Shown here: positions 1-64,000 of the stretch, one piece after another
Layout: each line of letters begins with the position of its first letter
Position numbering within the stretch: the first letter of the stretch is position 1
DNA from: Polaribacter sp. KT25b
Lineage (GTDB): Bacteria > Bacteroidota > Bacteroidia > Flavobacteriales > Flavobacteriaceae
Assembly (NCBI RefSeq): GCF_900105145.1
Contig: NZ_LT629752.1
Coordinates: 1,054,001-1,118,000 of the forward strand
Length of the DNA stretch: 64,000 nt
Reading direction: 5' to 3'
Made by a program: the position numbers and the translations under genes
Notes under the pieces: model-generated
The model's database searches: none
What the model was told of the DNA's origin: nothing
Seen by the model: the letters and a program-made list of their open reading frames with translations, nothing else

Positions 1-1
1 A

Positions 2-1102
2 ATTATAGAAACAGAAACTTCTGGCGAAACTCCTATAGCTACACAACCCAAAGCTGAAGTGCCTAAAGAAGTTGAAGAAATAGAAAATGCAATTGAAAAA
101 GCTGTTAATGTTGTTTCTACACCAATAGCTAAAACTTCACATTCTGGTAAATTTTATTCTCCTTTAGTTAGAAATATAGCTCAAACAGAAGGTATTTCTA
201 TGAAAGAATTAGAAACTATTTCTGGAACAGGAAAAGATGAAAGAGTTACTAAAGAAGATATTTTATCATATATTGAAAATAAAGTAAAATCTCCACAAAA
301 CATAGTAGAGCAAGCATCAGAAATAACCAAAGTTGAAGCACCTAAACAAGTAGAAAAAGTTGTAGCTAAAGCAACTCCCGTTTCTGTTAATGGCGAAGAT
401 GAAATTATTGAAATGAGTAGAATGGGTAAACTTGTGGCAAAACACATGGTAAACTCTGTTTTAACCTCTGCTCATGTGCAATCATTTATAGAGATTGATG
501 TAACTAATATAGTAAAATGGAGAGAAAAAGTTAAAGATGCATTCTTTAAAAGAGAAGGAGAGAAGCTTACATACACACCAATTTTAATGCAAGCTGTTGC
601 TACTACAATTAAAAAATATCCATTAATAAATATTGCTGTTGATGGCGAAAATATCATTAAAAAGAAAAATATAAATTTAGGAATGGCAGCCGCTTTACCA
701 GACGGAAATTTAATTGTACCTGTTATTAAAAATGCAGATCAGCTAAGTTTAGTTGGTATTACAAAAGCAATAAACGATTTAGCTGTAAGAGCTAGAAATA
801 ATGCGTTAAAACCTGATGAAATTCAAGGAGGAACTTATACCGTTACAAATGTTGGTAGTTTTGGTTCTGTTATGGGAACGCCTATTATAAATCAACCACA
901 AGTTGCAATTTTAGCTTTAGGGGCTATTAGAAAAGTTCCTGCAGTAATTGAAACTCTAGAAGGTGATTTTATAGGAATAAGACAAAAAATGTTCGTATCT
1001 CATTCTTATGATCATAGAGTAGTAAATGGTGCTTTAGGTGGTATGTTTATTAAAACTCTTAAAGAAATTTTAGAAGCTTGGGATGTAAACCAAGATTTTT
1101 AG
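2..1102 (+). CDS. 2-oxoacid dehydrogenase complex E2 (dihydrolipoyl acyltransferase), 5' end outside window
   Basis: The reading frame is open to the window edge, so the N-terminal lipoyl domain is missing; the GTG at 59 is internal, not a start. An E3/E1-binding domain begins about residue 30 after that GTG (YSPLVRNIA...GTGKDERVTKEDIL), followed by a linker and the CAT-fold acyltransferase domain ending in DHRVVNGALGG. The family transfers acyl groups from lipoyl-lysine to CoA. A separate pyruvate-type E2 lies nearby, so this one is probably the branched-chain (or a generic) oxoacid E2; that is inference. Oddity: the HxxxDG active-site motif reads HRVVNG, with Asn in place of Asp. A strong terminator follows directly. 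Confidence 0.9.
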   Translation: MIETETSGETPIATQPKAEVPKEVEEIENAIEKAVNVVSTPIAKTSHSGKFYSPLVRNIAQTEGISMKELETISGTGKDERVTKEDILSYIENKVKSPQNIVEQASEITKVEAPKQVEKVVAKATPVSVNGEDEIIEMSRMGKLVAKHMVNSVLTSAHVQSFIEIDVTNIVKWREKVKDAFFKREGEKLTYTPILMQAVATTIKKYPLINIAVDGENIIKKKNINLGMAAALPDGNLIVPVIKNADQLSLVGITKAINDLAVRARNNALKPDEIQGGTYTVTNVGSFGSVMGTPIINQPQVAILALGAIRKVPAVIETLEGDFIGIRQKMFVSHSYDHRVVNGALGGMFIKTLKEILEAWDVNQDF

Positions 1103-1121
1103 ATTTTCTATAAATATTTTT

Positions 1122-1152
1122 AAAAAACGCTTGGTAACTCCAAGCGTTTTTT
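1122..1152 (+). terminator. Rho-independent terminator after E2 gene
   Basis: Stem AAAAAACGCTTGG / CCAAGCGTTTTTT around a 5-nt loop, followed by more T residues. It closes the E2 transcript. Confidence 0.9.
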
Positions 1153-1165
1153 CTTTTTAAACGAT

Positions 1166-1173
1166 TATATTTG
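1166..1173 (+). promoter_or_regulatory. Bacteroidota -7 element (TATATTTG)
   Basis: TATATTTG matches the Bacteroidota TAnnTTTG consensus and lies 38 nt before the start of the next gene, just after a terminator. No clear -33 TTG is seen at the expected spacing. Confidence 0.5.
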
Positions 1174-1211
1174 TCAATAACAAAAATCAATATTAATTTT
1201 AAATCAGAAAC

Positions 1212-1943
1212 ATGAAAAAATTGTTAGTTTTATTTCTAGTTGTATCTTCTACAATTAGCTTTGCTCAAGAATCAGTATTATTAAGGTTAAATTATAATAA
1301 AGGAGATGTGTATAATGCGCAAATGACAATGTCTCAAGAAATGGGAACAATGATGTCTATGGGGATGAATATAGATATGAATATGAAGATTATTGATGTT
1401 ACTGATGATACAAATACTAGCGAAATGTCGTTTACAAAAATGACAATGGATATGTTACAAGCTGGAAATGTAATGAGTTTTGATTCTACTAAAAGTGACG
1501 ACGAATTGGATGAAGCAGGTAAAATGGTAAAAGCTCAAATGTCTCCAATGTTAGCTGCAGTTCTTACAGCTAAAGGAAATAATTTAGGAGAAGTTATAGA
1601 AATGAAAGCAGAACCTAATGTTCCAGGAATGGATGATTTTGCTAATCAATCTAATGTTATATATCCTAAAGAAGCAGTAAAAGTTGGTTCTACTTGGACG
1701 TATCAAAAAAATCAAAAAGGAATGATTTTAGATTTTGTTTATACTGTAAAATCTATTTTAAAAGATAAAGTTGAACTAGATATTACAGGTAAATCATCAG
1801 GAATGGCAACAGGTGATATTACAGGAACAATGAACATTGATAAAGAGTCTGGAGTTCCTTTAAGCTCTGTTATAGACATGAAACTTTCTATGCAAGGTCA
1901 AGACTTGATCTCAAAAGTTACAATGACAATGACTAAATTATAA
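1212..1943 (+). CDS. Secreted DUF6263-like protein
   Basis: A 243-residue protein with a clear N-terminal signal peptide ending near SFAQ. The body is predicted beta-rich and very methionine-rich between residues 35 and 85 (MTMSQEMGTMMSMGMNIDMNMK), resembling the flavobacterial DUF6263 family of unknown function. The gene is monocistronic, with its own promoter-like box and terminator. The methionine density could reflect metal binding or just surface packing; nothing here decides. Function unknown. Confidence 0.75.
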   Translation: MKKLLVLFLVVSSTISFAQESVLLRLNYNKGDVYNAQMTMSQEMGTMMSMGMNIDMNMKIIDVTDDTNTSEMSFTKMTMDMLQAGNVMSFDSTKSDDELDEAGKMVKAQMSPMLAAVLTAKGNNLGEVIEMKAEPNVPGMDDFANQSNVIYPKEAVKVGSTWTYQKNQKGMILDFVYTVKSILKDKVELDITGKSSGMATGDITGTMNIDKESGVPLSSVIDMKLSMQGQDLISKVTMTMTKL

Positions 1944-1961
1944 GCATATATTTTATAAAAG

Positions 1962-1997
1962 AAAAGCCTTGAAATTAATTTTTCAAGGCTTTTTTTA
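1962..1997 (+). terminator. Rho-independent terminator
   Basis: 13-bp stem AAAAGCCTTGAAA / TTTCAAGGCTTTT with a 6-nt loop and a T tract, following the DUF6263-like gene; it could also act on the convergent GNAT gene. Confidence 0.9.
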
Positions 1998-2034
1998 TTT
2001 TCAAATAAATAATTATTTGAGACTTTTTTTAATA

Positions 2035-2724
2035 TTATTTTCTACTAAATAACCACCAATTCATATCTCTAGTTAATTTATAACCTAGTTTTTTATAAAG
2101 TGCAATTGCAGGGTTTCCTTTGTTGGTATGTAAAATAGGGAGTTTTCTCTCCTTTAAAATTTCTTTAGTAGTGTAAGTTACTAATTGTTTAGCATATCCT
2201 TTTTTTGTGTACTCTGGATGAGTTACAACACCGCTAACTTCAATAAAATCATCAGTTTGCATTCTTTGTCCAGTTATTGAAACTAATTTGTTATCTTTAA
2301 ATATTCCATAATATTTACCCATTTCGAACCCTCCCTTTTGATAAAACCCAGGCATTACCAGCCAGATTAATTCATAAATTTCATCAATATATTCTTTGGA
2401 TAATAAAACAATATTTTCTGTAATTTCTATATCTATTAAATGGTCAAAAACCATTTGGCAACCATTAATTTTCTTCTCTAAAATTACATGATTTGCATCT
2501 ATTATGGGTACTTGATTTTCTGAAACTAAAAAGAATTTATTGGCAATTTTAGAATACTCATTTAGAGCTTTAGCTGTTTTTTCTTCATCAAAAAAAGCAC
2601 CAAATATGTTTACATTTGGTCTATAAAATTGAACGCCATCAAACTCAATTAAATACTTTTTGTGGGTTTCATTTAATGAATACCAAACAGGGTTTTTAAG
2701 TTTGTCTTCTAAATTTTTCATCAA
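2035..2724 (-). CDS. GNAT-family N-acetyltransferase
   Basis: A 229-residue protein whose C-terminal half has the GNAT fold: YYGIFKDNKLVSITGQRM (beta strands), the acetyl-CoA loop HPEYTKKGYAKQL (V-x-T-HP-x-Y-x-x-x-G-Y-A form) and a C-terminal N-x-x-A-x-x-L-Y-x-K-L-G-Y signature (NPAIALYKKLGYK). This is typical of the FR47-like subgroup. The substrate cannot be told from sequence. It sits alone between the convergent terminator and the pdhC terminator. Confidence 0.85.
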   Translation of the reverse strand: MMKNLEDKLKNPVWYSLNETHKKYLIEFDGVQFYRPNVNIFGAFFDEEKTAKALNEYSKIANKFFLVSENQVPIIDANHVILEKKINGCQMVFDHLIDIEITENIVLLSKEYIDEIYELIWLVMPGFYQKGGFEMGKYYGIFKDNKLVSITGQRMQTDDFIEVSGVVTHPEYTKKGYAKQLVTYTTKEILKERKLPILHTNKGNPAIALYKKLGYKLTRDMNWWLFSRK

Positions 2725-2734
2725 AAATAGGTGT

Positions 2735-2766
2735 AAAAAAAAGCTCGCAATTTGCGAGCTTTTTTA
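2735..2766 (-). terminator. Terminator for the pdhA-pdhC operon
   Basis: GCTCGC / GCGAGC stem extended by an A tract and T tract on either side. It lies 23 nt beyond the pdhC stop on the minus strand, and is symmetric enough to work in both directions. Confidence 0.85.
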
Positions 2767-2788
2767 TATAATATAGTTTAAAAAAAAC

Positions 2789-4417
2789 CTACGCTAGCAT
2801 TGTAACTGGGTTTTCTATAAACGTTTTTAATGTTTGTAAAAATTGAGCTCCAACAGCGCCATCAACAGTTCTGTGATCGCAAGTTAATGTTAAGTTCATT
2901 GTGTTACCAACAACTATTTGTCCGTCTTTAACAACAGGTTTCTGTACAATTGCACCCACAGATAAAATAGCAGAGTTAGGTTGGTTTATAATAGAAGTAA
3001 AGTTTTCTATACCAAACATACCTAAATTAGAAACTGTAAAAGTACTACCTTGCATTTCGGTAGGAGCTAATTTTTTGTTTCTTGCTTTACCAGCTAAATC
3101 TCTAACACCAGCACCAATTTGAGTTAAACTCAATGCGTCTGTATGTTTTATAACAGGTACTAATAAACCATCATCTACAGCAACAGCAACCCCAACATGA
3201 ATATGACTATGATAAACTGTATTTGTATCTGTCCATGAAGTATTTACTTGTGGATGTTTTTTCAAAGCCATTGCACATGCTTTAACAACCATATCATTAA
3301 ACGATACTTTAGTATCAGGAATTGCATTTATAGTTTTTCTAGAAGCCATCGCATTGTCCATATCAACTTCAATATTTAAACTGAAGTCTGGAGCAGTAAA
3401 TTTAGAGTTACCTAAAGATTTTGCAATTGCTTTACGCATTTGAGAGTTTTTAACCTCTTCAGATTTTTCTTCACCAGCAGCAACAAAACTTACAGCAGGA
3501 GCAGCGTTAGATGCAGCAGCTTGAGTTGGTTGTGCAGTAGGCGTGTAATTTTCTACATCTTTTTTAATGATTCTTCCGTTTTCACCAGAACCATTTATAT
3601 CAGCTAAATTAATTCCTTTATCAGAAGCAATTTTCTTAGCTAAAGGAGATGCAAAAATACGTCCTCCAGAATTATTTGTAGAAGTATTAGTCGTTGCAAC
3701 AGGTTCTGCAACAGTTTCTACTTTTTTCTCTTCTTTCTTTTCTGATGGAGTAGCTTTTTCTGATGGTTCGCTAGATGATACATTTCCACCATTAGCAACA
3801 ATTGCAGAAACATCAGTTCCTTCTGGGCCAATAATAGTTAAAAGACTATCAACTGGTACAGTTTCACCTTCTTGAACACCAATAAATAAGATTGTTCCTT
3901 CATAGAAACATTCAAATTCCATTGTAGCTTTATCTGTTTCAATTTCAGCTAAAATGTCTCCTTCTTCAACTTTATCACCAACTTTCTTTAACCAAGTAGC
4001 TACAGTACCATCTGTCATCGTATCACTTAGACGAGGCATCATAATAACTTGAACGCCTTTAGGAATTTCAACAGCATCCGAATTAGATGTTTCAGCAACA
4101 ACCTCTTCTTTAACTTCAGCTTTAGTTTCTGTTTCTTCTGATGGAGAATTTCCTTTAACAAAAGCAGAAATATCTTCGCCTTCTTCACCAATAATAGCTA
4201 ATAAAGTATCTACTGGAGAAGTTTCACCTTCTTGAATTCCTATATATAATAAAGTTCCTTCATGAAAAGATTCAAACTCCATTGTAGCTTTATCTGTTTC
4301 AATTTCAGCTAAAATATCGCCTTCTTCAATTTTATCTCCAACATTCTTTAACCATTTTGCCACAACACCTTCTTCCATGGTGTCACTTAATCTCGGCATA
4401 TTTATTATTGTAGCCAT
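2789..4417 (-). CDS. pdhC: Pyruvate dehydrogenase E2, dihydrolipoyl acetyltransferase (two lipoyl domains)
   Basis: Two lipoyl domains occur in tandem, each with ETDKATMEFE; the lipoylated lysines are K43 and K163. An acidic/alanine-proline linker leads to the peripheral subunit-binding domain (about 255-293, FASPLAKKIASDKGINL). The acetyltransferase core follows (about 325-542) with the canonical DHRTVDG catalytic motif near residue 513. It transfers acetyl from lipoyl-lysine to CoA and forms the complex core. It lies 4 nt after pdhA, clearly co-transcribed. No E1-beta gene is in the window, which in this group is usual when pdhB is elsewhere. Confidence 0.96.
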   Translation of the reverse strand: MATIINMPRLSDTMEEGVVAKWLKNVGDKIEEGDILAEIETDKATMEFESFHEGTLLYIGIQEGETSPVDTLLAIIGEEGEDISAFVKGNSPSEETETKAEVKEEVVAETSNSDAVEIPKGVQVIMMPRLSDTMTDGTVATWLKKVGDKVEEGDILAEIETDKATMEFECFYEGTILFIGVQEGETVPVDSLLTIIGPEGTDVSAIVANGGNVSSSEPSEKATPSEKKEEKKVETVAEPVATTNTSTNNSGGRIFASPLAKKIASDKGINLADINGSGENGRIIKKDVENYTPTAQPTQAAASNAAPAVSFVAAGEEKSEEVKNSQMRKAIAKSLGNSKFTAPDFSLNIEVDMDNAMASRKTINAIPDTKVSFNDMVVKACAMALKKHPQVNTSWTDTNTVYHSHIHVGVAVAVDDGLLVPVIKHTDALSLTQIGAGVRDLAGKARNKKLAPTEMQGSTFTVSNLGMFGIENFTSIINQPNSAILSVGAIVQKPVVKDGQIVVGNTMNLTLTCDHRTVDGAVGAQFLQTLKTFIENPVTMLA

Positions 4418-4421
4418 ATTT

Positions 4422-5411
4422 TTAACTTATAAAAGGATAATCTTCTTGTTCATAAACCATATCATACATCTGTTTAGGCTCTGGATATGGAGAGTCTTCT
4501 GCGAATTTTTCACATTCTTTCACCATTCTTTTCACCTCTTTATTTATAGCATCAACTTCCTCGTCAGTAGCGTAATTATTTTCTTTAATTACATCTAATA
4601 CTTGAGTTATTGGGTCTATTTTTTTGTATTCTTCAACTTCGTTTTTAGTTCTATAGTGTTGCGCATCAGACATTGAGTGACCTCTGTATCGATATGTTTT
4701 CATCTCTAAGAAAGTTGGTCCATCTCCACGTCTAGCTCTTTGAATTGCTTCGTCTACAGCTTCAGCAACCTTTATAGGATTCATAGCATCTACAGGTCCA
4801 CAAGGCATTTCATAACCTAAACCAAGTTTCCAAATATCTTCATGGTTAGCAGTTCTGTTTACAGAAGTACCCATTGCATAACCATTATTTTCTACAATAA
4901 AAATTACAGGTAATTTCCATAACATTGCCATGTTAAAAGCTTCATGTAAAGAACCTTGCCTTGCAGCTCCATCTCCAAAACATGTTAAAGTTACTGCATC
5001 ATTTCCTTTATATTTATCAGCGAAAGCTAAACCAGCGCCTAAAGGAATTTGACCACCAACAATTCCGTGACCACCATAAAAACGAAATTCTTTCGAGAAA
5101 ATATGCATAGAACCTCCCATACCTTTAGAAGTACCAGTTGCTTTACCATATAATTCTGCCATAACACGTTTAGGATCTTCTCCCATACCAATTGGTTGAA
5201 CGTGATTTCTGTATGCCGTTATCATTTTATCTTTCGATAAATCCATTGCATGCAATGCTCCTGCAAGAATAGCTTCTTGACCATTGTACAAGTGTAAGAA
5301 TCCTCTTACTTTTTGTTGAATGTAAACTGATGCTAATTTGTCTTCGAACTTACGCCAGAAAAGCATGTCTTTGTACCAATCTAGATAGGTTTGTTTGGTG
5401 ATTTTTTTCAT
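4422..5411 (-). CDS. pdhA: Pyruvate dehydrogenase E1 component, alpha subunit
   Basis: A 329-residue E1-alpha with the thiamine-diphosphate motif GDG (146-148)...NN (175-176) and the phosphorylation-loop-like segment YRYRGHSMSD near 243. With a beta subunit it decarboxylates pyruvate and acetylates the lipoyl arm of E2. It is the first gene of a two-gene operon with pdhC. The leader is about 60 nt behind a TATTTTTG box. Confidence 0.96.
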   Translation of the reverse strand: MKKITKQTYLDWYKDMLFWRKFEDKLASVYIQQKVRGFLHLYNGQEAILAGALHAMDLSKDKMITAYRNHVQPIGMGEDPKRVMAELYGKATGTSKGMGGSMHIFSKEFRFYGGHGIVGGQIPLGAGLAFADKYKGNDAVTLTCFGDGAARQGSLHEAFNMAMLWKLPVIFIVENNGYAMGTSVNRTANHEDIWKLGLGYEMPCGPVDAMNPIKVAEAVDEAIQRARRGDGPTFLEMKTYRYRGHSMSDAQHYRTKNEVEEYKKIDPITQVLDVIKENNYATDEEVDAINKEVKRMVKECEKFAEDSPYPEPKQMYDMVYEQEDYPFIS

Positions 5412-5473
5412 TCTTAAGGAATTATTGTTTGTTTAATCGTTTAAGCAGTTCTTATACTACACAATACCAAAGA

Positions 5474-5481
5474 CAAAAATA
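5474..5481 (-). promoter_or_regulatory. -7 element of pdhA (TATTTTTG on minus strand)
   Basis: TATTTTTG matches TAnnTTTG and lies 62 nt upstream of the pdhA start. The -33 element is not clear. Confidence 0.45.
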
Positions 5482-5546
5482 GCTGTTTTTTAAGGAATAA
5501 AAAAATTAGAGTTTTTTAAATTAGCGAAAACGATTTCGTTGACTAA

Positions 5547-6221
5547 TTATTTATCTTTAGCAATTACTATTGTTGCTTTAGCATCTGTTGCTAAATTCCA
5601 TTCATTAGAAGAAATTAACGTACCAGTATCATTAAAAACTTTAAAAGCTGCAGTATTTGGGCCAGAACTTCCTTGATTTAAAGCTGTAAATGCAATTTTG
5701 TTAATTCCTATTTCTAAAGGAATATTAAACTTTTGATAACTACTTTTTAATTCTATATTATGTATAACAGGAATGTCGTTTACAAAAATTGTAATTCTAT
5801 CGCCATCTGGATATTGAAAATCTCTACAAATAATATTTACACTTTTAGAATCTGTTCTAAAACTGCCTAGATCTTGATCTATTTTTGGAATACTATATTG
5901 GCCATTTATTTTTTTAAACGATTTTAAGAAATTTTGCTCATTAATTTTTTCTTGGGTAAGAATTCCTTTGTTTTTTAAATCGCTTTTTTTCTGTTTCTCT
6001 TTTAACTTTTTATTTTCTTCATCATACACTTTTTTAAAACCATCAGAACCATCTAAGTCTAACGCTTTTGGTTTTGTAGCTTCTTTAGAGTTATTTAAAA
6101 TAATTGCTTTTATTTTACCTTTTTCTTTGCTGTCATTGTTATTATCTAGTTGTGCAACTAAGGTTGTAGTAGATAAAAAGAAGCAAAATATAAGAAGTAA
6201 AACGTTCAAAAATGATTTCAT
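5547..6221 (-). CDS. Secreted protein of unknown function
   Basis: A 224-residue protein with a signal peptide (cleavage near LVAQ). A charged, lysine-rich middle (about 60-105) precedes a predicted beta-sandwich-like C-terminal half (about 115-224: ICRDFQYPDGDRITIFVND, then IPLEIGINKIAFTALNQGS). I do not recognise the family. It is transcribed alone from a TATATTTG box and likely acts in the periplasm or at the cell surface. Confidence 0.7.
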   Translation of the reverse strand: MKSFLNVLLLIFCFFLSTTTLVAQLDNNNDSKEKGKIKAIILNNSKEATKPKALDLDGSDGFKKVYDEENKKLKEKQKKSDLKNKGILTQEKINEQNFLKSFKKINGQYSIPKIDQDLGSFRTDSKSVNIICRDFQYPDGDRITIFVNDIPVIHNIELKSSYQKFNIPLEIGINKIAFTALNQGSSGPNTAAFKVFNDTGTLISSNEWNLATDAKATIVIAKDK

Positions 6222-6249
6222 AGATATATAAATTTCTAGCTATTAATTA

Positions 6250-6257
6250 CAAATATA
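6250..6257 (-). promoter_or_regulatory. -7 element (TATATTTG on minus strand)
   Basis: TATATTTG lies 29 nt upstream of the secreted-protein start on the minus strand, matching TAnnTTTG. No good -33 TTG was found. Confidence 0.45.
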
Positions 6258-6297
6258 ATGCCGATTTTTATTGAAGCTGTTTATAAACTGTTAAAAA

Positions 6298-6969
6298 TTA
6301 GTCTTTAATAGGAAAATTAAAATAGGTTTTTGGAAAAGGCTCGTTTCTTAATGTAAAATGCCACCATTCATTATCATAAGGTTTAAAGTTATTGGCTAAC
6401 ATAATTTTACGCAAATAAAACCTGTTTTCTTTTTGATTTTCTGATATGTTTTTATAAAACGGATGAGATTCAACGCCGAAGAAATCAAACGGACTTCCCA
6501 TATCTAATTCTTTGCCAGTTTTTGCATCAACAATTGTTAAATCGACAGTGCTACCTCTTGTATGACCAGATCTTGATGCAATATAACCGCTATTAAATAA
6601 TGCTGATTTATGAACTTTTGGATAAAACTGTTGTTTCATTAAAGTGTCGTTTAAAACTTTTGCCCATTTTACAAAATGATTTACAGCTTGTTGTGGTCTA
6701 TACGCGTCAAAAATTTTGAGACTTAATCCTTTTTTAGCTAAAGTCGATTGTATTTTCTGCAATGCATCAGCAGTTTCTTTGGTTACAATTACACAATTAG
6801 CATAATAACCATCTATTTTTTTACCAATAAAATTATTATTACTAAAATATCTTAACTCAGATTTAATAGTAGCATCTACATCAGAAAGATATACAAAACC
6901 TTCTGGTAATTTTTGGGCATAAAGAGTAAAACTAATTATAACAGTTAAAAGGAAAAGTAAATTTTTCAT
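6298..6969 (-). CDS. D-alanyl-D-alanine dipeptidase, peptidase M15D (VanX/DdpX type)
   Basis: A 223-residue exported enzyme with signal peptide (LYAQ). It has the M15D zinc signature SGHTRGSTVD (H136, D143), the second part EWWH (E201, H204) and the DAYRP arginine (R91). The family cleaves D-Ala-D-Ala dipeptide; chromosomal Gram-negative members take part in cell-wall dipeptide recycling, not vancomycin resistance. No VanH, VanA or VanRS genes are nearby, so a housekeeping role is inferred. Confidence 0.9.
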   Translation of the reverse strand: MKNLLFLLTVIISFTLYAQKLPEGFVYLSDVDATIKSELRYFSNNNFIGKKIDGYYANCVIVTKETADALQKIQSTLAKKGLSLKIFDAYRPQQAVNHFVKWAKVLNDTLMKQQFYPKVHKSALFNSGYIASRSGHTRGSTVDLTIVDAKTGKELDMGSPFDFFGVESHPFYKNISENQKENRFYLRKIMLANNFKPYDNEWWHFTLRNEPFPKTYFNFPIKD

Positions 6970-7035
6970 GTTTCAAAAATACAAAATTGATTTTATCAAT
7001 TTATACTAGAAATTTTATTTAATTTTGTAATTTTT

Positions 7036-7446
7036 ATGGAAGAACTTACTTTAACAACCCCAGCCCTTTTATTCTCTGCAATTTCATTGATAATGCTTGC
7101 ATATACAAATCGTTTTTTAGCTTATGCAGCGGTAATTAGAAGTTTGCATAGTGAATATTTAGAAAGCAAAGACGCTTCTTTGTTAAGACAAATTAAAAAT
7201 TTAAAATTGCGTTTAAGTTTAACAAAATGGATGCAAATTTTCGGAATTTCTAGTTTGCTTTTTTGTGTGTTATCAATGTTTATAATTTACATTAATTATC
7301 ATAGAGTTGCAGAATTTGTTTTTGGATTTGCACTTATTTTATTAATCGTTTCTTTAGCTTTATTAATAAAAGAAATACATATTTCTAATGAAGCTTTAAA
7401 GCATCATATTGCTGATATTGAAGAGCATTTAGAAAACAAAAATTAA
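7036..7446 (+). CDS. DUF2721 membrane protein
   Basis: A 136-residue protein with three hydrophobic segments (about 8-30, 67-90 and 95-115) and a basic cytosolic-looking stretch between the first two (LRQIKNLKLRLSLTKW). It matches the DUF2721 pattern of small bacterial inner-membrane proteins of unknown function. It is a single gene, convergent with the NYN-domain gene. Confidence 0.8.
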   Translation: MEELTLTTPALLFSAISLIMLAYTNRFLAYAAVIRSLHSEYLESKDASLLRQIKNLKLRLSLTKWMQIFGISSLLFCVLSMFIIYINYHRVAEFVFGFALILLIVSLALLIKEIHISNEALKHHIADIEEHLENKN

Positions 7447-7456
7447 AATTTAGTAG

Positions 7457-8218
7457 TTATTTCATTTTTAATAATGGATGATTTAATCCGTTAACTTCAT
7501 TTTTAATGACTTCAAATTTGTCTATATTTTCAAAAAGTTTCGTTAAGTTTTTAAAACCATAACTTCTAGGGTCAAAACTTGGGTCTATTTTTCTGATATT
7601 TAAACCTAAAGTTGAAATATGTGCTTTGTCTTCTTCGTTTAAAGAAATATCAAAAGCTTTCATTATTGTTTTCCAATCTTCTTTAGATAGTCTTATATTT
7701 GAGGTTATTGATTTTGCTTTTTTGACTGCTTTTTTCTTAGTGTTATCAGTCTCAATAGTGTTTTTTTCATCTTCTTCTTCATCATTTTTTAGGTTTTCAG
7801 TAAATGTAAAAACTTCACATGATTTTACAAATGCTGTAGGCGTTTTTTTCTCTCCAATTCCCATTACAAATAAACCTTCTTCTCTAATTCTTTTTGCAAG
7901 ACCTGTATAATCACTATCACTAGAAACAATACAAAAACCTTCAGTACTTTTTCCGTGTAAAATATCCATAGCATCAATAATTAATGCACCATCAGTAGAG
8001 TTTTTACCAGTTGTGTAAGAGAATTTCTGAATAGGAGTAATAGAGTGTTGGTTTATAGTTGCTTTCCAACTATTCATTTGTTGCGATGTCCAATCTCCAT
8101 AAATTCGCCTTATGGTTGCTTTTCCATATTTAGAAACTTCTTCAATAATTTCTTTTATTAATTTTGGTTGTGCATTGTCTCCGTCAATAAGAACCGAAAT
8201 ATTAAATCTATTTTCCAT
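7457..8218 (-). CDS. NYN-domain (PIN-like) ribonuclease with C-terminal OST-HTH/LOTUS domain
   Basis: The N-terminal NYN domain (about 5-140) keeps the acidic metal-binding residues: D12 and D14 in LIDGDNAQ, D76 in NSTDGALIIDAMD, and D101/D103 in VSSDSDYTGLAKR. A charged linker is followed by an OST-HTH/LOTUS domain (about 175-245, ending SYGFKNLTKLFENI). LabA/MARF1-like proteins of this architecture are thought to bind and cut RNA. It lies 2 nt downstream of the DUF3124 lipoprotein gene, so the two are co-transcribed; the link between them is not obvious. Confidence 0.88.
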   Translation of the reverse strand: MENRFNISVLIDGDNAQPKLIKEIIEEVSKYGKATIRRIYGDWTSQQMNSWKATINQHSITPIQKFSYTTGKNSTDGALIIDAMDILHGKSTEGFCIVSSDSDYTGLAKRIREEGLFVMGIGEKKTPTAFVKSCEVFTFTENLKNDEEEDEKNTIETDNTKKKAVKKAKSITSNIRLSKEDWKTIMKAFDISLNEEDKAHISTLGLNIRKIDPSFDPRSYGFKNLTKLFENIDKFEVIKNEVNGLNHPLLKMK

Positions 8219-8220
8219 GA

Positions 8221-8730
8221 TTATTTAATTCGTTTTGCGTGTGTTGTAAATGATAACCCTTGTTGCCCAATTGTAGAACTCATAATTCCCTCAAATAAAG
8301 GTTCTGGGCAATTTTTAGGAATTTTCCATTCAAAGATAAAGTTAGAACCCGTTCCGCCAGAAACGTCAACTTCATCAATAATTATTTCTGTAGTTTCCAT
8401 TGGTGCTAAATATATTGGATAATCAAAATAGGTTCTTACAACTTTTCCATGAGTATCATAATAAACTGCTTTTGTAATATAAATAGAATCTACATCACTC
8501 GTGTTTCTTAAACTTGCCATTGCAGTTAAATTATGTGTTTTGTGCTCTGACATGCTGTAGATTTGAGAATAAATAGAAAGGTAAGATTTTCCGTTTTCAA
8601 GGGAATCTTTAGTACTAATATCAGCTGTTCTTTTAGTCCAATTTTCAGGATTTACAGAACTTATTTCTTTTTCATTATTACAACTAAAAAGAAGAGTACT
8701 TAGAATTATATATAAAAATTTAATTTTCAT
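8221..8730 (-). CDS. DUF3124 lipoprotein
   Basis: A 169-residue lipoprotein: the lipobox-like LLFSC is near residue 17. The body matches DUF3124 (IYSQIYSMSEHKTHNLTAMASLRNT; APMETTEIIIDE; GTGSNFIFEW), a beta-rich periplasmic domain of unknown function. It is first in a two-gene operon with the NYN nuclease. Confidence 0.82.
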   Translation of the reverse strand: MKIKFLYIILSTLLFSCNNEKEISSVNPENWTKRTADISTKDSLENGKSYLSIYSQIYSMSEHKTHNLTAMASLRNTSDVDSIYITKAVYYDTHGKVVRTYFDYPIYLAPMETTEIIIDEVDVSGGTGSNFIFEWKIPKNCPEPLFEGIMSSTIGQQGLSFTTHAKRIK

Positions 8731-8875
8731 TTTAGAGTAGTTTATGTAACACGATTTTTTTTACATGCAATAAAGCGAAGTTAATTTTTTTAAAGTTTAG
8801 GTGCAAATAAAAGAGATGTAGAAACTTGTTAGATAAAGCTTAAATTTTATTTATTCTGATGTTATAACAAGTTCA

Positions 8876-8920
8876 ATTAAAAAAAGTAAGCGCCATTTTT
8901 TACAAAATGACGACTTACCA
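8876..8920 (-). terminator. Rho-independent terminator of the NTF2-like gene
   Basis: Read on the minus strand, an interrupted stem (GTAAG-CG-CATTTT paired with AAAATG-CG-CTTAC; arms at 8886-8918) is followed by seven U residues. It lies 60 nt beyond the stop of the NTF2-like gene. The rest of 8731-8980 holds nothing else I can name. Confidence 0.8.
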
Positions 8921-8980
8921 AGTAAACTAATAAAACCAAGTATTAGTATTTATATTAGAAGTTAGCTTTCTAATAATTTT

Positions 8981-9505
8981 TTATTCTGTTAAAGGTTGAT
9001 GATTGTAACTCAACACTCTTTTTAATTTCCATTGATTGTTTTCTAATATCCAAAGATGTGTAAAATCTGCAATACCAACAGTTTTCATTTTGCCATCAAT
9101 TTTTTGCTGAAAAGTGTGTTTTCCTTTCTGAATTGCGCCATATAATTTGTTGTTATTTTTCATCTCAAAAACTTCTAAAGAAGTATCAACAAGACTTCTT
9201 TGATTCATTCCTAGATTCGTACATAGATTGTTTTTTATAACAGCTATAAATTCTTCTTTATTTTGAACACCACCTAAATCATGATAAAATTCAAAGTTTT
9301 CTGCAATAATTGGTTCAAATTTTTCAATATCACAATTGTTAAATGAGCTTGCAAAAAGAATACTGTCTTTTGATTTTAAAGTTTTAAATAAATCAGAATT
9401 TTTATCAACTTGAGCAGAAGTCATCAAACTATAAAGGAATAATGCAATTGCAAAAAGTGTTTTTAAAATTATTGATTCTCTAAAAGGTGTTAAAAATGAA
9501 TTCAT
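8981..9505 (-). CDS. Exported NTF2-like (SnoaL/DUF4440) protein
   Basis: A 174-residue protein with an N-terminal hydrophobic export signal ending near TSAQ. An NTF2-fold domain follows: FASSFNNCDIEKFEPIIAENFEFYHDLGG, NKEEFIAVIKNNLC, then THLWILENNQWKLKRVLSYNH. Small proteins of this fold serve as binding or scaffolding domains, rarely as enzymes. It sits 33 nt downstream of the GIN-domain gene and may be read from the PadR operon. Function unknown. Confidence 0.75.
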   Translation of the reverse strand: MNSFLTPFRESIILKTLFAIALFLYSLMTSAQVDKNSDLFKTLKSKDSILFASSFNNCDIEKFEPIIAENFEFYHDLGGVQNKEEFIAVIKNNLCTNLGMNQRSLVDTSLEVFEMKNNNKLYGAIQKGKHTFQQKIDGKMKTVGIADFTHLWILENNQWKLKRVLSYNHQPLTE

Positions 9506-9538
9506 GTTTGATTGCTTTTAATTGATTTTTAGTTGAAA

Positions 9539-10264
9539 TTATTCAGCAGAAATACTTCCTCCAGAAGTCGATTTTTTATCAACCTTTTTTGGATTTCCTT
9601 TAAAATCTATATCTCCACCACTTGTAGCTTTTGCATCTAATTTTTCTGATACAAAAAGGTTAATATCTGCGCCACTTGTAACTTTTGCTATAACATTTTT
9701 GCTTTTTAATTCGTATGCATCAATAGATGCACCACTTGTTGCATTTGTTATATATTTATTTGAAATACCAGAAATTTCAATATCAGCGCCACTTGTTGCA
9801 TTTGTTTCAACAGTATTTGCATTCACAGAAATATTAATTTCTGCGCCACTTGTTGCGCTAATTCTTAAATTATTTACTTTAAGGCTTTCTTTTGCATACA
9901 CTTCTGCGCCACTAGTTGCTGTTAAAGTTTCTAGATTTTTTACTGTTACATAAATTTTTCTTGCTTTTGCTCTCCAAATATTTTTTTCTGAATAGATTTT
10001 TAACTCGCCGTTTTTAACTTCTGTGATAATAATTTCTTGTAAATTTTCATCAGCTTCAACAATAATTTTGTTTTTAGATCCTTGAGAAATAAATAAATCT
10101 AAACCAGAACTTACTTTTATGGTTGTAAAAGCTTCTTTTGTAGTTCTGTCTTCTGTAACTACATTTTTGTTACCGTTCACTCTATTAAACATATTTATAT
10201 TACAAGAAGTAAAAAGTGTAATTGTAAATAAAAGAGTTAAAAATTTTGTGGTTGTTGATTTCAT
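9539..10264 (-). CDS. GIN-domain (DUF2807, toast-rack) lipoprotein with ATSGA repeats
   Basis: A 241-residue lipoprotein (lipobox-like FTSC near residue 20) of the DUF2807/GIN family, also called toast-rack. From about residue 110 it shows seven or eight repeats of N-A-T-S-G-A-x-I spaced about 15-20 residues, as in a beta-solenoid turn. The same periodicity is visible in the DNA as repeated GCGCCACTTGTTGC. Toast-rack proteins often accompany PspC in envelope-stress operons, and this gene follows PspC here. Confidence 0.85.
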   Translation of the reverse strand: MKSTTTKFLTLLFTITLFTSCNINMFNRVNGNKNVVTEDRTTKEAFTTIKVSSGLDLFISQGSKNKIIVEADENLQEIIITEVKNGELKIYSEKNIWRAKARKIYVTVKNLETLTATSGAEVYAKESLKVNNLRISATSGAEINISVNANTVETNATSGADIEISGISNKYITNATSGASIDAYELKSKNVIAKVTSGADINLFVSEKLDAKATSGGDIDFKGNPKKVDKKSTSGGSISAE

Positions 10265-10360
10265 GATTTTTGTTTTAAATATGTATCAAATGTCTTTAAT
10301 AAGACGTTTAAAAAGAAAACTTGGTTACCGAATTGTTGTTTTATTTAGTTGAACTGTCTT

Positions 10361-12088
10361 TTAAACAGTTAGTTCGTGTTTTTTTACAAGTTTTTCATCA
10401 ACTTTTTCATTTGCTTGTTCTTCTAACACTTCTTTTTTATCTTCAATTTCCTCGATACAATCTGTACACTTTAGAGTGCTTTCTGTAATTAAAAAGTGAT
10501 GATTTACCATTTCTTTATCATAAATATCTGTTTCATTATCAACATCATTTAAAAAGTGTTTTGTTGAATTATCAAAATAAACGTATGCATTTTCTGTTAC
10601 ATAAATGGTAATGTTAATTTCTTCATCTTTCCACATATTTTTATATTCTGATAAAAAATAAGCATCTAACACAATTGTATTGTCTACAACTTCATATTTG
10701 TATTTTATGTTCTGCGCATTTTTGCTGGCATTACTTTTATTTTTTCCTCTAGATTCTTTTTGGATAATTACATAACTTTCATTAGAAGAGCTTCTTTTTA
10801 CATCAACCTTTATGTAGTTAGAATATGTCATCATTGTACCATCAATTTCTACTTCTTCTTGTGATGAATTTCTTCTTAAATTATGGCGATAATAAATTGT
10901 ATCATCATTAATCATCTTTATTCTTAAAGTATCATTTTTAACAATATTTAACGTGTTTTTCTCTGTTGATTGCCCATAATTAGCATAGGAAGTTCCGTAT
11001 TCTAAACCTGTAAAAATCATTGCTAATAGAGCCACAATCCAAATGCCTAAAAGAGTTAAAGAAGCAGGTTTGCTTAATTTTCTTACATTACTAGATAGAA
11101 TTCGTAAGCCTAAAATAAATAAAATTAAAAACGGAATGCCAATCAAAAAAAATGCACTTAAAACTAGTAACCATTTAGGTAATGTAGCATCATAGAAAAA
11201 AGGTGGATATTGTAATAATTGACCATCAACATTTAGCCATTCTAAACTACCTACAGAAAACCCTCCAATAATTAGAGATAAAATAACAGCAGCAGAAACA
11301 AATATTATAATTACCCCAATAAACTTACCAATTACTTTAAAAATGGCAAGTATAATTTTTCCTAGAGTTTCAAATAAATCTTGTAATCCGTTATTTTTTT
11401 TTGTCTTTCCAGAAAAAGTTTTACTCATTTTATCAGAAAACTCATTTGCACCATCTTTTATCTTTTCTGAAGCTTTGTTAGCAAAAACTGTTACGTTTTC
11501 TGATACATTATTAAATTCTTCACGAATCTTTTTTTCAATATTATCTATGTTTACAGGTTCACCTTCCATTTGTAATTTTTCTGCTGTAGTTTTAGCTTCT
11601 GGCAATAAGATCCAAAGAATAATGTAAATTAAAACACCAAAACCGGCACCAAAAAACAAAGCTAATAATCCAAGACGCACCCAAATAGTATCAATATCAA
11701 AATAATGAGCTATTCCAGATGCAACACCACCTAAAAATTTATCGTCACCATCTCTAAACAATTTTTTTCCAGAAGCATTATTTCTTGTGTAAGAATAAGT
11801 AGATTCATTGTAGCTTTCTTCTGCTTCTGCATAATCTTCTGGCTGTCCCATTATTTTAATAATGTCATCAATATCACTTTCGTTTACAACTTGTCTGGCA
11901 TCTGTAATTTTTTCTGATAAAAGTTCACTAATTCTTGCTTCAATATCAGCAATAATTTCGTTTTTACCTTGAGGATCATCGCTTAGAGATTTAGAAATCG
12001 ATTCTAAATATCTTCTTAATTTTTGATAGGCTACTTCATCAATGTGAAAGAAAAATCCGCCTAAATTTATATTGATTGTCTTATTCAT
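10361..12088 (-). CDS. PspC-domain envelope-stress membrane protein
   Basis: A 575-residue protein. The N-terminal segment (about 1-95, ELLSEKITDARQVVNESDIDDIIKIMG) resembles the small helical domain often found before PspC. The PspC domain follows (about 105-165: LFRDGDDKFLGGVASGIAHY, then a membrane helix ending IILWILLPEA). More transmembrane helices lie at about 240-275, 305-330 and 345-365, with a beta-rich toast-rack-like periplasmic region from about 380. The start overlaps the PadR gene by 8 nt. PspC proteins sense or buffer membrane stress; the PadR partner suggests transcriptional control here. Confidence 0.88.
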   Translation of the reverse strand: MNKTININLGGFFFHIDEVAYQKLRRYLESISKSLSDDPQGKNEIIADIEARISELLSEKITDARQVVNESDIDDIIKIMGQPEDYAEAEESYNESTYSYTRNNASGKKLFRDGDDKFLGGVASGIAHYFDIDTIWVRLGLLALFFGAGFGVLIYIILWILLPEAKTTAEKLQMEGEPVNIDNIEKKIREEFNNVSENVTVFANKASEKIKDGANEFSDKMSKTFSGKTKKNNGLQDLFETLGKIILAIFKVIGKFIGVIIIFVSAAVILSLIIGGFSVGSLEWLNVDGQLLQYPPFFYDATLPKWLLVLSAFFLIGIPFLILFILGLRILSSNVRKLSKPASLTLLGIWIVALLAMIFTGLEYGTSYANYGQSTEKNTLNIVKNDTLRIKMINDDTIYYRHNLRRNSSQEEVEIDGTMMTYSNYIKVDVKRSSSNESYVIIQKESRGKNKSNASKNAQNIKYKYEVVDNTIVLDAYFLSEYKNMWKDEEINITIYVTENAYVYFDNSTKHFLNDVDNETDIYDKEMVNHHFLITESTLKCTDCIEEIEDKKEVLEEQANEKVDEKLVKKHELTV

Positions 12089-12425
12089 TTGTAGTTGCTT
12101 TTTTACTAGTTACTTGGTGAACTGAATTTACTAAATTATGCCATGTTTTGTCTAATTCTTTTAAAAACATGCCTCCGTTTTCTGTTAGTACGTAATATTT
12201 TCTTGGTGGTCCAGAGGTTGATTCTTCCCAACGATACGTTAATAAACCTGCGTTTTTTAAACGCGTTAATAACGGATAGATGGTTCCTTCAACCACAATC
12301 ATTTCTGCACTTTTTAAGCTCGAAAGAATTTCAGAAGTATAAGCATCGCCATTTTTTAAGATGGATAATATGCAGAACTCTAAAACACCTTTTCGCATTT
12401 GTGCTTTTGTGTTTTCAATCTTCAT
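12081..12425 (-). CDS. PadR-family transcriptional regulator
   Basis: A 114-residue winged-helix protein with the PadR pattern: KGVLEFCILSILKNGDAYTSEI, VVEGTIYPLLTRLKNAGLLTYRWEES, GPPRKYYVLTENG. It overlaps pspC by 8 nt and lies 10 nt after the DUF4870 gene, so it is the second gene of the envelope operon. A 12-bp inverted repeat at the operon promoter is the obvious candidate operator; binding is inference. Confidence 0.93.
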   Translation of the reverse strand: MKIENTKAQMRKGVLEFCILSILKNGDAYTSEILSSLKSAEMIVVEGTIYPLLTRLKNAGLLTYRWEESTSGPPRKYYVLTENGGMFLKELDKTWHNLVNSVHQVTSKKATTNE

Positions 12426-12435
12426 AAATGTGGTT

Positions 12436-12870
12436 TTATTTTATAAATTTTATTGTAAAAGGATATTTATAATTTTCGCCTTCTCTAGCTTTTTTTGATG
12501 CTATAATAACTAAAGCAATACCTATAATATAAATAAAGGTAGTAATAGTGCCAAAACTTATAAATCCAAAAAGATTATCAAAATTTAAATTAAAATTAAA
12601 GTGATTATTATTCCATAAATGATGGTTATTTCTAAAAATAGAGCCAAAAGCAAACGGAATAAATGTTAGTGTTAAAAGAAAAACATAAAGTGTATAACTG
12701 ATGTTAAAATTAACTGCTTCTTTACCTTGTTCATCTAAAAAAGTACTTCTATCTTTTAATGTTTGCCATGCAATTAATGGGGTTATTATATTGCCAAAAG
12801 GAAATATAAAACCAGCAAAAGCAGAAATATGTATTAAAAAAGCATTTGTGTTTTCGTTATTTTTTTTCAT
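12436..12870 (-). CDS. DUF4870 small membrane protein
   Basis: A 144-residue protein with DUF4870 features: ISAFAGFIFPFGNIITPLIAWQ, the short DEQGKEAVNFNISY motif, and two further hydrophobic segments (about 58-80, 105-125). It is the first gene of the DUF4870-PadR-PspC-GIN operon. Molecular function unknown. Confidence 0.85.
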   Translation of the reverse strand: MKKNNENTNAFLIHISAFAGFIFPFGNIITPLIAWQTLKDRSTFLDEQGKEAVNFNISYTLYVFLLTLTFIPFAFGSIFRNNHHLWNNNHFNFNLNFDNLFGFISFGTITTFIYIIGIALVIIASKKAREGENYKYPFTIKFIK

Positions 12871-12886
12871 TATTTAAAATTTAGTA

Positions 12887-12933
12887 TAATACTTTCTTAT
12901 GCAAATATATATCTTAAAGAAAGTATTATGCAA
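12887..12933 (-). promoter_or_regulatory. Promoter of the PadR/PspC operon inside a 12-bp inverted repeat
   Basis: On the minus strand TTG (12931-12933), 21 nt, then TATATTTG (12902-12909) fits the Bacteroidota promoter. A perfect inverted repeat TAATACTTTCTT (12887-12898) / AAGAAAGTATTA (12917-12928) places one arm in the -33/-7 spacer and the other around the expected transcription start, the classic position for a repressor. Confidence 0.7.
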
Positions 12934-13024
12934 TACATAGTACTAAAATTAACATATATTTAACATTTATGATTTTTATTTATTCTGATAAAAAAGTGGT
13001 AAATTGCAAGTAAATTCAATACTT

Positions 13025-13477
13025 ATGAAGATAACTACAGGTAAAATAAATATGTTTATGTTTTTTAAATTGCCATTGGGTTGGTGGTCTGGAATGCGTG
13101 TATTAAGCTTAACGAATACAACTGCAGTTGTAAATATTAAGTATAAATGGATGAATCAAAATCCGTTTAAAAGTATGTTTTGGGCTGCACAAGGAATGGC
13201 AGCAGAAATGAGTACAGGCGTTTTGGTAATGCAAGAAATAGAAAAATCTAATCGTAAAGTTTCTATGTTAGTTACACATCAGGAAGGTGATTTTTTTAAA
13301 AAAGCAAAAGGTAAGATTGTTTTTACTTGTAGTGGTGGAAATCAAATTAGAGAAGCAATAGAAAAATCTATAAAAACTGGTGAAGGTGAGGTTGTTGATT
13401 TAATTTCTGAAGGTATTAACGAAGATGGAGTTGTGGTCTCTAATTTTAAATTTCAATGGAGTTTAAAAGTAAAGTAA
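13025..13477 (+). CDS. DUF4442 hotdog-fold (thioesterase-like) protein
   Basis: A protein of 150 residues from the ATG at 13025; a TTG seven codons earlier is less likely. It matches DUF4442, a hotdog-fold family related to acyl-CoA thioesterases (PLGWWSGMRVLSL; NPFKSMFWAAQGMAAEMSTGV). The substrate is unknown. It is divergent from the PadR operon across a 154-bp spacer. Confidence 0.8.
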   Translation: MKITTGKINMFMFFKLPLGWWSGMRVLSLTNTTAVVNIKYKWMNQNPFKSMFWAAQGMAAEMSTGVLVMQEIEKSNRKVSMLVTHQEGDFFKKAKGKIVFTCSGGNQIREAIEKSIKTGEGEVVDLISEGINEDGVVVSNFKFQWSLKVK

Positions 13478-13555
13478 AGAGAAATCGAAATTTAGTTTAA
13501 GAGCACTTAAGAGTTTTAGATTTTCTTAAAAACAATAAAAATACCTAAAAACTAT

Positions 13556-13717
13556 TTATTTTTTATAAATCTCGTTTCGCTTTTCATACAATTTTGGTCT
13601 TTCTTCATTATAATCACATTCTTGAAAAATACCACAAGATACATTTGTGCGTGCTAAAGATTTTGTTATTTCAAATTGCTTAGATAAAGCTTCTATTTGT
13701 GGTGATAAATATTTCAT
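13556..13717 (-). CDS. Small ORF, 53 residues, hypothetical
   Basis: In an otherwise gene-free 436-bp stretch the minus strand encodes a 53-residue ORF from ATG to TAA. It begins MKYLSPQIEALSKQFEITK and contains two cysteines (VSCGIFQECDYNEERP). Composition is protein-like, with an amphipathic helical N-terminus and charged C-terminus. I do not recognise it; no signal peptide or membrane segment is seen. The remaining bases to 13913 hold nothing I can assign. Confidence 0.5.
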   Translation of the reverse strand: MKYLSPQIEALSKQFEITKSLARTNVSCGIFQECDYNEERPKLYEKRNEIYKK

Positions 13718-13913
13718 AATTATTTAGTATTTATTTTACAGTTTTCTTATTGATGTCAAAAGTAATATTTTAGTTAAAGCAGTATAATAATTAAGAGTTA
13801 ATTTAGTGTTATAATAAATGTTCAATCAAAATTTATTAAATTTACTAATATATTGATGTAACAAATGTGTTTGTAAACCTTCTAATATTATACGAACTTT
13901 AAAATAATATTTT

Positions 13914-14762
13914 ATGTATCAAGATAAATTACCAAGAAATTCATCAAATAGTAGCAATAGATTAAACGCTCATGAAATTGATTATAAGATTTTTGGAGAA
14001 GAAATGCAATTTGTAGAAATTGAATTAGATCCGCAAGAAGGTGTTGTTGCAGAAGCAGGCACTTTTATGATGATGGATGATAATATTAAAATGAATACTA
14101 TTTTAGGTGATGGATCAAATCAAGATAAAGGACTTTTAGGAAAAATATTTTCTGCAGGAAAAAGAATTTTAACTGGCGAAAGCCTTTTTATGACAGTTTT
14201 TACAAACGATGGAGTTGGTAAAAAACAAATTTCATTTGCATCTCCTTACCCAGGTAAAATTATTCCTATTGATTTAACAGAGTTTGGCGGAAAATTTATT
14301 TGCCAGAAAGATGCATTTTTATGTGCTGCAAAAGGAGTTTCAATTGGTATTGAATTCTCTAAAAAACTAGGAAGAGGTTTGTTTGGTGGTGAAGGTTTTA
14401 TCATGCAAAAAATGGAAGGTGATGGTTTAGGGTTTATTCATGCAGGTGGAACAATGGCAAAAAAAGTTTTAAAACCTGGAGAAGTTTTAAAAGTAGATAC
14501 TGGTTGTATAGTTGGTTTTACACAAGATGTAAATTATGATATTGAATTTGTTGGCGGAATAAAAAACACCATTTTTGGAGGAGAAGGAATGTTTTTTGCA
14601 ACTTTACGTGGTCCTGGAACAGTTTATGTACAATCTTTACCATTTAGTAGATTAGCAGGAAGGGTTCTAGCAATGGCTCCAAAAACTGGAAATGGAAGTA
14701 GAGGAGAAGGTTCTGTTTTAGGTGGAATAGGAGATTTATTAGATGGAGATAATCGGTTTTAA
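13914..14762 (+). CDS. AIM24/TIGR00266-family protein
   Basis: A 282-residue protein of the TIGR00266/AIM24 family: DYKIFGEEMQFVEIELDPQEGVVAEAGTFMMM near the N-terminus, then glycine-rich beta repeats (GRGLFGGEGFIMQKMEGDG, TIFGGEGMFFATLRGPG). The fold is a TRAP-like beta assembly; the mitochondrial homologue affects inner-membrane organisation, but the bacterial role is unknown. It is monocistronic, ending in a shared bidirectional terminator. Confidence 0.87.
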   Translation: MYQDKLPRNSSNSSNRLNAHEIDYKIFGEEMQFVEIELDPQEGVVAEAGTFMMMDDNIKMNTILGDGSNQDKGLLGKIFSAGKRILTGESLFMTVFTNDGVGKKQISFASPYPGKIIPIDLTEFGGKFICQKDAFLCAAKGVSIGIEFSKKLGRGLFGGEGFIMQKMEGDGLGFIHAGGTMAKKVLKPGEVLKVDTGCIVGFTQDVNYDIEFVGGIKNTIFGGEGMFFATLRGPGTVYVQSLPFSRLAGRVLAMAPKTGNGSRGEGSVLGGIGDLLDGDNRF

Positions 14763-14828
14763 TCGCAGAGTGATACCTAAGTTTTCAATTTTCCAAGGCT
14801 TGCCTTGATAAATAAATAAAAGGCATAA

Positions 14829-14861
14829 AAAAATCCCAAACGTTTTAGATTTGGGATTTTT
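14829..14861. terminator. Bidirectional terminator between AIM24-like and yebC genes
   Basis: 11-bp stem AAAATCCCAAA / TTTGGGATTTT with a 9-nt loop and T tracts on both sides, between convergent genes. A short inverted repeat CAAGGC-TT-GCCTTG lies just before it (14794-14807). Confidence 0.88.
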
Positions 14862-14883
14862 GTTTTATATATAATCTTTTTAA

Positions 14884-15600
14884 TTATTCTTCCATAGAAT
14901 GATACACAGAATTTACATCGTCATCTTCTTCTAATTTTTCTAAAAGTTTTTCAACATCAGCTTTTTGGTCATCGTTTAATTTTACTGTTGTAGTTGGTAT
15001 TCTTTCAAAACCAGATGATAAAATTTCTATATTATTTTCTTCAAAATAAGATTGTATTGCTCCAAATTGCTCAAAAGGAGCATAAATAATAACGCCTTCT
15101 TCATCGTCAAAAACTTCTTCAACTTCAAAGTCAATTAATTCTAATTCTAACTCTTCCATATTCATTGTAATGTCTTCTTTTTTTACTGTGAAATTACATG
15201 TATGGTCAAACATAAAAGCAACAGAACCAGAAGTTCCTAAATTTCCATCACATTTATTAAATGCAGCTCTAACATTGGCTACTGTTCTATTATTGTTATC
15301 TGTAGCGGTTTCTAAAAGAATGGCAACTCCATGAGGTGCATAACCTTCAAAAAGCACTTCTTTGTAATCTGCTGTGTCTTTGTCGGTAGCTTTTTTAATA
15401 GCTCTTTCTACATTGTCTTTAGGCATATTGGCAGCTTTTGCATTTTGCATAACTGCTCTTAATCTAGAGTTCGAATCTGGGTTTGGTCCACCTTCTTTAA
15501 CGGCCATAACAATATCTTTACCAATTCTGGTAAAAGTTTTTGCCATTGCTGACCAACGTTTCATTTTTCTTGCTTTCCTAAACTCAAATGCTCTACCCAT
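14884..15600 (-). CDS. YebC/PmpR-family protein
   Basis: A 238-residue protein with the family N-terminus (MGRAFEFRKARKMKRWSAM, then FTRIGKDIVMAVKEGGPNPD) and acidic C-terminal domain. YebC-type proteins were named as DNA-binding regulators, and some members are now known to help ribosomes through difficult motifs. Which role applies here cannot be told. Single gene. Confidence 0.93.
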   Translation of the reverse strand: MGRAFEFRKARKMKRWSAMAKTFTRIGKDIVMAVKEGGPNPDSNSRLRAVMQNAKAANMPKDNVERAIKKATDKDTADYKEVLFEGYAPHGVAILLETATDNNNRTVANVRAAFNKCDGNLGTSGSVAFMFDHTCNFTVKKEDITMNMEELELELIDFEVEEVFDDEEGVIIYAPFEQFGAIQSYFEENNIEILSSGFERIPTTTVKLNDDQKADVEKLLEKLEEDDDVNSVYHSMEE

Positions 15601-15694
15601 TTCTGTTGATTGTTTTCTTTAAATTTTTAACACGCAAATATAAAAATTTGAAAGATGATTTACAATTATTTTGAATGTTGATTTTAATGGAAAT

Positions 15695-15712
15695 ATACCT
15701 ATTTATAGGTAT
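15695..15712. promoter_or_regulatory. Inverted repeat ATACCTAT-TT-ATAGGTAT
   Basis: Perfect 8-bp arms with a 2-bp centre, followed directly by TTGACT. It lies 55 nt upstream of the T9SS protein gene and is placed as an operator would be. The binder is unknown. Confidence 0.5.
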
Positions 15713-15766
15713 TGACTTAGTAGTATAACTAGTTTATTTTTATACAAACATTAAAAAACAATAAAT

Positions 15767-16924
15767 ATGAAAAAAATTACTTTTTTACTTTTTACTATTG
15801 TAACAACTGCTTTTTTTGGACAAGAAAAACTGACATCTAGTTTGTCTGAATATTTTAACGGAGAAAAGTGGGTAAGTAGCAATAAAGCTACCTTTACTTA
15901 TGATAATGATAATAACTTTACTGAAGAAGTAGAGTTTTATTGGGATAGTTCAACTTCTAAATGGATTAAATCCTATGCGTCTAAATATGTTTATAATGAT
16001 GATAACAGGGTTATTTCTGAAACTTATGAAAATTATGATGCAACTGGTAATATCGACGGAGAGCAATATAAAACTATAAATACATATAACTCTAGTGGCG
16101 ATTTAAGTCAAATTTTAAACCAAAAATCCGTAAATTCAAATTGGGTAGATGAAGGTAAATTTGAGTTATCATACACAGATAATAGACTTTCTTCTGCTTT
16201 AGGTTATGAATGGAATGGTGCAACTTGGATTTTTGGTGATGATTCTTCTAGAATTACTTTAACATACAATGCAAATGGAAAAGTTTATATTTCTAAATCT
16301 GATAGTTGGGATGGCACTAATTGGATTGATTCTGATAGAACTGTTTATACTTATGATGCTAATAATAGAATTATTGTAGAAGATGGGCAAACCTGGGATG
16401 GCACAAATTGGGAAACTGATTACAAATCTGAATATACGTATGATGCGAATGGAAATGCTATTACAGAAAAAGATTATTATTTAGATGATGATGTTTTAGT
16501 TGAAGGAGATTTAGAAACGATTACTTTTGATACTTCAAAGTTAATATCTAGTTATTTGCATCCTTTTAAAGATAGAACAGGTATAGATTATATATTTTCT
16601 GCTAATGGAATTGTAAATAAAATTCTTGCAAGATCTTCAACAAACTATAGAACAACATATAATTATGGTGATGCAACTGCAAACGTAAATAATTTTAGTT
16701 TGGCTAATTTTACAATTTATCCAAATCCAGCAACTTCGGTTTTAAATATTGATGACAGTAATTTTACTATTAAAAATGTTGAAGTATATAATGTTCTTGG
16801 TAAGAAAATTGTAACTTCAAGCATAAACCAATTGAATATAGAAAATTTAGTAAACGGAGTTTATTTAGTAAAAGTACAAGATGATAAAGGTAATATTGCT
16901 ACAAAAAGATTTGTAAAGAATTAA
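15767..16924 (+). CDS. T9SS type A cargo protein with YD-like repeats
   Basis: A 385-residue secreted protein: signal peptide (TTAFFGQE), then repeats of about 40 residues built on W-(D/N)-G-T-N-W...Y-T-Y-D-A-N-(N/G) between roughly residues 60 and 230, resembling YD/RHS-type beta repeats. A type IX secretion C-terminal sorting domain ends it (about 310-385: NFTIYPNPATSVLNI, VYNVLGKKI, NGVYLVKVQD). It is expected on the surface or released. Ligand and function unknown. Confidence 0.85.
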   Translation: MKKITFLLFTIVTTAFFGQEKLTSSLSEYFNGEKWVSSNKATFTYDNDNNFTEEVEFYWDSSTSKWIKSYASKYVYNDDNRVISETYENYDATGNIDGEQYKTINTYNSSGDLSQILNQKSVNSNWVDEGKFELSYTDNRLSSALGYEWNGATWIFGDDSSRITLTYNANGKVYISKSDSWDGTNWIDSDRTVYTYDANNRIIVEDGQTWDGTNWETDYKSEYTYDANGNAITEKDYYLDDDVLVEGDLETITFDTSKLISSYLHPFKDRTGIDYIFSANGIVNKILARSSTNYRTTYNYGDATANVNNFSLANFTIYPNPATSVLNIDDSNFTIKNVEVYNVLGKKIVTSSINQLNIENLVNGVYLVKVQDDKGNIATKRFVKN

Positions 16925-16954
16925 TCCTCAAATGTTTTTAGAGTTCGTTGTAAA

Positions 16955-16995
16955 CAAAAAGGCCTTTCAATTTTAATATTGAAAGGTCTTTTTTA
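16955..16995. terminator. Bidirectional terminator between T9SS gene and ackA
   Basis: Imperfect stem AAAAAGGCCTTTCAAT / ATTGAAAGGTCTTTTTT between convergent genes, with A and T tracts on either side. Confidence 0.82.
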
Positions 16996-17008
16996 TGAAT
17001 TTAAATGT

Positions 17009-18193
17009 TTATTTTAAAAGATTATAAGACTGTTTTGCAATCTCAAGTTCTTCATTTGTAGGGATTATCAATATTTTAACTTTAGATTCATTTGATTGAA
17101 TTTCTCTAATTTCTTTCGATCTAATTTTGTTTTTATTTTTATCTAAATCAATACCTAAAAAGTATAAGTTTTTACAAGCTAATTCTCTCATTAAATCAGA
17201 ATTTTCTCCAATTCCTGCTGTAAAAACGATCGCATCTAATCCGTTTAAAATTGCTGTATAAGAACCAATAAATTTTTTAATTCTATAAGCAGCTAATTGT
17301 AAAGCATTTTGGCATTTTTCATTGCCTTTTTCTGCTGCTTCTTCAATTTCACGTAAATCAGAAAAACCAGTTAAACCTAGCATTCCAGATTCTTTTTGTA
17401 GAATATTATTTACTTCATCTGCAGATTTGTTTAGTTTTTTCATCAAAAGGAAAATAACAGCTTGATCGATGTCTCCAGCTCTTGTTCCCATAATTAAACC
17501 ATTTGTTGGCGAAAAACCCATTGAAGTTTCTATACTTTTTCCGTCTTTAACTGCAGACATGCTACAGCCGTTTCCTAAATGAATAGTAATTATTTTTTTA
17601 GATTTTTCGCCTAGGTATTCCATTGCTTTTTCTGAAACATATTTATGGCTTGTGCCATGAAAACCATAAGCCCTAACTTTATGATCTTCTAAAAATGAAT
17701 TAGGAATTGCATATTGGTATGCTTCTTTTGGCATTGTTTGGTGAAATGCTGTATCAAAAATTGCAATTTGTTTTGCTGATGTAAAAATAGTTTCTGCAAT
17801 TTCAATTCCGGTTAAATTTGCAGGATTATGAAGGGGAGCTAGATCAAATAAATCTCTAATTTTATCTTTAATTTCATCATTTATAATTACTGTTTTGCTA
17901 AATTTACTTCCTCCATGAACAACTCTGTGTCCAACAGCTTCAATTTCATCAACAGAATTGATAACACCAATTTTAGAGTCTAATAAAGTTTTGGCAATTT
18001 TTTGTAAACCAACTTCATGATTTTTAATTGGTAATGTTTCAGAATACTTTTCACCATTTTTCTCATGCGTAAAGATGGCATCTTCCATTCCTATTCTTTC
18101 TACTAAACCTACACATTCTACAATTTGCGAAGGCATTTCTATAACTTGGTATTTTAAGGACGAAGATCCTGCATTTAAAACTAAAATATTCAT
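17009..18193 (-). CDS. ackA: Acetate kinase
   Basis: A full-length 394-residue acetate kinase: N-terminal MNILVLNAGSSSLKYQ, the ASKHA phosphate loops HLGNGCSMSAVKDG and FTAGIGENSDLMRE, and the catalytic region FDTAFHQTMP. It interconverts acetyl phosphate and acetate with ATP. It lies 2 nt after pta, forming the classic Pta-AckA overflow/acetate-assimilation operon. Confidence 0.97.
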   Translation of the reverse strand: MNILVLNAGSSSLKYQVIEMPSQIVECVGLVERIGMEDAIFTHEKNGEKYSETLPIKNHEVGLQKIAKTLLDSKIGVINSVDEIEAVGHRVVHGGSKFSKTVIINDEIKDKIRDLFDLAPLHNPANLTGIEIAETIFTSAKQIAIFDTAFHQTMPKEAYQYAIPNSFLEDHKVRAYGFHGTSHKYVSEKAMEYLGEKSKKIITIHLGNGCSMSAVKDGKSIETSMGFSPTNGLIMGTRAGDIDQAVIFLLMKKLNKSADEVNNILQKESGMLGLTGFSDLREIEEAAEKGNEKCQNALQLAAYRIKKFIGSYTAILNGLDAIVFTAGIGENSDLMRELACKNLYFLGIDLDKNKNKIRSKEIREIQSNESKVKILIIPTNEELEIAKQSYNLLK

Positions 18194-18195
18194 AT

Positions 18196-20289
18196 TTATT
18201 CTTGATTTGCTTGTATAGCAGTTAATAAAACGGTGTTAAAAATATCATCTACAGTACAACCTCTACTTAAGTCGTTTACGGGTTTATTTAACCCTTGTAG
18301 CATTGGTCCAATAGCTAAAGCACCAGTTTCTCTTTGTATAGCTTTGTATGTATTATTTCCTGTATTTAAATCAGGAAAAATTAAAACAGATGCTTGACCA
18401 GCAACCTTAGAATCTGGCATTTTTGTTTTTGCAACAGACATATCTACCGCGGCATCATATTGTATTGGGCCTTCAATTAATAAGTCTGGATTTAATTTTT
18501 TAGCAATTTCAGTTGCTTTTCTAACTTTTTCAACTTCTTCTCCTTTTCCAGAACTTCCAGAAGAATAAGACAACATAGCAACTCTTGCTTCAATACCAAA
18601 TGCTTCTGCAGATTGTGCAGACGAAATTGCAATTTCAGCTAATTGCTCTGCATTTGGGTTTGGGTTTACAGCACAATCTCCCATTACAGAAACTCTGTCT
18701 GATAAACACATAAAAAATACGGATGAAACTACACTAACTCCAGGTTTGGTTTTAATGATTTGTAAAGCTGGTTTTATAGTGTGCATTGTTGTATGCACTG
18801 CACCAGAAACCATACCGTCTGCTAAACCATTTAAAATCATTAATGTTCCATAATAAGAAACATCTCTGGTTAAATCCATTGCTGTAGTTTCTGTTAAACC
18901 TTTATGTTTACGAGCTTCATAAAGTGTTTTTGCAAAATCGTTATTGTGTATAGAATTTTCTGGATTTAAAATATTTATTTTATCTAAATCTATCTGTAAT
19001 CCTAATTGATCTGCTTTATTTTGAATTTCTCTTCTGTCGCCTAATAAAGTTAAATCAACAATATTTAATAACTGCAAACGAGCTGCAGCTTCCATAATTC
19101 GTTCATCATTTCCTTCTGGTAAAACAATATGTTTTCTGCTACTTTTTGCTTTTTGCAACAGATTGTATTGAAACATACTTGGCGTTAATTTATCTGAATT
19201 AAATTTAGATAAAATACTACTAAGACTTTCTACATTAATATAGGTGTCAAAAGTATCTAAAGCTAACAATATTTTTTTACTGTTGGATGCGTAAATTTTT
19301 GATTTTACAGCACCAATTTTATTGGTTATTCCAAAAGTTCCTCCTTCAACAGAAATAATAGGAACTGAAGATTGTATTCCTTCAATTAATTTTAAAATAG
19401 AATCTTCAGGAATTAAGCTTCCAGTTAAAATGATTCCTGCAATTCTAGGGTAATTACTAGATGAATTTGCTTGTATTGCGCCTAAAATAATATCTGCTCT
19501 GTCTCCTGGGGTAACAACTAGCGTGTTCTCTTTAATACGTGTTAAATAATTACGCAATTGCATGGCACCTGTACTATAACTACCAATTGAATTATCTAAA
19601 AATTGCTCACCAAAAAGTACTCTTCCGTTTAAAGATTCTACAACTTCTTTAACAGTTGGGTTTGCTAAAAAGTGTACTTTAGGAACCACATCAATATGTA
19701 CTTCATTCGGAATTACTTTTCTTAATTCTGTTTTTATATAGCCAATTTCATCAACTTCAATTTTATTAGCAATTACACCAATTACATCAACTTCTTTTTG
19801 AATAAATGAGTTATATGAAAGTTGCATTGTGTTGATAAAATCTTTCTTCTTTTTATCATTACCAGCACCAACAATTAATACAGGAATTCCTAAGTTTTTA
19901 GCAATCATTAAGTTTACATCTAATTCTGTAAAACCACCTTCGCCAGAAAAATCTGTACCTTCAACTAAAACATAATCGTATTGAGCTTCAAGGCTTTTAT
20001 GTTTTTTAATAATGTCGTGTATAACTTTATCCTTTTTTCCTTCACTTAATAACTCAACAACTTCACTTTGCTCAAAAGCGTAACAATCTTCATATTTTAT
20101 ATCAAGATTAAAAAAATTAATTGCAGTGTATGTATGATCATCATAAAGACTGTTTTTGTCTTTGTTGATAATTGGTCTAAAATAACCAACTTTAGACGAT
20201 TGATTTAGCATCATCCTTAGAATACCTAAAGACATTAAAGATTTACCGCTATTGGGCTCTATGGTAGTAATATAAATTGATTTACTCAT
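18196..20289 (-). CDS. pta: Phosphate acetyltransferase (long form with DRTGG domain)
   Basis: A 697-residue long-form Pta: N-terminal dethiobiotin-synthetase-like P-loop domain (TTIEPNSGKSLMSLG), a DRTGG middle domain (about 215-330), and the C-terminal PTA catalytic domain (from about 372: SRKHIVLPEGNDERIMEAA; SYSSGSSGKGEEVEKV). It converts acetyl-CoA and phosphate to acetyl phosphate. It is first in the operon with ackA. Confidence 0.96.
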   Translation of the reverse strand: MSKSIYITTIEPNSGKSLMSLGILRMMLNQSSKVGYFRPIINKDKNSLYDDHTYTAINFFNLDIKYEDCYAFEQSEVVELLSEGKKDKVIHDIIKKHKSLEAQYDYVLVEGTDFSGEGGFTELDVNLMIAKNLGIPVLIVGAGNDKKKKDFINTMQLSYNSFIQKEVDVIGVIANKIEVDEIGYIKTELRKVIPNEVHIDVVPKVHFLANPTVKEVVESLNGRVLFGEQFLDNSIGSYSTGAMQLRNYLTRIKENTLVVTPGDRADIILGAIQANSSSNYPRIAGIILTGSLIPEDSILKLIEGIQSSVPIISVEGGTFGITNKIGAVKSKIYASNSKKILLALDTFDTYINVESLSSILSKFNSDKLTPSMFQYNLLQKAKSSRKHIVLPEGNDERIMEAAARLQLLNIVDLTLLGDRREIQNKADQLGLQIDLDKINILNPENSIHNNDFAKTLYEARKHKGLTETTAMDLTRDVSYYGTLMILNGLADGMVSGAVHTTMHTIKPALQIIKTKPGVSVVSSVFFMCLSDRVSVMGDCAVNPNPNAEQLAEIAISSAQSAEAFGIEARVAMLSYSSGSSGKGEEVEKVRKATEIAKKLNPDLLIEGPIQYDAAVDMSVAKTKMPDSKVAGQASVLIFPDLNTGNNTYKAIQRETGALAIGPMLQGLNKPVNDLSRGCTVDDIFNTVLLTAIQANQE

Positions 20290-20362
20290 TTTTCTTAAAA
20301 TATGTGAGGCAAAAATAAAGGATAAAATAGTTAATTTTTGTGATAAATATCATTTAGTGTTT

Positions 20363-20391
20363 ATAAAAAAATAGGTTTAAGAGTTAAACCT
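20363..20391 (-). terminator. Terminator overlapping the acyl-CoA carboxylase stop codon
   Basis: Minus strand: AGGTTTAA-CTC-TTAAACCT hairpin (20373-20391) followed by ATTTTTTTATA. The stem begins within the last codons, so it includes the stop codon. Confidence 0.7.
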
Positions 20392-22012
20392 GTAAAATTC
20401 CCATATTAAATTTCTTTTCAATAGGAGCGTGGTTTGCGGCTTCAATTCCCATAGAAATCCAAGTTCTGGTATCTAATGGATTTATAACAGCATCAGTCCA
20501 AATTCTTGCGGCTGCATAATAAGGAGATATTTGTTTATCGTATCTTGATTTTATTTTATCAAATAATTCTGCTTCTTTTTCTGGCGTTATTTCTTCTCCG
20601 CGTTTTTTTAGTGATGCAGTTTCTATTTGAAGTAAAACTTTTGCAGCAGAATTTCCACTCATAACTGCAAGTTCAGCACTTGGCCAAGCAACAATTAGTC
20701 TTGGGTCATACGCTTTACCACACATTGCATAATTTCCTGCGCCATAAGAATTACCAATAATAATTGTAAATTTTGGTACAACAGAATTGCTTACTGCATT
20801 TACCATTTTTGCGCCATCTTTTATGATTCCGCCGTGTTCAGATCTGCTGCCAACCATAAAGCCAGTAACATCTTGTAAGAAAACTAAAGGTATTTTTTTC
20901 TGATTACAATTGGCAATAAAACGAGTTGCTTTATCAGCAGAATCATTATAAATTACACCACCAAATTGCATTTCTCCTTTTTTGGTTTTTACTAATTTTC
21001 TTTGATTTGCAACAATACCAACTGCCCAACCATCAATTCGTGAATAACCAGTTAAAATGGTTTGTCCGTAACCTTCTTTGTATTGTTCAAACTCAGAATT
21101 ATCAACTAAACGTTTAATAATTTCGAGCATATCATATTGTGCATTTCTTTCTTTTGGTAGAATTCCGAAAATATCATTTTCATTTTCTTTTGGCGGAAAA
21201 CTTTCGGTTTTACTAAAGCCAGCTTTGTCATAATCGCCAATTTTATCAATAATAAATTTTATTTTATCAAGCGCATCTTTATCATCTTTTGCTTTGTAAT
21301 CTGTAACGCCAGAAATTTCACAATGTGTAGTTGCGCCACCTAATGTTTCGTTATCAATAGTTTCGCCAATTGCAGCTTTTACCAAGTAACTTCCTGCTAA
21401 AAATATACTAGCAGTTTTATCAACAATTAAAGCTTCGTCGCTCATAATTGGTAAATATGCACCACCGGCAACACAGCTTCCCATAACAGCAGATATTTGA
21501 GTAATTCCCATGCTGCTCATAATTGCGTTATTTCTAAAAATGCGTCCAAAATGTTCTTTATCAGGAAAAATTTCATCCTGCAAAGGCAAGTAAACTCCAG
21601 CGGAATCCACTAAATAAATAATTGGTAATTTGTTTTCTATGGATATTTCTTGGGCACGTAAATTCTTTTTTCCAGTAATTGGAAACCATGCTCCAGCTTT
21701 TACAGTTGCGTCATTGGCAACAACAATACATTGTTTATTTTTGATGTATCCAATTTTTACAACAACTCCACCTGAAGGGCAACCACCATGTTCTGCATAC
21801 ATTTCATCACCAGCAAAAGCGCCAATTTCTATGGATTTAGAATTACTGTCTAATAAATAATCAATTCTTTCACGAGCTGTCATTTTGCCGTTTAAATGAT
21901 GTTTGTCAATTCTCTTTTGACCACCACCTAATTTTACTTTTGCAAAACGTTTACGTAAATCTGAAACTAATAATTTATTGTAATCTTCGTTTTTATTGAA
22001 ATTGATATCCAT
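20384..22012 (-). CDS. Acyl-CoA carboxylase beta (carboxyltransferase) subunit, methylcrotonyl-type
   Basis: A 542-residue biotin-dependent carboxyltransferase. It shows both crotonase-like halves: ARERIDYLLD, VDSAGVYLPLQDEIFPDKEHFGRIF, MGSCVAGGAYLPIMSDE; then LQDVTGFMVGSRSEHGGIIKDGAKMVNAV and IIGNSYGAGNYAMCGKAYDPR. LGGATTHCEISGVTDYKA is closest in my memory to methylcrotonyl-CoA carboxylase beta, used in leucine breakdown; propionyl-CoA is the alternative. No alpha (biotin) subunit is nearby. It lies between acetate and glyoxylate-cycle genes. Confidence 0.88.
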   Translation of the reverse strand: MDINFNKNEDYNKLLVSDLRKRFAKVKLGGGQKRIDKHHLNGKMTARERIDYLLDSNSKSIEIGAFAGDEMYAEHGGCPSGGVVVKIGYIKNKQCIVVANDATVKAGAWFPITGKKNLRAQEISIENKLPIIYLVDSAGVYLPLQDEIFPDKEHFGRIFRNNAIMSSMGITQISAVMGSCVAGGAYLPIMSDEALIVDKTASIFLAGSYLVKAAIGETIDNETLGGATTHCEISGVTDYKAKDDKDALDKIKFIIDKIGDYDKAGFSKTESFPPKENENDIFGILPKERNAQYDMLEIIKRLVDNSEFEQYKEGYGQTILTGYSRIDGWAVGIVANQRKLVKTKKGEMQFGGVIYNDSADKATRFIANCNQKKIPLVFLQDVTGFMVGSRSEHGGIIKDGAKMVNAVSNSVVPKFTIIIGNSYGAGNYAMCGKAYDPRLIVAWPSAELAVMSGNSAAKVLLQIETASLKKRGEEITPEKEAELFDKIKSRYDKQISPYYAAARIWTDAVINPLDTRTWISMGIEAANHAPIEKKFNMGILQV

Positions 22013-22050
22013 AAAAAATGATTGTATTTAATTGCTAAAATAAGAAAAAT

Positions 22051-23535
22051 TTAGCTGTAAGAATTAATAATATTATCAACTGTTTTTGCAATTTCACTGT
22101 GTAGATGTTGCTTTTCTAAACGAGTAGGTTCTGCAATTCTTTCAGTACAATTTTTCACAGAACAAGTTTCGCAAGTAACACCTACAAGATTTTTATGAAA
22201 TGTATTTTCTTTCAAGAAAGCAAGTTTCTTTTTTAAATGCGGAGAAAGTAACAGTCCAAGACTTACGCTTCTATTAATATCTTTTTTAAAAGGATCTGGA
22301 GTTGCAGATGAAAGTACTAAATACTCGTTTTTTTGATTTTCGTAAGAAGAAATTTGAATGCCAAAAGTGGCTCTTTTTTTGTTTGATTTTTCTAAATCCT
22401 GAATCGTTTTTATCGATACCCAACGTCTACAATAATGCTCGTTGTTTCTATTTGCGTGAGGCGATTGCTGCTGTGTAATATGTAATTCTTTACTTAATTT
22501 ATATTCTGGCGAATTCTCTTTGTGGGTAAATCGCAAGAAAAATAAATTTTTTATATTAAAATATTTAGGCAATATATTTGTTAAACGCTGATAAAAAGTT
22601 TCTTGAGAGCAATTATAATGCTTAATTAATTGATGTAGTTTTAGTGGTTTCCAGTCTTCTAAAGCAAAGAAATCTGTTAGTTTTTCAGTAAGAGATTTTC
22701 TTGAAATAATTAAAGCACCTGCAAAATAAGAGGCAATAAAATTATTTAAAACTTGATCAAAATTTTCGAATTTTACCCAAGGAAACGTATATAGTCTGTC
22801 TTCAATTTTTAGATAATTATACGCCAATTCTTTTGCATAAATAAATGTTTTTTGAGCTTCGGATATATTTTTATCTATTAAAAGTGTTTTGTTTTTAGGA
22901 ATGTATATGTTTCTAATTTCTCCTAAATTTTCATATTTAGAAAGCTCTTTATCATCAATTGTATAACTGAATTCTTCAATTAAAATTTCTTCTAACTGAA
23001 TAGAAGTAATTCTTTTTGATACATCTAAATGATAGGATTTTGCAAATTTTTCGACATCATTTTCGATGTCTTCAAAATAATTATTATGTGCTTCTTGGTA
23101 AGATCGTAAAGAAGCTAAAAAGAAACTTTCTCTTGTAAGATTATAGTTTTGAGAAATCTTTATAATAGTACTTATAAACGCATTTACTTTTGCTGGTGCA
23201 TTTGCAATAATGTCTATTAAATTATTCTCTTTTATGCCAAAAAGTTCTAATGGTATTTCTTTTAGAATTTTAGATTGTAAAATATCGCCAATCGGAGCAA
23301 GGTTTTTATCCAACTTTAAAGATACAAAATGATCGTAAGGCACTTCTAAACTTTCTGAAAGTAATAAAATTTTATCTGGTTTTGGATATTTTTTTCCTTT
23401 CTCAATTTCATTTAAATACGATTTTGAAAGACCAGATAATTTTGATAATCCAAATAGAGAAAGATTTTTCTCTGTACGTATTTGCTTGAGTTTTAGGCCA
23501 AAAATTAACCGAATGTATTCGTCTTCTATCATCAT
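22051..23535 (-). CDS. XRE-family regulator of the ScfR/RamB type (HTH + degenerate IrrE + C-terminal fatty-acyl regulator domain)
   Basis: A 494-residue regulator. The XRE helix-turn-helix (about 13-70: IRTEKNLSLFGLSKLSGLSKS) is followed by an ImmA/IrrE-like central region in which the zinc-protease HExxH has become K235-E-L-A-Y239, so catalysis is not expected. The C-terminal ScfR region carries a C455-ETC458-SVKNC463 cluster followed by RIAEPTRLEK. RamB of Corynebacterium, of this architecture, controls aceA/aceB. Here the gene is divergent from aceB-aceA, supporting the same role. Confidence 0.9.
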   Translation of the reverse strand: MMIEDEYIRLIFGLKLKQIRTEKNLSLFGLSKLSGLSKSYLNEIEKGKKYPKPDKILLLSESLEVPYDHFVSLKLDKNLAPIGDILQSKILKEIPLELFGIKENNLIDIIANAPAKVNAFISTIIKISQNYNLTRESFFLASLRSYQEAHNNYFEDIENDVEKFAKSYHLDVSKRITSIQLEEILIEEFSYTIDDKELSKYENLGEIRNIYIPKNKTLLIDKNISEAQKTFIYAKELAYNYLKIEDRLYTFPWVKFENFDQVLNNFIASYFAGALIISRKSLTEKLTDFFALEDWKPLKLHQLIKHYNCSQETFYQRLTNILPKYFNIKNLFFLRFTHKENSPEYKLSKELHITQQQSPHANRNNEHYCRRWVSIKTIQDLEKSNKKRATFGIQISSYENQKNEYLVLSSATPDPFKKDINRSVSLGLLLSPHLKKKLAFLKENTFHKNLVGVTCETCSVKNCTERIAEPTRLEKQHLHSEIAKTVDNIINSYS

Positions 23536-23592
23536 AATATCAAAGATAATAATAAATAGCGAATTAAATAAAATAAAGTTTTTTTTAAATTT

Positions 23593-23636
23593 AGCGAACG
23601 TTCGCTTGTGGAGTTCAAAAATTATTTATATTATTG
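23593..23636 (+). promoter_or_regulatory. aceB promoter with palindromic operator AGCGAACGTTCGCT
   Basis: A perfect 14-bp palindrome AGCGAACGTTCGCT (23593-23606) abuts a -33 TTG (23606-23608). Twenty nt later is TATTATTG (23629-23636), one mismatch from TAnnTTTG. A half-site TAGCGAA recurs at 23557-23563, nearer the regulator gene. It is the likely binding site of the divergent ScfR/RamB-like protein. Confidence 0.6.
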
Positions 23637-23663
23637 CAGTATAGAAATTAAAAAAGTCTAATC

Positions 23664-25259
23664 ATGAAAGAAAATACAATTGCAAAAGAAATCAGTTTTA
23701 ATGGCTTTAAGATTGATGAGTATCAAGATGTTTTAACAAGCGAAGCACAATTGTTTTTGTTAGAATTACATGATAAATTTAATCAAAGAAGATTAAAATT
23801 ATTGGAAGAGAGAAAAGTTGAACAAGCATATTTTGATGCAGGAAATTTTCCTTCTTTTCCTAAGGAAACAAAAAGTGTTAGAGAATCTAATTGGGTTTGT
23901 GCTCCTTTGCCTGAAGATTTATTGGATAGAAGAGTAGAAATTACAGGTCCTGTAGATCGTAAAATGGTAATTAATGCTTTAAATTCTGGCGCTAAAACTT
24001 TTATGGTAGATTTTGAAGATAGTAATTCTCCAAACATCCATAATAATTTACAAGGTCAAATTAATTTAAGAGATGCAATTAATAAGACAATTTCATTTCA
24101 TGATGACAAAAAAAATAAAACATATCAGTTAGGTGAAAATACTGCCTCTTTAATTGTTAGACCAAGAGGTTTGCATTTAGATGAAAAACATTTTATGGTT
24201 GATGGCGAAAAAATGTCTGGTTCTTTGGTTGATTTCGGATTGTATTTTTTTCATAATATAAAAGCATTGCAAGCACAAAATTCTGCAACCTATTTTTATT
24301 TACCAAAACTAGAACATTATTTAGAAGCGCGTTTGTGGAATGATATTTTTGTTTTTGCGCAAGATTATTTAAATGTTCCTCAAAGCACGATTAAAGCAAC
24401 GGTTTTGGTAGAAACAATTACAGCAAGTTTTCAGTTAGATGAAATTATTTATGAGTTAAAAAATCACATGGCTGGTTTAAATTGTGGGCGTTGGGATTAT
24501 ATTTTTTCTTACATCAAAAAATTTAGAAATCATAAAGATTTCATGGTTCCGAATAGAGATCAAATAACGATGAAAACACCTTTTATGAAAGCGTATTCTT
24601 TATTGGTTATTCAAAAGTGTCATAAAAGAAATGTTCATGCTATGGGCGGAATGGCTGCTCAAATTCCAATTAAAAATGATGAAATGGCAAATCAGTTAGC
24701 GTTTAAAAAAGTGATAGCAGATAAAGAACAAGAAGTAAAAAATGGACATGATGGAACTTGGGTTGCACATCCAGGATTGGTTTCTGTGGCAATGGCTGTT
24801 TTTAATGAGAACATGAAAACTAAAAATCAAATACATAAATCTAGAAGTGATGTAAAAGTTTCTGAAGCAGATTTAGTTGAAATACCAAAAGGTACAATTA
24901 CTGAAGAAGGAATAAGAAAAAATATAAACGTTGGTATTTTATATATAGAAAGTTGGTTGCGTGGAAATGGCGCAGCAGCAATTTATAATTTAATGGAAGA
25001 TGCTGCAACTGCAGAAATTTCTAGAACTCAGGTTTGGTTATGGCTTAGAAATGGAATTATAATAAATAACGGAGAAACATTTAACACTAAAAATTATGAA
25101 AAATTCAAACATCAAGAGATTGAAAAAATTAAAAATTATGTTGGACAAAGTGGATTTGATACTGGTAAATTCAAGGAAGCGATACAGTTATTTGATGAAC
25201 TTGTTTTAACAGAGAATTTCGAAGAATTTTTAACACTAAAAGCGTACGATCAAATATAA
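23664..25259 (+). CDS. aceB: Malate synthase A
   Basis: A 531-residue malate synthase with family signatures: VDFEDSNSPNIHNNLQGQINL, LIVRPRGLHLDEKH, VLVETITASFQLDEIIYELK and GLNCGRWDYIFSYIK. It condenses glyoxylate with acetyl-CoA to malate. It is the first gene of the glyoxylate operon, followed by aceA after an 84-nt spacer containing a hairpin. Confidence 0.97.
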   Translation: MKENTIAKEISFNGFKIDEYQDVLTSEAQLFLLELHDKFNQRRLKLLEERKVEQAYFDAGNFPSFPKETKSVRESNWVCAPLPEDLLDRRVEITGPVDRKMVINALNSGAKTFMVDFEDSNSPNIHNNLQGQINLRDAINKTISFHDDKKNKTYQLGENTASLIVRPRGLHLDEKHFMVDGEKMSGSLVDFGLYFFHNIKALQAQNSATYFYLPKLEHYLEARLWNDIFVFAQDYLNVPQSTIKATVLVETITASFQLDEIIYELKNHMAGLNCGRWDYIFSYIKKFRNHKDFMVPNRDQITMKTPFMKAYSLLVIQKCHKRNVHAMGGMAAQIPIKNDEMANQLAFKKVIADKEQEVKNGHDGTWVAHPGLVSVAMAVFNENMKTKNQIHKSRSDVKVSEADLVEIPKGTITEEGIRKNINVGILYIESWLRGNGAAAIYNLMEDAATAEISRTQVWLWLRNGIIINNGETFNTKNYEKFKHQEIEKIKNYVGQSGFDTGKFKEAIQLFDELVLTENFEEFLTLKAYDQI

Positions 25260-25266
25260 AAAAAAT

Positions 25267-25297
25267 GTCTCGCAACTACTGTAATAGTTAACGAGAC
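25267..25297 (+). promoter_or_regulatory. Hairpin in the aceB-aceA spacer
   Basis: GTCTCG-c-AACTA-CTGTAA-TAGTT-aa-CGAGAC: two stacked stems of 6 and 5 bp with a small bulge. No T tract follows, so a terminator is unlikely; an mRNA processing or stability element between the two genes is more plausible. Confidence 0.5.
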
Positions 25298-25343
25298 GAA
25301 ATTATCAAAATCTAGAAAAACCTTAATAATCAAATACAAAATT

Positions 25344-26975
25344 ATGAAAAATTTATCAGAAAATAGTTATAGTTCAGCTTTAGACACTGTAAGAAATCTA
25401 AAACAAAAATATGGGAATTCTTGGAATGCAATAAATTCTGAAAGTGCTGCAAGAATGGTTTCTCAAAATCGCTTTAAAACAGGTTTAGATATTGCAAAAT
25501 ATACGGCTTCAATTATGAGAAAAGACATGGCAGAGTATGATGCAGATTCTGCAAATTACACGCAATCTTTAGGTTGCTGGCATGGATTTGTTGCGCAACA
25601 AAATATGATTGCAGTTAAAAAACATCATAAAACAACAAGCAAAAGATATTTATATCTATCAGGTTGGATGGTTGCTGCGTTGCGCTCAGAATTTGGTCCT
25701 TTGCCAGATCAATCTATGCATGAAAAAACAGCAGTTTCATCCTTAATTGAAGAAATTTATGATTTTTTACGTCAAGCGGATGCAATTGAGTTGAATGATT
25801 TGTTTAGAAGACTTGAAAGAGGAGAGGATGTACAAAATGAAATTGATAATTTTGATTCTCATATTGTGCCAATTATTGCTGATATTGATGCAGGTTTTGG
25901 AAATGAAGAAGCTACTTATTTGTTAGCTAAAAAAATGATTCAAGCTGGTGCTTGCGCAATTCAAATAGAAAATCAGGTTTCTGATGCAAAACAATGTGGT
26001 CATCAAGACGGAAAAGTAACGGTTCCTCATGAGGATTTTATTGCAAAATTAAATGCAATAAGATATGCGTTTTTAGAATTGGGAGTTGAAGAAGGAATTA
26101 TTGTGGCAAGAACAGATTCTGAAGGAGCGGGTTTAACTCAAAAATTACCAGTAAGTCAAGAGTCTGGAGATTTAGCTTCTCAATATTTAGCTTTTGTAGA
26201 GGCAGAAGAGATTGCTATTAATGAAGCAAAAGAAGATGATGTTTTATTAAAAAGAGACGGAAAATTAGTTCGTCCTGTAAGGTTAGCAAATGGTTTGTAT
26301 AAATTTAAAGAAGGTTCTAATGTTGATAGAGTTGTATTAGATTGTATTACAAGTTTACAAAATGGTGCAGATTTATTATGGATAGAAACACCAACGCCAA
26401 ATGTGAAACAAATTGCACATATGGTAAATAGAGTGAAGCAAATTGTGCCAAATGCTAAATTAGTTTATAATAACTCGCCTTCATTTAATTGGACTTTAAA
26501 CTTTAGACAGCAAACTTATGAAGAAATGCTTGCGGAGGGAGAAAATATGACTGCTTATGATCAAAATAATTTAATGGATCAACAATATGATGCATCTGAA
26601 TTAGGATATCGTGCAGATCGAAAAATTAAAACTTTTCAAATTGATGGAGCAAGAGAAGCTGGTATTTTTCATCACTTAATTACGTTGCCAACGTATCATA
26701 CAACAGCATTACACATGAATGATTTAACTGAAGGTTATTTTGGTGAAGAAGGAATGTTAGCGTATGTAAAAGGTGTTCAAAGACAAGAAATTAGAAAAGG
26801 AGTTGCTTGTGTGAAACATCAAAGAATGGCAGGTTCTGATTTAGGTGATGATCATAAAACTTTTTTTGCAGGTGATAAAGCTCTAAAAGCTAGTGGAGAA
26901 AATAATACTTCAAATCAGTTTGAAACAGTTGAGGAATCTAAAGAAATGAGAAATGAAATAGGGAAAGTAGCTTAG
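25344..26975 (+). CDS. aceA: Isocitrate lyase
   Basis: A 543-residue isocitrate lyase of the longer type. The active-site loop reads SDAKQCGHQDGKVTVP (catalytic Cys in KxCGH). Metal/substrate segments are IIADIDAGFGNEEATYLL, IVARTDSEGAGL and VYNNSPSFNW. It splits isocitrate into glyoxylate and succinate. With aceB it allows growth on acetate or fatty acids, consistent with the pta-ackA and carboxylase genes upstream. Confidence 0.97.
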   Translation: MKNLSENSYSSALDTVRNLKQKYGNSWNAINSESAARMVSQNRFKTGLDIAKYTASIMRKDMAEYDADSANYTQSLGCWHGFVAQQNMIAVKKHHKTTSKRYLYLSGWMVAALRSEFGPLPDQSMHEKTAVSSLIEEIYDFLRQADAIELNDLFRRLERGEDVQNEIDNFDSHIVPIIADIDAGFGNEEATYLLAKKMIQAGACAIQIENQVSDAKQCGHQDGKVTVPHEDFIAKLNAIRYAFLELGVEEGIIVARTDSEGAGLTQKLPVSQESGDLASQYLAFVEAEEIAINEAKEDDVLLKRDGKLVRPVRLANGLYKFKEGSNVDRVVLDCITSLQNGADLLWIETPTPNVKQIAHMVNRVKQIVPNAKLVYNNSPSFNWTLNFRQQTYEEMLAEGENMTAYDQNNLMDQQYDASELGYRADRKIKTFQIDGAREAGIFHHLITLPTYHTTALHMNDLTEGYFGEEGMLAYVKGVQRQEIRKGVACVKHQRMAGSDLGDDHKTFFAGDKALKASGENNTSNQFETVEESKEMRNEIGKVA

Positions 26976-27004
26976 ATAAGCTAGTTTATTAATAGTTGGT
27001 TAAA

Positions 27005-27038
27005 AAAAACCTCTTTGAATTATTTCAAAGAGGTTTTT
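27005..27038. terminator. Bidirectional terminator between aceA and the T9SS surface protein
   Basis: 15-bp stem AAAAACCTCTTTGAA / TTCAAAGAGGTTTTT with a TTAT loop, between convergent genes. Confidence 0.9.
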
Positions 27039-27047
27039 GATTGTTTG

Positions 27048-30000
27048 TTATTTTCTAATCAAAGAAAAGTGTCCTTTTTTGTTGATGGCTGGTTTTGTTA
27101 TGTCCGCAGGAATTAGCGTAACATTAAACCAGTAATCATCAGAAGAAAGCGTTTTTCCTCCATAAGTTCCGTCCCAACCTTGGCCGTCAATTGGTAACTG
27201 AGCTACTAATTTTCCGTATCTGTTAAAAATATTGATACTACTATTTGGGTAAAAAGTTTTGTTTGCACCTCTTACAATCCAAGTGTCATTATCTCCGTCA
27301 GCATTTGGTGTAAAGAATTTTGGAAATTGAATAACAGAAACTAACAAAGTTGTATCTGGAGAACATCCGTTTTTATCGTTTACAATTATTTTATAAATTC
27401 CGCCTTCTAGGTTTTCAAAAAGAGGATCGTCTTGAAAACCAGCAAAAGGAATTCTCGTATTTTCATCTGTGTTTTCAATTGCAAATTGATAATCACCAGG
27501 ACCTAAATCATTGTCAATTGTGTTAATTGCTATAGATAAATTGCTTTCGCTACCAATATTATTAGATTCATCAATAATGGTGATAAAACTATTTTCTAAA
27601 GTTGCAATATTTGATTCGTTTATAACAATTGTTTCTGTTCTAGAACAGAAAGTTCCGTTAGTAGTTGTAGCAGTTACAGTGTAAGTTCCCGCAACGGAAA
27701 TATTAACATTGTCTTCTGTGCTAACTGTATCTCCGTTTTGATATTTCCAAACATATTCGTAAGTACCTTTCTGATTTTCTACAAAAATATTAAGTGGTAA
27801 ATTGTTTAAACACAAAATTTGCGGAGTTGTTACCGTAAAATCTGGTAATGGATTTACAATTACATCAAAAAAGGCATCATCATTTATACAGCCAGTTTTT
27901 TTGTTTTGTATGCGAACATAAATTGTTTCTGTTGCTGATGAGTTTTCGTAAGGAGATGAAATTGGTAAATCTCCAGATGTTGCATTTGCTTTTGATGAAT
28001 GAAAAGTTACATTAAAATCATCTGGATCTTGAGAAGCGCCTAAAATTTCAGGAATTTTCCCGTCTAAATCGATGGTTTGAATAATGTTATTTGCATCATC
28101 AAAATCATCATTATTATCACATTCAGAAAGATTAGAAATTGTTTCGAAAGTTGGTTCCGGATTTACAATTACATCAAAATTAGAAATTCCATTTGCACAT
28201 TGTGCATCAGCATTATAAACACGTACATAAATTGTTTCTCGATAAGGTGTTAAATTAGTATATGGTGAAACTAAAGGTGAATTTCCATTTTGTGCTTCTG
28301 CAAGTGATCTGTGATAAGTTACTGTAAATAAACTAGGATCTTGAGTTCCTAAAATTCCTGCAGTTTGGCTTTCTAAATTAATTGTGTCAGAGAACCCGTT
28401 TCTAGCAGAACCATCGGTATTATCATCGCAAACTTCTAAATCGCCTACAAAATTGGCAATTGGTAAAGGATTTACAATTAAATTAAAAGTTGTGTGATCT
28501 GTAAAACAGCCAGTTGAATTATTTGTAACTCTAACATAAATGGTCTGTAAATCTCTTACAGAATTTGTAAAAGGAGATGAAAGAGGATCGTTTCCAGAAT
28601 TTGCATTTGCGGCAGAATCATGATATGTAACTGTAAAATCTGCTGGATTTTGAGTTCCTAAAATTGTTGCAGTTTGACTTTCTAAATTAAAGCTTTGTAC
28701 AATTCCGTTTGTTGCGTCTCCATCATTTATATCGTCACATAATTCTAAATCATCAACAGTTTTTGCGGTTGGAACAGAATTGGTTTTTAAATATAATTCT
28801 CCAGTTCCATTACAATTGTTATTATTTTTGTTGGTGATTTTAAAATAAATAGTTTGTCTAGTTATGTTTGATGGAAAGCCAATGTTTCTGTAATTAGAAA
28901 TGTCGGTAATTTTGTTGATAACAGCAGTTCTGTCGTCTTTAGATTCGTAATAAGAAACTTCTAAATCGGGTCTTAAAATTGCAGGGAAGAAGAATAAAAT
29001 TTCTGATTCTGCGTCGCTAAAATTAAAATTAGTAATTCCGTCTGTATCATTATTTAATGCTCCGTTTGTTCCATCAGTTTGAAGAAAATCATCACAAACA
29101 GCTGGGAATTCTTTGTTGTAAATAACATCTGCAGAAGCTTCAACTTCTAAATTAATTTTAGAGATATTGTAGCATCCTTCAGTAGAAATTGTTCTAACCC
29201 AAGCTTCTCCATTTTGATTTACAGGATATCGTAATTTGTCTGTAATTTCTGGGGTTCCTGCTATTGCATGCGCTTCGGTTGCAAAATATGTAAAAGTTTC
29301 ATTTTTGTAATTTGATGAAATACTAATTTCTGCTTCAGTAAGGTTTATAGTAGAAATTCTGTCTAAATCATCATCACATTGTTTTAATTCTACAATAGCT
29401 GTAACTATTGGTTTAGGGTTAACAGTTAGGGTAATTATGTCTGATGTTATTGTACAGGCATTTCCCGTTCTATTTAAAACAACTCTGTACTTATTGTTGT
29501 TGTAAGTTAAAGGTATATTAGTAAGTTTTAACGAATTGGTGCTACTTTCACTATAGATAGCATCATCTGAAATGATGTTCCATGTTGTGCCGTCAATTGA
29601 AACCCACCATTGAAAACTATCAGCAGTAGTTTCTATTGTAATTGTGTCTGTAGAAGCTTCACAAAAAATTTCATCTTCAAATTTTGTAATAACTATTGGA
29701 GCGCTTGTTATATAATCTAAATTAGGAGTTGTATATCCATTTGTGATGTTTAATACTTTTCCATTTGTATCTACTTGAAATGGACTTGCGTCAATGATTC
29801 CATCGGAGTTAGCATCAGTAAAACCGGCTTCTTTAGTGTCAAAACAAGCATCATCGTCTGAGTCTAGTTCCAAGAAATTTAAAATAGTATCAGAATCAGT
29901 ATCTGTAATTGTGTAATTAAGAATTGCATTATCAGCAGTTGTTTCTAGATTGTTAATAAGACCGTTAATTCCAACTGAGGTTGCGTTTGCATCATCAATA

Positions 30001-32531
30001 ATTCCATCATTGTTTGTATCCACTAAATTATGACCAGCTTCTGCTAAATCAAAAATTCCATCATTGTCTGAATCAACATCTAAGTAATTAGGAATGCCAT
30101 CATTATCTGTGTCAATATTTGTGATAATTCCGTTAAAAATATCGTCTAAACCATCTTGATTTACATCAAGATTTGATAATATAATCTGTGGAGAAGAAGC
30201 TTCTGAAATATCAGGAATTCCATCATTATCAGAATCTAAATCAAACATGTTCTCAATTCCATCGCCGTCAGAATCCAAAGAAAAACAAGTAAGTTGAATG
30301 TTTCCATTAAATGTTGATGTAGCAGCTATTCCTGAAGATTGATGTTTAAAATCGATTTGATCTACTTGATTTGCTAAAAACTCAAAAGTACTTGCCGCTC
30401 CAGTTGTATTTGATTTATATTTATACCAGATTTCTGATGCAGAAATATTGGTAATTCCGTCTTCAAATTCGCCATCAAAATTAGTGTCGATTAAAAGTTG
30501 GTCATCAGGGTCTAAAAGTGTGATATTTTTAGAGTTTGGGCCAATTTTTAGGATAAAAAATTCTCCAGCAACTACTTTATGGTCAAAAGCTTTGTTTTGA
30601 GTAAATTTAAAGTTGATTTTTTGATTAAAGTTAATTTCATATTTTAATTTAGAATCTGTTGCAGGATTTATTACGGAAACAAAATCCCCTTCAGTATTTC
30701 CTGTAAAAGAATTGGTGGGTTCTGTTATTGTGAAAATAGGTGTTGTAATTGATGAAGTTTTTGTATTGTCTGCAAAAATTATTTCAGGATTATTAATATC
30801 TGATAAATTTAAAGCTGCGTTTCCAAAAGATTCATCACAATTTAAAATTCCGTCATTATCAAGATCAACATCTAAATTATCTATAATTAAATCGCCGTCA
30901 AAATCATCAGGACAAATACTAACAGGTATTTCAATAGATTCAAAAGTAGCTCCTGTACAGTCGATAATTCCAACTAATTTATATCTTCCAGGTTCAGATG
31001 CAATAGGTTTGTAACTAGAATTAGTACTTCTTTCTTCCCAAGTTAATGTGGTTTCATTGTAATAATACCATTTTATGCCTCCATCAAAAAGTTCTGTGTT
31101 TGCTGCTTGTAAAGTAATGTTAGGTATACAATTTCCTAAAGAAGAAACGGTTGTGTTAAAATTAATTTCTGGAGCAGAAGGAAACCCAGAATAAAAACTA
31201 CCAGAAGTGGCTGCTCCATTTCTGTTAAAATAAGCACAATATAATTCTTCGCTGCTTTCTACACTTACATTTCCTGTAAGGCCTGTTATTTTATAAGTAA
31301 CATAATCAGGGTTTCCGTTTACAGAACTTGGTCCAGTTGAACTAAATGAAGAGGTTGGTAGCCCATTAATACTAACAGTTGCGCCAGTATTTGTAACTAT
31401 CGTTACCCCTCCTCCAAAGTTATTACTTCCAATTTCGTCAATTGATGATATGTTGTCTACATTTCCTTTGCTTTCACAATTTAAAGGAGGTACAAAAAAT
31501 AAACCTTGGTTGGCGGCGTCGTCACCAAAACCAACACCTTGATAAGCAAATGCAGGTTTTGATGTTTCTATGTACATGTTTCCATTTGCATTGTAATATC
31601 CTCCTTCGATAACATGAAATTCTCCTGTGTTTATTGTTTTAACAACTGTACCTCCAACTTTTATTTCTGTATTGTTTTCGTGGGCAACAATAAGCACATT
31701 TTCCCATTCATCTTCTCCGTCTCCTCTAACAAAAATATATTCAGTTCCAATTTTTGATGCATCTACAATTTGATCTATACCATAGTCTCTATTATTACTG
31801 CCTTCATAAAAACTACCCGTTGCAGAACCCGAGTTTACTACAATAGGTTTTTCTGAGTGAATTAAAGTTCCTATTAAGTCATTTGGATCTCCTCCAGCAT
31901 CCGAAGATACAGAAACTATAAAGCTTTCTCCTCTATTTAGATTTTTTGTGAAAGGGAGAGAGCCAGAATAGTTGTTAATTGAAATTCCTGCAGAAAAATC
32001 ATCAAAAGTAATATTAGTATCATCTTCTGTTGCCATTACAGAAATAAAATTTAAAAAACCTCCTTTGGGAGAAGGGCTCCAAAAACCTCCCATTCTAAAA
32101 TCGGTTCCTAAAGCCGAATTCCCTTTACTAACTATTGCTGCTGCTTGAAATGTACTTGAAGATACCATTCTGATTGAAACATAGATTACGTCGTCTGCTT
32201 CAATAATATAGCCTTTAGTAGTTATAATTGTTGCGGTATTATTAGATTCTTGAAATAATTGATCGCCAACTCTTGATGAAGTTGTAGTGTAGGGTTTAGA
32301 GTTTGAAACAGTTCCTTTTATTTCTTCGGATGAAGGTCTACCGATAGGTGTTATTGTAAAGTTAACATTATTATTTTTAGGAGTAGAAATATATATGTAT
32401 TGATTTTCAATAGGATCATCACTCGTAATTGGTGGTAAATAATGTGTTTTACTTAATTGAGCATTAGTGTTTTGAAAAGTAAAAAAACTAATTAAAAATA
32501 GAATTGAATAAAAAAAGGATTTTTTTAACAT
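27048..32531 (-). CDS. Large T9SS type B surface protein (IgGFc-binding-like N-terminus, TSP3-like calcium repeats, tandem repeats)
   Basis: A 1827-residue exported protein (signal peptide ends near TNAQ). The first ~450 residues resemble the IgGFc-binding-like domain found at the N-terminus of Bacteroidota surface proteins. Aspartate-rich thrombospondin type 3-like calcium motifs follow (about 555-580 and 755-920, e.g. DSDNDGIPDISEA). Then come several ~90-residue repeats (about 1210-1580), each with (E/L)CDDxxDG...VTYHxSxAxAxxG...TIYVRVxN. A gliding-motility-type C-terminal sorting domain ends it (about 1740-1827: FPKFFTPNADGDNDTW, FNRYGKLV, GWDGTYGGK). It is probably an adhesin or matrix protein. 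Confidence 0.9.
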   Translation of the reverse strand: MLKKSFFYSILFLISFFTFQNTNAQLSKTHYLPPITSDDPIENQYIYISTPKNNNVNFTITPIGRPSSEEIKGTVSNSKPYTTTSSRVGDQLFQESNNTATIITTKGYIIEADDVIYVSIRMVSSSTFQAAAIVSKGNSALGTDFRMGGFWSPSPKGGFLNFISVMATEDDTNITFDDFSAGISINNYSGSLPFTKNLNRGESFIVSVSSDAGGDPNDLIGTLIHSEKPIVVNSGSATGSFYEGSNNRDYGIDQIVDASKIGTEYIFVRGDGEDEWENVLIVAHENNTEIKVGGTVVKTINTGEFHVIEGGYYNANGNMYIETSKPAFAYQGVGFGDDAANQGLFFVPPLNCESKGNVDNISSIDEIGSNNFGGGVTIVTNTGATVSINGLPTSSFSSTGPSSVNGNPDYVTYKITGLTGNVSVESSEELYCAYFNRNGAATSGSFYSGFPSAPEINFNTTVSSLGNCIPNITLQAANTELFDGGIKWYYYNETTLTWEERSTNSSYKPIASEPGRYKLVGIIDCTGATFESIEIPVSICPDDFDGDLIIDNLDVDLDNDGILNCDESFGNAALNLSDINNPEIIFADNTKTSSITTPIFTITEPTNSFTGNTEGDFVSVINPATDSKLKYEINFNQKINFKFTQNKAFDHKVVAGEFFILKIGPNSKNITLLDPDDQLLIDTNFDGEFEDGITNISASEIWYKYKSNTTGAASTFEFLANQVDQIDFKHQSSGIAATSTFNGNIQLTCFSLDSDGDGIENMFDLDSDNDGIPDISEASSPQIILSNLDVNQDGLDDIFNGIITNIDTDNDGIPNYLDVDSDNDGIFDLAEAGHNLVDTNNDGIIDDANATSVGINGLINNLETTADNAILNYTITDTDSDTILNFLELDSDDDACFDTKEAGFTDANSDGIIDASPFQVDTNGKVLNITNGYTTPNLDYITSAPIVITKFEDEIFCEASTDTITIETTADSFQWWVSIDGTTWNIISDDAIYSESSTNSLKLTNIPLTYNNNKYRVVLNRTGNACTITSDIITLTVNPKPIVTAIVELKQCDDDLDRISTINLTEAEISISSNYKNETFTYFATEAHAIAGTPEITDKLRYPVNQNGEAWVRTISTEGCYNISKINLEVEASADVIYNKEFPAVCDDFLQTDGTNGALNNDTDGITNFNFSDAESEILFFFPAILRPDLEVSYYESKDDRTAVINKITDISNYRNIGFPSNITRQTIYFKITNKNNNNCNGTGELYLKTNSVPTAKTVDDLELCDDINDGDATNGIVQSFNLESQTATILGTQNPADFTVTYHDSAANANSGNDPLSSPFTNSVRDLQTIYVRVTNNSTGCFTDHTTFNLIVNPLPIANFVGDLEVCDDNTDGSARNGFSDTINLESQTAGILGTQDPSLFTVTYHRSLAEAQNGNSPLVSPYTNLTPYRETIYVRVYNADAQCANGISNFDVIVNPEPTFETISNLSECDNNDDFDDANNIIQTIDLDGKIPEILGASQDPDDFNVTFHSSKANATSGDLPISSPYENSSATETIYVRIQNKKTGCINDDAFFDVIVNPLPDFTVTTPQILCLNNLPLNIFVENQKGTYEYVWKYQNGDTVSTEDNVNISVAGTYTVTATTTNGTFCSRTETIVINESNIATLENSFITIIDESNNIGSESNLSIAINTIDNDLGPGDYQFAIENTDENTRIPFAGFQDDPLFENLEGGIYKIIVNDKNGCSPDTTLLVSVIQFPKFFTPNADGDNDTWIVRGANKTFYPNSSINIFNRYGKLVAQLPIDGQGWDGTYGGKTLSSDDYWFNVTLIPADITKPAINKKGHFSLIRK

Positions 32532-32562
32532 ACAAGTTGCTATATAGAATAAATTATTTTGT

Positions 32563-32594
32563 CAAAAATAGTTAGAAATTAATCAAAAATTCAA
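32563..32594 (-). promoter_or_regulatory. Promoter of the large surface protein
   Basis: On the minus strand TTG (32592-32594), 21 nt, TATTTTTG (32563-32570), about 32 nt upstream of the start codon. This fits the Bacteroidota consensus. Confidence 0.6.
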
Positions 32595-32726
32595 ACAATT
32601 ACCTAAAATTAAGTAACAAAGAAGGTTTAATTGCTACATATAATTAAAGTAATATTTCTTTTACTAAAAAAAAATAACGAAATTGCTTGTCTAAAAATTG
32701 TTCAACTTTAAAAACTAAAAAAAAAT

Positions 32727-34070
32727 ATGTCTGATGATTTTGATTTATTAGAAACTAATTCTGCTGAAAAAACTGAAAAGGTAGATGTAAATTGGGGTAA
32801 AGCTGTAGATACTATGAAGTCTAAATTGGCTCAAGAAGATGATCCTCAACAACGTCAAAAAATCTTAAATGCTACCTTAGATGATGTTGTACATATGGCA
32901 GAAAAAGATAGAACTACACTTTTAGATGCTATTAAAGATTTAACAGACTATCAAGATGAAGTTGGTATTATGTTCGAAAAATTTTCGGCATTAAACCCAA
33001 CAGAACAAAAAGTGATAGACGATGCTCAAAAAGAACTAGAAAGAGCAAGAATTGAATTAGAAGACGCACAAAATAAACCAGATACTTGGTGGAACAATCT
33101 TTGGGGAAGAAAATCCAAGATTAAAAAAGAAGAAGTAGAGTTTGCAGAAGCAGAAAAAATTAGAGCAGGAGCAGATAATAAAGCAAAAGCAATGTTTCAG
33201 CAACGTATAGAAAGTGCAGATATTCAAACTTTATTAAGTGAACTTTCTTATAAATCTCAAGCAGCAGTAAGTCGTTTAAAAAACAGAGAAGTAGAAATTA
33301 AAGAAGTTGAAGAAAAGCTAAAAGATGCAATTGTAGAAGCTTCTAAAAACCATACAAAAGCTTTAGAAAAGAAGAAAGAAATAGAAGATAAGTTAGAAGA
33401 GCAATATGCTTTATTAAAACAATCTCGTCAAGAATTAGACGAAATTGCTGACAAACAATCTACAGAATATTCAGAAGCTATTGGAAAAGTTACCACTTTA
33501 GAGCAAAAAGTAGAAGAGTTAGAAGGTCTTAAAAATGCATATACAACTTTAGCAGCTTCCAAAGATAGTTTTGTTCACAAACACAATTTAACAATCAAAG
33601 TTTTAACTTCTTTGCGTTCAAATTTACAAACACATAGAGCTAAATTAAAGTCAGATACTGAAGAGCGATTAAAGTATTATGATGGTTATGTAGTTGCCTT
33701 AAAAGCAAGAACAGATCAAGAATTTGCGGCTATTTTAGAGCATTTAGGAGTAAAAACCGATGAGCATATAGGTGCAACTTTAGCGTCAATGCATTCTGCA
33801 AGTGCCAGAGCTCGTCAAGAAATGATGGACAATATTCCTGTTCACGAAAAAGTAATGAAAGGTGTGTACAGCACTTATGCAGAAGCGTTACAAGAAATTA
33901 GAGAAAAGGATGGAGATATTCAAAAGAACTTTGCAGACAGATATGGAATTGATATGAAAGAGATTTTCGAAGATTTCTATAAAGCTGATAAAGAAACTCC
34001 AGTTTTAGAAGATAATTCCACAACAGAAGCACCTAAAAAAGAGGTTTCTGATGATGATATGTTAAGCTAA
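32727..34070 (+). CDS. Cytoplasmic coiled-coil protein, first gene of AAA+ cluster
   Basis: A 447-residue acidic protein with no signal peptide or membrane segment. The N-terminal ~100 residues are helical (WGKAVDTMKSKLAQEDDPQQRQKIL). Long coiled coils occupy about 95-135 and 185-300 (VEEKLKDAIVEASKNHTKALEK). The tail ends in DDDMLS. Length and helicity recall PspA/ESCRT-III-like or TelA-like partners of AAA+ proteins, but I cannot align it to either. The family is unrecognised. Same strand as the downstream AAA+ genes, interrupted by a repeat and a toxin-antitoxin pair. Confidence 0.75.
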   Translation: MSDDFDLLETNSAEKTEKVDVNWGKAVDTMKSKLAQEDDPQQRQKILNATLDDVVHMAEKDRTTLLDAIKDLTDYQDEVGIMFEKFSALNPTEQKVIDDAQKELERARIELEDAQNKPDTWWNNLWGRKSKIKKEEVEFAEAEKIRAGADNKAKAMFQQRIESADIQTLLSELSYKSQAAVSRLKNREVEIKEVEEKLKDAIVEASKNHTKALEKKKEIEDKLEEQYALLKQSRQELDEIADKQSTEYSEAIGKVTTLEQKVEELEGLKNAYTTLAASKDSFVHKHNLTIKVLTSLRSNLQTHRAKLKSDTEERLKYYDGYVVALKARTDQEFAAILEHLGVKTDEHIGATLASMHSASARARQEMMDNIPVHEKVMKGVYSTYAEALQEIREKDGDIQKNFADRYGIDMKEIFEDFYKADKETPVLEDNSTTEAPKKEVSDDDMLS

Positions 34071-34091
34071 TTTTTAAAAGAAAATTATTTG

Positions 34092-34195
34092 AAGGGCGTT
34101 TCCCTGATGAAAAATCAGGGTCAGGCTTTCCATTATATCTTTTTTCAGAAAAAGAAAAAAGGATGCCATTTCAATCCTTAACGCAGGCTTACTTG
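34092..34195. repeat. Interspersed non-coding repeat, copy 1 (two hairpins plus ATGCCATTTCAATC core)
   Basis: The element reads GGGCGTTTCCC, hairpin CCCTGAT-GAAAA-ATCAGGG (34102-34120), TCAGGCTTTCC, hairpin CTTTTTTC/GAAAAAAG (34139-34161), then ATGCCATTTCAATC (34163-34176) and CTTAACGCAGGCTTA. Elements of this design are, from memory, scattered through flavobacterial genomes. A relative lies at 42.7 kb. Nothing else is seen in the 34071-34279 spacer except the promoter of the toxin-antitoxin pair. Confidence 0.6.
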
Positions 34196-34272
34196 TTGCT
34201 TTTTAGATAACTAAAAGTGCATTGTTTATTTAAAGATAATATCAAATTAAAACACAAAATATAAATATATAT

Positions 34273-34280
34273 TATATTTG
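34273..34280 (+). promoter_or_regulatory. -7 element of the toxin-antitoxin operon (TATATTTG)
   Basis: TATATTTG ends 17 nt before the ATG of the antitoxin gene. It argues against the GTG at 34280 as the start, since that GTG overlaps the box. Confidence 0.5.
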
Positions 34281-34297
34281 TGAAAAATAAATATAAA

Positions 34298-34543
34298 ATG
34301 GCAACATTCACATCTTCTTTACCAGATGCTCTTTTAGAAAAACTATCAACTTTAGCAAAAGAGTTAAAGCTTCCTAAAAATAGGCTTATAGAAAATGCTT
34401 TAGAATTATACTTAGAGCAAATAGAAAAAGCGAGTTATATAAAATCGTATCAGCAAGCTGCTACAGATAAAGATATTTTAGTGGTTGCAGAAGAAGGTAT
34501 GCAAGATTATTTTAATACTGTTAATAATGCAGATTCTAAATAA
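34298..34543 (+). CDS. Ribbon-helix-helix antitoxin
   Basis: An 81-residue protein from the ATG at 34298 (an in-frame GTG six codons earlier is less likely). The N-terminal half is a ribbon-helix-helix: beta strand ATFTSSLP, then LLEKLSTLAKELKLPKNRLIENALELYLEQ. The C-terminal tail (AEEGMQDYFNTVNNADSK) probably wraps the toxin. Its stop codon shares one base with the toxin start, the usual coupling of antitoxin and MazF-like toxin. Confidence 0.85.
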   Translation: MATFTSSLPDALLEKLSTLAKELKLPKNRLIENALELYLEQIEKASYIKSYQQAATDKDILVVAEEGMQDYFNTVNNADSK

Positions 34544-34875
34544 TGAAGCAAGGTGAAATTTGGGAGTTATATTTAAATCCTACAGAAGGAAGTGAACAAA
34601 GTGGAAGAAGACCAGCTGTAATTATTAGCGGTAATATGCTAAACAAATATTTACAAGTTGTAATTGTTTGTCCTTTAACCACAAGTGTTAAGAATTATAA
34701 AGGCAATTTAATTATCAAACCAAATGCAAAAAATGGTTTAACTAAAATTTCTGAAGTATTAACTTTTCACGTTCGTTCAGTTTCTAAAACACGTTTCGAT
34801 AAAAAATTAGGCGAAATTCCATTAAAAGATGTTGAGGTCATTAAAAAAACCTTAAACGATATTTTGAAGTACTAG
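34543..34875 (+). CDS. MazF/PemK-like toxin (endoribonuclease)
   Basis: A 110-residue MazF/PemK-fold protein: KQGEIWELYLNPTEGSEQSGRRPAVIIS at the N-terminus (loop and RP motif), CPLTTSVKNYKGNL and HVRSVSKTRFDKKLGEI. The family cuts mRNA when freed from antitoxin. The ORF appears intact. It ends 2 nt before the next gene of the AAA+ cluster, so read-through is likely. Confidence 0.9.
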   Translation: MKQGEIWELYLNPTEGSEQSGRRPAVIISGNMLNKYLQVVIVCPLTTSVKNYKGNLIIKPNAKNGLTKISEVLTFHVRSVSKTRFDKKLGEIPLKDVEVIKKTLNDILKY

Positions 34876-34877
34876 CT

Positions 34878-35921
34878 ATGATAACAACTCCCTTAGATTC
34901 TGCTGTTTTAAACACCAAAGAACAATACGTTTTTTATCACAAAATGGTAGATTTTGTTTTAAAAGAAATTATTGTAAGAATACAGCAAGAGCAATTGTGC
35001 AGTCAACAAGAAGTGGTGTTTTTTAAGCAATATTCAGATTTACTTTTATATTCTATTGAGGCAATGCGTATTAAATATATGTATGATGAAGAAGATAATA
35101 TGAAAGTAGATTTAACAGATTCTGGATTCCCTAATTATTTAGAATTTAGATATTTGTATAACGATTTAGAGCTTAGAAAACAATATTTAGATAAATTAGT
35201 AGATACAAGTATTTTAAAAGAACAATTTTTAGATACGCTTTTAAGAAAAAAGCAACCCATAAAAAAAACAGAACTTTTTAAAGCATCATCAATAATTTAT
35301 TACACTTCTGTAGAAAGACAATTCATTTTCAATCGATTTGTGCAAGGTAAAATTTTAGATGCTCCAAAAGATGCGAATTACGATTATGTTACCAGCTGGA
35401 GTTTTTACGATGTTAGTCATAATAGACCATTTATCTGTTTTATGTATTTCAATTACGATGGAAATAATGCGATTAAGGATAAAGAAAAAATTTATCAAAC
35501 TTTAAAAGAAAGTGCAGATAGAGAAATGTCTTTAGACACAATGGCTTATAATATTGATCGAAAATTAACAGGAATTCAACCAAAACACATCAAAAGAATA
35601 GATCTTGGGCCTTTACACAATGTTTTTGCTAAGGATGAAAACCAAATTACACACGCAATTTTAAGCGGAATTTCAAGCAAAACAGTTTCATTAGAATCTT
35701 ATGCTGTTTCTTTAACCATTGATGAAGTTTTTTCTGGAGACACATTTACAGAAGGCGGATTTTTCTCAAAACAGACAATGCAAAAATGGAGCGATGTTAT
35801 CAAACAAAAATATCTTTTTGCACCACATAGAATTATTCAACTTTTGCACAATCAAATTCCTAGGTCACTAGATAATTTAGCCAAAGAACCTATTCAAATG
35901 GCAGATTTGAAAGTTAAATAA
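34878..35921 (+). CDS. Unknown protein of the AAA+ cluster (347 residues)
   Basis: A soluble, mixed alpha/beta protein with no signal peptide or membrane segment. The N-terminal ~130 residues are helical (KMVDFVLKEIIVRIQQEQLCS). A beta-rich centre follows (YDYVTSWSFYDVSHNRPFICFMYFNYDGNN). No catalytic motif or known domain is recognised. It lies 2 nt after the MazF-like gene and 70 nt before the AAA+ gene, so it is part of the same transcription unit. It may be an adaptor or substrate of the ATPase; that is inference. Confidence 0.65.
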   Translation: MITTPLDSAVLNTKEQYVFYHKMVDFVLKEIIVRIQQEQLCSQQEVVFFKQYSDLLLYSIEAMRIKYMYDEEDNMKVDLTDSGFPNYLEFRYLYNDLELRKQYLDKLVDTSILKEQFLDTLLRKKQPIKKTELFKASSIIYYTSVERQFIFNRFVQGKILDAPKDANYDYVTSWSFYDVSHNRPFICFMYFNYDGNNAIKDKEKIYQTLKESADREMSLDTMAYNIDRKLTGIQPKHIKRIDLGPLHNVFAKDENQITHAILSGISSKTVSLESYAVSLTIDEVFSGDTFTEGGFFSKQTMQKWSDVIKQKYLFAPHRIIQLLHNQIPRSLDNLAKEPIQMADLKVK

Positions 35922-35991
35922 AATTTGAAAAAGAATTACAAAATTAGTAAGTGGCTAACAGCCAAAATCAAATTGCTAAAAGCTAAAAAAA

Positions 35992-37953
35992 ATGGAACAC
36001 AATTCAACTTTCCCTATAAAACAAAACGAATTAGATATGCTTCGTGATGAAGCTACAGATTATATAAAAACCGTTCAATGGGAGCAAGGTAATAAAGCAA
36101 AAAGTAGGGAAAAAGATGCGAAAGACGATTCTATTTTACTGTATTTATCAAGAGCAAATAATGGAAGTAATGTAGAAATTACATCTGTTTCTAAAACCAT
36201 TTTAGCACTTAAAAAAAGATTATTGCCAGATTCAATTGCAATTCCTGTGCATTTAAATCAGACTTTATTTGCAGTGCAAGAAGGCTTAACTTTAGGAATT
36301 TGGATTAAAGATTCTTACTATGATGCATCAGGTTTATCTTCTTTAAACGAGCGTAAATCTGGCTTAAATTCATCCCAAAAAAGAGAGTTCGAAAGTAAGT
36401 TACAAACAGCAACAGCATTTCAATTATTTGCAACTGCTTATAAAATTTTACACGATTTAAAACCATCTGCTAGTGATGATTTATCTGTAATGAAACAGAA
36501 ATTTGCAGGTATTCCAGAAGTGTCATTTTTATCACCTTTAAAAGGAATTGCTTGTGCATTATTTTATTTTGATAAATATTTAGGACATCCAGAAATCATA
36601 AAATCAGATAAAGATGTTATCGATTTTACAGTAGTGTATTTCGAAGCTTTAATTGATGAAATTCAGTTGCGTAAAAGTAGTTTAGAATACACAGAAACTA
36701 TTGTTGATAGAACCTACAAACTAGAAAATTCTGATTTTGCTATTTCTGGTTGGGAAAACGTTTTTCAGGGTACAGCAAAAAGTGTTGAATTTAATAAAAT
36801 TCAATTTGAGCAAATTGTAGGGAACAAAGATGCCAAACATTTTGCACGTAGATTAACAGAAAGAATGCTGAGTTATGATTTTGAAGCACAGAAAAATCCG
36901 TTTCAAGAATTAGGTGGATTTATGCCCGTTTTTATGGGATATGGAATTCCAGGAACAGGAAAATCGATGTTAATTGCGGCCATAGCCACTCGTTTAAAAG
37001 AACATTGTGATCATTTAGATATTCCGTTTTTATTTCATCCAATGCCAGACACGTTAATTTCAACTTTTCAAGGTGGTTCTGCAGAAAAAATGGTAGAATG
37101 GATGAAACCTATGCAAGATCCTACAAAAATAATTTTTGCGCCTATTGATGATGCTGAGAATAATTTACAAGAAAGAACTGCACAAGGTGTTTCTGCTGGA
37201 GTTAAAGAAGTTATTGGTGTTTTCTTAAGATATACAGAAGGTGCTTATGCCGTAAATTATGGAAATTCTTCAGTAGGTTTATTTACAAATTTGCCAGAAA
37301 TGTTAGACAAAGCTGTAATTTCTAGAATTCAAGGTCGATTTAAGATTGATGGCGCAAGAACTGAGCACGATTTTCTAGATCAAGATTACATTTGGTGGAA
37401 GAAATTTGAAAAAACAATGCCAGGTTTTGTGAATATGCAAAATCCAAAAAAATACGATTTTTTAAAAGATCAAGGTTTAACCAAAAGTATGGGCGAAATT
37501 CTAAATGCAATAGAAAAACCATCAGAAGCAAGGGTTTTAGAAGCCTATGACAAAGCAAGTCAGAATCATAAAACCAACGAACATTCGTTTTTTGCAAGTT
37601 TGTATAAAGAAATTCAAAACATATTTCCTTTCTTTTCATCAAGAGATGTTAGAAACATTCAGTCTGCAATTTCTTTGCGATTAACAGATTTTGATTTAGA
37701 ACAAGATTGGTTCGTTAATCCTGAAATTTACTTTAAAAAAGATTATCAAACGAAGTTTAATATGTTACAAGAATTAATGAAAGCCAATATGAAAGGCCTC
37801 GATTTTTCTGAAATTAGAAGACAAGAAGTTGTCAGATATTTAGACAATGTTGCAACTATTGCAGATACCGATTTTAAACGTAAAGTTGATGCAAGAGTAA
37901 ATCAATTGAATATAGATTTAGAAGCGAGAAAAAGTTTTGAAAATGGAAATTAA
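35992..37953 (+). CDS. Classical AAA+ ATPase with long N-terminal domain
   Basis: A 653-residue protein. The N-terminal ~290 residues show no known domain. The AAA+ module starts near 300: Walker A GIPGTGKS (318-325); Walker B-like IIFAPIDDAE, in which D387 replaces the usual Glu; and the sensor/arginine-finger region LFTNLPEMLDKAVISRIQGRF, close to the classical AAA T-N-x-P-x-x-L-D-x-A pattern. A C-terminal helical domain ends it. Such ATPases remodel or unfold proteins, often at membranes. The Nudix gene overlaps its last codons. Confidence 0.88.
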   Translation: MEHNSTFPIKQNELDMLRDEATDYIKTVQWEQGNKAKSREKDAKDDSILLYLSRANNGSNVEITSVSKTILALKKRLLPDSIAIPVHLNQTLFAVQEGLTLGIWIKDSYYDASGLSSLNERKSGLNSSQKREFESKLQTATAFQLFATAYKILHDLKPSASDDLSVMKQKFAGIPEVSFLSPLKGIACALFYFDKYLGHPEIIKSDKDVIDFTVVYFEALIDEIQLRKSSLEYTETIVDRTYKLENSDFAISGWENVFQGTAKSVEFNKIQFEQIVGNKDAKHFARRLTERMLSYDFEAQKNPFQELGGFMPVFMGYGIPGTGKSMLIAAIATRLKEHCDHLDIPFLFHPMPDTLISTFQGGSAEKMVEWMKPMQDPTKIIFAPIDDAENNLQERTAQGVSAGVKEVIGVFLRYTEGAYAVNYGNSSVGLFTNLPEMLDKAVISRIQGRFKIDGARTEHDFLDQDYIWWKKFEKTMPGFVNMQNPKKYDFLKDQGLTKSMGEILNAIEKPSEARVLEAYDKASQNHKTNEHSFFASLYKEIQNIFPFFSSRDVRNIQSAISLRLTDFDLEQDWFVNPEIYFKKDYQTKFNMLQELMKANMKGLDFSEIRRQEVVRYLDNVATIADTDFKRKVDARVNQLNIDLEARKSFENGN

Positions 37954-38533
37954 AAAGAAAATTAACAACGTTTCATCAACCTTAAAATCTAATGGTTGGG
38001 GAAAATTAGAAGACATAAATTTTGACTATACTTTTGAGAGTGGAACATCAAAAAACCTAACTTTCGAGATTTATGGTAAAAGTGATGGAATTGCCATTTT
38101 GTTATTCAATCCTAAAACTAATAAAGTAATTTTATCCAAACAATTTAGAGTTCCTGTTTATGTTCACGGATTTTCTGATGGATTTTCTATTGAAGTTGTT
38201 GGTGGTGCAATCGATAAAGATGAATCTCCAGAACATGCTGCAATTCGCGAAACTGAAGAAGAAGTTGGGTACAAAATAGATAAAGTTAAAAGAATAAGTA
38301 CGGTTTTTTTATCTCCAGGAATTGTAAACGAAAAAGTGCATCTTTTTATTGGTGAATATGCTGATGAAAATAAAACCGAAAATGGAGGAGGAGTACTAGC
38401 AGAAGATGAAGAAATAGAAGTGTTAGAAACTGAATTCTCAGACGCTTTAAAAATGATAGCAACCGAAGAAATTATTGATGCAAGAACAATTATGTTATTG
38501 CAATATTTACAGATTAATAAACTGCTAAAATGA
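37943..38533 (+). CDS. nudK: NudK-type Nudix hydrolase (GDP-mannose/ADP-sugar pyrophosphatase)
   Basis: A 196-residue protein from the ATG at 37943, overlapping the AAA+ gene by 11 nt. The Nudix box is complete: G-(5)-E-(7)-REtEEEvG (GAIDKDE...RETEEEVGY). Flanking sequence strongly recalls Escherichia coli NudK: ILSKQFRVPVYVHG before the box, FLSPGIVNEKVHLFIGEY after it, and EDEEIEVLE near the end. NudK splits GDP-mannose to GMP and mannose 1-phosphate. A nucleotide-sugar or ADP-ribose substrate is likely, but specificity is inferred. Confidence 0.8.
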   Translation: MEIKKKINNVSSTLKSNGWGKLEDINFDYTFESGTSKNLTFEIYGKSDGIAILLFNPKTNKVILSKQFRVPVYVHGFSDGFSIEVVGGAIDKDESPEHAAIRETEEEVGYKIDKVKRISTVFLSPGIVNEKVHLFIGEYADENKTENGGGVLAEDEEIEVLETEFSDALKMIATEEIIDARTIMLLQYLQINKLLK

Positions 38534-38982
38534 GTGGATTCGAAGAGTTTGATAATTATCAAGCTAAATTTGAAAAAGCAAGTATAGGAAGAAGAATAGT
38601 TGCGTCTGTAATAGATTTTATTATTTATTACTTTGTTTGTGTCTTTTTGGCATTAGTTTTAGATAATTCTTCTGAAAGCATTTTTAGCTTTCATTTAGAA
38701 GGTTTTTCAGCTTTAGTGGCATTTTTAATTGGTTTTTTTCTTTGGCCAGTAAGCGAAGGAATTTGGGGACAAACTATAGGAAAACGTTTTATGGATATTA
38801 AAGTGGTTTCTAAAGATTATACTGATGTTAATATGGGGCAAGCTTTTGGTCGTTTTGTTTTAGGATTTATTGATTGTTCTTTTATTAGCGGAATTATTGC
38901 TACAATAATAAATAAAGACAACCAGAGAATTGGAGATATGGCTGCAGGAACATTTGTAATTAATAGTAAATATAAAGAATAA
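38530..38982 (+). CDS. RDD-family membrane protein
   Basis: A 150-residue membrane protein with the RDD hallmarks: an N-terminal ASIGRRIVASVIDFIIYYF segment, a second hydrophobic stretch (about 60-75), WGQTIGKRFMDIKVV, and a third helix with GDMAAGTFVI at the end. It overlaps the Nudix gene by 4 nt (ATGA), implying translational coupling. RDD function is poorly known; some members are transporters. Confidence 0.88.
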   Translation: MSGFEEFDNYQAKFEKASIGRRIVASVIDFIIYYFVCVFLALVLDNSSESIFSFHLEGFSALVAFLIGFFLWPVSEGIWGQTIGKRFMDIKVVSKDYTDVNMGQAFGRFVLGFIDCSFISGIIATIINKDNQRIGDMAAGTFVINSKYKE

Positions 38983-39076
38983 AAGAAGATGTTATTTTTT
39001 AATAGGTAAGAATAACTTTTAAAAAACTCAGAGATTCTCAGTGATTTTTTTCGTTGATTATCAGTGAAATAAGAAT

Positions 39077-40312
39077 ATGCAAAAACTAATCAAAGCCAAT
39101 TTATACAGAAGCGAACTAATTCCTATTAGCGGAAAATTAGTAGAACGTTATAATAAATGTTTAGTAAAATTAGGTTTTACAAAAACCAAATTAACATCAT
39201 TTTCTATAGACGGAATTGGTTGGAGTCCAGAAATTGCAGAAGAAAAGAGCGAGGTGTTTTATTTAAATAACGGGGAAGCAAATCCGCATGCAATAATAAT
39301 TACACCATTGCAAAAAGGATTGCCAATTTACAATCCATTTCATTCTTTTGATGTAGAACTGATGAAATTAGTGTTTAGAACACATCAACAAAAAATTCAA
39401 AATATAACAAGAGATTCTGCACTTTGTATTGATTTTGATCAAAGTATTGATGTTTTTTACGAACCTTTAGATGTATTAAAATATCAAGATGTAGAAATCA
39501 AATTTCATTTAATAGATAATTTGCACAAAGCAAAAGAAGAACAATTAAAACTTATAGAAACTTTTCATAAAGACAATAATTTTATTGATGAAAACTTGCA
39601 TCAAAAATTATTAAAATCAGCAAAAAAATATGGCGATTTAAGAGAAAGGGATATTAGTTTAGAGTCTATTATTTATACATCAGATTCATTTTATACCAAG
39701 GCGTTTGGGGGTGTCTATTTGTTGAGAAACTTTATAAAACCAATTCTTGTTTTCGAAAATCAAGAAGCTTATAAAGAAGCAATAAATGACACAACTTACG
39801 ACGTGTTGATGTTTCATATAACACAACCAGAATTGGTTACACAATTAAGAGATCACGTAATTATTGAGTGTGATTTAACTAAGGAAGTTACCTCAAAAAG
39901 ATACGAGCGAATTAAGAAATTTATTTTTGGAGAAGCTTTAAAAGAAACACAACATCCTGTAAATGATATTTTAAAGGATAAAATGTTATTTAAAAGTTAT
40001 TTGAATAAGGTTGATATAAAAACACGAAAAAAAGTAATGAGTGTAGAACGATATTTGGAGAAAAAACAAATCAATCCAGATATTAAAATTAAAGATATTG
40101 TAGATGAAGAATTTTATTTTTCATTACACAAACCACATTCATCATTAAGACCAAATCATCAAGATTTAATTTGGAAACTGTTGATAAACATTGCTCCAAA
40201 AGATGTGTTGTTTTGGTATTGGTATGATAAAGAAAATTTTTATGCAAATTTTAAAAATTGGGAAGAATCAAAAAAAGATTGGGTTGTAGAAACTATTAGT
40301 AACAATTTCTAA
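39077..40312 (+). CDS. Unknown cytoplasmic protein of the AAA+ cluster (411 residues; possibly DUF6638)
   Basis: A soluble 411-residue protein, no signal peptide. Segments such as GIGWSPEIAEEKSEVFYLNNGEANPHAIIITP and a C-terminal tryptophan/tyrosine-rich end (DVLFWYWYDKENFYANF) look conserved in style. It may belong to the Bacteroidota DUF6638 family, but that is from memory and uncertain. It follows the RDD gene after 94 nt containing a short repeat-like stretch (CTCAGAGATTCTCAGTGATT and relatives). No function can be assigned. Confidence 0.65.
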   Translation: MQKLIKANLYRSELIPISGKLVERYNKCLVKLGFTKTKLTSFSIDGIGWSPEIAEEKSEVFYLNNGEANPHAIIITPLQKGLPIYNPFHSFDVELMKLVFRTHQQKIQNITRDSALCIDFDQSIDVFYEPLDVLKYQDVEIKFHLIDNLHKAKEEQLKLIETFHKDNNFIDENLHQKLLKSAKKYGDLRERDISLESIIYTSDSFYTKAFGGVYLLRNFIKPILVFENQEAYKEAINDTTYDVLMFHITQPELVTQLRDHVIIECDLTKEVTSKRYERIKKFIFGEALKETQHPVNDILKDKMLFKSYLNKVDIKTRKKVMSVERYLEKKQINPDIKIKDIVDEEFYFSLHKPHSSLRPNHQDLIWKLLINIAPKDVLFWYWYDKENFYANFKNWEESKKDWVVETISNNF

Positions 40313-40353
40313 AAAAAAAGACTAACTTTATAAGGACTTCAAAATTTAAAATT

Positions 40354-40872
40354 ATGACATTAGAATTAATTGTATTTATAACCTCAATTTTATTTGGAGT
40401 TGTTATTTATTGGAGAGAATCTCAAGGAAATGGAATGTATCGTTTTTTTAATAAAATAATGAATTCTAAAGAGTTACAAATGAAATTAACAGATAAAAAA
40501 GGATTTGTTTATCAGCAATCATTTTTGTTAAGATTGGTATTTGTAACCTCTTTGTTTTTGATTGTAATTGTTATAACTCGCTTTTTAATACCTATTGATT
40601 TAGCAACAATTTCATTATTTGCATCCATGATTTTTGGAACATTGATAGGAACATATATCGCTAATTTTATTTTTAAATCTAGCGAAGTTATAGAAGAACA
40701 ATCAGAGTCTTTTGAAGTAAAACTTGATGAAGTTCTAGAAAAAGGAAAAGACTTTATTGACGATTTACAAATCAAAGATGCTAAAGAAGAAGTAGCGATA
40801 AAAAAAGAAACACCAAAAACGGATAAAAAAAGTGCAAGAGAACGTCTAAAAGATAAAGGATTTTTGAAATAG
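40354..40872 (+). CDS. Small membrane protein with cytosolic charged tail
   Basis: A 172-residue protein with an N-terminal helix (about 2-18) and two central hydrophobic helices (about 54-75 and 82-105). An acidic-to-basic tail follows (SEVIEEQSESFEVKLDEVLEKGKD...KKSARERLKDKG). No known domain. The topology suits a membrane anchor offering a cytosolic tail to partners. It sits 41 nt after the 411-residue gene and 61 nt before the next, as part of the AAA+ cluster. Confidence 0.65.
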   Translation: MTLELIVFITSILFGVVIYWRESQGNGMYRFFNKIMNSKELQMKLTDKKGFVYQQSFLLRLVFVTSLFLIVIVITRFLIPIDLATISLFASMIFGTLIGTYIANFIFKSSEVIEEQSESFEVKLDEVLEKGKDFIDDLQIKDAKEEVAIKKETPKTDKKSARERLKDKGFLK

Positions 40873-40933
40873 AAGACCTTTATTTGGTTGTTATTAAAGA
40901 AAAAAAGTTTATTCGTGGCAAAATATTAAAAAA

Positions 40934-42625
40934 ATGATAAAAACATATTGGAACAAAGGTTCAAAACAAAAGAAAAGAGTCATTATATTTAGTATAATAT
41001 TGTTAGCATTATTATTCTTTTTAAGAGACGATTATCAACCTGTATTATTATTTATAAGAAAATTTATTTTTATTATTTTACTTTGTTTTACTGTTCTTTT
41101 CTTCGGATTAAGAAAGTTCAGAAAATCAGTAGGTGCAGGAAAAAGAATAGGAATTTTATTGCTATTAACCATGTTTTTTACACTTATTTATTTTGTAGGT
41201 TTTCATTACAATATGTATGATTATATGAAAACGTACAATGTTTATAACAATTTAAACCGTTATGAAATTGTAGAACTTCCGCTAACACAAAACGAAAGAA
41301 TTCAACCATTAAGAAATATTTTTTCGATGGCAAATGAATCTGTAGGCGAAACCAAAGATGTTTCTTTACCGCATTTGGTAAGAGTTGATGGAAAAAACCA
41401 ATGGACAATGGCAATTCAACCAACAGAAAAATATGTTTGGCAAGGTATTAAAGACAATACAGAAGAGGTTTTTTCTGTGTCAAGTACAACACCTTTTCCT
41501 CGTTTTTCATCAGAAAATAGAATTCCGGTTACATTCTCAATTGGTGAATCTTTAAAGTTTAGTAGAAATACGTATAATGCAGTTGTGCAACGTTTAAATC
41601 CTTGGATGTTATTCAACTACGAGCCAAGTGACACCTATTACATGAAAAACGACAAAGGAGCTTGGGTTGAGGTTGTAAGTTTAATAAAATGGAAAGGTTT
41701 CTTTTTTCCGTATCCAACTTTTGGTGGTGTGATGGTTATAGATAATGGCGAACACGATTTTAAAGATTATTTAGAAAGAATTACAATAGGAAAAGGAACC
41801 TATATTTCTCCTGAAGAAATGAAAAACTTTGCATATTTAACAAGACAAAATACGCTGGCAGAAAAAGTATCTCGATTGCAAGCAGAAAGTTTAAAGTTTT
41901 TAGCAGGTTTTTCTGATCCTTTACCTTGGAACATGAAAAGTGCAGTGAAAATCCCTATTGCTCCAAAAGATCAAAATGCACAACCTTATGTTACAGATTT
42001 CGATTTTTCAGACACAAAAACAGACGCATATAGTGGCTTATATCATTGGTTTGGTTTAGAGCCTGTTGGCGATGAAAGAACAAGTTTAAGTTACAGTGTT
42101 TTTATTCCTGCAGACGGAACAAATAAGTTTTATTATTACGATCATGCATCAAAAAAACAAGGTTATGCAGGCGTTTCTGCAATGCCATTAAAAGTAAAAG
42201 AATCTAAAAAAGAATACGATTGGAACTCAAATACACCCGTAGAATTTAGACCTTATATTAAAAATATTGCAGGTAGAAAACGTATGTTTTTTCTAGGAAC
42301 AGTTTCTACAATTAGCAATAATAATCCAGAACAATTTGATGGTTCTGCAACGCCAGATTTAGCGTTGGTAGATAGTGAATATAGAGATGTTGTTTGGATA
42401 AATGCTAAAAAACCAAGTACTTGGAATGAGGAGTTGTACAATCAATTAAACGAAGCTTGGCGAACCAGTGAAGGAGCGAATGTGTATTTTGAAAAAGAGA
42501 AAACTATTTTAGAAAAAAATCAACAAATATTAGATTCTATTAAGTTAATTTCTAAGCAAGAAAAGAGTGTAAAAGAAATTCAACGTTTGCAACAACAAAT
42601 AGATTCTATTAAATTTAATCAGTAA
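40934..42625 (+). CDS. Large membrane-anchored protein, last gene of the AAA+ cluster
   Basis: A 563-residue protein with three N-terminal hydrophobic helices (about 15-30, 34-52 and 70-92), then a large domain of about 400 residues, beta-rich, probably on one face of the membrane, and a C-terminal coiled coil (about 515-563: ILEKNQQILDSIKLISKQEK). I do not recognise the family. The gene ends the co-directional cluster; a repeat copy lies immediately downstream. Confidence 0.65.
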   Translation: MIKTYWNKGSKQKKRVIIFSIILLALLFFLRDDYQPVLLFIRKFIFIILLCFTVLFFGLRKFRKSVGAGKRIGILLLLTMFFTLIYFVGFHYNMYDYMKTYNVYNNLNRYEIVELPLTQNERIQPLRNIFSMANESVGETKDVSLPHLVRVDGKNQWTMAIQPTEKYVWQGIKDNTEEVFSVSSTTPFPRFSSENRIPVTFSIGESLKFSRNTYNAVVQRLNPWMLFNYEPSDTYYMKNDKGAWVEVVSLIKWKGFFFPYPTFGGVMVIDNGEHDFKDYLERITIGKGTYISPEEMKNFAYLTRQNTLAEKVSRLQAESLKFLAGFSDPLPWNMKSAVKIPIAPKDQNAQPYVTDFDFSDTKTDAYSGLYHWFGLEPVGDERTSLSYSVFIPADGTNKFYYYDHASKKQGYAGVSAMPLKVKESKKEYDWNSNTPVEFRPYIKNIAGRKRMFFLGTVSTISNNNPEQFDGSATPDLALVDSEYRDVVWINAKKPSTWNEELYNQLNEAWRTSEGANVYFEKEKTILEKNQQILDSIKLISKQEKSVKEIQRLQQQIDSIKFNQ

Positions 42626-42630
42626 TTTTT

Positions 42631-42730
42631 GTAGCTATTTCCAGCTTTTATTACTCGCTTTTTATTTCTGCTGATAAAAATCAGCAGAAATAAAAGAGCT
42701 CAAACATGCCATTCAATCAGGGCTAAACTT
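42631..42730. repeat. Interspersed non-coding repeat, copy 2 (long hairpin plus ATGCCATTCAATC core)
   Basis: A perfect 16-bp stem (42660-42675 / 42680-42695, arm core TTTATTTCTGCTGAT, loop AAAA) is followed by AGCTCAAAC and ATGCCATTCAATC (42706-42718) then AGGGCTAAAC. The core is shared with copy 1 at 34163-34176 apart from one T. The hairpin could also end the cluster transcript, but no T tract follows. Confidence 0.6.
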
Positions 42731-42775
42731 CTTTGAACTTTTTGTTATACATAAAATGAAATACTTCCTTGGATT

Positions 42776-42793
42776 TATTTTCCTTGGTAAATA
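42776..42793. promoter_or_regulatory. Operator-like palindrome TATTTTCC-TT-GGTAAATA in redox-operon promoter
   Basis: An 8-bp arm inverted repeat with one mismatch, covering the -33 TTG. A second, weaker TTCC-TT-GG core lies at 42765-42772. The same palindrome, perfect, recurs at 44955-44972. It is the likely target of the MarR-family regulator encoded in this operon. Confidence 0.6.
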
Positions 42794-42814
42794 GTTTTTT
42801 ATTTTGTAAATTTG
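42784..42814 (+). promoter_or_regulatory. Promoter of the DoxX-OsmC-redox operon
   Basis: TTG (42784-42786), 20 nt, TAAATTTG (42807-42814): a full match to the Bacteroidota promoter pattern, 23 nt before the DoxX-like start. Confidence 0.7.
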
Positions 42815-42837
42815 TATAGAATTTTAAAACATTCAAG

Positions 42838-43203
42838 ATGAAAACTTATAAAAATATTTATTTCATTTCAACAGGATTATTATCATTGTTATTACTTTTT
42901 TCAGCGGGTATGTATTTCTTCAATCATGAAGAAGTAGCAAAAATGTTTACTCGTTTTGGCTATTCAACAGATATCATTTACCCGTATGCAGTAGCAAAAA
43001 TAGTTGGTGTTATTGCTTTGTGGTATACAGGTAATAATACAGTTAAATTATTTGCTTATTTGGGCTTTTTTATTGCATTTACGCTAGCTATTATTGCGCA
43101 TTTAACAATAAAAGATGGAGAACAAACAGCAGCAATAGTTGCAATGGTTTTATTAATAGCATCATATTTTTCAGATAAAAAAATTAGGTATGAAGAAGGT
43201 TAA
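42838..43203 (+). CDS. DoxX-like small membrane protein
   Basis: A 121-residue protein with four predicted helices (about 7-27, 46-63, 68-90, 96-112) and DoxX-family features (LLLFSAGMYFFNHEEVAKMFTRFGY; YAVAKIVGVIALW). DoxX-like proteins occur with oxidoreductases and thiol-stress genes. It overlaps the OsmC gene by 14 nt, so the two are translationally linked. First gene of the operator-controlled redox operon. Confidence 0.82.
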   Translation: MKTYKNIYFISTGLLSLLLLFSAGMYFFNHEEVAKMFTRFGYSTDIIYPYAVAKIVGVIALWYTGNNTVKLFAYLGFFIAFTLAIIAHLTIKDGEQTAAIVAMVLLIASYFSDKKIRYEEG

Positions 43204-43597
43204 AAATTCAGAAGTAATTTTATCAAATAAAAACTATTTAGCAGAAGCAAAAACAAGAAATCATTTTTTAACAATTGATGAACCTGTAGCTTCAGGAGGA
43301 GATGATAATGGTCCAACACCAGTAGAATATTTATTAACTGCAGTAGGAGGTTGCGTTTCTATCACTTTAAGAATGTATGCAGAAAGAAAAGGTTGGAATG
43401 TTGGTAAAATAACTGTAAATGTTTTTCAAAAAGAAGAGCAAACATCAGAAGGAATTAAAAAATGGTTAGAAGAAGATATTTCTTTCGAAAATGAAATTAC
43501 AGAAGACCAAAAAAAAAGATTATTAGTAATTGCAGGTAAATGTCCTGTTGCCAAAATGGTAAAAGGAGAAACTGAAATTGTAAGCAGTATTCAGTAA
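43190..43597 (+). CDS. OsmC/Ohr-family peroxide-detoxifying protein
   Basis: A 135-residue OsmC-fold protein with both redox cysteines, in AVGGCVSITLRMYAERKGW and AGKCPVAKMVKG; the GGDDNGPTPVEYLLTAVGGC stretch is typical. The family reduces organic hydroperoxides using its cysteine pair. Second in the redox operon; a 115-nt spacer with a hairpin repeat separates it from the FMN reductase gene. Confidence 0.9.
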   Translation: MKKVKNSEVILSNKNYLAEAKTRNHFLTIDEPVASGGDDNGPTPVEYLLTAVGGCVSITLRMYAERKGWNVGKITVNVFQKEEQTSEGIKKWLEEDISFENEITEDQKKRLLVIAGKCPVAKMVKGETEIVSSIQ

Positions 43598-43645
43598 AAT
43601 TAGTTGGCAGTAACAGTTTTCGGTAATCAGTTTGCAGTTCCAGTA

Positions 43646-43691
43646 TGTCAGTTCGATTGATTTTTCTTTTTTGAAAAATAGTATCGAGAAC
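43646..43691. repeat. Short hairpin repeat, copy A (TGTCAGTTCGA ... TATCGAGAA)
   Basis: Conserved ends TGTCAGTTCGA and GTATCGAGAA enclose the inner stem ATTTTTC/GAAAAAT. A second copy at 45059-45106 has the same ends with a different but also complementary inner stem. Elements with these ends are, from memory, common between flavobacterial genes. Confidence 0.65.
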
Positions 43692-43712
43692 AATTTTTAA
43701 AAATAAAATAAG

Positions 43713-44246
43713 ATGAAAAAAATATTAGCATTTGCAGGAAGTACAAGTTCTACTTCTATCAATAAAAAATTAGCAACATTTGCTGCAGAGAATTTACAAA
43801 ACACCTCTTTTGATGTAATAGATTTAAGAGATTTTACAGCTCCAATTTTTAGTGAAGACGAAGAGAAAAATGGTTTTCCAGAAGACGTAAAGAAATTTAC
43901 TTCTATATTAGATAATTATGATGGTTTTATTTTATCATTAGCAGAACATAATGGTTCTTACGCAGCAGCTTTTAAAAATATATTCGATTGGAGTTCTAGA
44001 ATTGAAGGGAAAATTTTTAGAGACAAACCTGTATTGTTAATGGCAACTTCTCCTGGAGGAATGGGGGGTAAGTTTGTTTTAGCAGCAGCAGAACAAAGAT
44101 TTCCAAGACAAGGAGCAAAAGAATTAATTACTTTTTCTTTACCTAGTTTTTATGATAATTTTAAAGATGATAAAATAGTTAATGAAGATTTATTATCATT
44201 ATTAGTAGAACAAGTAAAGCAATTTGAAAACTTTGTAAATTTATAA
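43713..44246 (+). CDS. NAD(P)H-dependent FMN reductase
   Basis: A 177-residue flavodoxin-like reductase. The FMN phosphate loop is at the N-terminus (AFAGSTSSTSINKKLA). Flavin-contact segments follow: LSLAEHNGSYAAAFKNIFDW and LLMATSPGGMGGKFVL. The family reduces flavins, quinones or azo compounds with NAD(P)H. It lies 3 nt before the cysteine-less glutaredoxin-like gene, which is 2 nt before marR: a tight three-gene unit. Confidence 0.88.
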   Translation: MKKILAFAGSTSSTSINKKLATFAAENLQNTSFDVIDLRDFTAPIFSEDEEKNGFPEDVKKFTSILDNYDGFILSLAEHNGSYAAAFKNIFDWSSRIEGKIFRDKPVLLMATSPGGMGGKFVLAAAEQRFPRQGAKELITFSLPSFYDNFKDDKIVNEDLLSLLVEQVKQFENFVNL

Positions 44247-44249
44247 AAT

Positions 44250-44498
44250 ATGAAAATAGTTTTATACGGAAAACAAGGACACGCTTATACAGTTGCATTT
44301 AAAAATTTTTTAAACTCAACAGATGTTCCTTATACATACAAAGATATTTCTAAAGATGCAGCAGCAAGAGAACATAGCAAAGAGTTATATAAGGGTGTTG
44401 CGAAATTTCCAACTTTGTTTGTAGATGACAAAGTTTATTTAACACCAACTACAGAAGAATTTAATAAAATAATGCAAGATTTAAGATTAAGAGCATAA
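44250..44498 (+). CDS. Glutaredoxin-fold protein lacking both catalytic cysteines
   Basis: An 82-residue protein that follows the glutaredoxin pattern throughout (KIVLYGK, VPYTYKDISKD, KFPTLFVDDKVYL with the cis-proline). However, the C-P-Y-C position reads H11-A12-Y13-T14, and there is no cysteine anywhere in the protein. Thiol redox activity is therefore excluded; binding, sensing or a structural role remains. It is placed between the FMN reductase and marR with only 2-3 nt on each side. Confidence 0.8.
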   Translation: MKIVLYGKQGHAYTVAFKNFLNSTDVPYTYKDISKDAAAREHSKELYKGVAKFPTLFVDDKVYLTPTTEEFNKIMQDLRLRA

Positions 44499-44500
44499 AT

Positions 44501-44938
44501 ATGGGAGACATATCTAAAGACATAAATTCTAAGTTTGATAGCAATAAAGTAAAAGCTTTAATCAACATAAAATATACATCCAATTGGTTAAATAGTAAGG
44601 AAAATGAATTCTTTAAACCTTATGGAATTTCTCCACAACAATTTAATATTTTAAGAATTTTACGAGGAGCAAAAGATAAAATTAAGGTGCAAATTGTTAA
44701 AGATAGAATGATAGAAAGAGCGCCAAATGCAACGCGTTTAATGGATAAATTGTGTGATAAAAACTTAATTGAAAGAGAGCGTTGTGAAGCTGATAGAAGA
44801 GTCGTGTATGTTAGGATAACAAACCAAGGTTTAGAATTATTATCAACTATTGATGATAATAAAAACATTTCTTTTCTAGATAATTTATCTGATGAAGAAG
44901 CCGCAACATTAAGTAATTTGTTAGATAAAATTAGATAA
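44501..44938 (+). CDS. MarR-family transcriptional regulator
   Basis: A 145-residue winged-helix protein: GISPQQFNILRILRGAKDKIKVQIVKDRM (first helices), APNATRLMDKLCDKNLIERERCEADRR (recognition helix and wing). It has two cysteines, one in the recognition helix region and one in the wing, which could sense oxidants. Same operon as the redox genes; probably binds the TATTTTCC palindromes and regulates its own operon and pirin. Confidence 0.9.
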   Translation: MGDISKDINSKFDSNKVKALINIKYTSNWLNSKENEFFKPYGISPQQFNILRILRGAKDKIKVQIVKDRMIERAPNATRLMDKLCDKNLIERERCEADRRVVYVRITNQGLELLSTIDDNKNISFLDNLSDEEAATLSNLLDKIR

Positions 44939-44954
44939 AAAAAATTTGATTAAA

Positions 44955-44972
44955 TATTTTCCTCGGAAAATA
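44955..44972. promoter_or_regulatory. Perfect palindrome TATTTTCC-TC-GGAAAATA
   Basis: 8-bp arms with a 2-bp centre, just after the marR stop and upstream of pirin. It matches the site in the DoxX-operon promoter. No clear promoter could be placed for pirin. Confidence 0.6.
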
Positions 44973-45058
44973 ATAACTTCTTGATACAAAATTTTAGAAA
45001 AATGAATTTCACTGGAAGTGACAGATTGTTATTAAAAGTGGTTAAGAGTTAGAACGCA

Positions 45059-45106
45059 CTGTCAGTTCGAGTAATTCCGGTTTTTTATCGGAATTGTATC
45101 GAGAAG
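45059..45106. repeat. Short hairpin repeat, copy B (CTGTCAGTTCGA ... TATCGAGAA)
   Basis: Same ends as copy A; inner stem AATTCCG (45073-45079) / CGGAATT (45089-45095). It ends 14 nt before the pirin ATG, so it is probably in the mRNA leader. Confidence 0.65.
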
Positions 45107-45120
45107 AAATATTAAATAAT

Positions 45121-45990
45121 ATGAAAACACTTAAAACAATTCAACATAAAGTAGCAAGTCCTTTAGTAAATATGGGACCAATAAAATTGCGTCAACCATT
45201 GCCAACAGAAGGCATTGAAAATGTAGATCCGTTTTTATTATTACATCATTATGGACCTTATGCAATTTCAGAATTCAACAATCCGTTTGATTTAGGACCA
45301 CATCCTCACAGAGGTTTTGAGCCAATAACATTACTTTTTAAAGGAGAGCAATTACACAGAGATTCTTTAGGAAATGAAATAATTGTAAAAGCTGGCGATG
45401 TTCAATGGACAACTGCTGGTCGTGGAATTATTCACGCAGAAGGACCAACCAAAGAATTTGTGAAAAAAGGTGGCGATTTAGAAGGAATTCAGTTGTGGTT
45501 AAATCTGCCAGCTAAAGATAAAATGATACCTCCAAATTATCAACATTTGGAAGAAAAGCAAATTCCAAAAATATTTTCTGATGACAAAAAAGCACAGTTA
45601 AATATTATTGCAGGAAATCAAAATAAAGAATCTGGTTTGATAAAAACGCAAACTGAAGTAAATGTTTTTACAGTAAATACAGAGGAAGGAGGAAAGCTAG
45701 AAATTGAAATTCCAGAAAACCATCAATCTTTAATTTATTTGTTAGAAGGTGAAGTTTTGGTAAATGCATCAGAAGTTTTAAAGAAAGGAGAAAACCAAAT
45801 GATAACTTTTAATCAAGATGGAAATACAATCAAATTTGAAGCAAAAAAACAAAGTACTTTATTGATTTTATCAGGAGTACCAATTAATGAAAAAGTTACC
45901 CAATATGGACCTTATGTAATGAATACGCAAACAGAAATTTTAGAAGCAATGCGCGATTATCAACAAGGAAAAATGGGATATTTATATTAA
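45121..45990 (+). CDS. Pirin-family protein
   Basis: A 289-residue bicupin from the ATG at 45121; a TTG nine codons earlier falls inside the hairpin repeat and is rejected. Metal-binding motif of the N-terminal cupin: LGPHPHRGFEPITLLFKGE, with GRGIIHAEG downstream. Bacterial pirins such as YhhW act as quercetinases, and some bind regulators or pyruvate dehydrogenase. The context points to quinone/flavonoid or redox stress. Confidence 0.92.
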   Translation: MKTLKTIQHKVASPLVNMGPIKLRQPLPTEGIENVDPFLLLHHYGPYAISEFNNPFDLGPHPHRGFEPITLLFKGEQLHRDSLGNEIIVKAGDVQWTTAGRGIIHAEGPTKEFVKKGGDLEGIQLWLNLPAKDKMIPPNYQHLEEKQIPKIFSDDKKAQLNIIAGNQNKESGLIKTQTEVNVFTVNTEEGGKLEIEIPENHQSLIYLLEGEVLVNASEVLKKGENQMITFNQDGNTIKFEAKKQSTLLILSGVPINEKVTQYGPYVMNTQTEILEAMRDYQQGKMGYLY

Positions 45991-46010
45991 CAAGGGGTTT
46001 AAACCCCTTG
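45991..46010. repeat. 20-bp perfect palindrome after pirin
   Basis: CAAGGGGTTTAAACCCCTTG directly follows the pirin stop codon and precedes the convergent gene. There is no T tract, so terminator activity is uncertain. Confidence 0.55.
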
Positions 46011-46029
46011 TAGAAATAACAAATAATTT

Positions 46030-47487
46030 TTACAAAGAAATCTTTTCAATCCTTCTAATACCGTTTCTATTCATGATCACACGATAGCGATTAAATTCGA
46101 TACCTTCTTCTGTGTAATATTTTTGAATAATATTTATATGGTATATTTTATTTGCAATTTTATTGTAAACTTCTCCTTTTTTTATCAAAATATATTCCTT
46201 TTTAGGATTGTCCATATATTGAATAAATCGATGAAAATTTAGACGTGTACTATCTGTTAAACCAATTATTTTCTCATCAGGTAAATCATTTCCAAATTTT
46301 TCTGGATAGATTTCAATTTTCTTTTTATATTGTATAACGTGCTCATTTAGAGATTCTGAATCACTTTTAACAATCAAATCTATTTGTCTATATTTTTTTA
46401 TCTTTTCGTTTAATTTTTTATAAGGAGCAAATGAGAACACCTCTTTAATCGATCCTACTCTTTTACCCAAAGAATTGGTGATATTTATTTTATAATTATA
46501 AAAAAGGTTGTTAGATTTACTCATAAATAATGAACCAAAAAAACCTTTTATTCTATCTTTTAGCATATAACCTACTACAAGTGCTATGAAAAAAGGCAAG
46601 GTAAAATTACCATAAACTTGTTGATAATAAAAAGCAATTCCAGTTGAAAAAATCATGGCTAATCCTGCAGCCAGCGCTAATAATGTCTGTTCAAAAACAG
46701 CGCCATCTTTACGAATGTCTTGTTTTAAAAAGAAAACACTATCAATGTATTTTTTTAATTGATTACGTTTAAACAGCAATTCTTCTGGATTGATATTTTT
46801 ATCTTTTGGCGAATCATAACCCTTTTGTTTTTTATAATTTTGCTCAGAATTAATTAAGTTTACAACCTTATTAAGAATAAGAGATTTAAATTTATTGTTT
46901 TGTAGATAAATGAACAATTTCATCAATTGCAACTCTACAACATTACTTATATGTTCATCAGCATAAAAAATGGCATTCTTATTTTTTTCTTTTATGGTTG
47001 ATTCTTTTACCGTAAAAACAACATGACTTCTAAATTTTAATAAAATTGAATCTATTTTTTCTAAAAAACTCGTAATATCATCAGGTGATACTTCTTTTTT
47101 TCTGATTAAAGAATCTATTTCTTTACTGATTAAACTGCTTAAAGTTGCAGCAAACATTTTTACCTGTTCTTTATAATGCGTATTATTTTTAACAGATTCA
47201 TCTTTGATAAATTTTTCTGTATTATTTATTAATTTTTTAAACAGAGAATCTTCTTCAATATTTATATCATTTAATGTGTATTTAGGAGCATCATATTTTA
47301 GAAATAATCGAACATCATTATAAAATTTTGTAGCAGGATAAGTTTTGCTGTTTATATTTAGAGTATCAGCAAAGAAAAGGTAGGTAATTGTAGTGTATTT
47401 AGATCTTTTCTTTTTAAAAATAGTATCGTAAGTTACATTAATTACTACTGAAAATTTATCATGTATTTCTATTTTACTTTTTATCAC
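46030..47487 (-). CDS. Unknown membrane protein next to the DASS permease (485 residues)
   Basis: A 485-residue protein with a central hydrophobic hairpin (about 268-305: TLLALAAGLAMIFSTGIAFYY, then FFIALVVGYML) and large cytosolic-looking parts on both sides. The first 260 residues are lysine-rich and helical; the last 170 are mixed beta (NFHRFIQYMDNPKKEYILIKKG). No known domain recognised. It lies 118 nt downstream of the permease gene on the same strand and may belong to the porin/CYTH operon. Confidence 0.6.
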   Translation of the reverse strand: MIKSKIEIHDKFSVVINVTYDTIFKKKRSKYTTITYLFFADTLNINSKTYPATKFYNDVRLFLKYDAPKYTLNDINIEEDSLFKKLINNTEKFIKDESVKNNTHYKEQVKMFAATLSSLISKEIDSLIRKKEVSPDDITSFLEKIDSILLKFRSHVVFTVKESTIKEKNKNAIFYADEHISNVVELQLMKLFIYLQNNKFKSLILNKVVNLINSEQNYKKQKGYDSPKDKNINPEELLFKRNQLKKYIDSVFFLKQDIRKDGAVFEQTLLALAAGLAMIFSTGIAFYYQQVYGNFTLPFFIALVVGYMLKDRIKGFFGSLFMSKSNNLFYNYKINITNSLGKRVGSIKEVFSFAPYKKLNEKIKKYRQIDLIVKSDSESLNEHVIQYKKKIEIYPEKFGNDLPDEKIIGLTDSTRLNFHRFIQYMDNPKKEYILIKKGEVYNKIANKIYHINIIQKYYTEEGIEFNRYRVIMNRNGIRRIEKISL

Positions 47488-47605
47488 AGCATATTTTGTA
47501 TTAAGGAATCATGTACTTAATTTAATGATATTTTAGATTCTTGTTTTCTCAGAATTACAAATTTAATCCAAATTTTGAAGCAAAATGTAGAGTAATTCTT
47601 TTCGA

Positions 47606-49207
47606 TTAAAAAAGACCTAAACCATTAGGTGTAATTCCCAGCCATTTAAAATAAGTCATTGCCATAAGTATAGAGGTAATCCAAGCAATAATCTGCATTG
47701 TAAATCCAAATTTAAAAGCATCTGTCATACTATATTGATTTGTAGAATATAATAGCAATGCGGGTTTACTATTAAAAGGCAATGTATAAACATGCTCAAT
47801 GAGTAAAGCAACAGGAAAAGCAAGACTCATAATTGGGTAATTAAATCGTGTGGCAATACCAATTGCTATTGGAATAAAAATCATGGCTCTCATGGTTTTT
47901 GATTGCATAAATAAAGCACTAAAAATCATCGCTGCTGTTAGCACAACATACAATATCCAAAAAGGTGTTTCTGCACCAAAACCTAGAGCATCAAAAGTAG
48001 CATTTACAGAAATTGACGGAAGGTCTGTAACTTTAAAAGCTGCTCCTAAAGTATAAGCACCAGCAGAGAACAATAATAAATGCCAAGGTATGTCTACATC
48101 GTTCCAACTTACAATTCCAATTTTTGGCATTAAAGCCACAATTGCTCCAACAAATGCAACTGCTGTAGGACTTATTCCATGCCATTTATCAGTTACCCAA
48201 AGCGTAAGAATACTTACAAATATGATAATGGATTTTATTTCATTAAAAGAAACTTTTCCAAGATCTTTCAAATCTTTTTTAAGGCTATCCATTCCACCAG
48301 GAATACTCGGTTTTTGATCTTCTTTTTTTATTGGGAAGATAATTTTAGTTCCAATTATCCAGGCAATAAGCATTAATCCAAGAGCAACAGGGAATGAGGC
48401 AATCATCCATTGAGAGAAAAATATATCACTACCAATTGCTCCTGCAATTAATGAAGCAGCTAATAAGTTAGCACCAGAACCTGTTAAAAAAGAACTAGCT
48501 CCCATATTATTTTGAAACAAATTTTGTAACAAAACATTACGCCCTACATTATTTTGATTTCCATTTGAAGCACCATAAATTGCGGCAACAACCATAAAAA
48601 CGGGTAATAATATTGCAGCTTTTGCAGTAGTTGCTGAAATAAATAAAGACAAAACAAGATTAATAACTAAAAAACTTAAAATTACCGAAGAAGCACTTTT
48701 ACCAAATTTAATAATAAACCAAAGCGCAAATCTTTTGGCAACACCTGTAGCAACCAACATGCTAGCCAAAACAAAAGACATAATGTTTAACCACATTACT
48801 TTATGTCCCAATTGCGCGTAAGCAACATCTTCTGGTAACACTTTTGTTAAAACTAGTGTGATTATTAATATTAAGGATGTTAAGTAATTTGGAATAGCTT
48901 CTGTTACCCAAAGAATTAATGAGGCTACAAAAATGGCAAGCATAGCTTTATTTGAAAATATAAAATTTTGTAACCCAATTTCCTTAAAATTACTTTTAGC
49001 ACTTGAGCTTAAAGCAGATGTATCTAAATTATCTAAAAAAGGAATTTTTAGAACATACAGTATAAGTATAAAAGAGATGATTGCTAAAGGAGCTCCAATA
49101 ATCATAAGAACTCGTTCGAACTTAGATTTCTCCCTTTTAGGAAGTTTTTCCATTCGATAGTTTTTCATATCTAATACATCAAATCCGTTTTGTTGTAATG
49201 CGCTCAT
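47606..49207 (-). CDS. DASS (SLC13) family anion permease with altered SNT motifs
   Basis: A 533-residue permease with about 12 hydrophobic helices in the divalent anion:sodium symporter pattern (WVTEAIPNYLTSLILIITLVL; VGAIVALMPKIGIVSWNDVDIPWHLLLFSAGAYTLG). The two substrate/sodium motifs, normally SNT, are changed: ATTAK (A192-K196) in the first and S436-K-T-M-R440 in the second. Both add a basic residue. Family substrates are dicarboxylates, sulfate or phosphate. Two tunnel-type proteins lie directly upstream, suggesting a phosphate-type anion; inference. Confidence 0.85.
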   Translation of the reverse strand: MSALQQNGFDVLDMKNYRMEKLPKREKSKFERVLMIIGAPLAIISFILILYVLKIPFLDNLDTSALSSSAKSNFKEIGLQNFIFSNKAMLAIFVASLILWVTEAIPNYLTSLILIITLVLTKVLPEDVAYAQLGHKVMWLNIMSFVLASMLVATGVAKRFALWFIIKFGKSASSVILSFLVINLVLSLFISATTAKAAILLPVFMVVAAIYGASNGNQNNVGRNVLLQNLFQNNMGASSFLTGSGANLLAASLIAGAIGSDIFFSQWMIASFPVALGLMLIAWIIGTKIIFPIKKEDQKPSIPGGMDSLKKDLKDLGKVSFNEIKSIIIFVSILTLWVTDKWHGISPTAVAFVGAIVALMPKIGIVSWNDVDIPWHLLLFSAGAYTLGAAFKVTDLPSISVNATFDALGFGAETPFWILYVVLTAAMIFSALFMQSKTMRAMIFIPIAIGIATRFNYPIMSLAFPVALLIEHVYTLPFNSKPALLLYSTNQYSMTDAFKFGFTMQIIAWITSILMAMTYFKWLGITPNGLGLF

Positions 49208-49245
49208 TTGGCTATTTTTATTTTACTGTTAGTAACCTTTTTTTA

Positions 49246-49719
49246 TTACCAGTTTTTATACGGATTTTTCATTAACATAGAGTTGTAATATTTTACATCT
49301 CCAGTAACTTCTTTGCCTAACCATGATGGTTTTTTAAAGTCTTCATCTTCAGAATTCAATTCAATTTCGGCAACTGTTAAACCTTTATTTTCACCATAAA
49401 ATTCATCAACTTCAAAAGTATGAGTACCAGATTTTACGTTAAATCTTGTTTTATCAATAACTCCAGGTTCACTAATTTTTAATAAATCTTTGGCATCTTC
49501 AACAGATATTTCTTTTTCCCACTCAAAACGAGATGCTCCAGATTTATCTCCTATTCCTTTAATTGTGATAAAACCTTTATCACCTTTAATTCTTATTCTT
49601 ACAGTTCTTTCTGGCACTGTTGATAAAAATCCTTGAACTATTTTAGTTTGACTAAAAGATTCTTTTTTAAAATCATCATTTTTAACCACAAACTTACGTT
49701 CTATTTCTCTATTTTTCAT
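49246..49719 (-). CDS. CYTH / triphosphate tunnel metalloenzyme
   Basis: A 157-residue CYTH protein. It opens with the ExExK signature (EIERKF, residues 4-9) and has the alternating charged strands of the tunnel (VRIRIKGDKGFITIKG; EWEKEISVEDA; FEVDEFYGENKGLTVAEIEL). Family members hydrolyse tripolyphosphate or thiamine triphosphate, or make cAMP. Small bacterial forms like this are usually tripolyphosphatases. It lies 6 nt after a second, divergent tunnel-like gene and 38 nt before the permease gene. Confidence 0.92.
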   Translation of the reverse strand: MKNREIERKFVVKNDDFKKESFSQTKIVQGFLSTVPERTVRIRIKGDKGFITIKGIGDKSGASRFEWEKEISVEDAKDLLKISEPGVIDKTRFNVKSGTHTFEVDEFYGENKGLTVAEIELNSEDEDFKKPSWLGKEVTGDVKYYNSMLMKNPYKNW

Positions 49720-49725
49720 TTTTTA

Positions 49726-50367
49726 TTAATTTGCTAACGGTTTATTTATCCAACCAATTATTCTTTTTATTACTTGTAAATAATTTATGTTTTCACAGCC
49801 TTCTAATTGGCAATCTACTATTGTCTTTTTGATGTCTTCTAGCTCTGTAGATTCCGAATTAATAGTTACTACTTTTGCGCCATTAATTAGTACATTTCCC
49901 ACTTCACATAATGTATTGTTTACCATATATCCAAAACGTTGTTTTTTAACTTTAACGCTTTGAAGATCTTTATGAGCATCTATCATTGCTAAAAACTCTT
50001 TTAATGTATATGTATTTTTAGTTAATGAAGGCATTTCAACTTTAAACGCAGGAAAAACGTCATTTTCTAAAACTTCTTTAGAAATAGGAAATTCACTTTT
50101 CATTAATGGATTCCATTGCTCTAAACCATCAACCGTTTGAATGTAGGTTTTAATATCCATTTTTCCATCACGAATTTTGGTGTTATTAATATCGTTTGTT
50201 TTAGATAAAATATAAATTTCTTCTGATTTTCTTTCCCAAACTTTTTCTGGAATTGGTACTGATAATCTTGCCATTCTTTTGGATGAATTATCAAAATTTT
50301 GCCCGAATGTTCTAAACTCAAAACGAGGTTTAGATATTTCGCCTATTTTCATTTCTGATGTTGCCAT
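49726..50367 (-). CDS. Divergent CYTH-like tunnel protein
   Basis: A 213-residue protein that I read as a CYTH-like tunnel domain from its pattern: RFEFRTFG at the N-terminus, SEEIYILSKTND, KIRDGKMDIKTY (basic tunnel strands), VKKQRFGYMV and ESTELEDI. The classical ExExK is not present as such; EFR stands in its place. The substrate is unknown. It lies 6 nt upstream of the canonical CYTH gene, so the two proteins may work together on polyphosphate-like ligands; inference. Confidence 0.6.
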   Translation of the reverse strand: MATSEMKIGEISKPRFEFRTFGQNFDNSSKRMARLSVPIPEKVWERKSEEIYILSKTNDINNTKIRDGKMDIKTYIQTVDGLEQWNPLMKSEFPISKEVLENDVFPAFKVEMPSLTKNTYTLKEFLAMIDAHKDLQSVKVKKQRFGYMVNNTLCEVGNVLINGAKVVTINSESTELEDIKKTIVDCQLEGCENINYLQVIKRIIGWINKPLAN

Positions 50368-50484
50368 ATTTTTTTCTTATTTTGGTAATAAACTATTACT
50401 TTCTATATCCGAAGATTTTAAACTTTAAATTTTTATAAACACTACTAGAAGAGTTACCACTTATTATTGTTTTTTTTAATACTG

Positions 50485-50528
50485 ATATTTTATCAGCTTA
50501 CAACTTTCATTATAAGCTGATAAAATAT
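50485..50528. repeat. 16-bp hairpin between LTD and CYTH-like genes
   Basis: Perfect stem ATATTTTATCAGCTTA / TAAGCTGATAAAATAT with a 12-nt loop, 5 nt beyond the LTD stop on the minus strand. No U tract follows in that direction, so it is more likely a processing or attenuation element than a simple terminator. Confidence 0.55.
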
Positions 50529-50533
50529 ACTAG

Positions 50534-52144
50534 TTATTGAACATTATAAACATTCCAAAGTGAAGGATCTGCTTTAAAAGCATCAGATTCATCTGTTGTT
50601 CCACCACCAGGAGTATTATCTAATGACATTGCACCAGTATTTGAATAATAATATTCTGCAGTATCTGTAGCAATACGAATGTAGAATGAAACTTTTGCTC
50701 CAGTTTGACTTAATGATTCGCTAGCATCAGATAAAACATCTTTCAAATTTATTGTAACCCCTGTTTGTGTAAAAGAAGCATCATCTTCACCAGATACTTT
50801 ATTTGCTTTAATATAAACAGGAGAATCTCCAACTGCAAAATACACTCTAGCTTCGTTAATTGTCTCTGTGCTAGTATAGGCTAAAACTAAATTAATATCA
50901 GTTTCTGGAACTGGGTTTGTAGGAAAAGTAATACTTGTTAAAGGTCCTTGAGTTGAATTAATAGTAGTTTCTACAACAGCATCATAGGTAATTGCTTCTA
51001 CAGTATAACTTGGCCAAGTAGTACCTAAATCATGATTAAAGTCACTAATAACAATATCATCTGTATTCTTTTCTTCTTTCGGATAATAGGTTTTAGTGTC
51101 ATCAATATATTCTACTCTTAAATAATAACGAATTACATCATCAGTATTTTGAGCAGGAATTACACCAGTAAAAATGTCTCCGTTTTTTGTTAATTCAACT
51201 TTCGTTTTATCGTCATTAACATCATCTTGTAATTGTCCAGGAAGTAAGTAATACAATCTAATTTCACTAACTTGTTCAGGATAATATGGTGATGCAGTAA
51301 ATGTAACTTCTTCTCTATAACCTGCTTTTGCACCTTCGAATGTTAATTCTTTTAAACCTCCTTCAACAAGAAATTCGGCTGGTGAATTACTTCCATCTTC
51401 TGGATAATATGAAGTCATTCCTGTAATATCTGTAGCAACTACGTAATAACTAACTAAATCTCCAACTTTTGATGTAGGAACTGATGTTTTGTATTCACCA
51501 TCAACCAAGGCCATTTCAATAGATTGTACACCTCCATTTACTAAATAAACTAATTTTACAGATGCAATACCATTGGCATCAGAAGCTGTAACTTCATAAA
51601 CTTCGGTAAATTCTGTTAAAGGTTCTGCTATTAGTACAGGAGGATTATTAACATTGCTATTTGCAACTCCTTTTGAAGCACTTTGTACAGTCCAAATTTC
51701 TCCTCCATCAATTTCTCTTCCATAAGTTAAGCCAATTTGACTAGCCATATCTGGCGTTGTAATTTGATCAATTAATTCTCCACTAGCATTGTAAAGTGTT
51801 ATTTCTTCTCCTCCTGATGAAATTTTAAAGTTTGTAGAAACATTGGAAACGTTAGAATCATCACAATCAAAAGTAACATAACTTCCAGATTCAATTGTAA
51901 GATTATCAATTATCCATTCTTGACTTGTGTCTGTTAATTTAAATCCTGATAAATCTACACTTGTTGTACCTTCATTATAAAGTTCAATCCAATCTGGCGA
52001 ACCTGTAGACATTATTTCATTTAATTTTATGGTCGAAGTAGCAACATCAGGTAAATCTCCTTCATACACCGCGTCTTCTACACAGCTGGTTGCACTAAAA
52101 AGCACAAATAATAAGCTGTATAGTATGTAATTATAATTTTTCAT
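50534..52144 (-). CDS. Lamin-tail-domain (LTD) lipoprotein
   Basis: A 536-residue lipoprotein (lipobox-like SATSC near residue 21). A lamin-tail domain occupies about 38-150: KLNEIMSTGSPDWIELYNEGTT, VDLSGFKLTDTS, YVTFDCDDSN. Several Ig-like beta domains follow (about 170-265, 270-370, 395-510). Bacterial LTD proteins are surface or periplasmic and often sit with nucleases, phosphatases or CotH/polyphosphate genes. It lies 24 nt downstream of the porin gene and is co-transcribed with it. Confidence 0.88.
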   Translation of the reverse strand: MKNYNYILYSLLFVLFSATSCVEDAVYEGDLPDVATSTIKLNEIMSTGSPDWIELYNEGTTSVDLSGFKLTDTSQEWIIDNLTIESGSYVTFDCDDSNVSNVSTNFKISSGGEEITLYNASGELIDQITTPDMASQIGLTYGREIDGGEIWTVQSASKGVANSNVNNPPVLIAEPLTEFTEVYEVTASDANGIASVKLVYLVNGGVQSIEMALVDGEYKTSVPTSKVGDLVSYYVVATDITGMTSYYPEDGSNSPAEFLVEGGLKELTFEGAKAGYREEVTFTASPYYPEQVSEIRLYYLLPGQLQDDVNDDKTKVELTKNGDIFTGVIPAQNTDDVIRYYLRVEYIDDTKTYYPKEEKNTDDIVISDFNHDLGTTWPSYTVEAITYDAVVETTINSTQGPLTSITFPTNPVPETDINLVLAYTSTETINEARVYFAVGDSPVYIKANKVSGEDDASFTQTGVTINLKDVLSDASESLSQTGAKVSFYIRIATDTAEYYYSNTGAMSLDNTPGGGTTDESDAFKADPSLWNVYNVQ

Positions 52145-52168
52145 TTTATATTGTTTTAGGTTTTGTTA

Positions 52169-53533
52169 TTAAAAGTCTAGTTCAATTCTAAATTGTAATT
52201 GTCCATAGTCATCACCACCTTTACCTTCTGCGTCTACAACTTTAGTAGGATCTTTTGTTAGATCTCCATTGATATCAGAACCTACAAATAGTTTTCCTTT
52301 TCCATTAGCATATCTATCATGATCTAAATACGAGTAGTCAAGCATAAATTTAACATTGTAATTAAAGTGGTAGTTTAAACCTAAAGTATAAGCATTTGCG
52401 CTACCTCCATAAATTTCTGCATTTTGATCGTTAAGATCTATGTAATCAAAACGGAATGCTGCTTCAAGTTCTCCCTTTTTACTTCCTAAAGAAACTTGAG
52501 TAAATTCACCTTCATTTTTATTATAATTATATTTTCCTCCACTTAATAAAATTCCTGCTTGTGCATAAAAACCATTTAAATTTACATTTGATAAACCATT
52601 TGTTCTAGAAATATCATTTCCTATATATTCTGATTGAAACATCATGTTTTTATAAGCACCAGCTAATTCTACGTTATAAATAGTATTGTTTTCTACATTT
52701 AAAATATCGTCTGTATCTAAATATTTTTTACGGTTTACATTAGAAATTGATCTTGTACTAAATCTATAGCTATTTGGCACTTCAAGATCTGTTTTTGGTG
52801 TTCTGTAGGATGCAGCTACACCAATATGAATTACCTTATCAGCATCCAAAATAGGTCTAAAAACTGCTCTACCCGTAAACGAATAACCTTCATCTGTACC
52901 ATAATCTTTATTTGCATCTTGACTCCATTCAACTTCTTCAAATGAACCTTGATTATTAAAATGTACACCTCCAGATAATAAATATGTATCTTTTATATAA
53001 TTTGCTTGAAAACCTAGTTGACGAGAAGGTGCAAATTTTGACATTAATGAACGCTCAATAAAATTAACATATCTAGATGTTGTAGTTGTCTCCATAGAAA
53101 AACTTTCTCTAAAGTGACCCGCTTTAATATTAAGATCTCCAGCATCAGTTGTGTATTTAATGTATGCATCTTTAATTTCTGTTGCTGATCCAGAAAAATC
53201 GAAATCAATTTCACCATACCAATTTTTATGCATTATAACTTTCATCGCTACACGGGCACGTCTTATAGTAACTCCGTTTCCAATAGGATTATATGCATCT
53301 TTATCAAAGAACATACCTCCATCAAAATACACCCGATTATCAAACCAAAATTTATAATTTTTATCTTTTGACTCGAATGTTAATATGCTGTTTCTAGCTT
53401 CAGTATTTAATTCTACAGCCTCAACTTCTTGTCCGTATTGATTTAATGTAACAACTTCGTCGTTGTTTTGAGCAAATGATCCTATACTTAATAACATCAT
53501 TGCGACTAATAAAATGTAAAGTTTATTTTTCAT
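52169..53533 (-). CDS. OprO/OprP-type (phosphate-selective) outer-membrane porin
   Basis: A 454-residue outer-membrane barrel with signal peptide (GSFAQN). It matches the phosphate-selective porin O/P family: FWFDNRVYFDGGMFFD, VTIRRARVAMKVIMHKNWYGEIDFDF, DAYIKYTTDAGDLNIKAGHFRESFSME, FIERSLMSKFAPSRQLGFQA. It ends in the outer-membrane signature aromatic LDF. Pseudomonas members select phosphate or polyphosphate; in Bacteroidota the substrate is seldom tested. First gene of the LTD/CYTH/permease group. Confidence 0.87.
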   Translation of the reverse strand: MKNKLYILLVAMMLLSIGSFAQNNDEVVTLNQYGQEVEAVELNTEARNSILTFESKDKNYKFWFDNRVYFDGGMFFDKDAYNPIGNGVTIRRARVAMKVIMHKNWYGEIDFDFSGSATEIKDAYIKYTTDAGDLNIKAGHFRESFSMETTTTSRYVNFIERSLMSKFAPSRQLGFQANYIKDTYLLSGGVHFNNQGSFEEVEWSQDANKDYGTDEGYSFTGRAVFRPILDADKVIHIGVAASYRTPKTDLEVPNSYRFSTRSISNVNRKKYLDTDDILNVENNTIYNVELAGAYKNMMFQSEYIGNDISRTNGLSNVNLNGFYAQAGILLSGGKYNYNKNEGEFTQVSLGSKKGELEAAFRFDYIDLNDQNAEIYGGSANAYTLGLNYHFNYNVKFMLDYSYLDHDRYANGKGKLFVGSDINGDLTKDPTKVVDAEGKGGDDYGQLQFRIELDF

Positions 53534-53791
53534 TTTTAATTAATTTTGCTGTTTTTATAACTTTCTACCTTTAATAGTGTACCTTTTTTTAATGCTTATT
53601 AGCACTACTAAATTTATAGACTAATCATATTTACCACAATGATGTAGGTCAGTGTGATTCTCTATTAAATTATTGATCATTGTCATTACGCATCTTAAAA
53701 AGTAGTTTATGTGTTTTTTGATTTTTATAAATACCAACCTTTCAATTATTTTGAGTTTTTTATTTTCAAAAAATAAACATATCTTGCAAAG

Positions 53792-53809
53792 TATTATGCA
53801 TGCATAATA
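53792..53809. promoter_or_regulatory. 18-bp palindrome before the FadH-like gene
   Basis: TATTATGCATGCATAATA is a perfect palindrome ending 17 nt before the start codon, in the leader or at the transcription start. It is a likely repressor operator. The rest of the 53534-53826 spacer shows only AT-rich promoter-type sequence. Confidence 0.6.
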
Positions 53810-53820
53810 AATTTAATTAA

Positions 53821-55851
<2,031 letters not shown>

Positions 55852-55891
55852 TTATTAGGGTTTATTTAACTTTAAGTAAGTAAGCAACCTT

Positions 55892-55899
55892 TAAATTTG
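55892..55899 (+). promoter_or_regulatory. -7 element (TAAATTTG)
   Basis: TAAATTTG lies 21 nt before the start of the small secreted protein gene. The -33 element is unclear. Confidence 0.45.
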
Positions 55900-55920
55900 T
55901 AATTATAAAATATATAAAAA

Positions 55921-56505
55921 ATGAAGAGAATTTTAGTTGTTTTGATAGCCTTTGCAAGTACAGCTTTTTTTGCGCAACCTCCTGGAGGTGGTAATGGTGG
56001 TGGTAGAAGATCACAAGGTCAAGAATCAGACCAAAATGAAGAACAAAAAGTAAAGAAATTTAGTGCTAGTGATGTTGCTGGTGTTTTTTATTATGATATT
56101 GAAGAAGTTATAAAAAAACTTAAAATTAAAGATGAAAATAATCAATATTTAGTAAGTAAAGCTTTAAAAGATTATAATTTTAAAATTAAAGAAATTTCAT
56201 TTTTAAATTCGAAAAAATTCTCAGATTTTGATTTAGCAGTTAATTCTGTTGTACAAGGAAATGATAGAGAAGCTAGTTTAGAAATGAGAAAAAAAGTTGG
56301 TGAAATAATTGGTCCAATAAAAGATGAAATTCATGAAAATGAAAAACAATTAAATGATACCTTAGAAAAATTACTTTCAGAAAAGCAACAAAAAAAATGG
56401 TTAAAATATCAAAAGAAAAAGAAAGAAAGTTTACAGCCTAAGAAGTCAGATAACGAAAATAGAGAAAGAGCTAGATCTAATTCTAGAGGAACAAGAAGAC
56501 AGTAA
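55921..56505 (+). CDS. Small secreted basic protein, Gly-rich N-terminus
   Basis: A 194-residue exported protein (signal peptide to FFAQ), then PPGGGNGGGRR. A helical middle (about 45-155: EEVIKKLKIKDENNQYLVSKAL; SEKQQKKWLKYQKKKKE) recalls the helical Spy/CpxP-like periplasmic proteins in style. A basic, disordered tail ends in RGTRRQ. I cannot place it in a named family. Single gene, ended by a hairpin. Confidence 0.7.
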   Translation: MKRILVVLIAFASTAFFAQPPGGGNGGGRRSQGQESDQNEEQKVKKFSASDVAGVFYYDIEEVIKKLKIKDENNQYLVSKALKDYNFKIKEISFLNSKKFSDFDLAVNSVVQGNDREASLEMRKKVGEIIGPIKDEIHENEKQLNDTLEKLLSEKQQKKWLKYQKKKKESLQPKKSDNENRERARSNSRGTRRQ

Positions 56506-56516
56506 TAAATTACTTT

Positions 56517-56545
56517 AAATCCTATGTTTACATAGGATTTTTAAT
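56517..56545 (+). terminator. Probable terminator
   Basis: AAATCCTATG-TTTA-CATAGGATTT hairpin with a following T-rich stretch, 12 nt after the previous stop. Confidence 0.7.
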
Positions 56546-56613
56546 TTTCTGAATCTTTATTTAAATAAAAAATAATTGTCGATATTTGCCACGAATCTAA
56601 CTAAATAAGAAAT

Positions 56614-56796
56614 ATGGGAATGAATAAAAATGCTGTCCTTGGTTGGGCAACTCTTTTAATGTTAATTATGGGTGTTATACTTATATTATTGGGAGCTTAT
56701 AGATATAATGATGTTGCTGGTTGGGGGTTTGCAACAGTAGGAATTGGTTTTTTCTGTATTGCGTGGGTTTTCAACGCTTTAAAAGGGAGAATGTAA
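56614..56796 (+). CDS. CAL67264-type small membrane protein
   Basis: A 60-residue protein with two transmembrane helices (about 8-28 and 36-54) and a basic end (LKGRM). Its sequence (MGMNKNAVLGWATLL; GWGFATVGIGFFCIAWVFNA) matches my memory of a short flavobacterial membrane protein family named CAL67264. Function unknown. Located 57 nt before ettA, possibly co-transcribed. Confidence 0.8.
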   Translation: MGMNKNAVLGWATLLMLIMGVILILLGAYRYNDVAGWGFATVGIGFFCIAWVFNALKGRM

Positions 56797-56853
56797 AATA
56801 AGTCTACATTTTTTAGTAGCAAAATCCATTTATAATTTTATAAAATATATATA

Positions 56854-58545
56854 ATGAGTGATGATAAGAAAGTAATTTTTTCAATGAATAAACTTTCAAA
56901 AACCTATCAATCTACAGGGAAACAGGTTTTAAAAGATATTTATTTAAGTTTTTTTTACGGAGCAAAAATTGGAATTCTTGGTTTAAATGGATCAGGAAAA
57001 TCAACTTTATTAAAAATTATTGCTGGTGTAGAAAAGAATTTTCAAGGTGATGTAACTTTTGTTCCTGGCTATAAAGTTGGATATTTAGAACAAGAACCAC
57101 AATTAGATCCAGAGAAAACAGTAATAGAAGTTGTTAAAGAAGGAGTTGCAGAAACTGTTGCTATTTTAGATGAATACAACAAAATTAATGACATGTTTGG
57201 CTTAGAAGAAGTGTATTCTGATGCTGATAAAATGGAAAAATTAATGAACCAGCAAGCAGAACTTCAAGATAAAATTGATGCTGCAAATGCTTGGGAATTA
57301 GATACAAAATTAGAAATTGCAATGGATGCTTTAAGAACTCCAGATGCTGATAAAAAAATCGGCGTATTATCTGGAGGAGAAAAAAGAAGAGTTGCTTTAT
57401 GTAGATTGTTATTACAAGAACCAGAAATTTTATTGTTAGATGAGCCAACTAACCATTTAGATGCAGAATCTGTACATTGGTTAGAGCATCATTTAGCACA
57501 ATATAAAGGAACTGTAATTGCAGTAACCCATGATAGATATTTCTTAGATAATGTTGCTGGTTGGATTTTAGAATTAGATAGAGGCGAAGGAATTCCTTGG
57601 AAAGGAAATTACTCTTCTTGGTTAGATCAAAAATCTCAAAGAATGGCACAAGAAAGTAAAATGGCTTCTAAACGTCAAAAAACTTTAGAGCGAGAATTAG
57701 ATTGGGTTCGTCAAGGAGCAAAAGGTCGTCAAACGAAACAGAAAGCGCGTTTGAAAAACTATGATAAGTTAATGAGTCAAGACCAAAAACAAGTTGATGA
57801 AAAACTAGAAATCTATATTCCTAACGGACCAAGATTAGGTACAAATGTTATTGATGCAAAAGGTGTTTCTAAAGCGTTTGGAGATAAATTATTGTACGAA
57901 AATTTAGAATTTAATTTACCGCAAGCAGGAATTGTAGGAATTATTGGGCCAAATGGTGCTGGTAAAACTACAATTTTTAAAATGATTATGGGAGAGGAAA
58001 CTCCAGATGCTGGAAGTTTTAATGTTGGAGAAACTGCAAAAATAGCTTATGTAGATCAAGCGCATTCTGATATCAATCCAGAGAAAACAATTTGGGAAAA
58101 CTTTTCTGATGGTCAAGATTTAGTAATGATGGGCGGAAAGCAAGTAAATTCTAGAGCTTATTTAAGTCGTTTTAACTTTTCTGGAAGTGAGCAAAACAAA
58201 AAAGTAAATACCCTTTCTGGTGGAGAAAGAAACAGATTGCATTTAGCAATGACTTTAAAAGAAGAAGGAAATGTTTTACTTTTAGATGAGCCAACTAATG
58301 ATTTAGATGTAAATACATTAAGAGCATTAGAAGAAGGTTTAGAAAATTTTGCAGGTTGTGCAGTTGTAATTAGCCACGATAGATGGTTTTTAGATAGAGT
58401 TTGTACACATATTTTAGCTTTTGAAGGAGATAGTCAAATATATTTCTTTGAAGGTTCTTTTTCTGATTATGAAGAAAATAAGAAAAAACGATTAGGTGGA
58501 GATTTAATGCCTAAACGTTTAAAATATAAAAAGTTAATTAGATAA
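56854..58545 (+). CDS. ettA: Energy-dependent translational throttle protein EttA (ABC-F)
   Basis: A 563-residue ABC-F ATPase with two nucleotide-binding domains: Walker A GLNGSGKST and GPNGAGKTT; signatures LSGGEKRRVAL and LSGGERNRLHL; Walker B LLLDEPTNHLD and LLLDEPTNDLD. No transmembrane segments. The P-site-tRNA interaction linker (about 245-300) is basic. EttA gates the first elongation step in response to ATP level. Confidence 0.96.
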   Translation: MSDDKKVIFSMNKLSKTYQSTGKQVLKDIYLSFFYGAKIGILGLNGSGKSTLLKIIAGVEKNFQGDVTFVPGYKVGYLEQEPQLDPEKTVIEVVKEGVAETVAILDEYNKINDMFGLEEVYSDADKMEKLMNQQAELQDKIDAANAWELDTKLEIAMDALRTPDADKKIGVLSGGEKRRVALCRLLLQEPEILLLDEPTNHLDAESVHWLEHHLAQYKGTVIAVTHDRYFLDNVAGWILELDRGEGIPWKGNYSSWLDQKSQRMAQESKMASKRQKTLERELDWVRQGAKGRQTKQKARLKNYDKLMSQDQKQVDEKLEIYIPNGPRLGTNVIDAKGVSKAFGDKLLYENLEFNLPQAGIVGIIGPNGAGKTTIFKMIMGEETPDAGSFNVGETAKIAYVDQAHSDINPEKTIWENFSDGQDLVMMGGKQVNSRAYLSRFNFSGSEQNKKVNTLSGGERNRLHLAMTLKEEGNVLLLDEPTNDLDVNTLRALEEGLENFAGCAVVISHDRWFLDRVCTHILAFEGDSQIYFFEGSFSDYEENKKKRLGGDLMPKRLKYKKLIR

Positions 58546-58567
58546 ATAACTGTTTATTTAAAGAAAA

Positions 58568-58608
58568 CAACAAAAAATCTCAACTATAATAGTTGAGATT
58601 TTTTGTTG
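58568..58608. terminator. Bidirectional terminator between ettA and the sigma factor
   Basis: A perfect 19-bp stem (58568-58586 / 58590-58608) with a TAA loop; the core is ATCTCAACTA / TAGTTGAGAT, flanked by A and T tracts, between convergent genes. Confidence 0.92.
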
Positions 58609-58633
58609 TCTTCTTTAATAGTTTGAAGAAAAA

Positions 58634-59212
58634 TTATCGAAATATTTTAGAGAGCATAAATAAAAATAGATCATCACTTTTAAAAGTTTCGCGTATTTTT
58701 TTAAAAGCAGTGTGCATATGTGCTTCTACTGTTTTTACCGAAATATTTAATTGATTTGCTATTTCTTTATATTTTAATCCTTCAAATTTATTCATTTGTA
58801 AAATTTCTTTACTTCTTTTTGGTAAAGAATCTATAGCTACTTTTAATTTTAAAATACGTTGTTCTATTATTTCATCATTGTCACTAATTCTATCACGTAA
58901 AGCACGTTCTTTAATTTCATCAAAAAAACTTTCCTTGTGTTTTTGTTTTCTGTAAATATCTATATAACTGTTATATGTAATCTTGTATAAAAAACTTTTA
59001 ATAGATTTTTTAGTGTCTATTTTTTTTCTATTTGTCCAAAGTGTTATAAATACTTGTTGTACTATGTCTTCCGCTTCTTGTAGGTCGCCTGTAAAAGTAT
59101 TAGCATAATTTAAAAGCTTTTTATAATAGCGATCAAACAATGTTCTAAATGCTTTTTCATCGTCTTTCTTTATGTTCTTAGCTAGCGTAAAGTCTTCTAA
59201 AAAAGATTTCAA
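58634..59212 (-). CDS. ECF RNA polymerase sigma factor (FecI-like)
   Basis: A 192-residue sigma-70 family ECF factor. Region 2 is about 20-90 (AFRTLFDRYYKKLLNYANTFTG; DLQEAEDIVQQVFITLWTNRKK) and region 4 about 125-180 (LPKRSKEILQMNKFEGLKYKEIANQLNISVKTVEAHM). It is divergent from the FecR and TonB-receptor genes; such sigma factors drive receptor operons when the ligand-loaded receptor signals through FecR. Confidence 0.93.
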   Translation of the reverse strand: MKSFLEDFTLAKNIKKDDEKAFRTLFDRYYKKLLNYANTFTGDLQEAEDIVQQVFITLWTNRKKIDTKKSIKSFLYKITYNSYIDIYRKQKHKESFFDEIKERALRDRISDNDEIIEQRILKLKVAIDSLPKRSKEILQMNKFEGLKYKEIANQLNISVKTVEAHMHTAFKKIRETFKSDDLFLFMLSKIFR

Positions 59213-59327
59213 ATTAAGTTTTATTTTTTTGAAAAAGCAAATATGATAAAAAAAAACAAAATTTAACTAAGGGTTTAATGTTAAATGAACGTATTGTTAA
59301 TATAAATTTAATAAAACAGTTGTTCTG

Positions 59328-60506
59328 TTGAAGAAAATAATAATAAAATATATCGCCAATACAATTACAGACCAAGAGATGGAATCTCTTAGGTTGTGGC
59401 TGAAAAAGGAAAAAAATCAAAATACATTTGAGCAATATATAAAAGCTTTTTATGATATAGATACCGCAATGAATAAACCAGATCTTGATGCAGCTTATAA
59501 AAAAATAAAGCTTTCTATTGATTCTAAAAAGAAATCTAAATTAAGAGTTCTACCAGTTTGGTCTAGATATGCAGCGGCGGCTGTGGTTGTATTTATATTT
59601 TCATATATATATGTTTTTGATAATAAAGAGCAACCTGTAGAGGTTTTAAACACTTTTGTAACTACTGTAGAATCTGGTGTAGATAAAGCAACTTTAACAT
59701 TAGATGATGGTTCTAATATTATTTTAGAAGAAGGTAAAGCGTATAGCAATAATACAGTAGCTAGTAATGGAGAAGAGATTATTTATAAAAAGGAGCAAGA
59801 AACAATAATTAATCTAGATGATAAAGTTGAAACAATTAAGACAGAACCTAAAATAGTTTACAATTATTTAACAACTCCAAGAGGAGGAGAGTTTCAAGTT
59901 ATGTTAGCCGATGGAACGCACGTTTGGTTAAATTCTCAAACAAAATTAAAATATCCTACATCATTTAAAAAAGGAGTATCTAGACAAGTAGAACTTGTTT
60001 ATGGAGAAGCTTATTTTGATGTTTCATCAAGTAAAAACCATAACGGAGCTACTTTTAAAGTAATTTCTAATTTACAAGAAGTAGAAGTTTTTGGAACAGA
60101 ATTTAATATTAAGGCTTATAAAGATGAAGCTAGCGTATATACTACATTGGCAGAAGGAAAAGTAGCTGTTAGTAATTTTGCTTTTAATGAAAATTTAAAA
60201 GTAGGACAACAATCTATCATTAGTAAATCAACAGGAGAAATAACTATAAAAACGGTTAATATTTACAATGAAACAGCTTGGAAATCTGGTGTTTTTTCTT
60301 TTAAGAATAAATCGTTAAAAGAAATTATGAAGGTCTTATCTCGATGGTATGATGTAGATATTGTTTTTGAAAATAAAGAATTAGAAACGATTAAGTTTAA
60401 TGGTGTTTTAAGTAAAAAAATGACACTTGAAGAAATTTTAAGCCCTATTAAAAGAAACTCTAATTTAAATTATATCGTAAACGATACCAAAATAATTTTA
60501 AAATAA
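59328..60506 (+). CDS. FecR-family anti-sigma factor
   Basis: A 392-residue FecR protein. The TTG at 59328 is the best start: it yields the family N-terminus (KKIIIKYIANTITDQEMESL), whereas the first ATG would cut into that cytosolic sigma-binding domain. One membrane helix (about 80-100) precedes the periplasmic FecR domain (about 180-290: TPRGGEFQVMLADGTHVWLNS; VFGTEFNIKAY) and the C-terminal domain with FNGVLSKKMTLEEIL. It relays the receptor signal to the sigma factor. Confidence 0.92.
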   Translation: MKKIIIKYIANTITDQEMESLRLWLKKEKNQNTFEQYIKAFYDIDTAMNKPDLDAAYKKIKLSIDSKKKSKLRVLPVWSRYAAAAVVVFIFSYIYVFDNKEQPVEVLNTFVTTVESGVDKATLTLDDGSNIILEEGKAYSNNTVASNGEEIIYKKEQETIINLDDKVETIKTEPKIVYNYLTTPRGGEFQVMLADGTHVWLNSQTKLKYPTSFKKGVSRQVELVYGEAYFDVSSSKNHNGATFKVISNLQEVEVFGTEFNIKAYKDEASVYTTLAEGKVAVSNFAFNENLKVGQQSIISKSTGEITIKTVNIYNETAWKSGVFSFKNKSLKEIMKVLSRWYDVDIVFENKELETIKFNGVLSKKMTLEEILSPIKRNSNLNYIVNDTKIILK

Positions 60507-60512
60507 AAAAAA

Positions 60513-60553
60513 GGGATAAAGTAAATACCGCTCAAAGTACATCGCTTTATCCC
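60513..60553 (+). promoter_or_regulatory. Hairpin between fecR and TonB receptor
   Basis: GGGATAAAG (60513-60521) and CTTTATCCC (60545-60553) form a 9-bp stem with a 23-nt loop, 7 nt after the fecR stop. It may tune expression of the receptor relative to FecR. Confidence 0.55.
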
Positions 60554-60598
60554 CAAAGAAATATTAATTAAAATGATTAACTAATACTTTACAAATTT

Positions 60599-63541
60599 AT
60601 GAAAATTAATTTTACTCAAGAGTGGCTCAAAAAGCAAACTCAAAATTTTATTATGAGGACAGTATTTTTATTATTTTGTTCTACAGTATTTAGTTTTACT
60701 TCAATTGACGTCATCTCTCAAAATGCGGAAATTAAAATAAATCAGGATAAAACCGTAACTGTAGATCAAATATTTGACATTATTCAAGCACAAACAGATT
60801 ATACTTTTATTTATCGTTCTGATATGTTTATTGATTTACCTCGTGTAGAGTTAAAGAAAGGTGTTGTTAAAGCAAAGAAATTATTATTAAAAGCAATACC
60901 TAGAAGGTACTATAATTTCGAATTATTTAAAGACAATACTATAGTAATAGAAAGAAATACTATTTCTAGAAAAGTAGATGTTAGTGGTAAAATTATTGAT
61001 GTTAATAACAATCCACTTTCTGATGTAAATGTAATTGTTAAAGATTTAAACCTTGGAACCTTTACGAATAAAAATGGGGAGTTTTTGATGACCATACCTC
61101 ATGAAAATTTTAAATTAACTGTTAGTCTCTTAGGATATAAAACAGTTGAGATTGATTTGTCTTTAGAATCAAACTTGTCTAATATTAAAATTACTCTTAA
61201 AGAAGATTTATTAGGATTAGATGAAGTTGTAGTTACTGCAAAAAAAACAGTAAGTAGAGAAGGTACATCTACCTATAAAATAGGTAGCCAAGCTATGAAA
61301 CAAGTTCAGGCTATGAATTTAGGCGATGTACTTAGTTTAATTCCTGGTAATAAAATTGAACAAACAAACTTAACGTCTACAAAGCAAGCAAATTTACGAA
61401 GTGCCGTAAGTTCTGATGTAAACTCTTTTGGTACAGCTATTATTATTGATGGCGCAGCAATTAGTACAGATGCTAATATGCAAACAAAAAACTCATCTAC
61501 TTTAGATGGAGGAAAAGCAGTTGTTGGCGGCGGTGTAGATTTAAGAAGTATAACATTAGCTAATGTAGAATCTGTAGAAATTATTACAGGTATTGCCTCA
61601 CCAAAATATGGTAATTTATCATCTGGTGGAATTTTAGTAAAAAGTAAAGTAGGTAAATCTCCTTATATTGTTTCTGCAAATGTTTCATCAACAAATTATC
61701 AAGCGTCTGTAGCAAAAGGATATGAATTAAATAAATTTGGTGTTTTAAATACAGATTTATCTTACGCGTATTCTTCTGGATCGCCAACAGAACGAAAGTT
61801 GTTTTATCAAAGTTTTAATTTAGGACTTCGTTGGAAATTACCTGTATTTAAAGATGTACAATGGAATCATTTTACTTCTCTAAGAATAGGTCACTCAGAT
61901 GATGGTAATCGTCATGAACCAGAAGAAGTTTTTAAAAATGAAGCTGATGTAAAAAGTACTTCTTTTCAAGCTACACTGTCTGGAGATTTTAGGTCATCAT
62001 TTTTAGGAAAAGTAAGTTACAATTTTAGTGGTAGTGTTGTAAATCAACATTCTTTTTATGATACTTATGTTATTAACGGACCTTTTCCTATTATAGAGTC
62101 TATAGAAAGTGCAACTTATGCTACTACATATTCTGCAAATGCATTTAATCAAACAAGAGATATAAAAGGTAAACCAATCAATTTAAATGGAAGAATTGAT
62201 GCTTCTCAAAATGCAAGTTTTAAGAGCTTCGATTTTAATTTTGAAACAGGTTTGCAGTATTCTTTTGATGACAATACTGGTAGTGGTAGAGTTGCTACAG
62301 GAAATATTGCACATACACAAGATATTGCAGGAAGTAGATCTGCAACTTTTGAGAAAATTCCGGCTTCTAAAACTTTTTCAGCTTATCATCAAACAATTAT
62401 AAAACGTTCTGGAGATGCTTCTAAGCAACAATTAAATTTAGGACTTAGGTATGATAATATGTTAGAGCGCTATAACTTGCTGTCTCCACGTATGTCTTTT
62501 TCATCAAAGCATAATAATTTTACAGCTAGAGGAGCTTGGGGAGTTTCTTACAAGGCACCAGCAATGGTACAATTATATCCAGGAAGGGCATATATAGATT
62601 ATATCAATTTTCAATATTATGCAGAGAACCCAGAAGAACGTTTAGCAATTGTAACAACCTATGTATATCAACCCACAAACGAGCATTTAAAACCTAATTA
62701 TTCAGATTTAAAAGAAATTGGTTTTGATTGGTCACCTTCTTTCATGAATTTTAATTTCACCTATTTTAAAAAAGATATGCGTAGAGGTATTTCTACAACA
62801 GATGAGTTGTTATTATTGCCAAAAGCTGTTTATGAAGTGGTAGATGCGCCAATAGGTGTGCAACCAACAGTTGAACTTACCGGAGAGGTAAATAACATAC
62901 CAAGAACGGTAAAAGTAATGAATAACAATTATTACGTTTTAACTAATGGAGTTGAAGCGACAATAAGTCCAGAGAAAATAAAAGCAACAAATACACAGTT
63001 TAATTTTAGATATAGTTATTTAGAAAGTGTAGTAACAAATACAGGTTTTGATATAGATAAATCTAATTATGTTGTTGGCGATAATTCTGTAAGATATGGT
63101 GTTTATGATAATTCTGTAAGAAAGTCTATTAGAAGTTTTGGTACTTTAACATTAATACAACATATACCTTCTTTACGTTTCGTTTTAACCCTTTCTGCAG
63201 AACTAAACTTTAAAGAAAGTAGCCAATATACGCGTACAAATATATATCCATTTGCATATTATGATATAGATGGTACTTATATAGAAATTCCGGAAGAAAA
63301 CAGGATGAATCCAGAATTCGACGATTTAAAAAAAGATGCAAATTCTTATATTTCTGATTCAACTCCATTTTATAGTAATTTTAATTTGCAGATACGTAAA
63401 GAAACTAAACAAGGGCATTCTTTTAGTTTTTACGCCAATAACGCTCCATGGAACAACCCAACTTATGAGTTTTTAGGAAGTAGAAGAACATTAAATAATA
63501 AAATATCAGTAGGGTTTAATTTAACCTTATTAATTAAATAG
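60599..63541 (+). CDS. TonB-dependent receptor with STN signalling domain
   Basis: A 980-residue outer-membrane receptor. After the signal peptide comes an STN domain (about 48-118: VDQIFDIIQAQTDYTFIYRSD), the transducer-type extension that talks to FecR. A carboxypeptidase-regulatory-like domain follows (about 125-205), then the plug (about 225-345: MNLGDVLSLIPGNKIE; GTAIIIDGAAI; VESVEIITGIASPKYG) and a 22-strand-type barrel to the C-terminus. It imports a large ligand, possibly iron-siderophore; the actual ligand is unknown. Confidence 0.94.
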   Translation: MKINFTQEWLKKQTQNFIMRTVFLLFCSTVFSFTSIDVISQNAEIKINQDKTVTVDQIFDIIQAQTDYTFIYRSDMFIDLPRVELKKGVVKAKKLLLKAIPRRYYNFELFKDNTIVIERNTISRKVDVSGKIIDVNNNPLSDVNVIVKDLNLGTFTNKNGEFLMTIPHENFKLTVSLLGYKTVEIDLSLESNLSNIKITLKEDLLGLDEVVVTAKKTVSREGTSTYKIGSQAMKQVQAMNLGDVLSLIPGNKIEQTNLTSTKQANLRSAVSSDVNSFGTAIIIDGAAISTDANMQTKNSSTLDGGKAVVGGGVDLRSITLANVESVEIITGIASPKYGNLSSGGILVKSKVGKSPYIVSANVSSTNYQASVAKGYELNKFGVLNTDLSYAYSSGSPTERKLFYQSFNLGLRWKLPVFKDVQWNHFTSLRIGHSDDGNRHEPEEVFKNEADVKSTSFQATLSGDFRSSFLGKVSYNFSGSVVNQHSFYDTYVINGPFPIIESIESATYATTYSANAFNQTRDIKGKPINLNGRIDASQNASFKSFDFNFETGLQYSFDDNTGSGRVATGNIAHTQDIAGSRSATFEKIPASKTFSAYHQTIIKRSGDASKQQLNLGLRYDNMLERYNLLSPRMSFSSKHNNFTARGAWGVSYKAPAMVQLYPGRAYIDYINFQYYAENPEERLAIVTTYVYQPTNEHLKPNYSDLKEIGFDWSPSFMNFNFTYFKKDMRRGISTTDELLLLPKAVYEVVDAPIGVQPTVELTGEVNNIPRTVKVMNNNYYVLTNGVEATISPEKIKATNTQFNFRYSYLESVVTNTGFDIDKSNYVVGDNSVRYGVYDNSVRKSIRSFGTLTLIQHIPSLRFVLTLSAELNFKESSQYTRTNIYPFAYYDIDGTYIEIPEENRMNPEFDDLKKDANSYISDSTPFYSNFNLQIRKETKQGHSFSFYANNAPWNNPTYEFLGSRRTLNNKISVGFNLTLLIK

Positions 63542-63581
63542 TAATTCAATAAAAATAAATCAATAATAGTAAAACAACAAC

Positions 63582-64000
63582 ATGAAAAAAACAATTTTAA
63601 AACAACTAGGTTTAACAAAGTTAATTGCATTATTCCTTTTAATATCTGTAACAATTAGTTGCGATAATGAAGATGATATTCCTAATTTAGGAAATTTAGA
63701 AATTCAAGTAACATTGGCAAGTGGTCTTAGTGATATATCTTTAACAGATATAGATGTAACAATTACACAGACGATTGATAATTCTACTTTAACAATGAAT
63801 ACAGATGCAAATGGTTTGGCAATTTTTTCTGATATTCCTGTAGGAACTTATACAGCAGTAATAGCACATTCTACAGACGACTATACTTTAAGTGGTACAG
63901 CAAATAATATAATAATTGCAAAACAAGAAACGGTTGCAACCACATTAGAAGTAGATGCAGTTAACCAAGACGGAGGTTTGGTGCTTAAAGAAATTTACAC
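63582..64000 (+). CDS. Lipoprotein, DUF4876-like, 3' end outside window
   Basis: The frame from ATG at 63582 stays open to the window edge (139 codons). A lipobox (VTISC near residue 27) is followed by an acidic stretch (DNEDDIPNLGN) and a prealbumin-like beta domain (LEIQVTLASGLSDISL; GLAIFSDIPVGTYTAVI), then DQDGGLVLKEIY-type sequence (the window reads NQDGGLVLKEIY). This is the N-terminal pattern of DUF4876 proteins, which accompany TonB receptors in Bacteroidota; family call from memory. It is 40 nt after the receptor gene, so likely its partner lipoprotein. Confidence 0.75.
   Translation, partial: MKKTILKQLGLTKLIALFLLISVTISCDNEDDIPNLGNLEIQVTLASGLSDISLTDIDVTITQTIDNSTLTMNTDANGLAIFSDIPVGTYTAVIAHSTDDYTLSGTANNIIIAKQETVATTLEVDAVNQDGGLVLKEIY

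Follow-up and report, generated by a model that had tools for sequence, protein, structure and literature searches.

A conserved AAA ATPase gene set of Flavobacteriaceae and Alphaproteobacteria as a candidate protein-remodelling machine

Introduction

A locus of Polaribacter sp. KT25b raises the question of whether an AAA ATPase gene and its partly membrane-anchored neighbours belong together and, if so, what they may do. An earlier note on this DNA had described an AAA-centred, membrane-linked cluster of eight genes with an embedded toxin-antitoxin pair. Analysis of the window, i.e., the whole stretch of 64,000 nucleotides studied here, recovered every open reading frame (ORF) of that list on the plus strand (Table 1), and Pfam and NCBIfam scans agreed with the names given to the AAA, Nudix, RDD and PemK proteins. 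The claimed overlaps are also present, namely 11 nt between the AAA and Nudix genes when the latter starts at the ATG at 37943 (the mechanically called ORF begins at a TTG at 37937) and 4 nt between Nudix and RDD. Five of the eight proteins had been said to match no family; this holds for four, while the 411-aa protein belongs to Pfam DUF6638 (125.7 bits vs. a cut-off of 27). Predicted promoters (38 vs. 52.6 in shuffled sequences) and terminators (2 vs. 3.0) were uninformative with regard to an operon.

Table 1. Genes of the locus, with positions in the window.
Feature	Position	Strand	Remarks
CC (core gene 1), 447 aa, apparently coiled-coil, soluble	32727..34070	+	No Pfam/NCBIfam family above cut-off
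RHH antitoxin	34280..34543	+	Cargo in the CC-U347 junction, non-core
PemK/MazF-type toxin	34543..34875	+	Cargo in the CC-U347 junction, non-core
U347 (core gene 2), 347 aa, soluble	34878..35921	+	No known family
AAA ATPase (core gene 3)	35992..37953	+	PF00004
Nudix hydrolase, TIGR00052 (YffH/AdpP), optional cargo	37943..38533	+	AAA-DUF6638 junction
RDD membrane protein, optional cargo	38530..38982	+	AAA-DUF6638 junction
DUF6638 protein (core gene 4), 411 aa	39077..40312	+	PF20343
TM172 (core gene 5), 172 aa	40354..40872	+	Hydropathy
TM563 (core gene 6), 563 aa	40934..42625	+	Hydropathy, alignment

Conservation of the gene set in Flavobacteriaceae

Of the 397 Flavobacteriaceae genomes sampled, 114 carry the AAA protein, in a single copy each; this count includes two partial or split matches (G491 and G668). 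In a wider Bacteroidota sample it occurred in only 5 of 395 genomes, all of one family, and it is therefore not generally needed. Sixty of the 114 positive genomes, picked to spread over score, were fetched for comparison of their neighbourhoods. The order CC, U347, AAA, DUF6638, TM172 and TM563 was kept, as was the strand, in these 60 loci, which span over 40 genera, with CC present in 56, U347 in 57, DUF6638 in 58, TM172 in 55 and TM563 in 54. When the window was added, six ORF families reached 53 to 61 of the 61 loci, and the next-commonest family only 27. DUF6638 and TM172 overlap by 4 nt in 20/55 loci, and AAA and DUF6638 by 1 or 4 nt in 13/58.

Five of the core genes (all except TM172) were also searched separately, and CC, U347, AAA, DUF6638 and TM563 were found in the identical 14 of 59 relative genomes. 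A laxer threshold for the AAA protein added two weak matches (18.8 and 17.2 bits), both to other AAA proteins. Seven incomplete neighbourhoods were re-searched across their genomes, an eighth (L069, on a 4.6-kb contig) being left out. TM563 was located elsewhere in all five genomes whose neighbourhood lacked it, and U347 in two of three, the miss being a genome that is 88% complete. Furthermore, pairwise distances among the six core genes were correlated (r 0.76-0.93, no tree correction) over the 48 of 60 loci that carry all six genes stop-free; ORFs with internal stops (U347 of L061; TM563 of L064, L074 and L085) had been left out of the family alignments. The order kept in 60 loci and the all-or-none occurrence of five genes in a fixed sample place the co-occurrence beyond chance. 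The cluster is a real conserved gene set, whose core comprises six genes and not the eight listed in the earlier note. These six stay together far beyond close relatives and so pass the refutation test which that note had set.

Optional genes in the variable junctions

The toxin-antitoxin pair, the Nudix gene and the RDD gene are optional and do not belong to the core, and the junctions they occupy hold unrelated genes elsewhere. The RHH and PemK pair recurs in one of 60 loci (L101), and PemK in 5 of 14 clipped loci of the same genus, window included. The Nudix protein is well assigned (TIGR00052, 147.6 bits vs. 79.55) and frequent within the genus (12/14 loci, window included), but it was found in only 16/60 Flavobacteriaceae loci, and RDD (71 bits) in 1/60 and in 4/14 of the same genus, window included. 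The suggestion that the Nudix enzyme adds a nucleotide-signal arm to a machine is not supported by these counts, and neither is RDD as a component. Distances of Nudix to the core genes were also less correlated (r 0.39-0.57, 15 loci) than those within the core, although the Nudix subset covers fewer lineages, which by itself depresses r.

The soluble quartet in Alphaproteobacteria and Vibrio

Comparison of gene order across genomes revealed that four of the six genes cross phyla: CC, U, AAA and DUF6638 also follow one another in this order in Alphaproteobacteria and on megaplasmids of Vibrio. In 85 such loci, where the alphaproteobacterial ones are the best 80 of 563 confirmed candidates listed, AAA was present in 85, U in 84, CC in 83 and DUF6638 in 82; as the candidates were ranked by likeness to a Vibrio sequence, the make-up of this set is no census. 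In the roughly 12 kb downstream in one Roseovarius locus (L124), DUF6638 had no match. Profile comparison with hhalign gave 97.1-100% for the quartet across phyla, while six pairs of mismatched families stayed at 0.1-0.3%. Here CC was matched with the approximately 360-aa product of the first gene of the alphaproteobacterial clusters (97.1%), U347 with the corresponding family (99.8%) and DUF6638 with its counterpart (100%).

The membrane proteins do not follow this pattern. TM172 has hydrophobic segments at about residues 1-22 and 55-102, followed by a soluble tail, as judged by hydropathy, while in TM563 hydropathy and alignment indicate approximately three N-terminal transmembrane helices and a soluble domain of about 470 aa, which is likely periplasmic. 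No homologue of either was found in the alphaproteobacterial clusters examined, where DUF2333 or DUF1523 proteins come after the quartet, and the membrane partners of the two lineages showed no profile homology (hhalign, 0.5-1.7%). A relationship of TM563 to DUF2333 or DUF1523 was not supported by this comparison (0.6% and 0.5%, respectively). In the Vibrio locus, mfd and no membrane gene follows the quartet. Since different membrane proteins stand after the quartet in Alphaproteobacteria, the membrane part looks exchangeable; its lack of cross-phylum homology also weakens any specific membrane mechanism.

The ATPase and its soluble partners

With 38.6 bits against a PF00004 gathering score of 21.2, the AAA protein is a classical AAA ATPase by Pfam. 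K324, G361, D386, D387, N433, R445 and R449 are present in all 60 Flavobacteriaceae and all 84 alphaproteobacterial and Vibrio sequences (the alphaproteobacterial loci again being the best 80 of 563), and position 359 is aromatic throughout, Phe in the former and Tyr in the latter. We take K324 to be the Walker A lysine, D386-D387 the Walker B motif, F359-Q-G-G-S the pore loop, N433 sensor 1, and R445 and R449 the paired arginines. Walker B reads Asp-Asp and not Asp-Glu in 144/144 sequences, which, given the Pfam score, we count as a variant inside the AAA superfamily; the replacement of Glu by Asp predicts that ATP hydrolysis may be slow or regulated. The best sequence matches in the PDB were a VCP-like ATPase (E 2e-4), Vps4 and RPT4, all confined to residues ~265-452, while the N-terminal ~260 residues remained without a match.

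Concerning the partners, a structure model of the Roseovarius homologue of U347 (pLDDT 91.3, pTM 0.90) consists of an N-terminal helical bundle and a C-terminal domain that weakly resembles a T-fold. Enzymes of the T-fold superfamily make up 38 of its 50 listed structural neighbours, among them urate oxidase, dihydroneopterin aldolase/epimerase, GTP cyclohydrolase I, 6-pyruvoyl tetrahydropterin synthase and QueF-like proteins. The model of a Ruegeria DUF6638 homologue (pLDDT 85.7) gave no Foldseek row against the PDB with E below 0.88. CC showed no ESCRT-III or PspA family match in a sequence scan, and the assumption that it is a TelA protein (PF05816) was not supported, as no TelA match was found and hhalign gave 0.1% and 1.5% when compared with a thin profile of four TelA sequences.

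In the open-access literature searched, no paper naming DUF6638 was found, nor one linking DUF6638, DUF2333 and DUF1523, or one on "Flavo-1 RNA"; DUF2333 was named in one paper and DUF1523 in four. The paper on DUF2333 concerns an hcp locus of Pseudomonas fluorescens and calls the family uncharacterised.

Possible function and alternative explanations

We propose, with a probability of about 0.5, that the products of this locus form a protein-remodelling machine, so far undescribed, on the inner membrane. The AAA protein would form the usual ATP-driven ring, and its aromatic pore loop would pull or disassemble protein substrates. CC, U347 and DUF6638 may be obligatory cytoplasmic partners, as adaptors or scaffold, while TM172 and TM563 would attach the ring to the membrane and display a periplasmic domain, so that the machine could affect, or respond to, the envelope. 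The alphaproteobacterial quartet with its other membrane proteins would then represent an exchangeable membrane part, and the toxin-antitoxin pair, Nudix and RDD would be passengers. The role in membrane remodelling or protein extraction that the earlier note suggested is still an inference. A more elaborate picture, which is tentative and in our estimate falls short of an even chance, is a trans-envelope machine common to Flavobacteriaceae and Alphaproteobacteria, in which the ring works with an adaptor that is T-fold-like and itself forms a ring, a scaffold made of the coiled-coil protein, a DUF6638 partner whose fold may be new, and lineage-specific inner-membrane proteins with periplasmic domains, and whose operon holds a hypervariable cargo site. 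An AAA motor and three obligate-looking soluble partners are kept as a unit in Flavobacteriaceae and many Alphaproteobacteria; a role for the set would be the first for three DUF families and for unnamed protein families, and the strict co-occurrence makes the unit hypothesis testable.

The patchy occurrence (14/59 relatives, 114/397 Flavobacteriaceae genomes) would also suit an anti-phage or conflict system, in which the AAA protein and sensor or effector partners are directed against phage proteins or incoming DNA, and the variable junctions encode interchangeable effectors. The AAA-DUF6638 junction is insert-rich in both lineages (the sequences are not independent), some of the cargo belongs to PIN, Mrr, DUF559, AbiJ_NTD4, Phd/YefM or PemK families, and the AAA protein has a weak PADLOC match to IetA that spans only residues 317-485 (E 1.4e-5). 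However, U, DUF6638 and TM172 had no PADLOC match, those of CC and TM563 were weak (E 0.012 or worse), and the AAA protein had no match in 50,697 phage records. Defence genes are expected to evolve faster than the mean identities of 79% for AAA and 83% for CC (48 loci) would imply, and the single copy per genome also speaks against this reading. Much of the cargo, moreover, belongs to families without a defence link, such as SnoaL, amidohydrolase and signal peptidase, or to no family (at least 26 of 48); 12/60 alphaproteobacterial ORFs, some DUF559-like or likely spurious, had been excluded from these scans by eye, as had 15/55 ORFs of Flavobacteriaceae, which included 14 Nudix copies. We thus consider a defence role unlikely.

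No likelier, in our opinion, is a dedicated assembly or activation chaperone of the MoxR or CbbQ kind, serving a single enzyme or surface complex whose genes lie elsewhere; TM563, or its alphaproteobacterial counterparts, would then be part of this client. A dedicated AAA protein with co-occurring partners fits such a role, and lineage-specific membrane proteins would be expected with a differing client; yet no further conserved gene adjoins the core in Flavobacteriaceae, and none of the ten window proteins scanned matched a MoxR or VWA family. The structural neighbours of the U homologue, with chains of two QueF-like entries supplying 8 of the 10 best Foldseek rows, point to a further option, that U347 is a T-fold enzyme or sensor with a purine- or pterin-like ligand which the AAA protein and its partners regulate or deliver. 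This we regard as improbable. Finally, chance neighbourhood of unrelated genes in one lineage fits the toxin-antitoxin pair, RDD and largely Nudix, but for the core genes it is already contradicted by the four-gene order across phyla, the all-or-none occurrence and the retention of genes after splitting, and hardly any weight is left to it.

Comparison with known systems

DUF6638, which is core gene 4, DUF2333 and DUF1523 exist as separate single-family labels for uncharacterised proteins. With IetAS the cluster has an AAA ATPase in common, while the neighbours differ; IetA scored 22.6 bits over residues 317-485 only, and IetS had no match in seven proteins scanned. The C-terminal domain of U may share its topology with T-fold enzymes (QueF, DHNA, PTPS, GTP cyclohydrolase I and uricase), from which U is set apart by its additional N-terminal helical bundle; U had no sequence match to them, and the structural scores were low. 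The AAA protein stays far below the cut-offs of the models for FtsH (NCBIfam, 13.9 bits vs. 600; no peptidase family match) and CdvC (17.1 bits vs. 650). Classical AAA proteins such as CDC48/VAT, Vps4, FtsH and the proteasomal ATPases share with our protein Walker A, the aromatic-x-G pore loop, the sensor-1 Asn and two arginines, whereas the N-terminal ~260 residues, the DD in place of DE in Walker B and the unrelated partners are its own. As an analogy only, the arrangement recalls Vps4-ESCRT-III, which likewise pairs a classical-type AAA protein with a soluble helical partner and with membrane proteins.

A six-gene core in Flavobacteriaceae

Re-reading of the window, part of a 3.95 Mb genome in one contig, confirmed the ORFs, strand and overlaps given in the earlier note. 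Families recognized by Pfam/NCBIfam in the cluster were AAA (PF00004), Nudix (TIGR00052), RDD, PemK, RHH and DUF6638; the 447-, 347-, 172- and 563-residue proteins (the coiled coil CC, U347 or simply U, TM172 and TM563) had no above-cut-off family in either database. On the opposite strand, between the coiled-coil and antitoxin genes, is a Flavo-1 RNA (RF01705) scoring 59.3 bits against a gathering threshold of 42. Upstream of the cluster, ORFs resemble, by eye, acetate kinase, phosphotransacetylase, carboxylase and glyoxylate-cycle enzymes, followed by a divergent gene for an apparently secreted 1827-aa protein, whose C-terminal region resembles, also by eye, gliding/type IX secretion surface proteins.

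Coordinates of the features and recovery of the window's genes by tblastn
Feature	Sequence	Coordinates	Strand	Loci (of 60)
ORFs resembling acetate kinase, glyoxylate-cycle enzymes and others	window	17009-26975		
1827-aa protein	window	27048-32531	-	
CC	window	32727-34070	+	56
Flavo-1 RNA	window	34115-34193	-	
RHH	window			1
PemK	window			1
U347	window	34878-35921	+	57
AAA	window	35992-37953	+	60
Nudix	window			16
RDD	window			1
DUF6638	window	39077-40312	+	58
TM172	window	40354-40872	+	55
TM563	window	40934-42625	+	54
AAA-to-DUF6638 distance (L093)	G144:C5	122679-131847		
Gene annotated mfd	L113	12130-15591		

The AAA protein was found in 114 of 397 evenly drawn Flavobacteriaceae genomes (own genome counted), representing 76 of 237 genera. 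In 112 of these the match covered at least 645 of 651 positions with at least 1116 bits, and in two, G491 and G668, it was partial or split. The distribution is bimodal, as no other match appeared in the 397 genomes at E 1e-6. Neighbourhoods of up to 20 kb around the AAA gene were then compared for 60 positive genomes from more than 40 genera. The six genes kept the same order and strand wherever present, and blind ORF clustering returned the same six families in 53-61 of 61 loci (window counted), the next families reaching 27, 22 and 22. The core therefore comprises six genes. The eight-gene AAA+ cluster proposed in the earlier note thus stands for these six, recurring in order in 54-60 of 60 loci, but not for its Nudix and RDD members.

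The residues K324, F359-Q360-G361-x-S363 (pore loop), D386, D387, N433, R445 and R449 (window numbering) were identical in 60/60 Flavobacteriaceae and 84/84 alphaproteobacterial/Vibrio sequences, except that the pore-loop aromatic (359) is Phe in the former and Tyr in the latter. The canonical Walker B glutamate is replaced by aspartate in every one of these sequences. Motor roles are those we presume from the AAA consensus, together with the PF00004 match.

Co-occurrence and co-variation

Among 59 relatives (36 of the same genus, window's genome counted, and 23 from other families of the order), separate searches with CC, U347, DUF6638 and TM563 each identified 14 genomes, identical to those of AAA; at a laxer threshold the AAA search added two weak hits to other AAA proteins, at 18.8 and 17.2 bits. 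A second search for TM563 and U covered seven genomes with seemingly incomplete neighbourhoods. TM563, absent from the neighbourhood in G717, G435, G615, G469 and G144, was recovered elsewhere in all five, and U, absent in G717, G563 and G406, in two of three; genome-wide it was not found in G717, a genome 88% complete. The set survives splitting: on the single contig of G435, TM563 is at about 2.68 Mb, apart from AAA and U at about 1.83 Mb. Pairwise distances among core genes correlated at r 0.76-0.93 (48 loci; values inflated by shared ancestry), against 0.39-0.57 for Nudix versus the core (15 loci; lowered by the smaller subset, raised by shared ancestry).

Variable junctions

Junctions between core genes with gaps above 250 bp; the ORF-cluster count adds the window to the 60 Flavobacteriaceae loci
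Junction	Flavobacteriaceae	ORF-cluster count	Alpha/Vibrio
CC to U	6/56	7/57	26/81
U to AAA	11/57	11/58	9/83
AAA to DUF6638	21/58	22/58	55/80
DUF6638 to TM172	9/55	9/55	
TM172 to TM563	5/54	5/53	
DUF6638 to small membrane protein			0/52

In both lineages, gaps were most frequent between AAA and DUF6638 among the junctions tested. Compared with flanking gene pairs in Flavobacteriaceae, the difference was 22/58 versus 15/89 (p 0.006, to be read descriptively given related sequences and a small flank control), and two single flank pairs (7/28 and 7/19) approach this rate. The 48 alphaproteobacterial proteins at this junction included DUF559 nucleases (4), PIN (2), Mrr, PhdYeFM and AbiJ_NTD4 (1 each), at least 26 having no family match. 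Among the matches listed for 40 Flavobacteriaceae proteins from all junctions were 23S_rRNA_IVP (6), SnoaL_2 (5), GIY-YIG (4), amidohydrolase (3) and others. Junction contents are mixed, and the toxin-antitoxin, Nudix and RDD genes of the window are the same kind of cargo. In locus L093 of the same genus (G144), AAA and DUF6638 are about 9 kb apart, a very large gap at this variable junction; Nudix and RDD are present in the fetched part.

The soluble quartet in Alphaproteobacteria and Vibrio

When 72,556 plasmid records were searched by tblastn, AAA and DUF6638 matched the same ten (Vibrio 4, Sinorhizobium 4, Rhizobium 1, Shinella 1). All five records fetched carry, in order, CC (~360 aa), U (~380), AAA (~635) and DUF6638 (~430). 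DUF2333 comes next in both Sinorhizobium records and in that of Shinella, though not in those from Rhizobium and Vibrio. At least 563 AAA relatives were confirmed in 84,980 species genomes, the best 80 being all alphaproteobacterial by title (Roseovarius, Sulfitobacter, Ruegeria, Mesorhizobium, Hellea and others). In these 80 and the five plasmid loci, AAA was present in 85, U in 84, CC in 83 and DUF6638 in 82, the misses falling at contig ends except for DUF6638 in L124 (Roseovarius sp. ZX-A-9), which has CC, U and AAA and no DUF6638 match for ~12 kb downstream.

The window's own CC and U matched directly in 43/85 and 45/85 of these loci at E 1e-4. Profile comparison between Flavobacteriaceae and Alphaproteobacteria gave 97.1% for CC, 99.8% for U and 100% for both AAA and DUF6638, versus 0.1-0.3% for six mismatched family pairs. 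Membrane genes in the 85 loci encode DUF2333 (23), a ~88-aa membrane protein (52) and a DUF1523 protein (55), for which profile comparison detected no homology to TM172 or TM563. On a Vibrio vulnificus megaplasmid (L113), a gene annotated mfd follows the quartet in place of a membrane protein. DUF6638 was present in 20/299 Pseudomonadota genomes (centre carrier counted) and 4/296 Bacteroidota genomes, and AAA in 5/395 Bacteroidota genomes, the Bacteroidota carriers all belonging to the window's family (own genome counted). Homology of the quartet, its differing membrane genes and its occurrence in both phyla suggest that it was transferred between phyla with a swap of membrane partner.

Proposed mechanism and known systems

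Starting from the observed gene set, its co-occurrence, homology, conserved motifs and membrane segments, the most economical reading is that the AAA protein would form a cytoplasmic ring, bound by three dedicated partners and held by lineage-specific membrane anchors. Such a ring may extract or pull apart protein substrates at the inner membrane, both substrate and direction being conjectural, and the machine would presumably serve the envelope.

None of the families tested accounts for the whole gene set, and no paper on DUF6638 was found in the open-access literature searched. The one DUF2333 paper found there (PMC5256989) terms the family uncharacterised; in an hcp locus of Pseudomonas fluorescens MFE01 a DUF2333 gene adjoins a Nudix gene, probably by coincidence. 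Within the literature searched, the partner set appears to be undescribed. The likeness to known AAA remodelling machines lies in the motor, and because this motor is classical we count the set among them.
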